Part shown: positions 1 to 32,038 of the stretch, one piece after another | Position numbering within the stretch: the stretch's first letter is position 1 | Layout of the letters: the number at the start of each line of letters is the position of its first letter | IMG/VR virus record: IMGVR_UViG_3300042691_038698 | Location: 1 to 32,038 of that record | Direction: 5' to 3' (one strand) | DNA: 32,038 nucleotides | DNA from: a virus | The notes under the pieces: generated by a model | Seen by the model: the letters and a program-made list of their open reading frames with translations, nothing else | What the model was told of the DNA's origin: nothing | Database searches by the model: none | Program-made: the position numbers and the translations under genes

Positions 1-1166
1 TTGGCCAGGGCCTCGCGGGCCTCACCGGTGCGCAGGAGCTTGCCCTGGGGACCGCCGGGGCGGACTTTGCCGGGTCCCAGGCGCTGCTGGGCGCCGGGAT
101 TGGTGGCTACCAGCCGGCGAGCCAGACCGCGGCGTTCATGAACCCCTACCAGCAGCAGGTGATTGACGAGGCCATGCGCCAGATCAATCGCCAGGGGCAG
201 ATTGCCCAGCAGGGGCTGTCCGCCCAGGCGGTGCGCGCCGGCGCCTTCGGGGGCGAGCGCGAGGGGGTTCAGCGGGCGGAGCTCGAGCGCGGATTGCTCG
301 AGCAGAAGTCGAACACGATCGCTACCCTGCTCAACCAGGGCTACAGTCAGGCGCAGGCGCAGGCCATGTCTGCGTTCGAACAGCAGCAGCAGCGTCGGAT
401 GCAGGCCGGGCAGACCGTGGGGCAGCAGGCCGCGCAGCAGGCGCAGCTTGGTCAGGCGGCCGCGGGCCTTTATGGCAACCTCGCACAGCAGCAGGTCGCT
501 GCCGGCCAGGGCCTTGGGCAGCTGGGCGTGCAGCAGGCGCAGCTGGGGCAGTCGGCCGCAGGGCTGTACAACCAGGCGGCGCAGAACTACGGCAGCCTTG
601 CCTCGCAGACCGGCGCGCTTGCTGGCCAGGAGGCCGGCATCCAGCAGAACATCGCAAACCTGCTCGCCGCGCAGGCGGGGCAGCGTGGGCAGGTGGCGCA
701 GACGGCGGCGGGCATCTACGGCCAGCAGGCGAACACGTTCCAGAACCTCGGACAGGGGATCGGAACGCTTGCCGGCCAGCAGTTCGGCATCGGGCAGAGT
801 ATTGCTTCCGGACTCGGTGCCCTGGGCGGTCAACTCGGTCAACTTGGCGTTCAACAGGCAGCGCTTGGGCAGACGGCGCAGGGGATGGACCAGTCAGACG
901 TCAACTTCCTGTACAACGTGGGCCAGGCGCGGCAGGCGTTCAACCAGCAGGGGCTCGATGCGCAACGGGCAACGGCGCTCCAGCAGATCTACGCGCCGTA
1001 CCAGCAGCTCGGGTTCCTTTCGGACATCTACCGCGGAGCACCTTCGACGCAGATGTCCACGCAGGTCACAAGCCAGCCGACAGCGAGCCCGTTCCAGCAG
1101 GCCGTGGGCATTGGCCTTGCGGGCCTTGCGGGGGTAACCGGGGCGAAGAAGGCCGGGCTTTTCTGA
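1..1166 (+). CDS. Gln/Ala/Gly-rich virion-associated protein (5' partial)
   Basis: The reading frame is open from the left edge (first full codon at base 3), so the N-terminus lies outside the window; the ATG at 138 is internal. The visible 388 residues are dominated by Gln, Ala, Gly and Leu. Short repeats of the type GQLGVQQAxLGQxAxGLY suggest a long helical or coiled structure. A segment near MNPYQQQVIDEAMRQI followed by AGAFGGEREGV resembles proteins common in the tail or ejection region of aquatic phages. The C-terminus has a small hydrophobic Ala/Gly stretch. It sits 12 bases upstream of the next structural gene in what looks like one operon. The virion role is inferred from position and composition; no enzymatic motif is visible. 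Confidence 0.7.
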   Translation, partial: GQGLAGLTGAQELALGTAGADFAGSQALLGAGIGGYQPASQTAAFMNPYQQQVIDEAMRQINRQGQIAQQGLSAQAVRAGAFGGEREGVQRAELERGLLEQKSNTIATLLNQGYSQAQAQAMSAFEQQQQRRMQAGQTVGQQAAQQAQLGQAAAGLYGNLAQQQVAAGQGLGQLGVQQAQLGQSAAGLYNQAAQNYGSLASQTGALAGQEAGIQQNIANLLAAQAGQRGQVAQTAAGIYGQQANTFQNLGQGIGTLAGQQFGIGQSIASGLGALGGQLGQLGVQQAALGQTAQGMDQSDVNFLYNVGQARQAFNQQGLDAQRATALQQIYAPYQQLGFLSDIYRGAPSTQMSTQVTSQPTASPFQQAVGIGLAGLAGVTGAKKAGLF

Positions 1167-1178
1167 CGAGAGGGCGAC

Positions 1179-3209
1179 ATGTCAAAAGACACGGAAATGG
1201 ACGACATCGAGAACGTCGGCATCATGCAGGGGTTTCTCGAGGAGGAAGAGGACGATCTCGAGGAAGAGGGCGAGGGGGACGAGGAGAACTCGGCCGCCAG
1301 TGCTCTTAATCGGCGTCCGAACTCGCCCGAAATCCTCATGAACAACCTCCGCGGCGACATGCGATCGGTGGATGCGCGCCGCGAGGAGCTGGCGGATCTC
1401 GTGGGCTACGCAGCAGCTGCCGAGACGCCCGATTCGGTGCTCGCGATGCTTCAGCCGGTGCTGGCGCAGCAGGGCGGCCTTGGGGCGCTCCCGCAGTCAG
1501 GGCCCATGGCCCAAGGGCCACAGCCCCCGATGGGCGGTCCGATGCCGCCGATGGGCGGCCCGGTGCCTCCGGGGGGTCCGCCGATGGAGGCCTTGGTGCC
1601 TCCGGGTGGTCCGCCGATGCCGCCGGGCGGAATCACCGCCGCGCCGGGCGGCCCGATGCCGCCGATGGGCGGCCCGGGAGGTCCTGGGGCGCCGCCGATG
1701 CCGCCGATCGGCATGAAGGACGGGGGCCTCGTGCAGCGTTTTCAGGACGGGTCAGATGAGGAAGGCGTGACCCCGGCCGAAGATAGCAATGCGCCTTCGA
1801 TGTCCGTGACTCCGGAAATGCTCGAGATTGCTCGTGCCGGCATGACTCGACTGCTTTCACAGCAGCCGGCAGCGGTACCTGATCTTCGCCAGATGACCAA
1901 GGAGCGGGAGAAGCTCTACGGCGAGCTCTTGGGGGAGGACAAGAACGCCCAGCAGGCACAGCTGCTTTTTGCGCTTGCACAGCGCGGGCTGCAGCTTGCG
2001 GGCAATGTCGACGCACGGGGCCGACCGCTGGTCGGGTCCCCACTCAGTCGTTTTGCGACCGTCGCCTCCGATGCTGTGGGGGACATTGGGCAGTTCATCT
2101 CCGACGCGGACAAGCGCCAGAGCACGATCCGCATGGCGGCGCTACAGGCCGCCGAGAAGGAGGCGGAGCAGGTGCGCGCGGGGAATATTCGCACTATCGA
2201 ATCTCAGCGCAAGTTCTTTGGGGACGTCCTGCGGTCTGCCGGCCGCACGCCGACGAGCGTCTTCGGCAAGGGCTCATGGGAGTGGTCCATCATCAACACC
2301 CCGGGCCTGTTGCAGGCCTACGTGGACGGAGAGACCACGCCCGATGAGGACAACCTGATCGTCAGCGCGGCGACGAAGCTGACGCGGCCGACCACCGAGT
2401 ATTACACCGACGACCAGGGGCGGGTTGCACCGAGGCAGAAACCGGGGTACTCCCTTCCGTTCCTGGATGCGGCGATGGCGGCGCGAGCGAGGCTTGACGC
2501 AACGGGGGGCCGCCGTCCGCCGGCCACGCCAGGTACTGTTCCGGCAAGCCCGACCACGGATAGCCCGGAACTGCCCTCTTCCACCCCCGAAGACTCGTCG
2601 GCCGCTGAAGCCGGCGGGGCCCCACGAGTCCAAGCAGGAGGTGTTTCTGCGGGGGAGAGGGCCTTTGCGGAGCCTACGTTGTGGAACGCTGCGCAGTCGG
2701 GCATCGGGCTTGTCCCGAAAGTCACCTCCGAACTTGCTCGTAGCCTTCCAATCGAGGCCGCCGGCGAAATGGGAAGAACGCAGCAACAGGCTGCCTCGAC
2801 CATCACAAAGCTTGCGCCTCGCGTGACCATTGCGTTACGAGAGACGGCTCGGTTGTCGAATGCCGAACGCGAAGACATCAATCTGTACCTGAACCTTGAG
2901 CCTCGGTTCTTTGAGAACCGGATTGGCTACCTGAACAACCTGGTCAGTCTCGGGCAGGTGCTCTACCGGATTCGCAACGATGCCCTCGACAAGGCAGCGG
3001 ACCGCTCCCTGAGCAATACCGTCACGAATGAACAGCGGTTCAAGGCTCGGGACATCCAAGCAATCATTGACATGGTGGGAATCCCGCCCATCGTGTCGTC
3101 GCTCGACGAATACCGTAGACTGCCGCTTGGTGCAGAGTTTCTGGTGTACAGCCAGAACAAGGAGGCGTGGGTCCCGGACCGGAGAAAGCCCCTGCCTGAC
3201 GAACAGTAA
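1179..3209 (+). CDS. Acidic, proline/glycine-rich putative virion protein
   Basis: This 676-residue protein starts at an ATG preceded by GAGAGGG. Its N-terminus is strongly acidic (EEEEDDLEEEGEGDEE). A conserved-looking patch (PEILMNNLRGDMRSVDARREELADLVG) follows. Residues of about 106-180 are a low-complexity Pro/Gly/Met region with PPMGG and PPGGPP repeats. Next comes GGLVQRFQDGS, a motif often seen in aquatic phage structural-region proteins. The middle is helical, a second linker rich in Pro, Ser and Thr lies around residues 440-480, and a helical C-terminal domain follows. It lies between two other presumed virion genes and is probably co-transcribed with them. Function is unknown; a virion-associated role is inferred from its place. 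The PPGG region is notable because the genome also encodes a prolyl-hydroxylase-like enzyme. Confidence 0.75.
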   Translation: MSKDTEMDDIENVGIMQGFLEEEEDDLEEEGEGDEENSAASALNRRPNSPEILMNNLRGDMRSVDARREELADLVGYAAAAETPDSVLAMLQPVLAQQGGLGALPQSGPMAQGPQPPMGGPMPPMGGPVPPGGPPMEALVPPGGPPMPPGGITAAPGGPMPPMGGPGGPGAPPMPPIGMKDGGLVQRFQDGSDEEGVTPAEDSNAPSMSVTPEMLEIARAGMTRLLSQQPAAVPDLRQMTKEREKLYGELLGEDKNAQQAQLLFALAQRGLQLAGNVDARGRPLVGSPLSRFATVASDAVGDIGQFISDADKRQSTIRMAALQAAEKEAEQVRAGNIRTIESQRKFFGDVLRSAGRTPTSVFGKGSWEWSIINTPGLLQAYVDGETTPDEDNLIVSAATKLTRPTTEYYTDDQGRVAPRQKPGYSLPFLDAAMAARARLDATGGRRPPATPGTVPASPTTDSPELPSSTPEDSSAAEAGGAPRVQAGGVSAGERAFAEPTLWNAAQSGIGLVPKVTSELARSLPIEAAGEMGRTQQQAASTITKLAPRVTIALRETARLSNAEREDINLYLNLEPRFFENRIGYLNNLVSLGQVLYRIRNDALDKAADRSLSNTVTNEQRFKARDIQAIIDMVGIPPIVSSLDEYRRLPLGAEFLVYSQNKEAWVPDRRKPLPDEQ

Positions 3210-3227
3210 CAAGAGGTCGACCGCAAG

Positions 3228-6200
3228 ATGGAAAAGGAGCCGCAGTTCACGCAGGAAGACCTGGACGCCTTGGCAGGAGCTGCGCCGGCGCCCGGCGCGG
3301 CGCCTGAGGCCCCTGAATCACGGCTCATGGGCCAGCTCCGCGGGGACCCTGAGGCGATTGGATACGAGGAGCGAGCCCGCCCTCGCCCGGGTGGCCGGGA
3401 GCCCTCTGTGGAAAGCGGGCTCTCCCAGGAGGACTTGACCGCGTTCGGCCACGTGCCGGAGTCTTCTGGTGCAGAAACGGGACCGGCCGCTCGAGCGTAT
3501 GGTCGGGGCACTGTTGCCGGCATGATCGAAACGGGTCCTGCAGTTGCGGGCGCGATCTACGGCGGTCGGCTGGGCGCTCTTGCTGCCCCGTTCATGGGGC
3601 CGGCAGCGCCCATTGCCCCGTTTGCGGGGGCAGGCGTGGGCTTCATGGCAGGCGTTCTGGCAGGGAAGCCCTTGTCGGAACTCGTCATGGAAGCGCCCGA
3701 GAGCAAGGACCTCGTGCCGTACTTCGAGGGTGGCAAGACCTTCGGCAGCACGATCGCGTTTGCCCCGGCCGCCTTCGGCATCCCCGCCGCTTTGGGCACT
3801 CGAATCGGTCCGTACATCAGTCGGATCGGAGAGTTTGCTCGCAAGAGTCCGAAGTCGTACCTGTTGGGCGAGCTGTCCGCAGGAGCGTCGTCTTCTGTCG
3901 GAACCGTCCTTGCAGAGGAGTACGCCCCTGGGCAGGCCGGGACACGCTTTGCTGCTGAACTCGTCTTTGGCGCACTGAACCCCGTCCGTTACCTGCCCAC
4001 GCTGACTGCATGGAGCGGGAAGCAGCTCAGGACGCTGTGGAAGATGCGAACCAAAGAGGGTCGCGAAGGTATTGCAGCCGCGAACGACTCGCGCGCGCAA
4101 GACATGGCCACCCAGCGTTTGATGGAGATCCTAGAGAGAGACGGGGAAGACATTCCGGCGTTGATCAAGGCGCTTGAGCAGCCTCTTCCTGGGGGTCCGC
4201 GGGTCTCTTACCCGACCACCGGCGCAGTCACGGGACCGAGTGCAGCACAGAAAACAGGCTCTGAGACACTTTCCAAGCTTGAGGCCGCGCTAGGGATTCT
4301 CGACCCGAGTTTTGGCGCGTCGTTGAATGACCAGGGCCGGGAATCGTTGCGGGCTTACTCGCTCGTCATCAACGCAATGAATGACGCGGGATCTCCCGAG
4401 GCACTGCGCGCTGCTGCGCAGATGCGAGAGAAATTCTTCACGGACGCGATCAACGGGCGCCTTGAGCGCGCGAATCTGCGTGCGGCCGAGAGAATTGCAA
4501 AGATTAAGCGGGACACTCCGGAAGCTCGTGTCGAGATCGGGCTGATTGTTCGAGAGGAGGTGGAGAAGGCGCTGGAGAATGCGCGTGCCGCTGAACGGTT
4601 CTACTGGGAACGAGCGGATCGTGAGGCTTCAAAGCCTGCCGGTCAGACCACCCTGATGGTTCAGCCGTCGGAGACCCTGGTCAACAAGCTGTACACGGAC
4701 TGGGCGGGCACGGTGCTGCCTGAGCTCAAGCGCATGCAGCGCAACGACGTCGACTTCAGGAATCCCGCAGCCGTGTCGCGCCTTCTCAAAAAGAAGGCGG
4801 TGCCTCTGTCGGTTTTTATCAAAGAAACGGGCGGAATTGCCAACGATGCCGAGCTGGCTGCTCGCGACATCACCAACAAGTCACTGCCGGGACTCGTCCG
4901 CCAGAACATTTCCCGAAACGTCCGTGGAGAGCGCGGCACGGCCAGTATCGACGCTGTTCGCGAGCGTGTCTTTGACGCGGGGTACTTCCCTCAAAAAGGC
5001 AGCTACAACGAAATCAGTGATTCGGAGCTTTACGACGCCATCGAAAGGGACTTGAACGGCGACGAGCGCGTGTGGACGATCAATGTGCGCGCCGCACTCG
5101 ATCCATACGTCAACGAACGAGAAGTCCTTGACTCGTGGGCCGCGGAGGGTTTTGACCCGTCGATGACGCTTGACCAGGTGGCCAACCGCGCACGCGTCCT
5201 TGACGACCTTCGTCGCAAAGAGGGCCGGGAGGGGTTCTACGTCTCTCCGGACAAGATGCCTGGCCCGACCAAGAAGACGGTGCCGCGGCCGAGACAGCTC
5301 ACGGCGGAGAACACGGTCCGCGCCTATCTCGAGCGCGTCTCGCAGATCGGCCCTGCTCTGGTGGACTCTATGGTGCCTGCGGACGTGCGCCGCATCATGG
5401 AGAGCTTTGGCGTCAACGACACGGCGGTCGAAAAGTACCGCCGTGGCCGCACGTCTGAGCAGTTCTCCAAGACCGGCATCGTTCACCACAGCTATCTCCC
5501 GGACAAGCGGGTACTGGAGAAGATCAAGGCCGGCGATCTGATCAACTACCGCTCCAATCTTCTCACCCTGGCTCGCCAGGCTCGTGGAAGAGGGGACGTG
5601 GCGGACGCGAGCTTCTACAGCTACCTCGCGGAGTCGATGCTGACCGATTTGTCCAAGCTCGACAACCCGGCGTACGACAAGGCGCGCGAGTTCTCGAGTT
5701 CGTTGAACGACGTCTTCACGCGTACCTTTGCCAACGATCTCCTGAGCCAGGCAGACACCGGGGCCCCGAAATACCCCGCGGAGACGCTGATTCAGCGTGC
5801 ATTCGGTGTCGGCGGGGACCTCACCGCGTTGCGCATGCGGGAGATTGAAAACGCCGTAGGCTTCATGCGCGAGCGACTGCGCAAGGCGGCAGAGGAAGCG
5901 CCGGCGGTGATTCCTGGCGACACACGGTTCGAGGACGAGGCGAAGATGCTGCGCGAGTTTGCGTCGGTATCGACGCGCGGCGTCGCGTCGATCCAGGACG
6001 CGCAGAACCGCATCATGCGACTGCTTGCGTCAAAGGCGACCTTCGTCGACCCGAAGACCAACGGCATTCGACTGAACACCCGTCGACTGAACGAGTTCGT
6101 GGCGCAGAACAAGACGCTTCTTGATCAGCTGGGCATCACGGGCGACCTGACGGATGCTGTTCAGGCGGAAAATGCGTTGCGTGCCGTTCTCGAGCAGAAC

Positions 6201-7220
6201 AGCGCGCTCAACACCACTGTTCGCAAGCAGATGGCCTTCTCCCGGGTCCTTGCGACTGAAAACCCCACGATGGCCATTGCCTCGGCGCTGCGCAGTCGGT
6301 TTCCGATGCGTAGCATGGCGCAGCTTGCGCGTCTTGCGCAGCGGGATGGTCCGGACGCCATGGCTGGCCTCAAGGCGTCCCTGTACGACTACATCTTCAC
6401 GAAGGCCTCCGGCGGTACGGAGGTCATCGACCCGCAGCGGCTCCAGGACGCCTTGTTCAAGCCGTTCGCGAAGGGCCAGCCTGCCCTCGCGGACATCATG
6501 CGCACCCAGGGTCTCGTGACGCCGCAGGAGCTCGGCAACATCCGCACGTTCACCGAGCGCATGATGCGCATCGAGGACGCCATGGGCGGCGGCCGTGTGG
6601 CGCTGGACAACGTCGTCACCGGGGCTGACGCCCTCTCAGAGCTCGCGATGCGCGTGGTCGGTGCCCGCATTGGTGCGAGCGCCTCAGGCGGCGGCGGTCC
6701 GACCCTGATTGCCGCCTCCGCAGGCTCGAAGACGGTGCGGCAGGTCTTCGACAAGATGCCCATGATGATGGTCCGCAAGACCATGCAGCGCGCCGTCCAG
6801 GATCCGATGTTCATGGCCATGCTGCTGCGCCGGACGCCCTCGGAGCGCGAGAAGTTCACCCTGGCGAAGTCGATGCACGCCTACATGCTGGCGTCGGGCT
6901 TGACCTATGCCACGTACGAGGAGCCGCCGGAAGCACGGATGCCGGAGCAGGCGCCCGCGGACCAAGGACCACGGGCCTCGGACCAGTTGAGAGACTTGAC
7001 AGACTTGTACGACAGGATGCGGGGCCGGCCGCAGCCCCCTGCGCCGAACACTCGGGGCATGCCGGGGAAGGCGCCCGCCGCTCCCCAGGGGGCGCCCACG
7101 GGAGGCGCCCCGGCAGCGCCCGCCGGCGGGATGACGCAGAGCCGGGCGATGATGCAGCAGCTCTTCCCGAACGATGCGATCCTCGGGGCCGCCGCGACGA
7201 TGCAGAACCCGGCGATGTAG
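3228..7220 (+). CDS. Large putative internal virion / ejection protein
   Basis: At 1330 residues this is the largest protein in the window. The N-terminus holds two similar short motifs, FTQEDLDAL and LSQEDLTAF, separated by a disordered linker. Residues of about 95-155 are hydrophobic and rich in Ala, Gly and Pro, resembling membrane-interacting segments of DNA-ejection proteins. The rest is mostly charged and helical. The tail ends in a Pro/Ala/Gly linker and a conserved-looking SRAMMQQLFPNDAILGA motif. No lysozyme or transglycosylase motif was recognised. Length, position at the end of the structural block and helical content fit an internal virion or ejection protein of a podovirus-like phage, but this is inference. 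Its stop codon faces the stop of the minus-strand nuclease gene only eight bases away. Confidence 0.75.
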   Translation: MEKEPQFTQEDLDALAGAAPAPGAAPEAPESRLMGQLRGDPEAIGYEERARPRPGGREPSVESGLSQEDLTAFGHVPESSGAETGPAARAYGRGTVAGMIETGPAVAGAIYGGRLGALAAPFMGPAAPIAPFAGAGVGFMAGVLAGKPLSELVMEAPESKDLVPYFEGGKTFGSTIAFAPAAFGIPAALGTRIGPYISRIGEFARKSPKSYLLGELSAGASSSVGTVLAEEYAPGQAGTRFAAELVFGALNPVRYLPTLTAWSGKQLRTLWKMRTKEGREGIAAANDSRAQDMATQRLMEILERDGEDIPALIKALEQPLPGGPRVSYPTTGAVTGPSAAQKTGSETLSKLEAALGILDPSFGASLNDQGRESLRAYSLVINAMNDAGSPEALRAAAQMREKFFTDAINGRLERANLRAAERIAKIKRDTPEARVEIGLIVREEVEKALENARAAERFYWERADREASKPAGQTTLMVQPSETLVNKLYTDWAGTVLPELKRMQRNDVDFRNPAAVSRLLKKKAVPLSVFIKETGGIANDAELAARDITNKSLPGLVRQNISRNVRGERGTASIDAVRERVFDAGYFPQKGSYNEISDSELYDAIERDLNGDERVWTINVRAALDPYVNEREVLDSWAAEGFDPSMTLDQVANRARVLDDLRRKEGREGFYVSPDKMPGPTKKTVPRPRQLTAENTVRAYLERVSQIGPALVDSMVPADVRRIMESFGVNDTAVEKYRRGRTSEQFSKTGIVHHSYLPDKRVLEKIKAGDLINYRSNLLTLARQARGRGDVADASFYSYLAESMLTDLSKLDNPAYDKAREFSSSLNDVFTRTFANDLLSQADTGAPKYPAETLIQRAFGVGGDLTALRMREIENAVGFMRERLRKAAEEAPAVIPGDTRFEDEAKMLREFASVSTRGVASIQDAQNRIMRLLASKATFVDPKTNGIRLNTRRLNEFVAQNKTLLDQLGITGDLTDAVQAENALRAVLEQNSALNTTVRKQMAFSRVLATENPTMAIASALRSRFPMRSMAQLARLAQRDGPDAMAGLKASLYDYIFTKASGGTEVIDPQRLQDALFKPFAKGQPALADIMRTQGLVTPQELGNIRTFTERMMRIEDAMGGGRVALDNVVTGADALSELAMRVVGARIGASASGGGGPTLIAASAGSKTVRQVFDKMPMMMVRKTMQRAVQDPMFMAMLLRRTPSEREKFTLAKSMHAYMLASGLTYATYEEPPEARMPEQAPADQGPRASDQLRDLTDLYDRMRGRPQPPAPNTRGMPGKAPAAPQGAPTGGAPAAPAGGMTQSRAMMQQLFPNDAILGAAATMQNPAM

Positions 7221-7228
7221 GGGCGGCC

Positions 7229-7942
7229 CTAGCTGAAGTACTGGGCCATCTGGTCGCGATCGAGGCTGTGGTAGCGCTCCACGCGCTTCATCCAGTCCTC
7301 CTTGTAGCGCTCGAACTCCCTGCCAGCGGTACTGAGCTCCTGTGTTCCGCCTGTTTGGAGGGCGATCAGCACGTAGGCATGCGTGATCGAGGTGCCATGC
7401 ACGATGTCGTGCGCAAGCGCGTACGCAGCGGTCTGGTGGAAGTAGTCCTCGATCCACTCGTGGCGCTTCGGCTTCAGCGACTGCTTCAGGTCGATGATCG
7501 CCTGGTTGCCGCGGTAGATCCCAATGAGGTCCGCGGTCCCTGCGTACTTCTCGGGGTAGTGCAGGGTGGCTTCGGATGCCCAGATCTCGTTCATGTTCAC
7601 GAGGCGCTCGCGAATGAGGCGGTACCCCATCTCGTAGCCAAGGACCATGTTCCAGTTGGTCGGTTTCGGCAGGTCCCGGTACGCGATCATGCGCTCGACG
7701 ACGTTGTGCATGTGAGTGCCCACGCTCGCCGCGTCGTTTCGAATCCGGTCCGCAGTCTCCTTCTCTACCCGATCAGCCCACTCATCGAGCTTTCTGCGGT
7801 CCTTGGTCGCGGAGAGGATCGTGGTGACGCTCGGCAATCGCTTGCCTGCCGAGTCGACGTAGTGGCGCCCTGTCTCGCCGCCTTCCTCGCGTAGGAAGCT
7901 CTCGTACTTGTAGAGGCGCCGAAGTGGGATCAGATCAACCAT
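7229..7942 (-). CDS. PD-(D/E)XK exonuclease, RecB/Cas4-like
   Basis: This 237-residue protein carries the motifs of RecB-family nucleases in order: GTHMHNVVE (G75, H79, E83), GTADLIG (D138), IIDLK (D151-x-K153) and QTAAY (Q170...Y174). Such enzymes cut or resect DNA with divalent metal ions and in phages serve recombination, repair or host DNA breakdown. The start ATG is preceded by GAGGAGGT, a very strong ribosome binding site lying inside the end of the upstream helicase gene. The two genes overlap by 13 bases, so they form an operon and are probably translationally coupled. A paired role in DNA-end processing is a reasonable inference. The gene is convergent with the structural operon. Confidence 0.88.
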   Translation of the reverse strand: MVDLIPLRRLYKYESFLREEGGETGRHYVDSAGKRLPSVTTILSATKDRRKLDEWADRVEKETADRIRNDAASVGTHMHNVVERMIAYRDLPKPTNWNMVLGYEMGYRLIRERLVNMNEIWASEATLHYPEKYAGTADLIGIYRGNQAIIDLKQSLKPKRHEWIEDYFHQTAAYALAHDIVHGTSITHAYVLIALQTGGTQELSTAGREFERYKEDWMKRVERYHSLDRDQMAQYFS

Positions 7943-9381
7943 TGCCGTACCTCCTCTCCGAGCACTGCCGTCGAGATGTCAATCTTGTCCCGTAGCGCTT
8001 TGACAATCTTCTCGTCAACGGTTTTTGGCGTGAGGAGATCGACGTAGGTGACGTTCTTCGTCTGTCCGATACGGTGCGCGCGGTCCTCCGACTGCAGGCG
8101 TTTCTCGAGATCGAAGCTGTTGCTGTAATAGACCACCACGTTGGCGGCCGTCAGGGTCAGGCCGTATCCGCCGGTGCTTGGGTTGCCGACGAAGAAGCGG
8201 AGTTTGCTGTTCGGGTCCTGGAAATCAGCGACGACACGCCGTCTCTCCTCTTCCTCGGTATCTCCGTAGTAGGTCCCGACGCTTTCCATGCCGTACTCGA
8301 GTTGCAGGGCCTTTTTGATGGCCTGGATGTCGGGCCTGTACGTCGCCCAGATGATCACCTTGCCGTCGGTCTCTTCGACAACGGAAAGCAGTTCCTCCAC
8401 GCGCTTGTTGGGTAACGGCATGAGCGTGCCGTCGTCGAGTTTGACATGGCCGCAGACGATCTGGTGCAGCCGCATGAGTTGCGTCAGCGCGTTGACCGTG
8501 GTCATCGTGCCCTGCTCAAACTGAGCAAGCGCAAGGACCCGCATCTGCTCGTACGCGGTGCGTTGCTCGTCTGTCAAGTCCACCTCCCGCTTGACGTAGA
8601 GCTTGGGTGGCAGGTCGAGGCATTCCTCTTTCTTGACCCGGAAGCTGAACCGATCAAGCTTTTCTTTGAGCTCGTCGAGACGCTGATAGCCGACGACCTG
8701 CTTGAAACTATGGCTGCCGACGAAGCGCTCGACAATGAGGGCGTAGCGTGCCCGAAAGCTGTAGTACGAGGGCGAATCCAGGCAAGCGTCGGACAGGAAC
8801 GCGCACTGCTGATACAGGTCCAGTGGCGACTTGGTCACGGGAGAACCTGTCATGATGCGTCGATACTTCGCGGATTTGCCTGCTTTTTCAGTGTTTTTGC
8901 TGCGTTTGCTGTTTGGGGTCTTGATGGTCGTGGACTCATCAATCGCCATCAGCGCGTTGTGGACGAACAGAAATCTTTGGGCAAACTTCATCCCTTTCGG
9001 GGTCGAGAAGGCCTCGATGTTCATGACGAGGATCTTGAGGTCCTCAGTGATCTCGAACAACGAATCAAGGGCCTGCTGCTCCGCCTTGCGGGGGGAGGCT
9101 GACCAGAGGGCGACGCGGTAGACGACGTGCTCCGGTAGGTGTTTCGGGATCTCTGTGTCGACCCAGTTGCGGTACACGCCTTTGGGGGCTACGATCAGTG
9201 CGGCATTGATGCGCCCGAGGTCGTACAGCATTGCCATGTTGTTGATCAACATGAAGCTTTTGCCGGTGCCCATGTCCGCGAACAGTGCGGCGACCTGGTG
9301 GTCCCAAAACCGCTGCAGGTACGCTGCCTGATGCGTGAAGGGCTTGTTTTTGAAACGGTACGTCTGTAAGAATTGGCTCAT
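7930..9381 (-). CDS. SNF2-family DEAD/H-box helicase
   Basis: This 483-residue superfamily 2 ATPase has Walker A ADMGTGKS (K41), motif Ia LIVAPKGVYRNW, Walker B with the box DEST (148-151), motif III MTGSPV, and the C-terminal half with GLTLTAANVVVYY and QSEDRAHRIGQ (motifs V and VI). This is the compact phage SNF2 form without accessory chromatin domains. These proteins translocate on double-stranded DNA and remodel protein-DNA complexes. The ATG at 9381 is chosen over an upstream in-frame TTG because GAGAGG sits just before it. The gene leads a two-gene operon with the nuclease and is divergent from the replication genes, from which it is separated by a palindromic control region. Confidence 0.92.
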   Translation of the reverse strand: MSQFLQTYRFKNKPFTHQAAYLQRFWDHQVAALFADMGTGKSFMLINNMAMLYDLGRINAALIVAPKGVYRNWVDTEIPKHLPEHVVYRVALWSASPRKAEQQALDSLFEITEDLKILVMNIEAFSTPKGMKFAQRFLFVHNALMAIDESTTIKTPNSKRSKNTEKAGKSAKYRRIMTGSPVTKSPLDLYQQCAFLSDACLDSPSYYSFRARYALIVERFVGSHSFKQVVGYQRLDELKEKLDRFSFRVKKEECLDLPPKLYVKREVDLTDEQRTAYEQMRVLALAQFEQGTMTTVNALTQLMRLHQIVCGHVKLDDGTLMPLPNKRVEELLSVVEETDGKVIIWATYRPDIQAIKKALQLEYGMESVGTYYGDTEEEERRRVVADFQDPNSKLRFFVGNPSTGGYGLTLTAANVVVYYSNSFDLEKRLQSEDRAHRIGQTKNVTYVDLLTPKTVDEKIVKALRDKIDISTAVLGEEVRQWLI

Positions 9382-9399
9382 GGTCCTCTCGCTTTCTGA

Positions 9400-9417
9400 C
9401 AGGGGTTGCAATCCCTG
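9400..9417. promoter_or_regulatory. Palindromic operator candidate in divergent region
   Basis: An 18-bp near-perfect palindrome, CAGGGGTTGCAATCCCTG, has one G:T mismatch between its 9-bp half sites. It lies between the divergent SNF2 helicase gene and the replication operon and overlaps the -35 element of the rightward promoter. That position suits a repressor or activator site. No regulator is identified, and the operator role is inferred. Confidence 0.5.
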
Positions 9418-9434
9418 AAAGCGGAGTCTACACT
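9406..9434 (+). promoter_or_regulatory. Sigma-70-like promoter of the replication operon
   Basis: TTGCAA (9406-9411), a 17-bp spacer and TACACT (9429-9434) match the -35 and -10 boxes with four of six bases each. The first gene downstream starts at 9467 behind an AAAGGAG ribosome binding site. Two other sites in the window share TTGCA plus a 17-bp spacer. Confidence 0.55.
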
Positions 9435-9466
9435 AGGTCTCGTCGTTTGAGAAAGGAGAAGTTGAA

Positions 9467-9811
9467 GTGTCTATCGTGTACGTCGTGTCCGAGACGCAGC
9501 AGCACAACATTGCGAGTGCGCAGGACTACGGACGGATTGAAACCATTCTGCCACCCAACGCGCAGATCGCTTTTTCGGTGATGCCGACAATTCGTCGCAT
9601 TCAGCGGAAACTCGACAAGTTCACCGACAATGACTACCTGTTGTTGATCGGGGACCCGTCTGCGATCGGTATTTGTTGCGCTGTGGCAGCGTCAAAGAAC
9701 AACGGTCGCTTTAAATGTCTCAAGTGGGACAAGCGAGAGCGCCGTTACATCCCCCTTGAGGTGGATCTTTACAAGAAAGGAGAGTTGGATGAGCCTTACG
9801 AACTTGTTTGA
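9467..9811 (+). CDS. Conserved phage protein, first gene of the replication operon
   Basis: This 114-residue protein uses a GTG start placed eight bases after AGGAG in the AGAAAGGAG leader. A conserved-looking core reads PTIRRIQRKLDKFTDNDYLLLIGDPSAIG followed later by FKCLKWDKRERRYIPLEVDL. I recognise this as a small protein common at the head of phage replication modules, with no assigned function. No catalytic motif is evident. It overlaps the next gene by 23 bases, suggesting coupled translation. Role in replication or its control is inferred from position only. Confidence 0.75.
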   Translation: MSIVYVVSETQQHNIASAQDYGRIETILPPNAQIAFSVMPTIRRIQRKLDKFTDNDYLLLIGDPSAIGICCAVAASKNNGRFKCLKWDKRERRYIPLEVDLYKKGELDEPYELV

Positions 9812-10340
9812 ACAGGAAGCCGAGGCACTGCGAGTCGGTGACGAGCAGGTCAGTGGTATTTCGAGCCTGGCACGTCGTGCCAAGCAGCTTTCTCGCGAGG
9901 TCGAGGACGCGGAAACGGTCCTCAAGGGCCTCAAGGATCAGTACCGCAAACTGACGGAAGAGACACTGCCCGAAGCGCTTGCCGAGACAGGCATGACGTC
10001 CTTCCGCATGGAAGACGGCAGTTCCATCACGATCAAGCCCTACTACAGTGCTTCGATCAGCGAGGCGCGGCGTGCGGAGGCCTTCCAGTGGCTGCGCGAC
10101 CGGGGCTTTGATGACATCATCAAGAACACCGTCAGTGTTCGTTTCGGTCGCGGCGAGGCGCCTCTTTGCGAGCGCCTGATCACGCTGCTGAGCGAGAACG
10201 GGTTCCGCTCCGAGGAAGCGGAAAAGGTCGAGCCCTCGACCCTCAAGGCATGGGTCAGGGAACGGGTGGAACGTGGCGAGGAGTTTCCGATGGAACTCTT
10301 CGGCGCGTACATCGGGAAGAGAGCCGAGATCAAGTCGTAA
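9789..10340 (+). CDS. Conserved phage protein with N-terminal coiled coil
   Basis: This 183-residue protein starts at the ATG at 9789, chosen because AAAGGAG lies about seven bases upstream and because the region before it is still coding for the previous gene. Residues of about 25-60 form a predicted coiled coil. A mixed domain follows (TSFRMEDGSSITIKPYYSASI), then a C-terminal motif STLKAWVRERVERGEEFPMELFG that is typical of this phage family. It is located directly before the candidate single-stranded DNA-binding protein, so a replication or recombination role is likely. No enzymatic residues are recognised. Confidence 0.75.
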   Translation: MSLTNLFEQEAEALRVGDEQVSGISSLARRAKQLSREVEDAETVLKGLKDQYRKLTEETLPEALAETGMTSFRMEDGSSITIKPYYSASISEARRAEAFQWLRDRGFDDIIKNTVSVRFGRGEAPLCERLITLLSENGFRSEEAEKVEPSTLKAWVRERVERGEEFPMELFGAYIGKRAEIKS

Positions 10341-10367
10341 CGAACCAAGGACCAAGGACCAACTAAC

Positions 10368-11141
10368 ATGGCTAATACAGAACTTGCAGAGAAAAAGGAG
10401 AGCATTGGCGCTCTCGTTCTTGCTGGCAGCTTTGAAGAGGATGCCGGCGACAGTTTCAGCGGGATGGGCCAGGACGACTTTGCCCTGCCGTTCCTCCGTC
10501 TGCTGACGAACACTTCCCCCGAGGTGGGCGAGGTCGAGGGGGCGCTGCCCGGCATGGTGTACAACAGCGTCACGGGGCAGCTCTTCGATGGCAAGAAGGG
10601 GATTGTCGTGATTCCGTGCGCGTACGTGCGTCAGTACATCGAGTGGGCGCCGCGTGGAAGCGGATCGGGAGCACCTCTCAATATCTACCCATCGACGTCG
10701 GATATCCTCTCCCGTACCCATCGCGAGCCGGGAGACAGCAAGGACTACCTGGACAACGGCAACTACATCGACAACACCGCGAACCATTACGTGATGGTTG
10801 TGGATTCGAATGGGACGCCTTCCCCGGCGCTGGTGAGCATGAAGTCCACGCAGCTGAAGAAAAGCCGCAAGTGGAACAGCATGATGCAGTCCGTGAAGAT
10901 GCAGGGAAGGAATGGCCTCTTCACGCCACCGATGTACAGCCAGTTGTATCGCCTGACCACGGTTCCCGAGTCGAACGATAAGGGCAAGTGGTTTGGCTGG
11001 GAGATCGAGCGCGTAGGCGCGGTGGATTCTCCGGAGGTTTACGCGGCGTGCAGGGCCTTCGCGCAATCCGTCAACTCAGGCGCTATCAAGGCGAAGCCCG
11101 AGGCGGAAGGCGAAGCTGCCCGCGTCGAAACCCCGTTCTGA
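10368..11141 (+). CDS. Putative ssDNA-binding / replication accessory protein
   Basis: This 257-residue protein has a central domain with FLRLLTNTSPEV, GMVYNSVTGQLF and IVVIPCAYVRQYIEW. It resembles proteins that occupy the single-stranded DNA-binding slot in many phage replication modules. The final residues EGEAARVETPF end in an acidic stretch closed by Pro-Phe, as in the protein-docking tip of bacterial SSB. The primase encoded next also ends in Pro-Phe. AAGGA occurs twice upstream of the ATG within GGACCAAGGACCA. The gene is followed by an intrinsic terminator, so it may be made at higher levels than the downstream enzymes, as expected for an SSB. The assignment rests on context and the C-terminal tip. 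Confidence 0.55.
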   Translation: MANTELAEKKESIGALVLAGSFEEDAGDSFSGMGQDDFALPFLRLLTNTSPEVGEVEGALPGMVYNSVTGQLFDGKKGIVVIPCAYVRQYIEWAPRGSGSGAPLNIYPSTSDILSRTHREPGDSKDYLDNGNYIDNTANHYVMVVDSNGTPSPALVSMKSTQLKKSRKWNSMMQSVKMQGRNGLFTPPMYSQLYRLTTVPESNDKGKWFGWEIERVGAVDSPEVYAACRAFAQSVNSGAIKAKPEAEGEAARVETPF

Positions 11142-11149
11142 TGTTCCCC

Positions 11150-11208
11150 AGGGGCCGAAAGTTGCACGCGTCTTTCCCCACCGCGTGCAGTGAGTAGGCC
11201 CCTTTTTT
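11150..11208 (+). terminator. Two-tier intrinsic terminator
   Basis: An outer 7-bp stem, AGGGGCC (11150-11156) with GGCCCCT (11197-11203), encloses an inner 8-bp stem, TGCACGCG (11163-11170) with CGCGTGCA (11182-11189). A run of six T follows at 11203-11208. It separates the candidate SSB gene from the primase gene, so transcripts probably end here partially, with some read-through into the replication enzymes. Confidence 0.75.
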
Positions 11209-11221
11209 CGAGAAAGAAGAA

Positions 11222-12754
11222 GTGACCGACATCACCCGGTTCAAGGCGATCTTTTCCGGACTGGACATCGCCTATGGGACCTACAAAATTCAAGATACCA
11301 AGGGCAGCGGCAAGCAAGCCGGCAAGGCCGTTGTTGTGCGCAAGCCGCCGACTGACGACCTTTGGCAGAAGCATTTGCTGGGGGTCGAGCCCTCCCTGGG
11401 TATCATTCCAATCCGGGCGGACAACAGCTGTGTCTGGGGCTGCATTGACATCGACCAGTACCCTATCGACCACGCGGGTCTCGTCAAAAAGATCCGCAAC
11501 CTGAACCTGCCCCTGGTTGTCTGTCGGAGCAAGTCCGGGGGAGCGCACGTGTTCCTTTTCGTCAAGGAACCGATCCCTGCAGGGGAGATGCAGAAGTACC
11601 TGAAGGCCTGCGCGGGGCTGCTTGGCGAAGCAGGACGCGAGATCTTCCCAAAGCAGTCAGAGATCCTCGTCGAGCGTGGCGACACGGGGAACTTCCTCAA
11701 CCTCCCCTACTTCGGGGGAGACGAGACCATGCGCTACGCCTTCACTGACGAGGGCAAAGCGGCAACGCTCGAGGAGTTCTACTCGTTGTACGACCGGTTC
11801 GTACAGGACAAGGACATCGAGGCACCAGAGGGACCAAAGGCTCCCGAGGCACCTATCAAGGACGGCCCTCCCTGCCTGCAGTCGATTTGCGCGCAAGGCG
11901 TTCCTGAAGGAACACGGAACAACGCGCTGTTTAACATCGGGCTCTACCTCAAACGCGCTCACCCTGCGACATGGGACAACCTGATTGTCGAGTACAACTA
12001 TAAGTACGTGAGCCCTCCGTTACCGAACAACGAAGTGCAGCTGCTGATCCGGCAGCTCAACAAGAAGGAGTATCACTACAAGTGCAAGGACGCGCCCCTT
12101 AACGCGTTTTGCAATGGCGGGTTGTGCAGGACTCGCAAGTACGGGATCGGGGCCCACGGGCCAGACAGCCCTCAGCTTTCTGCGCTTTCCAAGTACGCAA
12201 GCGAGCCGCCTCTGTGGTTCCTTGATGTCAACAGCAAGCGTATCGAGTTGGATACAGAGAGCCTGTTCAACCAGCTGGCCTTCCAGAAAGCCTGTGTCGA
12301 GAAGCTTAACGTACTGCCGCCGACGGTCAGGCGAAACGACTGGGAACAGCTGCTGAATGCGCTGCTCACGGAGATGGTCGAGACCGAACAGATCACGATT
12401 GCGAGCGAGGACACGACGGTAACGGGGCAGTTCAACGACCTCATCGAGGAGTTCTGTACGCACCTGCAGCAGGCGATGGATCGGGATGAGATCCTGCTTG
12501 GCCGGCCGTGGACAAACGATGACGAGGGGCGCACGTACTTCCGCATGAAGGACCTCAACGCGCACCTGCTGCGTAACAACTTCAAGGCATTGACGTCTCC
12601 CAAGATGGCACAACGTGTGCGTGACCTCGGGGGAGAGCCCATCAGCCTTTTTATCAAGAATCGGGCGGTTCGGTGTTGGCGCATACCGCGCTTCGAGCGC
12701 CAGGATTCTCCTTTCTCCACGCCTGAACAGAAAAAATCCGGGAGCCCTTTCTGA
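11222..12754 (+). CDS. Archaeo-eukaryotic-type primase (TOTE-like)
   Basis: This 510-residue primase has the catalytic Asp pair in CIDID (D76, D78), the SGGAH motif with H109, and NLPYFGG, as in the AEP superfamily branch known from TOTE-type and phage primases. A C-terminal module contains CLQSICAQGVPEGTRN and FCNGGLCRTRKYGIG. Its cysteines 218, 288, 297 and 302 are placed to bind zinc or an iron-sulphur cluster. The last 180 residues are helical and unassigned, ending in GSPF. It synthesises primers for the phage polymerase. The GTG start at 11222 follows a purine-rich but weak ribosome binding site. Its stop overlaps the next ATG by one base. Confidence 0.88.
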   Translation: MTDITRFKAIFSGLDIAYGTYKIQDTKGSGKQAGKAVVVRKPPTDDLWQKHLLGVEPSLGIIPIRADNSCVWGCIDIDQYPIDHAGLVKKIRNLNLPLVVCRSKSGGAHVFLFVKEPIPAGEMQKYLKACAGLLGEAGREIFPKQSEILVERGDTGNFLNLPYFGGDETMRYAFTDEGKAATLEEFYSLYDRFVQDKDIEAPEGPKAPEAPIKDGPPCLQSICAQGVPEGTRNNALFNIGLYLKRAHPATWDNLIVEYNYKYVSPPLPNNEVQLLIRQLNKKEYHYKCKDAPLNAFCNGGLCRTRKYGIGAHGPDSPQLSALSKYASEPPLWFLDVNSKRIELDTESLFNQLAFQKACVEKLNVLPPTVRRNDWEQLLNALLTEMVETEQITIASEDTTVTGQFNDLIEEFCTHLQQAMDRDEILLGRPWTNDDEGRTYFRMKDLNAHLLRNNFKALTSPKMAQRVRDLGGEPISLFIKNRAVRCWRIPRFERQDSPFSTPEQKKSGSPF

Positions 12755-13044
12755 TGCTGAAAATAGACGGTTTTGATGGCGCCTTGATCGGCATTGCTAC
12801 GGTATGGCAGCGCGCCGATGACGGAGAAGGCGCGGAGCGCGTTGACACGCTGATCTATGACGGCGAGCAGATCGTGAACACGCTCTGCCAGGAGAGTGGC
12901 CTGTCCTACGAGGAGGCGCTCGAGTACATCAGCTTCAACATCGAAGGGGCCTACGTAGGTTCCAATACTCCAATCATTGTCTGGAGCTGCGACATGTCGC
13001 GCGTTGAGGAGATGACGGAGGAAAACTGTGACCCGCTTGAATGA
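12754..13044 (+). CDS. Small conserved phage replication-module protein
   Basis: This 96-residue acidic protein contains SYEEALEYISFNIEGAYVGSNTPIIV, a motif seen in many phage genomes next to replication genes. No function is known to me. The ATG overlaps the primase stop codon by one base (TGATG), indicating coupled translation. It has no membrane segment or metal-binding motif. Confidence 0.78.
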   Translation: MLKIDGFDGALIGIATVWQRADDGEGAERVDTLIYDGEQIVNTLCQESGLSYEEALEYISFNIEGAYVGSNTPIIVWSCDMSRVEEMTEENCDPLE

Positions 13045-13222
13045 GGAACGCTGTGTCTTTGTCGTACTGTGCGTGACCAACGCCCGCGGCGCCGAAGTCC
13101 ATACGAGCGTCGTCGGCGTGTACGATCACTTCGGGGATGCGGACGCAAAGCGTGCGGAGCAGCCGCTCGAGTTCGCCCTCGTGATCGCTCCATACTACCC
13201 CTCACCGCCGATGGAACCATGA
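13028..13222 (+). CDS. Small protein of unknown function (64 aa)
   Basis: A GTG start at 13028 lies six bases after GGAGGA, within the end of the previous gene. The stop overlaps the UvrD start as ATGA, which supports a real coupled gene. The product includes a beta-rich stretch RCVFVVLCVTNA and a short acidic-basic tail. Not recognised. Confidence 0.55.
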   Translation: MTRLNEERCVFVVLCVTNARGAEVHTSVVGVYDHFGDADAKRAEQPLEFALVIAPYYPSPPMEP

Positions 13223-14718
13223 GCGTAGAGAAGGTGTTTGGCCCTCCGGGCTCTGGCAAGACGACGTACCTGTTATCGGTGGTCGATAACGAGCTGTCTG
13301 GAGGAGTCCCTTCGAATGGGATTGGCTACTTTGCCTTCACTCGCAAGGCGGCAGCGGAGGCCACGGAGCGCGCGCAACGGAAGTTCCCGCACCTGGACCC
13401 CGAGCAGGACTTTCCGTGGTTTCGCACTCTGCACTCGTTGGCCTACCGGTGCCTTGGCATTGGCACGAAGGACATGATGACCCCGCAGAACTACGCGGAG
13501 TTTGCCAAGGGGGCAGGGATCGAACTTGCGATCGAACAGGGCGAGGAGGAGTTCGCTGTGAAGGCGGATCACCCGATCCTGAACGAGATCAACATCGCCC
13601 GGGTCAAGGGCCGAGACCTGCGGCAGCACTACAACGACAGCCAGATGACCATCGAGTGGCATCACTTCGAGTACGTCGACCGCGCTTACCGGCACTACAA
13701 GGCCTCGCACGGGCTGCTCGACTTCACGGACCTGATTGAGTACGTGCTGCAGGAGCCTGACCGGTTGCCGCGGCTGAAGGCGCTGATCGTTGACGAGGCC
13801 CAGGACCTGTCCCGCTTGCAGTGGCGGCTCGTGCAGGCGCTGATTGCCCGGGCGGAGCGTACGTACGTCGCCGGCGACGACGACCAGGCGGTCTACACGT
13901 GGGCCGGGGCTGACGTGGAGAGCTTCCTGACTCTGCGGGGCAACGTCCGCGTTCTGGACCAGTCCTACCGCGTGCCCTCGACGATCCACGCGCTTGCTGA
14001 CCGTGTCGTCCACCGGATCCGAAACCGCCAGGAGAAGACCTGGCGGCCGCGTACCGAGGGCGGCGCGATCGTCTACTACAACGACTTCCACCACGTCGAC
14101 CTGACGCGTGGAGACTGGCTGGTGCTGGCCGCGACGAACTACATGCTGTCGGACATGCACGAGTGGATCAAGTCCCAGGGGCTGCTCTTCGAGCGCCACG
14201 GACAACGGAGCATCTCCGAGGCTGTGCTGTCCGCGGTGGTCGGCTGGGAGCGGCTTCGCAAGGGCCAGGAGATCCCGTTCGAGCTGGTGAAGGGGATCTA
14301 CAAGTACCTCGATCCGAGCGCCGTGAAGCACGGGCACAAGAGCCTCAAGACGGCAGACATGGACGCGCTGTACAGCCACGCCCGTCTTGTCGAGCGGCAC
14401 GGGCTGCTGACGGATGCGATCTGGCACGAGGCGCTGACGAAGATCGGAGAGGACAAGCGGAACTACCTAGTGGCACTGCTTCGTCGCGGCATCCGGTTGA
14501 CCGACAAGGCCCCTATCAAGCTCTCGACGATCCACGGCGCGAAGGGGGGCGAAGCGGACAACGTGCTGCTGCTCGGGGACCTCTCGACGCGCTTCGCGAA
14601 GGAATACGACAACAACCCGGACGACATCAACCGCCTGCTGTACGTGGGCATCACCAGGGCGAAGCAGGCACTGCATGTCGTGCTTCCCCGCAACAACCAA
14701 AAGGGATTCAGACTATGA
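13219..14718 (+). CDS. UvrD/Rep-type superfamily 1 DNA helicase
   Basis: This 499-residue helicase has motif I GPPGSGKTT (K14), motif Ia AFTRKAAAEA, motif II IVDEAQDLS (D192, E193), motif III GDDDQAVYTWAGA, motif IV QSYRVPSTIH, motif V STIHGAKGGEADNV and motif VI LLYVGITRAKQAL. It is shorter than bacterial UvrD, which is usual for phage versions. It should translocate 3' to 5' on single-stranded DNA and unwind the fork or repair intermediates. The ATG at 13219 is chosen because it forms an ATGA overlap with the upstream gene and places the Walker A motif at the N-terminus. The stop overlaps the polymerase start as ATGA. Confidence 0.93.
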   Translation: MSVEKVFGPPGSGKTTYLLSVVDNELSGGVPSNGIGYFAFTRKAAAEATERAQRKFPHLDPEQDFPWFRTLHSLAYRCLGIGTKDMMTPQNYAEFAKGAGIELAIEQGEEEFAVKADHPILNEINIARVKGRDLRQHYNDSQMTIEWHHFEYVDRAYRHYKASHGLLDFTDLIEYVLQEPDRLPRLKALIVDEAQDLSRLQWRLVQALIARAERTYVAGDDDQAVYTWAGADVESFLTLRGNVRVLDQSYRVPSTIHALADRVVHRIRNRQEKTWRPRTEGGAIVYYNDFHHVDLTRGDWLVLAATNYMLSDMHEWIKSQGLLFERHGQRSISEAVLSAVVGWERLRKGQEIPFELVKGIYKYLDPSAVKHGHKSLKTADMDALYSHARLVERHGLLTDAIWHEALTKIGEDKRNYLVALLRRGIRLTDKAPIKLSTIHGAKGGEADNVLLLGDLSTRFAKEYDNNPDDINRLLYVGITRAKQALHVVLPRNNQKGFRL

Positions 14719-16571
14719 GTGGACTACCCCCGTCCGAGTGGACGCCCCCCGCCTCTTTCCCGGACCTTTCCGCCGCAACGGAGATTGCGATCGACCTCGA
14801 AACGTGTGACCCCAACATGGAGTCGATGGGGCCAGGATGGCCCCGGAAGGACGGGTACATCGTCGGATACGCGATCGCCGTGGACGGCTGGCGGGGATAC
14901 TTCCCCGTGGCGCATCAGGGCGGAGGCAACCTGGACCGTGGCGTGGTCGAGCGCTGGGTTCGGCGGGTGCTCGAGTTGCCCTGCGACAAGATCATGCACA
15001 ACGCCGCGTACGACCTCGGGTGGCTCCGCGCCACCGGGTTCACGGTCAACGGCACGATCTACGACACGATGATCGCGGCGTCGCTGGTCGACGAGAACCG
15101 GTTCAGCTACACGCTCAACTCCCTGGGCTTTGACTACCTCAAGGAGGTGAAGTCTGAGCAGGGGCTGAAGGACGCGGCGGCCGACTTCGGCGTGCATCCC
15201 AAGAAGGAGCTGTGGAAGCTGCCGGCGATGTACGTCGGGGAGTACGCGGAGCAGGACGCTGCGCTGACCCTGAAGCTCTGGCATCACCTGAAGACGCTGA
15301 TCCACAAGGAGGAGGTGGGGTCGATCTTCGACCTCGAGACGGAGCTGATGCCCGTCCTCGTGGACCTGACCTACCGCGGCATCCGGTTCGACCGGGCGAA
15401 GTGCGAGCGGCTGCTCGACGAGTTCCGCGAGCGGGAGGCCAGGCATCTCGAGCAGATCCGAGCGCTCTCGGGGGAGGGGGTGGACATCTGGGCGGCTGCC
15501 AGCATTGCCCGGGCCTTCGACAAGCTGGGGCTCGTCTTTCCGAAGACGGCGACCGGCCTGCCGAGCTTCACCCGTTCGTTTCTTGAGAGCCACGAGCACC
15601 CGATTGCAAAGCTGATCGTGGAGGCGCGGGAGCTGAACAAGACCCACGGCACCTTCCTCGAGCCGTACTTGCGCCACAGCGAGAAGGACGGGAGGATTCA
15701 CCCCCACATCAACCAGATCCGTTCCGACGACGGCGGGACCGTCACGGGGCGGCTCTCGATGAACAGCCCCAACCTGCAGCAGGTCCCCGCGCGCCATGAA
15801 ACCATCGGCCCCTTGGTACGGTCACTGTTCCTCCCCGAGGAGGGGCAGCTTTGGGCAGCCAACGACTTCGGCTCACAAGAGCCACGGCTTCTCGTCCACT
15901 ACGCCACGCTACTGGACCTCCCCGGCGCCGAGCGGATGGCACAGGCGTATCGCGACGACCCCCGGACCGACTTCCACCAGATGGTGGCGGACATGGCAGG
16001 GATCAAACGCAAGGCCGCCAAGACCATCGGGCTCGGGCTGATGTACGGGATGGGCAAGCAGAAGCTTGCCAACTCCCTGGACCTGCCCCTTGAGGACGCC
16101 GCGGAGCTGATCTCGAAGTTCCACACCAACGTGCCCTTCCTGCGCGGGACGATCAACGCCGTGATGCGCCGGATCGAACACCCGGCCTCCAGCGGGTCGA
16201 TCCGGACACTGCTTGGCCGCAAGTGCCGCTTCCCTCTCTGGGAGCCCGTCGAGTACGGGATCCACAAGGCACTGCCCCGGGAGCAGGCGGCGATAGAGTA
16301 CGGCCCGCGGATCAAGCGGGCGATGACGTACAAGGGCCTCAACAGGCTGATCCAGGGCTCGGCAGCGGACCAGACGAAGGCGGCCATGGTCGCGCTGCAC
16401 CGGGCAGGGTTCCCGGTGCTGTTGCAGGTGCACGACGAGATTGCGCTCAGTGTGGACGGGCGAGAGGCCGCGGACCACGCGTCAAGGATCATGCGAGAGG
16501 CCGTGTCCCTCGAGGTTCCTTCCCTGGTCGACGTTGAGATCGGCCCCTCGTGGGGAGAGGCTCGGGGGTAG
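14715..16571 (+). CDS. polA: Family A DNA polymerase with 3'-5' exonuclease
   Basis: This 618-residue replicative polymerase has a DnaQ-like exonuclease at its N-terminus: AIDLET (D27, E29), HNAAYDLGWL, and YAEQDAAL as the third motif. The polymerase half has motif A ANDFGSQEPRL (D384), motif B KRKAAKTIGLGLMYG and motif C QVHDEIA (H573, D574, E575). There is no 5'-3' nuclease domain, as usual in phages. The residue equivalent to Phe762 of E. coli Pol I is Leu440. The ATG at 14715 forms an ATGA overlap with the UvrD gene. The gene ends the replication operon; a new promoter begins at once after it. Confidence 0.95.
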   Translation: MSGLPPSEWTPPASFPDLSAATEIAIDLETCDPNMESMGPGWPRKDGYIVGYAIAVDGWRGYFPVAHQGGGNLDRGVVERWVRRVLELPCDKIMHNAAYDLGWLRATGFTVNGTIYDTMIAASLVDENRFSYTLNSLGFDYLKEVKSEQGLKDAAADFGVHPKKELWKLPAMYVGEYAEQDAALTLKLWHHLKTLIHKEEVGSIFDLETELMPVLVDLTYRGIRFDRAKCERLLDEFREREARHLEQIRALSGEGVDIWAAASIARAFDKLGLVFPKTATGLPSFTRSFLESHEHPIAKLIVEARELNKTHGTFLEPYLRHSEKDGRIHPHINQIRSDDGGTVTGRLSMNSPNLQQVPARHETIGPLVRSLFLPEEGQLWAANDFGSQEPRLLVHYATLLDLPGAERMAQAYRDDPRTDFHQMVADMAGIKRKAAKTIGLGLMYGMGKQKLANSLDLPLEDAAELISKFHTNVPFLRGTINAVMRRIEHPASSGSIRTLLGRKCRFPLWEPVEYGIHKALPREQAAIEYGPRIKRAMTYKGLNRLIQGSAADQTKAAMVALHRAGFPVLLQVHDEIALSVDGREAADHASRIMREAVSLEVPSLVDVEIGPSWGEARG

Positions 16572-16600
16572 TTGCATGAGTTGATATACTGCGATAGAGT
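16572..16600 (+). promoter_or_regulatory. Sigma-70-like promoter for the small-gene chain
   Basis: TTGCAT (16572-16577), a 17-bp spacer and TAGAGT (16595-16600). The spacer contains AGTTGAT, also found at the same place in the promoter at 22695. The downstream gene begins at 16624 after AGAAAGGAG. Confidence 0.45.
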
Positions 16601-16623
16601 TCCCTGACAGAAAGGAGATAGGA

Positions 16624-16905
16624 ATGCCGAGAAAACAGAAATGGCCCCGTAGGGCTTCCCCTTCTACAAGGGAGGGGAAGCGCTTTAAGCCCGTGATGCT
16701 GCATGAAAGCACGTTGATCATGCTTCGAGAGATCTCGAAGTTTCAGCAAAAGAGCATGAGCAGCATTGTTCGCGGGCTTGTCGAACCCTTGTACGCTGAG
16801 GTCTACAAACAGGCCGAGGTGCTTGCCCGTATCGAAGCCAACAGAAAGAGCCAGGAAAATGAAATACAAAACGCAACTGTCCCTCGACGTCGATATTACG
16901 TTTGA
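16624..16905 (+). CDS. Putative ribbon-helix-helix DNA-binding protein
   Basis: This 93-residue basic protein has a Lys/Arg-rich N-terminus, then KRFKPVMLHESTLIMLREI and SMSSIVRGLVEPL. The strand-helix-helix pattern fits an Arc/MetJ-type DNA binder. As first gene behind the promoter at 16572 it could be an early regulator. The ATG follows AGAAAGGAG with good spacing. The assignment rests on pattern only, without a database match. It overlaps the next gene by 47 bases. Confidence 0.6.
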   Translation: MPRKQKWPRRASPSTREGKRFKPVMLHESTLIMLREISKFQQKSMSSIVRGLVEPLYAEVYKQAEVLARIEANRKSQENEIQNATVPRRRYYV

Positions 16906-17089
16906 CGTCTTGTCCCCGATCATAGTGGACGGCCAGAAGCTGCCTGCCATGATCGAGATCACTGGAGTAAAGGTCGACTCTACCAAGAAGTCTAGGGGAC
17001 GAAAGGTGGACCTGCTTAACTCCCTGAGCGAGGAGCAGCTCATGCTTCTCGAGGACGACATTCTCGAGAACTACGGAAAAGAGCCATGA
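16859..17089 (+). CDS. Small unknown protein (76 aa)
   Basis: The ATG at 16859 follows CCAGGAAA inside the end of the previous gene. The product starts with beta-rich KYKTQLSLDVDITFDVL, has a central MIEITGVKVDS, and ends with an acidic helix LSEEQLMLLEDDILENY. Not recognised. Its stop overlaps the next start as ATGA, the first link in a long chain of such overlaps. Confidence 0.65.
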   Translation: MKYKTQLSLDVDITFDVLSPIIVDGQKLPAMIEITGVKVDSTKKSRGRKVDLLNSLSEEQLMLLEDDILENYGKEP

Positions 17090-17181
17090 CCGCAGTCCAC
17101 TTTTACTGCCCGCTGCGAAGGGCTTATGTGTGCTTAGTGGTTCCGGCAGAAACGGCATTTAAACTGGTGGGGTTGACATGA
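17086..17181 (+). CDS. Micro-ORF, 31 aa, ATGA-coupled at both ends
   Basis: The frame MTAVHFYCPLRRAYVCLVVP... starts in an ATGA overlap with the previous stop and ends in an ATGA overlap with the next start. Double coupling is the main evidence that it is translated. The peptide is partly hydrophobic with two cysteines. Function unknown; it may serve only to carry ribosomes through. Confidence 0.5.
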   Translation: MTAVHFYCPLRRAYVCLVVPAETAFKLVGLT

Positions 17182-17372
17182 CTCACGCGATCAAGATTTC
17201 CGATCTCGAAAAGGCGGCACTGCGCGACCGGCGAGAGCGCATTGCGACGATCATTCTGGCGGGTTTGGTGACGAGGCAGCCGTCGTATTACGAGTACGCC
17301 GTTGCAGACGCGGTGACCTATGCCGACGAGTTGATCGCGGTCCTCGACAAGCCGGAGGAGGACAAGACATGA
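17178..17372 (+). CDS. Small phage protein, RRERIA...DALIA-type (copy 1)
   Basis: This 64-residue protein has RDRRERIATIILAGL and YADELIAVLDKPEEDKT. It is a paralogue of the proteins at 21622-21906 and 21903-22190. Small proteins with this helical pattern are very common in phage accessory regions and have no known function. The sequence encoding the KPEEDKT tail contains the GGAGGACAAGACATGA ribosome-binding and coupling signal for the next gene. Confidence 0.7.
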   Translation: MTHAIKISDLEKAALRDRRERIATIILAGLVTRQPSYYEYAVADAVTYADELIAVLDKPEEDKT

Positions 17373-17566
17373 TTTTGATCCCTGTCGGGCTTTTCATGAT
17401 GTGGGCAGCGTGGCAATGCATCTTGAGACTGTCACCGGACCTTTTAGATGCGTGGTTCGGGACGGTTCTCTGCTTTGTTTATGCTTGTGGCGCGGCGGCG
17501 GCGGCAATCGGGGCGCTTTCGATGTTGCGGTGGGCTGTTTGTTGGATGCGGGAGGTAGCGCCATGA
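17369..17566 (+). CDS. Small membrane protein (65 aa, two TM segments)
   Basis: Two hydrophobic segments (about residues 3-20 and 30-52) and a short basic tail ending REVAP. It starts by ATGA overlap. The tail codons contain GGGAGGTAGCGCC, which is the ribosome binding site of the next gene. A holin-like size and topology is possible but there is no lysis gene nearby. Confidence 0.6.
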   Translation: MILIPVGLFMMWAAWQCILRLSPDLLDAWFGTVLCFVYACGAAAAAIGALSMLRWAVCWMREVAP

Positions 17567-17748
17567 TCGCAACCGGCTTTGCTTTGATGGTTGCTGCATT
17601 CGTCGTGTGGGTGCTTGTGCCGGTGCCCAATCCTGCGCCGCGTTGGAAAATCTGGGTAATCTGCTTTCCGGTCGTGATGGCGTACTGCGTCGGTTTCGTT
17701 CTGATTGCAGCCGGGATCACTCGATGGCTGTGGGAGGTAGCGCCATGA
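17563..17748 (+). CDS. Small membrane protein (61 aa, two TM segments)
   Basis: Two hydrophobic segments (ALMVAAFVVWVLVPV and a C-terminal VVMAYCVGFVLIAAGI) separated by a short basic loop; ends WEVAP. It shares its start junction and C-terminal junction with the previous gene, so the two may derive from duplication of a gene-junction unit. Starts by ATGA overlap. Confidence 0.6.
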   Translation: MIATGFALMVAAFVVWVLVPVPNPAPRWKIWVICFPVVMAYCVGFVLIAAGITRWLWEVAP

Positions 17749-18590
17749 CCGACCAACTTTGGCAACCACACGAACCAGTCCACCTCACTGCGATGTGGGT
17801 TGAACTGGAAAAATATCAACCCTATGCCGACCGTCATGGTTTTGGTGCTGAGTGGCGAACGATGTGCGAGGAGCGCACGGCGGATGCGGCGCAGGCTGCG
17901 GCGTGGGCGGCGCAGGCTGCGGCGGATGCGGCGGATGCGGCGGATGCGGCGTGGGCTGCGCAGGCTGCGGCGGATGCGGCGGAGGCTGCGGAGGCTGCGG
18001 CGGAGGCTGCGGCGAGGGCTGCGGCGTGGTATGCGGCGAGGGCTGCGGCGGAGGCTGCGGCGTGGTATGCGGCGGATGCGGGAGGTAGCGCCATGACCGA
18101 CCTTAACGAAATGTGGACGGAGTTGGAGCGTTACCAGCCGTATGCCGACAAGCGAGGGTTTGGTGAGGCATGGAAGCGAATGTGCGAGGAGCGCACGAAG
18201 ACAGCGTCTTGGGCGGCGGCGGGGGCGGCGTGGGATGCGGCGTATGCAGTAAAAGCGGCGGAGTGGGCGTATGCGGCGGCGTATGCGGCGGGGTATGCGG
18301 TAGGGGATGCGGCGTGGGCGCAACAAGCGATTGGGAAAATCCGCAAGGCCATTGAGAAGGAGCAGGAGCCAGAGGAACCGAGAGTCCTTGGTGTGCTTGA
18401 TGTTGTGCGAACTCCGAAAGGGACGCTGGCGGTGATTGACGCTGCCGACGCTGGGCATTACTCGGTTGTGTTGCCTAAGCGTCTGTTATCTGAGGGTTCT
18501 TCGGGTGAGAAAGTCGCGTGGTACACCCGCGATGAGTTGACATTCGTAGGGAAACTGGAGGACTTGGTAGAACGTCCAGGTGAGACATGA
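17745..18590 (+). CDS. Alanine-repeat protein, in-frame tandem duplication
   Basis: This 281-residue product consists of two homologous copies read in one frame. Each copy begins MTD, then MWxELExYQPYADxxGFGxxWxxMCEERT, and runs into an alanine-rich helix. Copy 1 has about 70 residues of AADAAQAAAW-type repeats. Copy 2 has a shorter Ala/Tyr/Trp stretch, then a C-terminal domain with LGVLDVVRTPKGTLAVIDAADAGHYSVV and VAWYTRDELTFVG, which may be a small SH3- or KOW-like barrel. Copy 2 has its own GGGAGG ribosome binding site and ATG at 18093, so a separate 165-residue product is also expected. Ala-rich proteins of this type occur in other phages without known function. Confidence 0.7.
   Translation: MTDQLWQPHEPVHLTAMWVELEKYQPYADRHGFGAEWRTMCEERTADAAQAAAWAAQAAADAADAADAAWAAQAAADAAEAAEAAAEAAARAAAWYAARAAAEAAAWYAADAGGSAMTDLNEMWTELERYQPYADKRGFGEAWKRMCEERTKTASWAAAGAAWDAAYAVKAAEWAYAAAYAAGYAVGDAAWAQQAIGKIRKAIEKEQEPEEPRVLGVLDVVRTPKGTLAVIDAADAGHYSVVLPKRLLSEGSSGEKVAWYTRDELTFVGKLEDLVERPGET
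17880..18079 (+). repeat. GCG-rich imperfect tandem repeat coding poly-Ala
   Basis: About 200 bp of GCGGATGCGGCG- and GCGGAGGCTGCG-like units. In the main frame it codes for an alanine-rich helix; a shifted frame codes for an arginine-rich run that would end in MREVAP and a TGA at 18094-18096. Slippage here could switch between fusion and separation of the two gene copies. Confidence 0.75.
18080..18096 (+). promoter_or_regulatory. Internal ribosome binding site and start of copy 2
   Basis: GGGAGGTAGCGCCATGA is identical to the junctions at 17550-17566 and 17732-17748. Here, unlike there, the upstream frame does not stop but reads through the ATG at 18093. Confidence 0.6.
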
Positions 18591-18718
18591 CCGAGTTCAT
18601 TCGTCAGTGGATCAACTTCAAACGGCTCGTCCGTGCTGTGCGCGACCGCGACGGCGAATGGCGACGAGTCCCTGCGCCGAACTGGGCGTGTAAACGCAAT
18701 GGGAGGGACGTGTGGTGA
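18587..18718 (+). CDS. Small basic protein (43 aa)
   Basis: Starts by ATGA overlap after AGGTGAGAC and reads MTEFIRQWINFKRLVRAVRD, then RDGEWRRVPAPNWACKRNGR. It is rich in Arg and Trp. Its stop overlaps a GTG start of the next gene as GTGA. Not recognised; support comes from coupling at both ends. Confidence 0.5.
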   Translation: MTEFIRQWINFKRLVRAVRDRDGEWRRVPAPNWACKRNGRDVW

Positions 18719-19041
18719 ATGACCGAGAAATGTTGAAACTCGCTGCGAAGGCGGCGGGGATTAGCGTTAACTGGCATGGCGACACCGACCCTTGGTGTTA
18801 TGCCGAAATTGCACCCGGCATTAAGTGGAACCCCCTCACCGACGACGGCGACAACGCCCGCCTTGAGGCAATGCTGGGCCTGAACATGATTTGGGGATCA
18901 CGGTCTGTGCGAGTGGGCCACAAGATCATTAAAGATGGCCCGACGTCCGAGCGTTACCAAGACCATGGCGGGGATCGACAGAAGGCGCGGCGGTGGGCAT
19001 CTGTGCGCGCTGCTGCCGAGATCGGGAGGGCGATGAAATGA
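18715..19041 (+). CDS. Conserved small phage protein with WNPLTDDGD motif
   Basis: This 108-residue protein has EMLKLAAKAAGI, a Trp-rich middle, WNPLTDDGDNARLEAMLGL, and a C-terminal helix RWASVRAAAEIGRAM. The WNPLTDDGDxxRL signature recurs in small phage proteins of unknown role. GTG at 18715 is chosen for its GTGA overlap; the adjacent GTG at 18712 is an equal alternative. GGGAGGGA lies upstream. Confidence 0.7.
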   Translation: MNDREMLKLAAKAAGISVNWHGDTDPWCYAEIAPGIKWNPLTDDGDNARLEAMLGLNMIWGSRSVRVGHKIIKDGPTSERYQDHGGDRQKARRWASVRAAAEIGRAMK

Positions 19042-19223
19042 AACTGCGATACGAAATCATTTTTCGTGAAGGGTACAAATACTGGACTGAACACTACATA
19101 GTGTTGTATGCCCCGCGTTGCATGAGTGCAAAGTTTCGGGGGACAGTTGCATATAAGGACTACAAGAGCGCAGAGCGAGCAGCAAAGCGCATGGGCTTTG
19201 AGCCGAGGGAGGAAAAGAAATGA
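19038..19223 (+). CDS. Small unknown protein (61 aa)
   Basis: Starts by ATGA overlap with the previous gene. The product is basic, with aromatic beta-like KLRYEIIFREGYKYWTEHYI and a C-terminal helix YKSAERAAKRMGFEPREEKK. Not recognised. The tail codons contain GGGAGGAAAAG, which serves the next start. Confidence 0.6.
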   Translation: MKLRYEIIFREGYKYWTEHYIVLYAPRCMSAKFRGTVAYKDYKSAERAAKRMGFEPREEKK

Positions 19224-19546
19224 ACCAAGGCAATGCAAAGATTACTTACCCGCAGTACAAGGAGTTCCTTGAGCGCGTCGAGGAAGCCGAAGCAACCGGG
19301 AAGAAGTTGCTCGTCAGTGAGATCGCCTACGACTGGGGCGTAAACCCGCGGACTCTTCAGCATATCCGGCAACGCGGCATCAAGAAGTACGATGCGAGGC
19401 TCCGCAAGGAACAAGCGATGGAGGAACTGAACAAAGAAGCGTGGGAGTTGTTGGGTTTGATGTACCACGCGAATAGATGTGAGGCGTCTACCGATGTACG
19501 GGGAAAAATCCGAGAGTTGCTAGACAGGAGGAACAAGTATGAGTGA
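19220..19546 (+). CDS. Putative helix-turn-helix protein (108 aa)
   Basis: After an N-terminal helix the sequence reads LLVSEIAYDWGVNPRTLQHIRQRGIKKYDARL, which fits a helix-turn-helix in which PRTLQHI would be the recognition helix. A C-terminal helix follows. It may be a regulator encoded within the chain. ATGA overlap at its start; eight-base overlap at its end. Confidence 0.55.
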   Translation: MNQGNAKITYPQYKEFLERVEEAEATGKKLLVSEIAYDWGVNPRTLQHIRQRGIKKYDARLRKEQAMEELNKEAWELLGLMYHANRCEASTDVRGKIRELLDRRNKYE

Positions 19547-19778
19547 CAACATCACGCTGCCCCGCGAGGTGGTGCAGGAGGCGGTGGAGGCGTTGGTTGA
19601 GGCCCGTGCGTTGCTGTACGACGGTCGGAAGCAGGACAAAGCAGCCGACGCCCTCCGCACCGCCCTTGCCGCCGAGCAACCGGAGCAGAAGCCGGTCGAG
19701 GCAATCCGTTTTCCAGACAGTTACACAGACCCTATATTGCTCCACGGTCATCCGCAAACGAGGTGGGATAAGCCATGA
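19539..19778 (+). CDS. Small phage protein, NITLPREVV-type (copy 1)
   Basis: This 79-residue protein starts MSDNITLPREVVQEAVEAL and continues to ALRTALAAEQPEQKP. The first half is shared with the protein at 20050-20550 almost word for word. Such TLPREVV modules followed by AL.xAL are widespread in phages and are often recombined with different C-termini. Function unknown. It carries no membrane segment. Confidence 0.68.
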   Translation: MSDNITLPREVVQEAVEALVEARALLYDGRKQDKAADALRTALAAEQPEQKPVEAIRFPDSYTDPILLHGHPQTRWDKP

Positions 19779-20053
19779 CCCGCGACGACATCATCCGCAT
19801 AGCGCAGGAGGCAGGCGCTGTCCCGTCAGGCGATCCACAAGAGTGGGATGTCTGGCTGTTCCAAGACCCTTCGATGGACCGATTCGCCGCCCTGGTTGCT
19901 GCCGAGAAGGACAAAGAGATCAAGCGACTGCAGGACATGCTGTACGAACAACTGGGCGAACTTACGGCGTTGCGGGCGGAGAAACAAATGCGTACACGCC
20001 TTGAACAACAAATGCGTGTACTCACTAAACAACTGAAGGAGGAGAAGGTATGA
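19775..20053 (+). CDS. Small phage protein, MTRDDIIR-type (copy 1)
   Basis: This 92-residue protein has the N-terminal module MTRDDIIRIAQEAG, then EWDVWLFQ and DRFAALVAAEKD, and a C-terminal coiled coil (LQDMLYEQLGELTALRAEK). The first 45 residues and the DNA beneath them are nearly identical to the gene at 21164, while the C-termini differ, a sign of module exchange. ATGA overlaps at both ends. Confidence 0.7.
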   Translation: MTRDDIIRIAQEAGAVPSGDPQEWDVWLFQDPSMDRFAALVAAEKDKEIKRLQDMLYEQLGELTALRAEKQMRTRLEQQMRVLTKQLKEEKV

Positions 20054-20550
20054 GCAACAACATCACGCTGCCCCGAGAGGTAGTGGAGCAGTTGTTGAAG
20101 ACGTTGAAAAACAGCGCGCACTGGAGTCGTTTGTATTACGGAAGCAGGGAAGTTGGTGACGCTATTCAAGCCCTCCGCACCGCCCTCGCCGCCGAGCCGA
20201 CGAAGCCCGAGCCTGTGGGCGTAATGCAAGAGTCTGATCTCCTCAAAGGTCTGGTCATCCCGGTGGTTACACAGGAGTTGCCGGTGGGAACGCTGCTCTA
20301 TGCCGCCCTTGTTGCTGCCGAGAAAGAACAGCAGATGATTGAGGCCGGATGGCGCAAGTGCGCCGTTGGTCAACGCACCACGCAGTTTTGCGGGCTGCTT
20401 GACGAAGCGGTGAAGGCCGAGCGTGAGGCGTGTGCGCTGTTTCTTGAGTCAGGTATTGATCTAAAGGGGCTTAGCCCGGGGATTCAGGCGTTCATTGTAG
20501 ACTTGTTGACGGGCTTCGCCGCCGCAATCCGCAAGCGAGGGGAGACATGA
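20050..20550 (+). CDS. Phage protein, NITLPREVV-type with long C-terminus (copy 2)
   Basis: This 166-residue protein has N-terminal MSNNITLPREVVEQLLKTL and ALRTALAAEP, shared with the gene at 19539. A C-terminal part includes LYAALVAAEKEQQMIEAGW, KAEREACALFLE and the tail AAIRKRGET. The KAEREACA and RKRGET elements also occur in the MTRDDIIR-type protein at 21164, so this looks like a mosaic of two module families. The RKRGET codons contain the ribosome binding site of the next gene. Confidence 0.7.
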   Translation: MSNNITLPREVVEQLLKTLKNSAHWSRLYYGSREVGDAIQALRTALAAEPTKPEPVGVMQESDLLKGLVIPVVTQELPVGTLLYAALVAAEKEQQMIEAGWRKCAVGQRTTQFCGLLDEAVKAEREACALFLESGIDLKGLSPGIQAFIVDLLTGFAAAIRKRGET

Positions 20551-20765
20551 TTAAACTTACTTACGAAATTTTTTGTGATTTGTGCAGCGAAGGATGCGGC
20601 ATGCAGGAGTACACATGCAACAATTACCCTTCGTTTAACTTTCCAAGACCCACGAACGATTTTTCTTATTACCTGCAAACACAACAACTAGAGTTGTGCA
20701 ACGACTGCGCTGCTCCATTAGTTGAGGCTTTACGCGAAGCCGTCCGCAAGCGAGGTGAGACATGA
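20547..20765 (+). CDS. Small Cys-rich, putative zinc-ribbon protein (72 aa)
   Basis: CDLCSEGC near the N-terminus and CNDCAAP near the C-terminus give two CxxC pairs, suitable for a zinc ribbon. The linker is aromatic. The protein ends EAVRKRGET, as do two neighbours. ATGA overlap at start and end. The ribbon is a prediction from spacing only. Confidence 0.58.
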   Translation: MIKLTYEIFCDLCSEGCGMQEYTCNNYPSFNFPRPTNDFSYYLQTQQLELCNDCAAPLVEALREAVRKRGET

Positions 20766-20977
20766 ACAGTGATCGAAGCTTTTTCACCTTTCTCTTATTC
20801 TTGGCGGCGCTGTTTGCAGTTGTGGTGACCAGTTTGCTGCTCTTGGCTTCCGCCGCGGTAGGTCGCGCCGATGACTTCCGCGAACGCTGCGAAGCGGCGG
20901 GCGGCAGGACTATTTCCACGCGTCTTGAGTTGTTGTGCATGAAGAAAGAGCAGTTTGTGGAGGTTGGACATGAGTAA
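20762..20977 (+). CDS. Small membrane or exported protein (71 aa)
   Basis: A hydrophobic stretch at about residues 7-33 (FFTFLLFLAALFAVVVTSLL) is followed by a soluble part with two cysteines (FRERCEAAGG, LLCMKKEQF). It could be a signal-anchored periplasmic peptide; the short ASAAVGRAD segment could also be a signal peptidase site. ATGA overlap at its start, eight-base overlap with the next gene. Confidence 0.58.
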   Translation: MNSDRSFFTFLLFLAALFAVVVTSLLLLASAAVGRADDFRERCEAAGGRTISTRLELLCMKKEQFVEVGHE

Positions 20978-21167
20978 CCACATCATAAGCCGTCGAAAGA
21001 TCATCAAGTGGGCGCGACAGGCTGACCGCGACTGGGATCGCGACATGAACCCGATTGCTTGGCTAGAGTTTTTCGCCGCCGACGTTCAAGCCGAGGCCGT
21101 TCGTAAAGAGCGGGAGGCGTGCGCGCGCCGTGCAGCGTCTGCAATCCGGAATGGGGGTAAGCCATGA
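20970..21167 (+). CDS. Small unknown protein (65 aa)
   Basis: ATG at 20970 follows GGAGGTTGGAC. The product begins MSNHIISRRKIIKWARQAD and ends AVRKEREACARRAASAIRNG. The KEREACA element is shared with other proteins of this chain. Not recognised otherwise. Its stop overlaps the next start as ATGA. Confidence 0.6.
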   Translation: MSNHIISRRKIIKWARQADRDWDRDMNPIAWLEFFAADVQAEAVRKEREACARRAASAIRNGGKP

Positions 21168-21415
21168 CCCGCGACGACATCATCCGTATGGCGCAGGAGG
21201 CGGGCGCTATCCCGTCAGGCGATCCCCGAGAGTGGGATGTCTGGCTGTTCCAAGGCCCTGCGATGGCCCGCTTCGCTGCCCTTGTTGCCGCTGCCGAGCG
21301 TGAGGCGTGTGCGAAGGTGTGTGACGAAATCGAACGTGGCCCTGCAATGATGATTGAGGAACGGCACACAGCGCGACAATGCGGCGCCGCCATCCGCAAG
21401 CGAGGTGAGACATGA
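21164..21415 (+). CDS. Small phage protein, MTRDDIIR-type (copy 2)
   Basis: This 83-residue protein has MTRDDIIRMAQEAG, EWDVWLFQ, FAALVAAAEREACAKVCDEI and the tail AAIRKRGET. It is the complete form of this widespread small phage family; copy 1 at 19775 has lost the second half to a coiled coil. Function unknown. ATGA overlaps at both ends. Confidence 0.72.
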   Translation: MTRDDIIRMAQEAGAIPSGDPREWDVWLFQGPAMARFAALVAAAEREACAKVCDEIERGPAMMIEERHTARQCGAAIRKRGET

Positions 21416-21444
21416 GTGGCCGTGAAGCGAAGGAGAAGAAATGA
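21412..21444 (+). CDS. Ten-residue micro-ORF between coupled genes
   Basis: MSGREAKEKK starts in an ATGA overlap and ends in an ATGA overlap. Its codons contain AAGGAGAAGAA, the ribosome binding site of the next gene. It may be a relay that passes ribosomes along or a decayed gene end rather than a functional peptide. Confidence 0.4.
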   Translation: MSGREAKEKK

Positions 21445-21539
21445 CAACCCTCAAACACTTTCTGTGCCGACTGCTGGGTCACCGAAACGACATCTTTGGC
21501 GATATACCCAATGAACAACGACGGGAGGACAAGACATGA
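21441..21539 (+). CDS. Micro-ORF, 32 aa
   Basis: MTTLKHFLCRLLGHRND and a charged tail ending RREDKT. The tail codons carry the GGGAGGACAAGACATGA junction, shared with three other sites. Coupled on both sides. Function unknown. Confidence 0.5.
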   Translation: MTTLKHFLCRLLGHRNDIFGDIPNEQRREDKT

Positions 21540-21625
21540 CTGAGAAACAACTTCTCACTGCCGTTTTTTGGGCGGTGTGTTTTTTGATAGGGCTTGTGGT
21601 TGGCGCAATCAGAGGTGGCAGATGA
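21536..21625 (+). CDS. Single-pass membrane micro-protein (29 aa)
   Basis: MTEKQLLTAVFWAVCFLIGL with VVGAIRGGR forms one hydrophobic helix with a basic C-terminus. ATGA overlap on both sides supports translation. It resembles many tiny phage membrane peptides in size only. Confidence 0.5.
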   Translation: MTEKQLLTAVFWAVCFLIGLVVGAIRGGR

Positions 21626-21906
21626 AAGAGTTTAAGATGACGATGATAGAGGCTCCCAGTCCTGGAGGCGTCGGCGCCTGCGAACAGGCAACCGTGGCTG
21701 ATTGGGGTGCGCTGGGGGTAAACACGGTTAATTGGATGGCTGAGGAGAAACGCCGAGAGCGCCGCGAGAAGATTGCGGGGATTGCGTTGCGGGGGCTGTT
21801 GGCGCAGTCGGTGTATTGGTTGCCTGAAAAAGCCGCCAAAGAGGCGGTAGAACATGCAGACGCGTTGATCGCGGAACTCGACAAGCCGAAGGAGGAGCAG
21901 GTATGA
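21622..21906 (+). CDS. Small phage protein, RRERIA...DALIA-type (copy 2)
   Basis: This 94-residue protein has an unrelated N-terminal 40 residues (MKEFKMTMIEAPSPGG...) and a C-terminal module EKRRERREKIAGIALRGLLA ... EAVEHADALIAELDKPKEEQV. The module matches the proteins at 17178 and 21903. Function unknown. The tail codons contain the AAGGAGGAGCAGGTATGA junction. Confidence 0.7.
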   Translation: MKEFKMTMIEAPSPGGVGACEQATVADWGALGVNTVNWMAEEKRRERREKIAGIALRGLLAQSVYWLPEKAAKEAVEHADALIAELDKPKEEQV

Positions 21907-22190
21907 GTAACGAGCAGACAATATGGGCGCGTTACATGGAGGACATACAACAACAGGAAAAAGCGTTAGAAGATCGGTGGAAACGCGACCGCCGCGAGCG
22001 CATTGCGGGGACTGCGTTAGAAGATCGGTGGAAACGCGACCGCCGCGAGCGCATTGCGGGGACTGCGTTGCAGGGGATGTTGGCGTACGATGGCGGGCAA
22101 CTGCCGATTGATCGGGGGGCAGTATGGGCGGTCGCACACGCCGACGCGCTGATCGCGGAACTCGACAAGCCGAAGGAGGACAAGACATGA
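21903..22190 (+). CDS. Small phage protein, RRERIA...DALIA-type (copy 3)
   Basis: This 95-residue protein has the family module RRERIAGTALQGMLA and AHADALIAELDKPKEDKT. The part ALEDRWKRDRRERIAGT is present twice in tandem because of an exact 51-bp duplication. The duplication keeps the frame and lengthens a charged helix by 17 residues. ATGA overlaps at both ends. Confidence 0.72.
   Translation: MSNEQTIWARYMEDIQQQEKALEDRWKRDRRERIAGTALEDRWKRDRRERIAGTALQGMLAYDGGQLPIDRGAVWAVAHADALIAELDKPKEDKT
21963..22064 (+). repeat. Exact 51-bp tandem duplication
   Basis: Two identical 51-bp units (21963-22013, 22014-22064) followed by the first bases of a third (GCGTT at 22065). The length equals 17 codons, so the host gene stays open. 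Perfect identity points to a very recent event or an assembly artefact. Confidence 0.9.
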
Positions 22191-22402
22191 GTGATAGCAA
22201 GCAGTCTGAGTACTTGTACGATCGGCTACGTAACTCGAACCACCAGGCGCAGCGTTACCTGCTTTCTCGGATCGGTGAGCTCGAGGAGGAGATCCTGGAG
22301 CTGCACGCGGCACGTAGCCGGGCGTTGGTTGCCGAGGTCGTCCTGGTTGTCGTGTGTTTGCTGGTAGGGTATGCCGTGGGGGTTCATTATGGTCTCGGTT
22401 GA
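22187..22402 (+). CDS. Small protein: coiled coil plus C-terminal TM helix (71 aa)
   Basis: After a polar N-terminus comes a short coiled coil (LLSRIGELEEEILELHAARS) and a hydrophobic helix (ALVAEVVLVVVCLLVGYAV) near the C-terminus. The layout is that of a tail-anchored membrane protein. No lysis partner is seen. ATGA overlap at its start. Confidence 0.62.
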   Translation: MSDSKQSEYLYDRLRNSNHQAQRYLLSRIGELEEEILELHAARSRALVAEVVLVVVCLLVGYAVGVHYGLG

Positions 22403-22598
22403 CAACGAGTCTCCGCCGGGATCCTGGCAGAAGGAGATTGAACTGCAGCCGTGGAAGTATCCGCAGCAGCAGAAGGTGGGTTGGGCGTTGTCTGAGATGC
22501 GGCTGCGCGGGCTGCTTGTAGAGGCGGATATACTCGCCCAGGAGCTCTCCACGCTACAGGCGGAGCTCTCCTTACTTCGGGCGAGGAGTTCACGATGA
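22389..22598 (+). CDS. Small unknown protein (69 aa)
   Basis: MVSVDNESPPGSWQKEIELQPW, then a helical, probably coiled-coil C-terminus (ADILAQELSTLQAELSLLRARSS). The ATG at 22389 is preferred because GGGGGT lies at a suitable distance; an ATG at 22371 in the same frame is the alternative. Overlaps the previous gene by 14 bases and the next by ATGA. Confidence 0.58.
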   Translation: MVSVDNESPPGSWQKEIELQPWKYPQQQKVGWALSEMRLRGLLVEADILAQELSTLQAELSLLRARSSR

Positions 22599-22687
22599 GT
22601 CGCAAGGCGGTACTTGAGCGGTTGCTTGGCAAGGAAGCTGCGAAGAAGTTTCTTCCCAAGCGCAAGCGCCCCCGAAAAAAGAGATGA
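22595..22687 (+). CDS. Highly basic micro-protein (30 aa)
   Basis: MSRKAVLERLLGKEAAKKFL followed by a run of Lys, Arg and Pro to the stop. ATGA overlap with the previous gene and an upstream GCGAGGAG support translation. It could bind nucleic acid. It is the last gene before the next promoter. Confidence 0.5.
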   Translation: MSRKAVLERLLGKEAAKKFLPKRKRPRKKR

Positions 22688-22694
22688 GGAGGTG

Positions 22695-22723
22695 TTGCAC
22701 TAGTTGATTTCGTTTGCTATAAC
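22695..22723 (+). promoter_or_regulatory. Sigma-70-like promoter
   Basis: TTGCAC (22695-22700), a 17-bp spacer beginning TAGTTGATT, and TATAAC (22718-22723). It is the best -10 of the three TTGCA promoters. The next gene starts at 22759 behind AGAAAGGAG. Confidence 0.6.
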
Positions 22724-22758
22724 GTCTGAGTTCGTTTTCACAAGAAAGGAGATTGATG

Positions 22759-22989
22759 ATGGAAGATCACACAGGTGTTGCGTTTGCTGCGTTTATCACA
22801 GGGATCGTTTTGTTCCTGTTGGGCGTGCTGGGGCTGATGGCCTACGAGATCCACATGCGCGCGAAGGTCATTGCCGGGTCTTCGGACCCGATAGCGGCCG
22901 CTTGTGCGTACGACGGTCCGGCGGGACGCGACGGCGTGCCCTCGACCTGCCTCACTTACCTTTTCCGTAACCAGGAGTTTTCACGATGA
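22759..22989 (+). CDS. Small membrane protein (76 aa, one TM)
   Basis: MEDHTGVAFAAFITGIVLFL and LLGVLGLMAYEIHM form a long N-terminal hydrophobic helix; a Cys-containing soluble tail follows. ATG at 22759 sits seven bases after AGGAG; an ATG three bases upstream is possible. First gene of its transcription unit. ATGA overlap with the next gene. Confidence 0.62.
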   Translation: MEDHTGVAFAAFITGIVLFLLGVLGLMAYEIHMRAKVIAGSSDPIAAACAYDGPAGRDGVPSTCLTYLFRNQEFSR

Positions 22990-23561
22990 GTCGTTTGAAG
23001 TCGAAGAGCGCCAAGAGCTCGAAGCGTGTCAGGGCCGGGAAGCGGGGCGAGAAGAGTGCCCGGGTGCTGGCGTGGTTTCAGGCCAATCCGGGCGCCAAGG
23101 TGGCAATAGTGGCTCGGCGCTGCGGCGTGTCGCTGCCGCTGGCGTACAAGATCCGCAACAGCCTCCGGGCGGATGCCGCCCTGCGGGAGCAGGGTCAGCA
23201 GGCTCCCGAGCAGGTGGAGGAGGCTCCTGCCTCTTCGCCACTGGTGGTCTTTCCCGAGGTCGCTGTTGACGGTTCCGTGCCGGTCCTCTCGTCGACGGAG
23301 TCGCTTCTTGGCGCTCGGGCCACGACCCACGGGACTTTCTGTGTAACGGCTCGGCTCTCGCAGGCGCTCAAGCGCACGCTGGCCGAGCATGCGCGGGACG
23401 TCGGCAAGGACTTCACGGACGACCAGTGGGAAGCGCTCGAGATGGTGGCGACCAAGCTTGCGCGGATCGTCAGCGGCGATCCGGACACGCGGGAGCACTG
23501 GGACGACATCGCGGGCTACGCGACGCTCGTGTCGGATCGGCTGCGGGGGATTGTCCGGTGA
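22986..23561 (+). CDS. DUF6378-like phage protein with N-terminal HTH-like region
   Basis: This 191-residue protein has a basic N-terminus (about 25 residues), then VAIVARRCGVSLPLAYKIRN, which may be a helix-turn-helix. A linker rich in Gln, Glu and Pro follows. The C-terminal domain has WEALEMVATKLARIVSGDPD and HWDDIAGYATLVSDRL, typical of the DUF6378-like family in phages; the family call is from memory. Its stop overlaps a GTG as GTGA. The last 70 bases lie in a 101-bp tandem duplication. Confidence 0.7.
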   Translation: MSRLKSKSAKSSKRVRAGKRGEKSARVLAWFQANPGAKVAIVARRCGVSLPLAYKIRNSLRADAALREQGQQAPEQVEEAPASSPLVVFPEVAVDGSVPVLSSTESLLGARATTHGTFCVTARLSQALKRTLAEHARDVGKDFTDDQWEALEMVATKLARIVSGDPDTREHWDDIAGYATLVSDRLRGIVR

Positions 23562-23693
23562 GGCCGGCAGTCCCTTCGACGCCGGAGCCGCCGGAGCACT
23601 GGGACGACATCGCGGGCTACGCGACGCTCGTGTCGGATCGGCTGCGGGGGATTGTCCGGTGAGGCCGGCAGTCCCTTCGACGCCGGAGCCGCC
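23492..23693 (+). repeat. Exact 101-bp tandem duplication across a gene junction
   Basis: Units 23492-23592 and 23593-23693 are identical, with GGAG at each boundary (23492, 23593, 23694) as microhomology. The unit spans the end of the DUF6378-like gene and the beginning of the next gene, including their GTGA overlap. Because 101 is not a multiple of three, the copies are read in different frames. Confidence 0.92.
23558..23662 (+). CDS. Chimeric 34-aa ORF made by the 101-bp duplication
   Basis: A GTG start in the first repeat copy opens the frame of the downstream gene (RPAVPSTPEPP), which at the repeat boundary continues into the end of the upstream gene (EHWDDIAGYATLVSDRLRG). It stops in the second GTGA overlap. 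It is coupled at both ends. Probably a by-product of duplication and not selected for function. Confidence 0.45.
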   Translation: MRPAVPSTPEPPEHWDDIAGYATLVSDRLRGIVR

Positions 23694-23895
23694 GGAGGAG
23701 ATCGCCTCCGTCGAGTTGAGGGAGTACGTTGCGGCGCTGCGCCGGCGGGTGGAGGTGGCCCAGGACCTCGCCGCCGCGCTGGTGAGCGACGTGCACCGGC
23801 TGCGCGGGGAGAACCAGGAGCTTCAGGCCCAAGTCTCACGGCTCCGTGTCGACTTGCAATGGCATGAGGCGCAGCGCACGATGGAGCCCTCATGA
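23659..23895 (+). CDS. Small coiled-coil protein (78 aa)
   Basis: GTG start in the second copy of the duplicated junction. After a Pro-rich N-terminus (RPAVPSTPEPPEEIA) the protein is one long helix with heptad pattern (ALRRRVEVAQDLAAALV and LRGENQELQAQVSRLRVDL). Not recognised. Its stop overlaps the next start as ATGA. Confidence 0.62.
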   Translation: MRPAVPSTPEPPEEIASVELREYVAALRRRVEVAQDLAAALVSDVHRLRGENQELQAQVSRLRVDLQWHEAQRTMEPS

Positions 23896-24128
23896 GCGCC
23901 CCTGTCGTCAAGTTCGTGCCGGTGGACGACCTTCCGCTGGTTCAGCTGTTGATCATCACGATCAACGGGACGCAGTACGCGCTCGTCGGGCCCGTGATCC
24001 ACGTTCCAGGGAACAACCCGTCTTTCAATATCACCGAGATCGAGTTCGGTGACATCCTGCCCGCGAGCGCCGCGGCGCGGATGTTGGAGGGGGCGTTTCG
24101 GGAGCACATGGGCTCGAAGGTGCAGTGA
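23892..24128 (+). CDS. Small unknown protein (78 aa)
   Basis: ATGA overlap at its start. Beta-rich sequence with PLVQLLIITINGTQYALVGPVIH and FNITEIEFGDILPASA, then a C-terminal helix. Compact globular fold likely. Directly precedes the dioxygenase gene with a one-base overlap, so a shared role is possible but unproven. Confidence 0.62.
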   Translation: MSAPVVKFVPVDDLPLVQLLIITINGTQYALVGPVIHVPGNNPSFNITEIEFGDILPASAAARMLEGAFREHMGSKVQ

Positions 24129-24931
24129 TGGGCTCCGCGGACATCGACCGATGGATCCGGGAGCAGCACGGGGCCGGCCACTCGCGTAACCAGCTGTTAC
24201 ACCAGCTGATCACGTACGGGTGGTCGGCGCCTGTGGCCGAGAAGGCGCTGGCCGCCGTGCTCGGTGAGCCTGGGCCGGCGGTGCCGCAACAGCGGGAGGT
24301 CGAGATCGAAGGGCACCGCGTGGAGGTGCTCGTGAACCTCCAGCAGCCCCGCTTCGCCTACCTGCGCGGGCTGCTTACCCGGGAAGAGTGCGAGGCGCTC
24401 ATCGAAGCGGCTCGGCCACGACTCGTCCCCTCCGCCGTTGTGGACTCCGAGACAGGAGGGAACGTGCCCCACGCCGCGCGCGTGAGCGACGGCATGGCGT
24501 TCGAGGTGGGGGAGCTGCCGCTGCTCGATCGGATCGAGTGGCGGATACAGGGCCTTGTGTCATGGCCCATGGGCCACGGCGAGGCTATCCAGGTCCTGCG
24601 GTACCGCCCCGGCGGCCGCTACGACCCCCACTTCGACTATTTCGACCCCAAGGTGCCAGGCTCGAGCCGGCCACTGGCCCAGGCGGGCAACAGGGTGGGG
24701 ACGCTGATCATGGTCCTGCAGGCGCCGGAGACGGGCGGGGAGACGGTGTTTCCTGATGCAGGGCTCACGGTCCACGGGCGCCAGGGGGACGGGATTCTGT
24801 TCACCTACGGGCGCCCTGACCCGTCCACGAAGAGCCTCCACGGGGGCTCGCCGGTGGTCCGGGGGGAGAAGTGGATCGCCACGAAATGGTTTCGAGAGTC
24901 AGAATATTCGGTTGCGCGGCCGCCTCCCTAG
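24128..24931 (+). CDS. Prolyl-4-hydroxylase-like 2OG-Fe(II) dioxygenase
   Basis: This 267-residue enzyme has the iron ligands H168-F-D170 in YDPHFDYF and H238 in SLHGGSPV, and K248 in GEKWIATKW, placed ten residues later to bind 2-oxoglutarate, as in P4H. LRGLLTREECEALIE and VLQAPETGGETVFP are further family marks. The first 45 residues form a small helical domain (WIREQHGAGHSRNQLLHQLI) often found in bacterial P4H homologues. It should hydroxylate a prolyl residue using oxygen and 2-oxoglutarate. The substrate is unknown; a PPGG-rich virion protein is encoded at 1179-3209. ATG at 24128 is preferred over GTG at 24125. A terminator follows. Confidence 0.9.
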   Translation: MGSADIDRWIREQHGAGHSRNQLLHQLITYGWSAPVAEKALAAVLGEPGPAVPQQREVEIEGHRVEVLVNLQQPRFAYLRGLLTREECEALIEAARPRLVPSAVVDSETGGNVPHAARVSDGMAFEVGELPLLDRIEWRIQGLVSWPMGHGEAIQVLRYRPGGRYDPHFDYFDPKVPGSSRPLAQAGNRVGTLIMVLQAPETGGETVFPDAGLTVHGRQGDGILFTYGRPDPSTKSLHGGSPVVRGEKWIATKWFRESEYSVARPPP

Positions 24932-24957
24932 AGATCCTTCCCTCGTGTTGGCCGCGG

Positions 24958-24990
24958 CCCCCGGAGACGAGAGTTTCCGGGGGTTTTTTT
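24958..24990 (+). terminator. Strong intrinsic terminator
   Basis: CCCCCGGA (24958-24965) pairs with TCCGGGGG (24976-24983), followed by seven T (24984-24990). It ends the unit that includes the dioxygenase gene. Confidence 0.9.
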
Positions 24991-25000
24991 CGGGCTGGGG

Positions 25001-25034
25001 TGCATGAATATGCATGGATCATGCATGAATATGC
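25001..25034. repeat. Direct repeats TGCATGAATATGC around a palindrome
   Basis: TGCATGAATATGC occurs at 25001-25013 and 25022-25034, a 21-bp period (two helical turns). Between and overlapping them is the inverted repeat ATGCATG-GAT-CATGCAT (25010-25026). ATATGCAT recurs at 25296-25303. The layout suits protein binding sites. No coding gene is seen from 24932 to 25422. Confidence 0.7.
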
Positions 25035-25152
25035 GTACGGGAGGGGGACAGGAGGGGGTTGGAGGGGCAAGGGGAAGGGAGCAAGGGCCACGGACCGCGG
25101 ACCACGGGGCTGAAAACCGACCGCAGGATGGCCAAAAAGGGGCGTTTTCGGA

Positions 25153-25372
25153 GGTTTCATATAGACCTCCAGCCATAAAATTTTTCTGTTTCGAATTTTT
25201 CAAATTCAGCGTATTGAGCGTAATTGAGGTAATAGTTCTTGTGTATCAAGTACTTAGGTACTGTACAGTCTACTTACAGTACTCAAGTGATGAAATATGC
25301 ATAAAAATCGCGCGGGGGTTGAGTTTTTAGTTTTCGTTTTTTTTTTATGGCTAGAAAGTCTATATAGAAACC
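25153..25372. repeat. Long inverted repeat bounding an AT-rich core
   Basis: The left arm (25153-25180) and right arm (25343-25372) are inverted copies. Matched blocks are TTTTATGGCT, TCTATAT and GAAACC, separated by small mismatches; a further CGAAAA match lies outside each arm. The core of about 160 bp is very AT-rich compared with the rest of the genome and holds another palindrome. Possible origin of replication, packaging site or control region. Confidence 0.7.
25252..25288. promoter_or_regulatory. Imperfect 14-bp inverted repeat (operator or iteron candidate)
   Basis: ACTTAGGTACTGTA (25252-25265) faces TACAGTACTCAAGT (25275-25288) across nine bases, with 12 of 14 positions complementary. 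It includes a perfect 10-bp palindrome ACTGTACAGT (25260-25269). It sits in the middle of the AT-rich core. Confidence 0.55.
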
Positions 25373-25422
25373 CGAAAATTGGGGTCCTGGACGGGTTTGT
25401 TGTCCTGTTGTAGGCTGTCGTT

Positions 25423-25638
25423 ATGTTGGAGATCGAGACAGACGTCCCCTTGCCGGGCAACCTCGGGCGGTTGAAGTACCCCTTCGACGACATGCACGTG
25501 GGTGACAGCTTCCTGATCACGGACCCGGGGATGGTCAAAAACGCTCGAAGTGCTGCATGGATGTATGCCAAGCGTCATGGCCAGCGATTTTCATGCAGGC
25601 GGGTGGAAGACGGTTGGCGGGTCTGGAGAGTCGCGTGA
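25423..25638 (+). CDS. Small conserved phage protein before small terminase
   Basis: This 71-residue protein has LKYPFDDMHVGDSFLI, then SAAWMYAKRHGQRFSCRRVEDGWRVWRV. This pattern (YPF.DM..GDSF ... A..YAKRHG..F..R) is familiar in many small phage proteins of unknown function. No clear ribosome binding site precedes the ATG. Its stop overlaps a GTG as GTGA, the likely start of the next gene. Confidence 0.75.
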   Translation: MLEIETDVPLPGNLGRLKYPFDDMHVGDSFLITDPGMVKNARSAAWMYAKRHGQRFSCRRVEDGWRVWRVA

Positions 25639-26378
25639 CCAGCAAGAAAGAGGACGCCTTCATGGCGCGCATAGGCCGCGGCATCCCCCAGACCACGCTG
25701 GACAAGATCAGCCAGCCGGTCGTCGACAAGAAGCCCACAGGCAACAAGTCGCGCCGGCGCGACCAAGCCCTGACCACGCAGGAGTGGAAATTCGTCAACG
25801 AGTTCGTCGCCGGCGACGGCCACGTCACCGCCAAGGAGGCAGCCCTCCGGGCGGGGTACCCGGAGAAGCGCGCCAAGTACTACGCCGAGACCCTGACGGA
25901 CCCGGGCATCAATCCGCACATCGTGGCGGAGATCCAGAAGCTGCGGGCGGAGTTTGCCGAGAGGTACGGCACGACCTACGAGCGCCACATGCGCGACCTG
26001 CAGCTGATCAGGGATCAGGCACTGGCTGCCGGCGCCTACGGCGCCGCGGTGCAGGCTGAGTACCGCCGCGGGCAGGCCCTTGGGACGATCTACATCGACC
26101 GCAAGGAGATCCGCCACGGCACGATCGACTCGATGAGCAAGGAGGAGGTCCTGCGCAAGCTGCAGGAGATCCAGAAGCTTTACGGCAACGGCTCTCCCGT
26201 CATCGACGTGACCCCGACGCAGGTCGCGGACAGCCTCCAGCACGAGGATCCGCCCCCACCAGAGGAGCCCGAGCCCCCCAATGAAGCCCGAGACCCGCCT
26301 GTATCACCGCCTCAAAGACAATCTTTCGAACTGCCTTATTACCCGGGTCGAAACCTGGGTGAACCTGGGGATACCTGA
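25635..26378 (+). CDS. Putative terminase small subunit, possibly frameshifted at the C-terminus
   Basis: This 247-residue protein has TTQEWKFVNEFVAGDGHVTAKEAALRAGYPEKRAKYYAETLTDPGINPHIVAEI, the helix-turn-helix pattern of phage small terminases, followed by a helical oligomerisation region (RHMRDLQLIRDQALAAGAYGAAVQAE). Small terminase recognises the packaging site. The GTG at 25635 (GTGA overlap) is chosen; ATG at 25662 is an alternative. After the acidic Pro-rich tail the frame runs on for 98 bases over the next gene. One extra C in the C6 run at 26274-26279 would instead stop it in an ATGA overlap. No large terminase follows in the window. Confidence 0.75.
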   Translation: MTSKKEDAFMARIGRGIPQTTLDKISQPVVDKKPTGNKSRRRDQALTTQEWKFVNEFVAGDGHVTAKEAALRAGYPEKRAKYYAETLTDPGINPHIVAEIQKLRAEFAERYGTTYERHMRDLQLIRDQALAAGAYGAAVQAEYRRGQALGTIYIDRKEIRHGTIDSMSKEEVLRKLQEIQKLYGNGSPVIDVTPTQVADSLQHEDPPPPEEPEPPNEARDPPVSPPQRQSFELPYYPGRNLGEPGDT

Positions 26379-26694
26379 CTGCCTGGTCGCGCTCAAGGGG
26401 CGGCGCGCTTTCGTGCCGGTCGAGCTCAAGGTAGTGACCAAGGGCAGGAAGGTCCCGCTCCGTCCCCATCAGGTCGCGTTCCATAGGCGCCATGCCGCGA
26501 TCAAGTGCTCCACGTTCGTTCTGGTCCTGCATGTGCCATTTGGCAAGGTGGCCACGAGGGAAGGGAGGCTGCTCCTCTACCACAACAGCCAGATCCTCGA
26601 GCTCGTACAGTCAGGGGTCGACACGGCACCCACTGCCGCGTGGCCCTATGGGTCCGTGCCATGGGGGATGCTCGAGCATGAACTAGGGAAGTAG
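26281..26694 (+). CDS. VRR-NUC / resolvase-like PD-(D/E)XK nuclease
   Basis: This 137-residue protein has E4, GIPDCLV (D33), VELK (E48-x-K50) and LRPHQ (Q64), the catalytic set of the small phage VRR-NUC nucleases, which are often annotated as Holliday junction resolvases. It could trim branched DNA before packaging, which fits its place next to the small terminase gene. The ATG lies within the extended end of that gene; no good ribosome binding site is close, so coupling is likely. Confidence 0.85.
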   Translation: MKPETRLYHRLKDNLSNCLITRVETWVNLGIPDCLVALKGRRAFVPVELKVVTKGRKVPLRPHQVAFHRRHAAIKCSTFVLVLHVPFGKVATREGRLLLYHNSQILELVQSGVDTAPTAAWPYGSVPWGMLEHELGK

Positions 26695-26731
26695 TTGACA
26701 GGGGCGCTGCCCTCTGGCAGGCTTTTAGGTC

Positions 26732-26757
26732 GCCGGGTTGTCCGGCCTAGAAAGGAG
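26732..26757 (+). promoter_or_regulatory. Hairpin plus CTAGAAAGGAG leader (copy 1)
   Basis: GCCGG (26732-26736) pairs with CCGGC (26742-26746), directly followed by CTAGAAAGGAG (26747-26757). The ATG is 20 bases from the C of CTAG. The same layout occurs at 27871 and 29106. A TTGACA (26695-26700) lies upstream but without a clear -10. Confidence 0.6.
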
Positions 26758-26766
26758 AAAGACATC

Positions 26767-27234
26767 ATGAGGGCTATTTTCCCGAAGTGCACCGACGAGA
26801 ACTACATCGTCTCGGTCCTGCAGCAGAACAACATCATCAGCGTTTGCGCGGTCTTTTCTGGCCGCGACGACAATGTTGAGATCCATGGCCTCTATTTTCA
26901 CGAGAGGGACGCAGAAGGCATGTTGGTTGCGAAAGACATCGGCCATCTGCCAGTCGATGGCTGGGAGAAGCATGAGGGGGTAGAGAACGGGAGATGGAAA
27001 TACAAGGTTGTCCGCGATAGGACGACACTGAGCGAGCAGTTTAAGCGCATATGCTGCGACGCGCTCGAAGCAACTACCCTTGACTGGTGCAGTGGACATG
27101 GCGGCCGGGGGCAGTTGGACATTTTGCTTAACGAAAAGGGCGAACTTGAGTTCGACCTAGAGATCGGCATTCACGTCGTCGAGGTGGTGAGTCACGATTT
27201 CAGGTTTAACGGCAACGGCACGGAGTTACTCTAA
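26767..27234 (+). CDS. Unknown accessory protein, possibly DUF6878-like
   Basis: This 155-residue protein starts at the ATG after the CTAGAAAGGAG leader. It has FPKCTDENYIVSVLQQNNI, IHGLYFHERDAEG, TTLSEQFKRICCDAL and, towards the end, LDWCSGHGGRGQLDILLNEK followed by FDLEIGIHVVEVV. The last part resembles the W..x.GG.G...... pattern of DUF6878-like proteins, a weak similarity. Its stop overlaps the next start (TAATGA). Likely part of a three-gene accessory unit. Confidence 0.7.
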   Translation: MRAIFPKCTDENYIVSVLQQNNIISVCAVFSGRDDNVEIHGLYFHERDAEGMLVAKDIGHLPVDGWEKHEGVENGRWKYKVVRDRTTLSEQFKRICCDALEATTLDWCSGHGGRGQLDILLNEKGELEFDLEIGIHVVEVVSHDFRFNGNGTELL

Positions 27235-27518
27235 TGACCATCGAGATTGTTAGTGTCCCTTCGCGCCGTCGCGCGCTCGGGTTCGAGGTGTTCGAGCGCC
27301 GATACGGTCCTGTCCTTGGGGAGGACGAGCAGCCTTTGCGACCATGGGACGATGACCTGGTGCGCAGGACAGATCAGCAATGCGTCTGGACCGTCGTTGA
27401 CTGTGACGGGGTCTTGCGGATTGTGCCGGGGTTCGTGACGGTCAATTACTTTGCTCGCATCGTCACCCGTCGCGGCTGGTCTCACGTCGAGTTCCTCAAT
27501 CCCGGTTATGTCTACTGA
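27234..27518 (+). CDS. Small unknown protein (94 aa)
   Basis: Beta-rich sequence (IEIVSVPSRRRALGFEVFER, WTVVDCDGVLRIVPGFVTVN, HVEFLNPGYVY). The ATG overlaps the previous stop by one base (TAATG). No motif recognised. Probably co-expressed with its neighbour. Confidence 0.65.
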   Translation: MTIEIVSVPSRRRALGFEVFERRYGPVLGEDEQPLRPWDDDLVRRTDQQCVWTVVDCDGVLRIVPGFVTVNYFARIVTRRGWSHVEFLNPGYVY

Positions 27519-27783
27519 ACCGGGGGCCGTGAGGCGTATCAAACTGCCCCCCAGACGTAAGTTCTGGGGGTGGGATTATCGGAGAGATCAACAGTTGAGG
27601 ATGACCGGCACGGAGTGGCACGTCCACGCGGGAGTCGAGTATTTCAGGCACCCGCCGCGAGGCGACGCCGCTATCGGCGGGCATTGTGAAATTTGGCTAG
27701 ATGGAAAAGACGCAGGACACGGCAATATCCGCCCCCCTTGCCCCCTAAACCAGAAAACCTCTCCCGCTCGTTCTACAAGATAG
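27508..27783 (+). CDS. Possible small His-rich protein (91 aa)
   Basis: The ATG at 27508 lies ten bases before the end of the previous gene, but no ribosome binding site is evident. The frame codes MSTEPGAVRRIKLPPRRKFW, later WHVHAGVEYFRHPPRGD and GGHCEIWLDGKDAGHG; several His and Cys could bind metal. A stable hairpin (CCCCCAGA at 27548-27555, TCTGGGGG at 27563-27570) lies near its 5' end. Coding status is uncertain. Confidence 0.4.
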   Translation: MSTEPGAVRRIKLPPRRKFWGWDYRRDQQLRMTGTEWHVHAGVEYFRHPPRGDAAIGGHCEIWLDGKDAGHGNIRPPCPLNQKTSPARSTR

Positions 27784-27870
27784 TGGCGCGGCTGGTTTTC
27801 TTTGCCCTCGTTCACATGATTTTTGCAGGGAGGGATTGACGACACGAAAGAGACCTGAAACACTTCGCGA

Positions 27871-27903
27871 GTCGGGGCATGGTGTCCCGACACTAGAAAG
27901 GAG
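27871..27903 (+). promoter_or_regulatory. Hairpin plus CTAGAAAGGAG leader (copy 2)
   Basis: GTCGGG (27871-27876) pairs with CCCGAC (27886-27891), followed by CTAGAAAGGAG (27893-27903); ATG 20 bases from the C of CTAG. A weak promoter TTGACG-17-AACACT (27836-27864) lies just upstream. The rest of the 27784-27912 gap shows nothing else. Confidence 0.6.
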
Positions 27904-27912
27904 AATTTGACA

Positions 27913-29001
27913 ATGGCAACACTTACCGAAGCGAGCAGGCAATGGTCGACGCGCCCCCTTGAGGAGCGCTTTACTAGCCTCCCTGCGATGCAGCAGGCGC
28001 TCGAGACTCTGCGAGAGAGCAGCAGCGCGGCCGTAATTAGTTCGCGGCAACTCTCTGCGGCACCGACGGGGGATAACCGCGGGCTTGTCGTCATCGGTCC
28101 GGACGGCTCGCCTATGGTTCCGACCAACTGGGCTTTTGGTCAGTTGGCGACACTCTCCGGGGCGCCGGCCGCGTACCTGCGGACGATTCCGGCGCCGCTC
28201 GCGGCCGACTGCCTGAATTACGGGCTGAAGGTCGAGCGCGATGCGCAGGATACGGGCGTCCTGCTCACGCGTTCGTCGGGGGTCACGACGATGCGCGCGG
28301 CCACGGGGCCGCGCTACGGTCGCATCTGGAACGTCGACGTTGTGCGCGCGTTGTCTGATCGGTTTGGCGACGGGGTTACGGGGGACTTCCGGGTCCCGGG
28401 AATCTTTGGTCAGGCGCTCGATACCGTGACGACGGACAACACTACGCTGTTCGCCGGCGACCGTGACATGTTCGTCTTTCTTGCCGACGAGAAAAATAGG
28501 CTCGAAATCCCCAATCGTCGCGGCGGCAGTACCGGGCAACTCGCGCGCGGGTTCTTTGTGACTAATTCCGAAACTGGCGCGGGCGCGTTGCGGATCAAAA
28601 CTTTCCTATTCGATTACGTGTGTGCGAATAGGATCGTATGGGGCGCCCACGAGCTCGATGAAATTGCGATTCGGCATACTGCCAGTGCTCCGGATCGGTT
28701 CATCGAAAAGGCGGCTCCCGCATTGCTCGCATACGCGCGCGCCAGTGCTGACGAAGTGGAAACAGTACTGCGGACGGCTCAGGTTTCGAAGGTCGATAAG
28801 GTCGACGCGTTCCTTGCGTCACGTTTCGGGCCGCGCGTTGCGGAGCGCATTAGCCAGGTGCATCAGTCCGAGGAAGGGCGCCCTATTGAAACGGTCTTTG
28901 ATGCGGTCACCGGCGCCACGGCATATGCTCGCAGCATTCCGTTTCAAGCGGAGCGTGTCGCCTTCGAAGAGACGGCGGGGGCGCTGCTCGACATGGTGTA
29001 A
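27913..29001 (+). CDS. DUF932 family phage/plasmid protein
   Basis: This 362-residue protein matches the pattern of DUF932 proteins found on phages and plasmids: WAFGQLATLSGAPAAYLRTIP, LTRSSGVTTMRAATGPRYGRIWN, MFVFLADEKNRLE, ARGFFVTNSETGAGALRIKTFLFDYVCANRIVWG, and a C-terminal SIPFQAERVAFEETAG. The molecular function is unknown; members are frequently linked with DNA modification or anti-restriction loci, but no catalytic motif is visible here. Start ATG 27913 follows the CTAGAAAGGAG leader. A terminator follows at 29023, so it forms a single-gene unit. Confidence 0.85.
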   Translation: MATLTEASRQWSTRPLEERFTSLPAMQQALETLRESSSAAVISSRQLSAAPTGDNRGLVVIGPDGSPMVPTNWAFGQLATLSGAPAAYLRTIPAPLAADCLNYGLKVERDAQDTGVLLTRSSGVTTMRAATGPRYGRIWNVDVVRALSDRFGDGVTGDFRVPGIFGQALDTVTTDNTTLFAGDRDMFVFLADEKNRLEIPNRRGGSTGQLARGFFVTNSETGAGALRIKTFLFDYVCANRIVWGAHELDEIAIRHTASAPDRFIEKAAPALLAYARASADEVETVLRTAQVSKVDKVDAFLASRFGPRVAERISQVHQSEEGRPIETVFDAVTGATAYARSIPFQAERVAFEETAGALLDMV

Positions 29002-29022
29002 GGCGGCGGGACCTCTCGCCAG

Positions 29023-29060
29023 CGGCCGGCATTCCCACGGGTGCCGGCCGTTTTTTTTTT
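29023..29060 (+). terminator. Intrinsic terminator after the DUF932 gene
   Basis: CGGCCGGCA (29023-29031) pairs with TGCCGGCCG (29042-29050), followed by ten T. Its stems and flanks are the same as those of the terminator at 31637. Confidence 0.92.
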
Positions 29061-29105
29061 GTAGGGCCTTGTTTTTTGTCAGGCCACCTAGGTAATCTCG
29101 GCATG

Positions 29106-29130
29106 CGGTCGTTTGACCGTCTAGAAAGAG
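29106..29130 (+). promoter_or_regulatory. Hairpin plus CTAGAAAGAG leader (copy 3)
   Basis: CGGTC (29106-29110) pairs with GACCG (29115-29119) across GTTT, followed by CTAGAAAGAG (29121-29130); ATG 21 bases from the C of CTAG. The hairpin sequence GGTCGTTTGACC shares GTCGTTTGA with the leader at 9442-9450. Confidence 0.6.
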
Positions 29131-29141
29131 AGAAAGCCCAT

Positions 29142-30581
29142 ATGACGATTCTTACCCCCCATATCCGCGGCCTCGCATCGGACCCCCAGCGGGCCGCGCG
29201 GGCAGTCGATCATTTTTGTGAACGCATCCAGTCTGCGCGCGATTCGGAGACACTTTGGCAGACACTGGACACGCTTCGGAATCTCTACGTTGCGTCGAGC
29301 GACTGGAGCACCCCTGAACAGGTGGCCGTTCTCGACCTCATCAATGATGTGGTCGATCGGCGGACGGAAAGCGGCGATCCTTTAACGCGCCTGTATGCCA
29401 TGCGGGCGCCGGACAGTCCGATCTACCAGCAGGATGCTGCCGCCAGTCTTGAGCTGATCCGGGAAGGCAACTCCGGGGGGCTGCTCGAAGTCGAAGCGAT
29501 GGAGCTCATCAGGCAGCACCATCAGGTTATGGTCTGCGACCACTGCGACCAGCCTTACCTTGGCCGCCATATGCAACGGGTCGCGCGACGCGATAGTGAG
29601 TACGTCTGCCGCGACTGTCGAAGCGATGACAACGTCTGGATTTACAGCACGTACTATGCCGGCTGGCTGCGTCGCGACGGGTCCGGCACTGGTCGGTTGG
29701 CCAACGGTGATGTCGTCGTAATCGAGGAGAGCGATGAGTCTTTCTTTTGGAACAACCTTGAGGAGGAATTCCACCACGTCGAGCGCGGCCGGCAGGCGGT
29801 GATTTGCCCCTACCACAGCAGTAAGGAATTCTTTGTCCCACAGCCCGATGATTGGTCTCGGGGTCACAACGGCCGGCTGTTCGGTGTAGAGCTTGAGGTC
29901 GAGGTCGCAAACGGTGGTCGGCCTGAGGATGTCGCGCGCGGAATCAATGCAGTGGTTAACGTAAACGGCCGTAAAGGCTCGCCGATATTTTTCGAGCGGG
30001 ACGGGTCGCTGACCTCAGGATTTGAATTGATCACACAACCGATGAGTCTGCCGGTTCAGCGTGAGTTCTGGACCCGTGCGCTCACGGCTCCCGATGTGTG
30101 GCGTAGTGTCCGCAGCCACCGTACGTCGACGTGCGGGCTCCATGTTCACGTTTCGCGCGAAGGTCTAACTAACCTGACAATCGCGCGGGCCGTAACGTTC
30201 ATTCATGATCCGCGGAACGACGCATTCGTTCAGGCGCTCGCGAGGCGTTACAACACGGGGTTCTGCAAGTACGTGGAAAAGGACCTTAGCACCGCTCATA
30301 CCAGTCACGATCGGTATGAGGCGCTGAACATTACGGGACGTGAAACGATCGAGTTTCGTTTGTTCCGTGGATCATTGAAGTCCGATGCTGTCGTGGCGGC
30401 GTTGGAGTTCTCCCACGCGTTGCTTGAGTTCTGCGCGCGTGAGCAGCTGGACGCGACCGGATTAAATGCGCGCGCATTTTTGACCTGGTGCTTACGTGAG
30501 CTGCCCGAAGACACCGCGACATTGCGTAGTTACGTTGAGCAGCGGACCGCCGGCACTTATGCGCACGCGGCCGTCGCCTAA
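29142..30581 (+). CDS. Amidoligase (glutamine-synthetase-like fold) with zinc ribbon
   Basis: This 479-residue protein has a helical N-terminus of about 125 residues, a zinc ribbon with C132/C135 and C156/C159, and an amidoligase domain: FGVELEVE (E250, E252, E254), ERDGSLTSGFELITQP, CGLHVHVS (H334, H336) and TIEFRLFRGS (E404, R406). Such enzymes use ATP to join a carboxylate to an amine, forming an amide or peptide bond; phage members were predicted by comparative genomics to modify peptides or cell wall. The partner is the class II amidotransferase encoded 39 bases downstream. ATG 29142 follows the leader; upstream in-frame codons lack support. The substrate is unknown. Confidence 0.85.
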   Translation: MTILTPHIRGLASDPQRAARAVDHFCERIQSARDSETLWQTLDTLRNLYVASSDWSTPEQVAVLDLINDVVDRRTESGDPLTRLYAMRAPDSPIYQQDAAASLELIREGNSGGLLEVEAMELIRQHHQVMVCDHCDQPYLGRHMQRVARRDSEYVCRDCRSDDNVWIYSTYYAGWLRRDGSGTGRLANGDVVVIEESDESFFWNNLEEEFHHVERGRQAVICPYHSSKEFFVPQPDDWSRGHNGRLFGVELEVEVANGGRPEDVARGINAVVNVNGRKGSPIFFERDGSLTSGFELITQPMSLPVQREFWTRALTAPDVWRSVRSHRTSTCGLHVHVSREGLTNLTIARAVTFIHDPRNDAFVQALARRYNTGFCKYVEKDLSTAHTSHDRYEALNITGRETIEFRLFRGSLKSDAVVAALEFSHALLEFCAREQLDATGLNARAFLTWCLRELPEDTATLRSYVEQRTAGTYAHAAVA

Positions 30582-30620
30582 GCTTTCAATCTTTGATCAA
30601 TCACAAAGGAAACAATCAAC

Positions 30621-31607
30621 ATGTGCTTACTCGTTCACCAGCCCGCCAACGTCACCATGTCTGACGGGTTCCTGCAGAGTGTCTATTCGTTGAATCGCGA
30701 CGGTCTCGGCGTGATGTACTCGAAGGCCGGGCAGCTCGTCGTCGCGAAGGCGCTTCCCCGGTCGGCCGCGGAGTTCATCGCCTTGATCCGCGAGCATGCC
30801 GACGGCAGGGAGTCGATCTGGCACGCGCGCATGAGGACGCACGGGGACATCGACCTTGATAACTGCCATCCTTACTCGATAACCGATGATGTCGCTCTCG
30901 CTCACAATGGCATTCTCGGCGCGGGCAACTCGTCGAACTCGGCCAAGAGCGACACGTGGCATTTTGTGCAGTTCGTCGTACGGCCGGCCGTGCTGGCCGA
31001 CCCTTCCATCGTCGAGGACCCGGACTGGCAGGCCTATATCGGCCAGCTGATCGGCTCGTCGAACAAGTTCGGGCTGTTCACCGCGACCGGCGCGGCGATC
31101 ATCATCAATCGCGCCGCGGGGCTCATGCACGCGGGGGCATGGCTGTCGAACCGGTACGCGTGGCGCGACGATTCCGCATACGAGCCTGCCGGCTATGGCG
31201 CGTGGGGGTCGCGAGTCTGGGGCGGTGACGACTGGCAGGAATATCGGCCGGGGCGCTACCGGTACGTCGGCGAGACATCGAGCACGGCGACCTCGACCAC
31301 GGCGGCGACCTCGAGCACGGCGGCGACCTCGAGCACGGCGGCGACCTCGAGCACGCGCGGAAGGCGGGCAGGTCGCAAGGTGTACTCCGCACGCGACCTG
31401 CGGCGCGCGGCATTGAACAGTTACCGGCGGGGCACGTTGCGGCTCTGGGTCGAGGACGCACCGGCGAAGGCGAATGCCTTTCTGGACGCGTTGGACGCGG
31501 GAGCGGACCTCGACGCGGAAGCGGACCCCGAGGCGGTCGTGCTCGCCCTGCGGCAGTGGTTCCAGAGTGAGGGCGCGCGTGAGGCCAGCATGGGCGCCAC
31601 GTTCTAG
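30621..31607 (+). CDS. Class II glutamine amidotransferase (Ntn hydrolase)
   Basis: This 328-residue protein starts MCLLVHQP; Cys2 becomes the N-terminal nucleophile after Met removal. WHARMRTHGDIDLDNCHPY and ALAHNGIL are the expected Arg/His and Asn-Gly motifs of the glutaminase site. The Ntn domain covers about residues 2-175. A repetitive Thr/Ser/Ala linker (about 219-245) leads to a C-terminal helical part (VYSARDLRRAALNSYRRG; ADPEAVVLALRQWF) absent from plain glutaminases. It should release ammonia from glutamine for the upstream amidoligase. AAAGGA lies 14 bases before the ATG. A terminator closes the unit. Confidence 0.88.
   Translation: MCLLVHQPANVTMSDGFLQSVYSLNRDGLGVMYSKAGQLVVAKALPRSAAEFIALIREHADGRESIWHARMRTHGDIDLDNCHPYSITDDVALAHNGILGAGNSSNSAKSDTWHFVQFVVRPAVLADPSIVEDPDWQAYIGQLIGSSNKFGLFTATGAAIIINRAAGLMHAGAWLSNRYAWRDDSAYEPAGYGAWGSRVWGGDDWQEYRPGRYRYVGETSSTATSTTAATSSTAATSSTAATSSTRGRRAGRKVYSARDLRRAALNSYRRGTLRLWVEDAPAKANAFLDALDAGADLDAEADPEAVVLALRQWFQSEGAREASMGATF
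31275..31355 (+). repeat. 18-bp in-frame repeats coding TSSTAA
   Basis: About four tandem units of an 18-bp repeat (units at 31290, 31308, 31326 and partial at 31344), the first with one base change. They code a Thr/Ser/Ala linker in the amidotransferase. Copy number may vary. Confidence 0.85.
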
Positions 31608-31636
31608 GCGCTGTCGAGATGGTCGACGTCGGCCAG

Positions 31637-31671
31637 CGGCCGGCATCCTCGCGGGTGCCGGCCGTTTTTTT
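31637..31671 (+). terminator. Intrinsic terminator after the amidotransferase gene
   Basis: CGGCCGGCA (31637-31645) pairs with TGCCGGCCG (31656-31664), followed by seven T. About 36 of 39 bases, including the flanking CCAG, equal the terminator at 29023. Confidence 0.92.
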
Positions 31672-31746
31672 GCCCAGGTGCTGCTCCCGATCTCGCCCAG
31701 GTGCTGCTCCCGATCTCGCCCAGGTGCTGCTCCCGATCCCGCCCAG
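31672..31746. repeat. 23-bp tandem repeats (three copies plus partial)
   Basis: Units at 31672, 31695 and 31718 begin GCCCAGGTGCTGCTCCCGAT; the third has one change near its end, and a partial GCCCAG follows. Non-coding. A further direct repeat, GCCCAGCAGGCCGGC, occurs at 31741 and 31813. Confidence 0.88.
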
Positions 31747-31958
31747 CAGGCCGGCCGGTATGGGATGCCGGGGGCTCTCGCAGGGCACTGCAGCAGAGTC
31801 CCGTGTTCCGCCCAGCAGGCCGGCTCCGGCGGTCTCCGGGGCCCTGACGGGCTCATGGCCCATGGTTCGTGGCGCGTCGATCTGTGCGCGCGGTATGCGG
31901 CCGTGGTCCGTGTTTGTTACCTGCCGGTCTAGCTGCTCGGGCCGTGGTCCGTGGGGCG

Positions 31959-32038
31959 CTGGCCGAGCTCCGCTGGTCGAGGTCCGCTGGTCGAGGTCCG
32001 CTGGTCGAGGTCCGCTGGTCGAGGTCCGCTGGTCGAGG
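31959..32038. repeat. 14-bp tandem repeats at the window edge
   Basis: Four perfect units TCGAGGTCCGCTGG from 31977 to 32032, a degenerate unit before them (31963-31976), and a partial unit reaching the last base. The array may continue beyond the window. No gene is supported between 31608 and 32038. Confidence 0.88.

Follow-up and report, generated by a model that had tools for sequence, protein, structure and literature searches.

Several small genes in one phage cassette end in the same few peptides, and the codons for those peptides resemble the ribosome binding site of the gene that follows. Are such ends reusable joints at which genes can be gained and lost, or are they simply inherited by related genes? 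A preliminary description of this DNA favoured the first answer, regarding the genes as unrelated and their ends as connectors for insertion and shuffling that keep translation coupled. The window, meaning here the whole analysed stretch of 32,038 nucleotides (IMG/VR record IMGVR_UViG_3300042691_038698), holds three such junction words: the REVAP word GGGAGGTAGCGCCATGA, the RKRGET word GCGAGGTGAGACATGA and the KPKEDKT-like word GGAGGACAAGACATGA.

A cassette of overlapping genes with repeated ends

The words lie in a variable cassette of small genes (Table 1). With a simple caller of our own, which carries no penalty for 4-nt overlaps, 20 of the 24 successive gene starts between 17086 and 22595 overlap the previous stop as ATGA. 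Of 93 loci, 48 and 63 contain a match to the cassette-edge genes g1 and g2 and 11 to the last gene, g25; the genes between them mostly match none or few. Ten cassette proteins gave two weak PHROG matches with no useful name and zero Pfam matches.

Table 1. Features of the cassette, in window coordinates.
Position	Strand	Feature	Remark
17086..22687	+	Variable cassette, ~24 small genes head to tail	20/24 junctions are 4-nt ATGA overlaps
17357..17372	+	GGAGGACAAGACATGA word: end of 17178-17372 (KPEEDKT), predicted Shine-Dalgarno (SD) site for 17369-17566	Exact match; upstream gene a paralog of those at 21622 and 21903
17550..17566	+	GGGAGGTAGCGCCATGA word: end of 17369-17566 (REVAP), predicted SD for 17563-17748	Exact match
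17732..17748	+	GGGAGGTAGCGCCATGA word: end of 17563-17748 (WEVAP), predicted SD for 17745-18590	Exact match
17745..18590	+	Fused tandem duplication (MTDQLW... + MTDLNE...), Ala-rich stretch in each half	Frame open through GGGAGGTAGCGCCATGA word
18080..18096	+	GGGAGGTAGCGCCATGA word inside fused ORF 17745-18590, in frame as GGSAM	Second tandem domain copy begins here
18575..18590	+	RPGET end AGGTGAGACATGA, kin of RKRGET word	2 mismatches
20535..20550	+	RKRGET junction, end of 20050-20550	1 mismatch
20750..20765	+	RKRGET junction, end of 20547-20765 (Cys-rich protein)	Exact
21164..21415	+	MTRDDII...EREACAK...AIRARG family gene	IMG/VR relatives, tails
21400..21415	+	RKRGET junction, end of 21164-21415	Exact
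21412..21444	+	Mini ORF MSGREAKEKK, 10 codons, connects two SD-bearing joints	
21524..21539	+	REDKT junction, end of 21441-21539	Exact; gene without detected similarity to other EDKT genes
21888..21906	+	KEEQV variant junction, end of 21622-21906	Looser GGAGGACAAGACATGA form
22175..22190	+	KEDKT junction, end of 21903-22190	Exact

The repeated words exist and exceed chance: the three exact matches to GGGAGGTAGCGCCATGA compare with a mean of 0.12 and a largest count of 2 in shuffles, and GCGAGGTGAGACATGA and GGAGGACAAGACATGA also recur as exact or near matches. The KEEQV site near 21891 has four mismatches by eye, beyond the 3-mismatch search. One copy was misread at the outset, since the GGGAGGTAGCGCCATGA word at 18080, taken for a REVAP gene end, lies within an open frame.

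Homology of the upstream genes accounts for about half of the sites, namely three of four KPKEDKT-like and two of three RKRGET junctions, and leaves the remainder unexplained. The KPKEDKT genes starting at 17178, 21622 and 21903 form a paralogous set (blastp E 1e-11 to 1e-15), with eight distant relatives whose ends vary, and the 20050 and 21164 genes have a common C-terminal EREACA...AAIRKRGET region (blastp E 0.011). For these genes the notion of unrelated carriers fails. It holds, as far as homology was detected, for the REDKT end of 21441-21539, which showed no paralogy to the other EDKT genes, and for the RKRGET end of 20547-20765, whose best match is the 20050 gene at E 0.077; relatives of 20547-20765 end in AAIRARGNT at one locus (L036) and differently at another (L022). 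The REVAP genes 17369/17563 are possible paralogs: with their last six residues removed, 111 of 2000 shuffles reach the score of the pair.

Last codons with a probable second reading

The gene at 21164-21415 belongs to a family with the tail form AIRARGxx. IMG/VR contains at least 400 relatives, from which 80 were kept after a ranking whose query included the tail. Among 110 AIRxRG tails coupled to a next gene (7 tails left uncoupled by the caller are not in the set), the second arginine codon is AGG in 78%, vs 2% at the first arginine and 5% of 511 internal arginines, an excess with Fisher values of 1e-35 and 5e-59. The spacing to the next start is 11 nt in 90 of the 110, and 56 different tail peptides are represented. 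The last codons of the family genes double as the predicted Shine-Dalgarno site of the next gene. It is scarcely credible that the tail is maintained instead for the sake of the protein, as a C-terminal signal might be: AIRARG is indeed kept at the residue level, but the second arginine is mostly the SD-forming AGG while the first is free, and at three loci (L129, L152, L168) the stop position shifts with the SD-to-start distance constant. The family protein has no match among named phages at E 0.01, and a scan of genome contigs with its residues 1-59, which bears on occurrence in bacterial genomes, gave one relative among the matches listed.

Words shared among uncultivated phages

Two 18-nt words, A and B (tails ARGQA and ARGEQ), are kin of the window's RKRGET end and occur in at least 120 IMG/VR stretches each. 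A control made for word A only, with the spacer alone permuted, occurs in 3 stretches, and 0 of its 4 sites follow an in-frame ORF of at least 33 aa. The arrangement of gene end as putative ribosome site is thus general in uncultivated phages, judged from their sequences. It is very unlikely that a few words, being good ribosome sites, have arisen repeatedly; the window's REVAP word GGGAGGTAGCGCCATGA does occur in 13 other contigs, in 6 of which it closes an in-frame ORF of at least 28 aa, but the control scan largely contradicts convergence, and the match between words continues further upstream than the SD.

Most sites of both words among the matches listed, 110/119 for A and 82/112 for B, belong to one main upstream family, so descent accounts for most of the sharing. 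The other 9/119 and 30/112 listed sites add 9 and 13 upstream groups, giving 10 and 14 in all, which are followed by 56 and 28 downstream groups in 60 and 40 distinct pairings. These groups come from single-linkage blastp, by which families may be merged or split, and 2 of the 13 minor groups of word B (L413, L414) resemble the main family by eye. The first word-A tests covered 80 of 120 loci and the group counts all 120 for both words.

Word identity of at least 12/14 is found in 148 of 450 pairs alike in the upstream gene only, in 0 of 291 alike in the downstream gene only and in 26 of 57,024 alike in neither (some pairs and events have a locus or contig in common and are not independent). 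A ribosome site that moves with its downstream gene is rejected as the main mode, since none of the 291 downstream-only pairs shares the word; 138 of 324 downstream-conserved pairs retain 2-30 nt of upstream sequence. Non-homologous genes of the same genome share a word at the 12/14 level in 7 of 1,332 pairs against a null mean of 0.22, and outside the window 3 such pairs and 7 identical spacers remain among 1,185. Thirty single genes have the same word at both ends. Two of the words are present in 35 full records, only 3 of which hold a relative of this phage's polymerase. DSL-LC04 has ATGA joints, and repeated words are absent from it except for one duplicated end.

Junction words flanked by different genes, as had been predicted, are therefore found for ARGQA and ARGEQ. 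The window's own words are not above chance level elsewhere: the exact RKRGET word (a 21-base pattern with two free positions) is in 0 IMG/VR stretches, and this, with the 13 contigs for REVAP, indicates that they are not common currency. They look private to this genome.

Breakpoints at ATGA joints

Gene-content breakpoints concentrate at ATGA joints, in keeping with the expectation that recombination breakpoints would fall at junctions. In a search that did not presuppose such boundaries, 29 of 113 unselected indels, a partly redundant set of sites, fall no more than 5 nt from an ATGA joint, where 1% is expected at random, and for 67 of 113 the closest such joint is over 50 nt away. A second search, which presupposed ATGA boundaries, compared occupied and empty sites and found ATG-to-ATG insertions in 30 distinct comparisons. 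Six of these, found in relatives, have identical words of 19-27 nt at their two edges; among the 18 with no more than 8 nt in common, the empty site looks like the left word in 16.

Recombination at the word itself would fit these patterns. A possible but less likely alternative is that the words are passive: the ATGA overlap would place an SD in the gene end, kin would keep their ends, breakpoints would seem sharp only because exchanges that damage a gene or its ribosome site are lost to selection, and the word would direct no recombination. Selection for intact, coupled genes alone could put breakpoints at ATGA. Consistent with passive words, the boundary identity of most near-ATGA indels in the unselected polymerase set amounts to only ~4-12 nt, and descent within the main family covers most listed word sites. 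Against them stand the six cases edged by long identical words, the sharing of a word by unrelated upstream genes well above the permuted control, and the same-genome excess. A dedicated integron-like site-specific system, suggested by one-gene cassettes whose 3' element recurs, is extremely improbable, as five word forms tested hold no inverted repeat with arms of at least 4 and Pfam finds no integrase among 10 proteins of the window, whose record is a fragment.

Proposed modules that run from ATG to ATG

Gene ends probably double as ribosome sites, with modules running from ATG to ATG and shared words serving as homology patches. The end of a small gene would be read twice: once as its own last codons and once as the Shine-Dalgarno sequence for a following gene whose ATG straddles the stop (ATGA). 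As the gene carries its successor's ribosome site, the module would comprise a gene body plus that site. Any module could then go into any ATGA joint without disturbing either reading frame or the coupling, which presumably arises by reinitiation at the joint. Two joints with the same word (18-27 nt including ATGA) would offer a homology patch for gain, loss or swap of the module between them. The window cassette would be one genome's version, with private words. The sequences themselves show the dual coding, the module edges and the sharing of words, from which reinitiation and word-directed recombination are inferred. Varied flanking genes, ATGA breakpoints and precise insertion units all fit connectors of this kind; less favourable to the idea as first put are the chance-level occurrence of the window words elsewhere, the extensive upstream homology and the 18080 copy.

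A broader proposal is more tentative and may well be wrong: that uncultivated phages from separate lineages have in common a limited set of 18-24-nt coding words, which end one gene, launch the next and act as homology patches, and that single-gene cassettes with the same word at both ends circulate between phages as interchangeable ATG-to-ATG bricks.

Gene joints that act as insertion or exchange points may help to explain how small genes are swapped with operons intact. The testable rule is that the module a phage acquires runs from ATG to ATG and brings its successor's ribosome site, not its own, so that small genes are added and the operon stays whole. This would account for unrelated small phage proteins with the same end peptide, warns against taking such C-termini as protein domains or homology, and gives a sequence handle for locating cassette boundaries in metagenomes.

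Comparison with known systems

Short conserved boundary sequences in phage mosaicism are named in PMC3029335. In work on lambdoid phages, such short homology at module edges is treated as marking exchange points. The likeness lies in the same word at both module edges with one copy in the empty site, in 6/30 comparisons in relatives; the difference is that the boundary here is coding sequence plus predicted ribosome site and the unit a single small gene. T4-type mobile regulatory cassettes, reportedly described by Arbiol in 2010, are likewise said to be short regulatory elements between genes that mediate shuffling, but as promoter stem-loops, in contrast with the coding ribosome sites proposed here.

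Overlapping ATGA gene pairs with termination-reinitiation (PMC6728339) have the 4-nt overlap of the 20/24 cassette junctions, and similar coupling would be expected; that work, in the part available, concerns coupling and not gene exchange at the joint. Start-associated sequences (SAS/ESAS) of Cluster K mycobacteriophages are, in the excerpted account (PMC3203893), short words with an SD core, repeated many times in a genome directly before the starts of different gene families. The window words are also SD-like and adjoin starts of different families, but SAS is one 13-bp consensus defined by the downstream gene, whereas here many words lie within and follow the upstream gene. The window contains a single match to the SAS consensus GGGATAGGAGCCC, at 12143 and with 2 mismatches, where 0.79 is expected by chance.

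Another close precedent is mycobacteriophage Island3, where genes 67 and 68 have a common 60-bp 3' end (Pope 2011, PMC3029335). According to the relevant passages, a homologue-less gene ends in the same codons as its upstream neighbour; the extra gene is missing from an almost identical genome, as would follow from recombination between the two common ends. Shared gene ends, and an extra gene present or absent between genomes, are thus common to both; Island3 differs as a single case of ~50-60 bp, whose shared end those passages do not describe as a ribosome site or a word of many families. Literature searches, mostly of openly readable papers, did not find a shared coding ribosome-site tail as an exchange boundary. 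The initial remark that the arrangement has no described name is nevertheless only partly right, because close precedents, Island3 gp67/gp68 and the start-associated sequences, have been described.

A cassette of overlapping genes in a variable interval

The window, a virus record of 32,038 bases, has phage DSL-LC04 (Dishui Lake) as its nearest named relative, with a polymerase identity of 77.8%. Two conserved small genes lie 3' of the window polymerase, followed by a third near 22595; the genes between the conserved small genes are mostly absent from the 93 fetched loci, and the equivalent interval measures 0.4 to 3.3 kb in those relatives with both ends located. The junction words fall within this variable interval. 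ATGA overlaps account for 20 of the 24 consecutive starts in the window cassette, the upstream stop overlapping the next ATG by 4 nt, and at most of these junctions a Shine-Dalgarno (SD)-like run is contained within the end of the upstream gene.

The preliminary description read three stereotyped gene ends (REVAP or WEVAP, RKRGET and KPKEDKT-like) as connectors that allow genes to be inserted or shuffled while coupling is kept. All three words are present in the window, at counts above shuffled expectation. The REVAP word is indeed a gene end except at 18080, where it lies in an open frame (GGSAM), at the start of a second 17745 gene copy, and marks a tandem duplication fused in frame. That the words end unrelated genes stands only in part: upstream homology accounts for three of four KPKEDKT-like and two of three RKRGET ends, leaving 21441-21539 and 20547-20765, the latter unexplained by homology only at the sensitivity used. 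One relative of the 20547-20765 gene ends in AAIRARGNT (locus L036) and another ends differently (L022), a difference that looks like a swap of tails.

Features recorded in the window and in compared loci
Location	Feature	Remark
Window 9756-11141	Two genes with matches to the gp33 and gp34 families of Pam3 phage	PF23984, PF23977
Window 17876-18080 and 18200-18320	Ala-rich low-complexity stretches (AAD/AAW/AAE units)	One in each half of fused ORF 17745-18590
Window 21963-22064	51-base exact tandem duplication	Inside gene 21903-22190
Window 23480-23662	End WDDIAGYATLVSDRLRGIVR present twice, in ORFs 22986-23561 and 23426-23662	Suggests local duplication
Window 24125-24931	2OG-Fe(II) oxygenase	PF13640, E 1e-13
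L115 near 1405; L143 near 3632	Nine-codon mini ORF MKPDTYKLI after RARGET or RARSET tail, same in both loci	May be a pure linker, like window 21412-21444
DSL-LC04 (L301) 14464 and 14756	RIGTKKFYKVKE and RIGARKFYKVKE at the ends of two genes	Duplicated gene end in nearest named phage

The ribosome site and the upstream gene

ATGA junctions of polymerase relatives, not picked by word, numbered 454; near-duplicate loci were dropped for pair counts, and a match meant at least 12 of the 14 bases before ATG. Between genomes, 148 of 450 pairs matched when only the upstream genes were homologous, 0 of 291 when only the downstream genes were, and 26 of 57,024 when neither side was. It is the upstream gene that the ribosome site accompanies. 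Among pairs without homology on either side, sharing within one genome exceeded expectation: the word matched in 7 of 1,332 (column-shuffle mean 0.22), compared with 26 of 57,037 between genomes. Without the window, 3 of 1,185 within-genome pairs matched (null 0.095) and seven had identical spacers (null 0.25), neither count being reached in any of 1000 shuffles. Word sharing within a genome beyond homology is real, and its effect is small.

Breakpoints and inserted genes

Where the upstream gene is conserved and the downstream gene differs (n = 576 pairs), similarity extends beyond the A of ATG by 4 to 9 bases in 507, and by exactly 4 in 258, the ATGA match itself being forced. In the reverse pairs (n = 324; downstream conserved), 181 show similarity from position 0 or -1 onward, and 138 retain some upstream bases. 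An indel search among polymerase relatives, made without assuming joints in advance, gave 113 empty sites: 29 were at most 5 nt from an ATGA joint (random 1%), 40 were at most 15 nt away (random 4%) and 67 lay at a distance of more than 50 nt.

Thirty distinct, partly overlapping comparisons of occupied and empty sites revealed inserts that are bounded by ATGA joints and hold 1 to 11 genes. Shared sequence at the two joints amounts to 19-27 nt (ATGA counted) in six comparisons, 11-15 nt in another six and 4-8 nt in 18. In 16 of these last 18 the empty site is closer to the left word, so that the insert came with its own tail, which is the next gene's ribosome site. Selection against broken joints might alone have placed the breakpoints, an explanation that we regard as less likely than not. 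The simplest model fitting all the data is a module running from ATG to ATG, its last codons serving the next gene. Insertion of such a module at ATGA would preserve both frames and each gene's ribosome site, and identical words would contribute an additional homology patch; ribosome reinitiation at the joint and recombination via the words are both putative.

Dual coding in the AIRARG tail

Gene 21164-21415 is a member of an extensive family from uncultivated viruses, with at least 400 relatives confirmed. Of the 80 kept for comparison, 79 could be read, and by visual count approximately 70 of these terminate in AIRARGxx or something close to it; an overlapping start follows most of these ends, and the genes after them vary. 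Across 110 coupled tails from loci not chosen by word, AGG is used at the second Arg in 78%, compared with 2% at the first and 5% of 511 internal Arg codons. The next start lies 11 nt downstream in 90 of these tails, and the overlap with the next gene is 4 nt in 98. At three loci (L129, L152 and L168) the stop codon is shifted and the SD-to-start distance unchanged. Because of the Arg codon bias and this kept distance, the tail is maintained at least in part for its function in RNA. AIRARG may also be important for the protein.

Junction words in other phages

Two words related to the window's RKRGET end, word A (GCAAGGGGACAAGCATGA, tail ARGQA) and word B (GCAAGGGGTGAGCAATGA, tail ARGEQ), each occur in at least 120 stretches of IMG/VR. 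With the spacer of word A alone permuted, three stretches with four sites were found, and no site was preceded by an in-frame ORF reaching 33 aa. Contexts were counted in all 120 loci listed for each word, with the same cut-off for upstream ORFs. For word A, 125 distinct contexts were counted; an upstream ORF is present in 119, of which 110 make up a single group and nine stand outside it, and downstream ORFs fall into 56 groups. The 127 contexts of word B include 112 with an upstream ORF: 82 belong to the main group and 30 are spread over 13 further groups, two of them resembling the main family by eye. Its downstream ORFs make 28 groups. Different genes thus flank the words, as had been anticipated, with 60 distinct pairings in 116 for word A and 40 in 106 for word B at the listed loci, where 30 individual genes are bordered on both sides by one and the same word. 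Word A can be read in frame into the next gene in L194, L231, L233 and L253, comparable with window 18080. Only three of 35 full word-bearing records, possibly fragments, encode a relative of the window polymerase; the words are therefore not limited to this phage group. All word copies within a full record lie on one strand, and a reversed control gave zero matches in the same records.

Comparison with known systems

ATGA coupling in general is well known. The closest published case found appears to be Island3, for which the part of the report consulted (PMC3029335) describes two neighbouring genes, gp67 and gp68, that have 60 bp in common at their 3' ends; one gene is lacking from a near-identical phage. 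The start-associated sequences of Cluster K, as excerpted from their description (PMC3203893), are repeated SD-like words adjoining starts; their consensus was searched for in the window and is absent. What is added beyond Island3, Cluster K and general ATGA coupling is a boundary that is at once coding and the next gene's ribosome site, that keeps to the upstream gene, and whose words are shared by unrelated genes across many phages.

Follow-up and report, generated by a model that had tools for sequence, protein, structure and literature searches.

What is the role of the AT-rich DNA, laden with direct and inverted repeats, that lies upstream of the small terminase gene (TerS) of an uncultured freshwater phage? 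We studied it in a 32,038-bp IMG/VR virus record (the window, by which we mean this whole stretch), which is part of a phage genome whose relatives include contigs of 59–62 kb. The original prediction named two possible roles, an origin of replication or a start site for packaging. The phages that bear the element form a family with genomes of about 60 kb. Among named records, Phage DSL-LC04 comes closest. Its genome was assembled from a Dishui Lake metagenome, and the new family 'Dishuiviridae' has been proposed for it (PMC10611076). The pelagiphages HTVC023P and HTVC027P are isolated, cultured relatives of the window phage, and a published account calls HTVC023P-type pelagiphages widespread in nature (PMC9599517).

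The element in the window

At 35.0% GC, the 240 bp from 25141 to 25380 have the lowest GC content of all segments of that size in the record, which average 61.4% (sd 5.9 points) and reach a minimum of 43.8% beyond the region. The strong AT bias had been predicted, and so had a long inverted repeat (25153–25180 and 25343–25372). The arms of this repeat are present and slightly longer than predicted (Table 1). In a whole-record scan for arms that flank a spacer they form the best pair, with a score of 41 versus 27 for the runner-up (mean 16.8, sd 2.7); scored against 20 block shuffles of their own region, they reach 37 versus a maximum of 20. An imperfect inverted repeat of 14 bp is also there as predicted (25252–25265 and 25275–25288, 86% complementary) and overlaps the IHF-type site.

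Two more of the predicted features exist in the window without being conserved parts of the element. The first is a direct repeat with a 21-bp period (TGCATGAATATGC, exact at 25001–25013 and 25022–25034). It looks private to the window phage, since blastn of the region against 81 loci matched only the window itself there. The second is a terminator before the region, at 24956–24985.

The gene that follows the region is indeed a small terminase (PHROG 51, E 2.5e-7). Between it and the arms sits an ORF of 71 amino acids that was absent from the original prediction. In the window and in related phages this ORF seems to start 6 nt past the -10-like hexamer TAGGCT or TAGACT, as in leaderless mRNAs. 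The upstream neighbour is a 2OG-Fe(II) oxygenase gene (24125–24931, PHROG 61), which by eye is divergent in some relatives. Elsewhere, the record contains two near-identical strong terminators (29021–29052 and 31635–31666; AGCGGCCGGCATYC..GGTGCCGGCCGTT, then a T-run). Its end falls within a 14-bp tandem repeat (GAGGTCCGCTGGTC, 31963–32038), in which the assembly probably stopped; copies of CCGTGGTCCGTG are found at 31901 and 31942.

Table 1. Features of the element and its downstream neighbours in the window
Feature	Position	Strand	Remarks
Heptad tract CACGGACCGCGGACCACGG (GGACCRC units)	25088..25106		blastn matches in many loci; consensus GGACCACGGACCACGG
Left inverted arm	25145..25180	+	Arm scans; also in relatives
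Three degenerate ~9-bp direct repeats (GCGTATT, GCGTAAT, GAGGTAAT)	25209..25233	+	Relatives: GACGTAAT / GGTGTAAT
IHF-type consensus site TATCAAGTACTTA	25244..25256	+	Sole match in the 32-kb record
Inverted repeat copy CTTACAG	25273..25279	-	Relatives: ATTACA; within imperfect inverted repeat 25252–25288
Further direct repeat copy GTGATGAAAT	25287..25296	+	Relatives: GGTGTAATTT
CG run CGCGCGGGGG	25309..25318		Most relatives: GCGCGCGCG
Right inverted arm	25343..25378	-	Arm scans
-10-like hexamer TAGGCT	25411..25416	+	By eye; ends 6 nt upstream of the start codon (ATG) of the 71-aa ORF; relatives: TAGACT
71-aa ORF	25423..25638	+	Weak DUF7303/PHROG 10287 similarity
Small terminase (TerS)	25635..26378	+	GTG start overlaps the TGA of the 71-aa ORF

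Layout and neighbours in freshwater and marine relatives

Our comparison covers 58 distinct sequences upstream of TerS and an aligned set of 69 non-redundant contexts (from 131). Across freshwater relatives the parts follow one order. A heptad tract, (GGACCRC)n, is followed by the left arm, an A/T tract and three direct 9-bp repeats (GACGTAAT or GGTGTAAT); then come the IHF-type site, an inverted ATTACA, a direct GGTGTAATTT, a GCGCGCG run, a second A/T tract, the right arm and the genes. The 9-bp repeats of the window copy are degenerate, yet its IHF-type site agrees perfectly with the consensus. The repeats are degenerate in DSL-LC04 as well, and a loose scan for repeat density misses the element in DSL-LC04 and in relative G007 and gives a tie in the window. 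Most relatives also have the heptad tract to the left of the arm. The GGACCRC heptads of relatives (L006, ~10054–10099; L013, 3839 and 10135–10153) occur both left of the element and some 5 kb past TerS, and in HTVC027P (L179, from 5201) heptads of the CAAGCTT type are found upstream of TerS.

The IHF consensus is WATCAANNNNTTR. By manual count, 37 of the 58 upstream regions carry a perfect match at the equivalent place. Among 23 non-redundant contexts located by their repeats, without use of the IHF-type motif, 21 have a perfect match; counted from the start of the repeats, the best IHF-type site begins at +35 bp in 22 of the 23. Among 20,000 random windows of 18 positions only 2 match. The strict motif is rare in HTVC023P-type phages (1 hit in 45 upstream regions; a looser form in 9/35), and none was found in the core of 023Pt_psg01.

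The arms were predicted to be conserved in related phages, and they do recur. Own-arm scores exceed the 99th percentile of shuffles in 44 of 69 freshwater contexts and in 19 of 35 HTVC023P-type loci, where the right arm adjoins TerS. In the other 25 freshwater contexts they do not rise above that percentile, and some of these hold mixed arm versions (by eye). Arm sequences differ between freshwater genomes, and arms score on average 35.5 when paired within a genome, 23.9 when paired between genomes and 17.0 when shuffled. A left arm has its own right arm as best partner in just 16 of 69 freshwater contexts (among the top three in 22), which we attribute to close relatives sharing arms. In HTVC023P-type loci own and cross-genome scores are equal (33.4 and 34.5), so arm co-variation is not shown in that group. 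In G007, G008, G010, HTVC023P and HTVC027P another inverted repeat outscores the arms.

The constant companion of the element is TerS. We scanned IMG/VR with the repeat pattern alone, blind to genes, and obtained 85 phage contigs, some of which also belong to our TerS-based set. Of these, 79 carry TerS immediately downstream, in the same orientation; the other six end before TerS, and none contradicts the linkage. Closeness to TerS, as expected of a pac or cos site, is thus found in all 79 informative contigs, and also in the three marine records. The repeats begin 200–1500 bp from TerS in 66 contigs and 170–194 bp in 13; judging from the short distance, these 13 of the 79 relatives apparently lack the 71-aa ORF.

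In the marine pelagiphages HTVC023P, 023Pt_psg01 and HTVC027P the layout is kept and the repeats differ (CTAGGAAA, TTGGCACA and TTACAATG, respectively). At least three CTAGGAAA-type repeats precede TerS in 34 of 35 non-redundant HTVC023P-type loci, and in the HTVC023P genome this is the only such cluster on that strand. Between the arms of the best inverted repeat of the 023Pt_psg01 genome (13639–13687 / 13815–13861, score 45) are GACGCGCGCGACC and TTGGCACA repeats of both orientations. TerS runs the opposite way in this genome, and the element is found 3' of the gene; all 25 psg01-type loci with enough sequence have a repeat cluster at that side. HTVC027P, whose TerS is inverted too, likewise has its element 3' of the gene (14739–14953), with TTACAATG repeats, TGCGCG and, on the opposite strand, an IHF-type site. 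It is thus the genome layout that the element follows, whichever way TerS is read.

Packaging, replication or regulation

We think that the element probably serves to initiate packaging, as a pac- or cos-like site to which TerS and IHF would bind, a reading held with moderate confidence. The packaging half of the original prediction is thus favoured, by the linkage to TerS, by parts that resemble cosB and pac, and by the SF6/SPP1-type domain of TerS. TerS would bind the repeat clusters on either side of the IHF-type site, and IHF would bend the DNA and bring the clusters face to face. The complex of TerS, IHF and DNA would then position TerL, with the first cut falling within or beside the element.

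According to profile and model, the DNA-binding domain of TerS matches the SF6/SPP1 small-terminase kind. The alignment profile hits the DNA-binding domain of the SF6 small terminase (4zc3, E 1.6e-6; 3zqp, 1.9e-6; 2cmp, 5.3e-6). The TerS model has a low mean pLDDT of 63.5 overall, with about 76–90 in the helix-turn-helix region, and superposes on 4zc3 with a Z of 9.9 and an rmsd of 1.2 over 57 residues (PaP3 TerS: Z 7.9). Foldseek ranks the same three SF6 entries first, but gives no E-value below 0.17.

HTVC023P-type and window TerS proteins are 29–30% identical (alignment A1), and among the four named phages TerS identity is 26–36%, compared with 56–75% for TerL, 47–57% for PolA and 69–74% for the capsid. 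This divergence is not special to TerS, because helicase (29–38%) and primase (27–45%) diverge almost as much. Freshwater phages differ in what is presumably the recognition helix of TerS, while their repeats hardly change (alignment A1). SF6 TerS is reported to bind pac DNA without sequence preference (PMC4737164), so the repeats may be conserved without being sites for TerS.

What the arms contribute is a matter of guesswork; they could be a symmetric pair of cutting or anchoring sites. A more specific version, to which we give a small chance, is that they are paired terminase nick sites on opposite strands, and that after nicking the core of about 200 bp, with its repeats and IHF-type site, would become a short terminal repeat through fill-in or strand displacement. 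Such arms must match within a genome and drift between genomes, a pattern that the freshwater group fits. If this version is true, freshwater phages and widespread ocean pelagiphages would share a site-specific design of genome ends.

Seven of the 85 repeat-bearing contigs stop no more than 157 bp before the repeats, and the next end is not seen until 396 bp. Because these ends do not share one base, and most fall in T-tracts or around the left arm, we read them as assembly breaks. An exact genome end can thus not be taken from them, as no fixed cut base emerges.

One could also argue that the element is an iteron-type origin of replication, at which an initiator protein of the phage would occupy the repeats and, with assistance from IHF, the A/T tracts would melt. 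Repeats, an IHF-type site and AT-rich DNA are classic parts of an origin, and annotated relatives have the replication module on one side of the element and the late genes on the other. The SPP1 oriR, situated in the late region, is likewise intergenic and combines direct repeats with AT-rich DNA (PMC6316719). However, initiators of the two families searched, Rep_3 (PF01051) and lambda-O type (PF04492), were found in none of 18 records, and the constant neighbour of the repeats in the gene-blind contigs is TerS, which adjoins in every contig that is long enough, and not a replication gene. GC skew, which should change at an origin, gives a mixed picture: its cumulative curve is near a local minimum at the element in G002, but near a maximum in G008 and near neither in DSL-LC04. 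The origin half of the original prediction seems unlikely to us, although it is the alternative that deserves most weight.

It is improbable that the element is a regulatory region, that is, an operator or enhancer of the TerS operon or the source of a structured RNA formed by the arms. A promoter-like sequence does follow the right arm, and both strands of the element fold well (z -5.1 and -5.9). Yet the two strands fold about equally, as those of any inverted repeat would. In the arms, G-U pairs are more frequent than A-C mismatches (59:39 and 29:12; pooled 88:51, p 0.002), but this excess is compositional, because artificial pairs of arms from different genomes show one of the same size (ratios of 1.84 and 2.07, versus 1.51 and 2.42 for own arms). 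We reject a structured RNA on the basis of this control; a search of Rfam returned no match for the element. Promoter or operator of TerS as the sole role is also rejected: two of the three named marine records have TerS turned round, but the element keeps its orientation and place, on the 3' side of the gene.

An attP integration site of a temperate phage would share with the lambda attP its general plan, in which an IHF site is combined with core sites and repeats of the arm type, but we discard this highly improbable reading, as no integrase or resolvase turned up in the 15 records, including the complete DSL-LC04, searched for tyrosine integrases (PF00589) and serine recombinases (PF00239).

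Comparison with known packaging sites

A literature search of papers available without subscription recognised no published description of the element, and the portions of the literature it reached contain no description of the genome ends or packaging signal of HTVC023P-type phages. The parts are of known kinds; their combination with long inverted arms, the spread over freshwater and marine phages, and the changing repeats were not found in this literature. A TerS review treats the way in which TerS recognises DNA as unresolved (PMC9611059). If our packaging reading is true, the element offers a natural series in which the repeats change while the layout stays, usable for working out TerS-DNA recognition. 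With a candidate of 200–250 bp and predicted TerS and IHF sites, packaging becomes testable in two cultured phages of a largely uncultured family.

Among known systems, the pac site of SPP1 and SF6, arranged as pacL-pacC-pacR (PMC4856287, PMC6316719, PMC4737164), shares with our element a TerS with a homologous DNA-binding domain, direct repeats and the symmetric flanking of a centre. As described there, SPP1 pac overlaps the promoter and gene of TerS, whereas the element keeps its place even where TerS is inverted. The portions of these three sources available to us mention no IHF element at SPP1 pac, in contrast to the IHF-type site here.

In lambda, cosB is built as R3-I1-R2-R1, three TerS sites with IHF (PMC4856287). 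Like cosB and cosN, the element has three TerS-type repeats, an IHF-type site, A/T tracts and a CG-rich symmetric stretch, and lies upstream of TerS. It differs from them in that the three main repeats are all on one side of the IHF-type site, with the inverted copy and the arms as extras. Unlike the lambda site, it is not known to have cohesive ends.

The pac site of P1 spans 161 bp and consists of seven hexamer repeats in two groups, an IHF site and a cut site (PMC10028697). Our element resembles it in having short repeats in two groups and an IHF-type site within about 160–240 bp at the small terminase gene. The P1 hexamers are Dam sites, whereas the repeats here are of the GTAAT type, lie outside TerS and are flanked by long inverted arms, and the cut site is a prediction. 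Still, repeated short sites around a putative IHF site at a fixed spacing are what the plan of P1 pac and lambda cosB would lead us to expect, and this is the arrangement found in the sequences of the freshwater phages.

Follow-up and report, generated by a model that had tools for sequence, protein, structure and literature searches.

A predicted amidoligase–amidotransferase pair in a terminator-flanked slot beside DUF932 in an HTVC023P/DSL-LC04-like phage

Described amidoligase–amidotransferase systems and the locus in the window

Genes for an amidoligase and a glutamine amidotransferase have been described together in podoviruses as part of a 'peptidoglycan modification cassette' for which a change of the host surface has been proposed (PMC5498523), and two further papers cite Iyer et al. 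2009 in proposing that phage genes of this kind block superinfection (PMC10580990, PMC11318856). The chemistry of the pair has already been predicted in the literature, and the enzyme pair we describe here is of a known kind; our literature search on amidoligase–amidotransferase pairs returned predictions only, and no substrate or biochemistry was found. The podovirus cassette (PSA-HP1, phiEco32, LUZ24, PaP3 and tf; compare StenR_269 in our locus L004) shares the amidoligase and glutamine amidotransferase with our window, by which we mean the whole 32,038-bp IMG/VR virus fragment that was analysed, but it adds a gamma-glutamyl cyclotransferase, an ATP-grasp protein and a second amidoligase, whereas the unit in the window has two genes. 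As the gamma-glutamyl cyclotransferase is absent from the two-gene form, equivalence to the pathway of the larger podovirus cassette cannot be assumed. The same two-gene arrangement of Amidoligase_2 and class II GATase genes, adjacent and with the amidotransferase downstream, is found in Zobellviridae MEP401/MEP402 (OM43) and in mycobacteriophage Marvin (gp105/gp106), and the catalytic domains of these pairs can be aligned with those of the window; however, the amidoligases share 24–26% identity with ours, and the phage families, genomic sites and N-terminal regions differ. In bacteria, the MurT–GatD pair of Staphylococcus aureus is described as a co-encoded ligase and glutamine amidotransferase which amidate a wall carboxylate (PMC3267633). 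We regard this two-protein wall amidation pair as an analogy only, with folds unrelated to those of the window proteins. MurT and GatD have Mur ligase and class I GATase folds.

The window phage, which comes from environmental DNA, is HTVC023P/DSL-LC04-like; its DNA polymerase shares 78% identity with the DSL-LC04 enzyme and 51% with that of pelagiphage HTVC023P, and related phages are of about 60 kb. We note that DSL-LC04 is 61.5 kb long and that its annotated host is Gammaproteobacteria. The window ends about 430 nt past the amidotransferase stop codon, and the right-hand neighbour of the pair, the large terminase gene (TerL), was therefore read from relatives. The features of the locus are as follows.

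27913..29001, + strand: DUF932 gene, 362 aa, the left border of the slot (PF06067, 6.4e-8; PHROG 1362, 1.1e-43; present in all slot relatives)
29018..29060, + strand: terminator T1, left copy of a 40-bp direct repeat (stem 29021–29052, then a T run)
29105..29128, + strand: amidoligase leader, a short stem-loop followed by a TAGAAAG ribosome-binding region (same layout in relatives)
29142..30581, + strand: amidoligase gene, 479 aa (PF12224, 3.6e-9; relatives; AlphaFold2 model)
29142..29519, + strand: all-helical N-terminal domain of the amidoligase, residues 1–126 (DSSP of the model; many relatives have long N-termini that open similarly)
29535..29618, + strand: zinc-ribbon-like element of four cysteines, C132, C135, C156 and C159 (conservation in 39 sequences)
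29865..30560, + strand: predicted catalytic domain of the glutamine synthetase fold, residues 242–473 (structure search; invariant residues)
30621..31607, + strand: class II glutamine amidotransferase gene, 328 aa (PF13230; family profile)
30621..31154, + strand: predicted N-terminal-nucleophile (Ntn) glutaminase domain, residues 1–178, with Cys2 as nucleophile (Foldseek to GlmS and EgtC; conserved residues)
31182..31358, + strand: disordered linker rich in Ala, Thr and Ser, residues 188–246 (pLDDT <50; 18-bp repeats)
31389..31568, + strand: C-terminal four-helix region, residues 257–316 (model; W276, P281 and A284 nearly invariant in the family)
31632..31671, + strand: terminator T2, right copy of the 40-bp direct repeat (stem 31635–31666, then a T run)

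The two proteins and their pairing

The amidoligase scored 37.3 bits against PF12224 Amidoligase_2, above the curated cut-off of 22, and its AlphaFold2 model (mean pLDDT 86.5) comprises a helical N-terminal domain, the cysteine element and a C-terminal domain of the glutamine synthetase (GS) type. A comparison of its profile with PDB sequences gave no significant match, and the fold was found by structure search instead: in VIA-align residues 242–473 gave a Z of 12.4 to the YbdK-type structure 1tt4 and of approximately 11–12 to glutamine synthetases, and as middling Z-scores are common with this tool (its own caution), the Pfam match and the residue pattern weigh equally for the GS fold. Across 39 aligned sequences, E250, E252, D287, E295, H334, H336, R391, E404 and R406 were invariant; in the cysteine pattern CxxC-x20-CxxC, C135, C156 and C159 were likewise invariant and C132 was present in at least 90%. 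On the model and this alignment, the amidoligase is a predicted GS-like fold enzyme with conserved catalytic Glu, His and Arg residues. It shares this fold with YbdK and glutamine synthetase (Z of about 12, with identities of about 12–15%) but carries in addition the zinc ribbon and the helical N-terminal domain.

Foldseek and profile searches with the amidotransferase led to the GlmS glutaminase and EgtC (the family profile matched the GlmS glutaminase 1xff at 4.3e-9), while the match of the single sequence to PF13230 GATase_4 was marginal at 23.1 bits against a cut-off of 23.0. In the model (pLDDT 81.7) the Ntn domain of residues 1–178 is well predicted, and the protein keeps the RxxTHG, HNG and SDT-type active-site motifs together with the Ntn fold. 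C2, R70, G97 and D111 are invariant in the family alignment, and T73, H74, G75, H95 and N96 occur in at least 90% of its members; M1–C2 is also invariant in 39 aligned amidotransferases, though it should be noted that the start positions of the relatives were picked by this M–C motif. The fold and signature residues are those of the GlmS glutaminase domain and EgtC, but where GlmS has a synthase domain the window protein has instead the disordered linker, which contains an array of 18-bp tandem repeats at 31285–31360, and the four-helix region.

Pfam and structure prediction of each protein thus bear out the original prediction of two genes for amide-bond formation, with a GS-fold amidoligase and a GlmS-like glutaminase, and the residues on which it had staked this assignment, Cys2 of the amidotransferase and the amidoligase glutamates (E250, E252, E295 and E404), proved invariant. 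The zinc ribbon and long N-terminal domain that it had read in the amidoligase were found at C132/C135/C156/C159 and residues 1–126, and in the amidotransferase both the repeat linker and the C-terminal helices are present; the helices are common to the family, however, and are not novel as it had supposed. It had further taken the zinc ribbon, the N-terminal domain and the C-terminal helices as signs of an unusual substrate, an argument that falls because all three are conserved family-wide and so say nothing particular about this phage. Of the substrates that it had suggested, the cell wall or a peptide agrees with what has been proposed in print.

The two genes are closely associated well beyond the window. 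We scanned viral contigs with a profile and obtained 80 amidoligase loci; our first hits and three phage records from GenBank brought the set to 87. The amidotransferase gene adjoins the amidoligase gene in 85 of these (some are duplicates), the remaining two running into the end of the contig, and the order is amidoligase then amidotransferase throughout except in L083 and L085. With near-duplicates removed, both genes were present in 52/55 lineages, and the next commonest neighbour was DUF932 (13/55). At bacterial loci, mostly from Ruminococcus and other Oscillospiraceae, a GATase gene adjoins or lies close behind the amidoligase in 74/80 cases, and the recurrent neighbours were DUF960, serine resolvases, MobA/VirD2-type relaxases and tyrosine integrases, so that the pair resembles the cargo of mobile elements. 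Pairs of this kind are widespread in phages and mobile elements. Their near-obligate pairing in both phages and bacteria argues strongly for joint action of the amidoligase and amidotransferase, which very probably form a single amide-bond-forming unit.

Terminators and cargo between DUF932 and TerL

The pair lies between two near-identical terminators, as had been claimed from the sequence, in a direct repeat of 40 nt at 29018–29057 and 31632–31671 in which 37/40 positions (93%) are identical. DUF932 precedes the unit, as also proposed, with its stop codon 19 nt upstream of the T1 stem region and the first terminator following the gene. Among the terminator-like sites in positions 12039–32038 the T1 and T2 stems, each with 14 counted pairs, rank as the strongest two; no further copy of their motif was found in the window and none in 100 dinucleotide shuffles, and the T1/T2 flanks gave a local alignment score of 35, whereas the 95th percentile after shuffling of the letters was approximately 13. 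The motif search, shuffles and alignment scores led us to reject both coincidence and a repeat spread through the window as the source of the twin copies. Strong terminators are scarce in these genomes (three in the 32-kb window and two to four in contigs G011, G001 and G019), and in the window, G011 and G001 the cargo of the slot is bracketed by two of these few. A simple scan for a sigma-70-like promoter upstream of the unit detected none.

Comparison of relatives suggests that the site is an exchangeable slot. The closest relatives of the window DUF932 are 67–80% identical (80 loci) and have a large terminase gene downstream, named from DSL-LC04, with a DUF932–TerL distance of 3.2–3.5 kb where the pair is present compared with about 0.64–1.7 kb where it is not. 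A search of whole records found the pair in the 58-kb contig G001 and not in 14 viral contigs nor in DSL-LC04, and ten of the 14 pair-lacking contigs (37–68 kb) encode DUF932; in L024 and L025 the pair was found directly upstream of DUF932. The presence/absence comparison that the original prediction had called for thus separates DUF932 relatives with the pair from others without it, rather than revealing relatives which all keep both genes with different terminators. We excluded as genes a number of ORF calls in the repeat-rich stretch upstream of TerL (e.g. clusters c10, c13 and c23), which are apparent compositional artefacts.

Most pair-lacking genomes have DUF7227 (PF23872) directly upstream or downstream of DUF932. 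With near-duplicates removed, 11 genomes had the pair without DUF7227, 21 had DUF7227 without the pair, one had neither and none had both, with whole contigs also checked. Much of this pattern is accounted for by kinship. A Fisher test of this exclusion gave p = 6e-8, which ignores kinship, and as there are just one or two independent contrasts, with which significance is unattainable, we report the exclusion as an observation and not as a demonstrated rule. Two to three changes of cassette state suffice on the DUF932 trees, and turnover must accordingly be slow; rapid gain and loss of the cassette was considered and is unsupported by the same count. These comparisons support the view of the cassette as a discrete unit, present or absent at one site, in a swappable and terminator-insulated slot. 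The either-or relation also offers a lead on DUF932 and DUF7227, two families of unknown function, and sister genomes with and without the pair at a single site provide a natural comparison for finding its substrate.

The terminators around the pair are real, yet their matching ends are not diagnostic of it. Among the cassette-bearing relatives listed, a terminator is found downstream of DUF932 in 8/11 and downstream of the amidotransferase in 11/11, and the slot terminators of relatives begin 19–31 nt beyond the stop codons. In ten distinct cassette-bearing relatives, however, the T1 and T2 equivalents align with scores of 8–19 compared with 35 in the window, and for this reason we rejected twin terminators as a conserved trait of the cassette. 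In L170 (score 38), L182 (29) and L171 (25) twin terminators are again present at this site, where they flank DUF7227, and a matching bracket thus arises repeatedly at the slot whichever cargo is present. The twin copies most likely reflect the copying or homogenisation (gene conversion) of a local terminator, which the cassette does not require.

The original prediction had seen in the repeats homology for gain or loss. In the fullest form of that idea, the twin terminators are homology arms, and the cassette is gained, lost or exchanged by recombination, either between the two copies or between one of them and the lone terminator of a relative whose slot is empty. The 40-bp repeat in the window does place homologous sequence at both ends, its counterparts in L170, L182 and L171 flank a mutually exclusive cargo, and in L176 and similar relatives the slot is cassette-free with one terminator (the terminator sequence in these is unrelated). 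Against this, the repeats do not travel with the cassette, as the unlike ends in the ten other cassette-bearing relatives show, only two or three changes of state are seen on the DUF932 tree, and no close relative was found with the same flanks and a single terminator copy. We consider the homology-arm account unlikely, and the notion of the twin terminators as a mechanism of gene movement at most suggestive; copying or local gene conversion is favoured over cargo-swapping recombination in view of the stable inheritance of the cassette and its usually unlike ends, although the twin terminators at the same site around DUF7227 leave some room for a role in recombination. A more speculative extension, which we think distinctly improbable, is that DUF932 works with either DUF7227 or the amidoligase–amidotransferase pair and that matching terminators serve to exchange the slot cargo by recombination; if true, DUF7227 would correspond in function to an amidation system, and DUF932 would belong to the same host-takeover function.

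Proposed activity and candidate substrates

Taking the locus as a whole, we think it probable that it is a two-gene, terminator-closed unit in an exchangeable cargo slot which encodes one glutamine- and ATP-dependent amidation system. The pair would be co-transcribed and closed on both sides by the predicted intrinsic terminators. Cys2 of the class II amidotransferase, N-terminal once Met is removed, would free ammonia from glutamine to leave glutamate, while the GS-fold amidoligase would use ATP to activate a carboxylate as an acyl phosphate; reaction of this with the ammonia would yield a primary amide, a coupled transfer that we infer from the two families.

As the substrate we tentatively put forward a peptide carboxylate of the host cell wall, which is the likeliest single candidate although we would not favour it over all others combined. 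An amidated wall would alter the infected cell and might exclude competitors or tune lysis. The mobile-element setting of the pair in bacteria fits a role in competition among such elements without pointing to a particular substrate, and as neither the window nor G001 yielded the wider wall-modification gene set, the substrate may differ. PF06094 (gamma-glutamyl cyclotransferase) had no match in the window or in the 58-kb relative G001, while the positive control StenR_269 was matched; a search of both with PF14395 (COOH-NH2_lig) also gave no match, though here the control gave none either.

The chemistry itself might be of another sort, with a peptide or larger amine in place of ammonia as the group that the amidoligase attaches (examples being peptide tagging and the synthesis of small metabolites) and with the amidotransferase-like protein serving as an amidohydrolase or trimming enzyme. 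The GS fold includes the Pup ligase PafA and glutamate–cysteine ligase at a similar structural distance, the Ntn relatives include the amidohydrolase EgtC, and PMC10580990 cites Iyer 2009 and the Marvin paper in connection with roles of such pairs in secondary metabolism. The retention of C2, R70, T73–H74–G75, H95–N96–G97 and D111 nevertheless fits glutamine as the ammonia donor, and we regard this alternative as rather doubtful in comparison with the glutamine-dependent amidation system. We give less credence still to a third reading, and in fact the least to any considered here, in which the pair modifies a phage product such as a virion protein or nucleotide and not the host. It draws on the position of the slot, which adjoins the terminase genes in this lineage. 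PADLOC defence models did not match the amidoligase, amidotransferase, DUF932 or DUF7227. Modification of a phage product is countered by the window genes examined, among which no DNA-hypermodification gene set was recognised, and by the occurrence of the pair in unrelated phages at other sites as well as in the mobile-element loci of bacteria.

Terminators behind DUF932 and a possible promoter overlap

At 12 of the 34 terminators lying behind DUF932, the loop of the terminator just 3' of this gene contains a TTGNNN sequence, and a -10-like hexamer (CATACT, TATGAT) follows 15–19 nt downstream of it, directly past the T run (L014, L015, L017, L019, L020, L090, L170, L173, L182, L186, L194 and L242, all loci in relatives). 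As the two elements are placed in this way, the DUF932 terminator and the promoter of the next gene may overlap in these 12 loci. The arrangement was seen in none of the 16 terminators behind the amidotransferase gene and none of the five behind DUF7227, and it is also missing from T1, the terminator after DUF932 in the window. DUF7227 (PF23872) itself adjoins DUF932 in most of the relatives without the amidoligase–amidotransferase pair (L170–L249), and in no relative carrying the pair.

Leaders, repeats and other genes of the window

Three genes in this part of the window share a leader made up of a G+C-rich stem-loop with (C)TAGAAAG immediately 3' of it, ahead of the start codon, and this leader is also present in relatives. 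The features concerned, with others of the window, are as follows.

Features of the window
17607-18590, open frame encoding long Ala-rich repeats such as AADAADAAWAAQAAADAA
24125-24931, 2OG-Fe(II) oxygenase gene (PF13640, 9.9e-14), upstream of the small terminase gene
26726-26761, 27871-27900 and 29105-29128, stem-loop/(C)TAGAAAG leaders
31672-31746, tandem repeat 3' of the cassette (23 bp x 3.3)
31957-32038, tandem repeat 3' of the cassette (14 bp x 5.9)

The contig ends within the 14-bp repeat, and short repeats (CTCGAG, CCTGG) are abundant ahead of TerL, the terminase large subunit gene, in relatives too. In one of these (L245:6889-8538), the opening segment of the TerL reading frame is similar to the C-terminal part of an intein.

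The pair in bacteria and its gene order

In bacteria, the genes next to the pairs (L261–L340) encode DUF960, serine resolvases, MobA relaxases and integrases, a setting suggestive of integrative mobilisable elements; Ruminococcus flavefaciens carries several pairs per genome. In only two of 87 loci (L083 and L085) does the amidotransferase gene precede that of the amidoligase, the reverse of the usual order.
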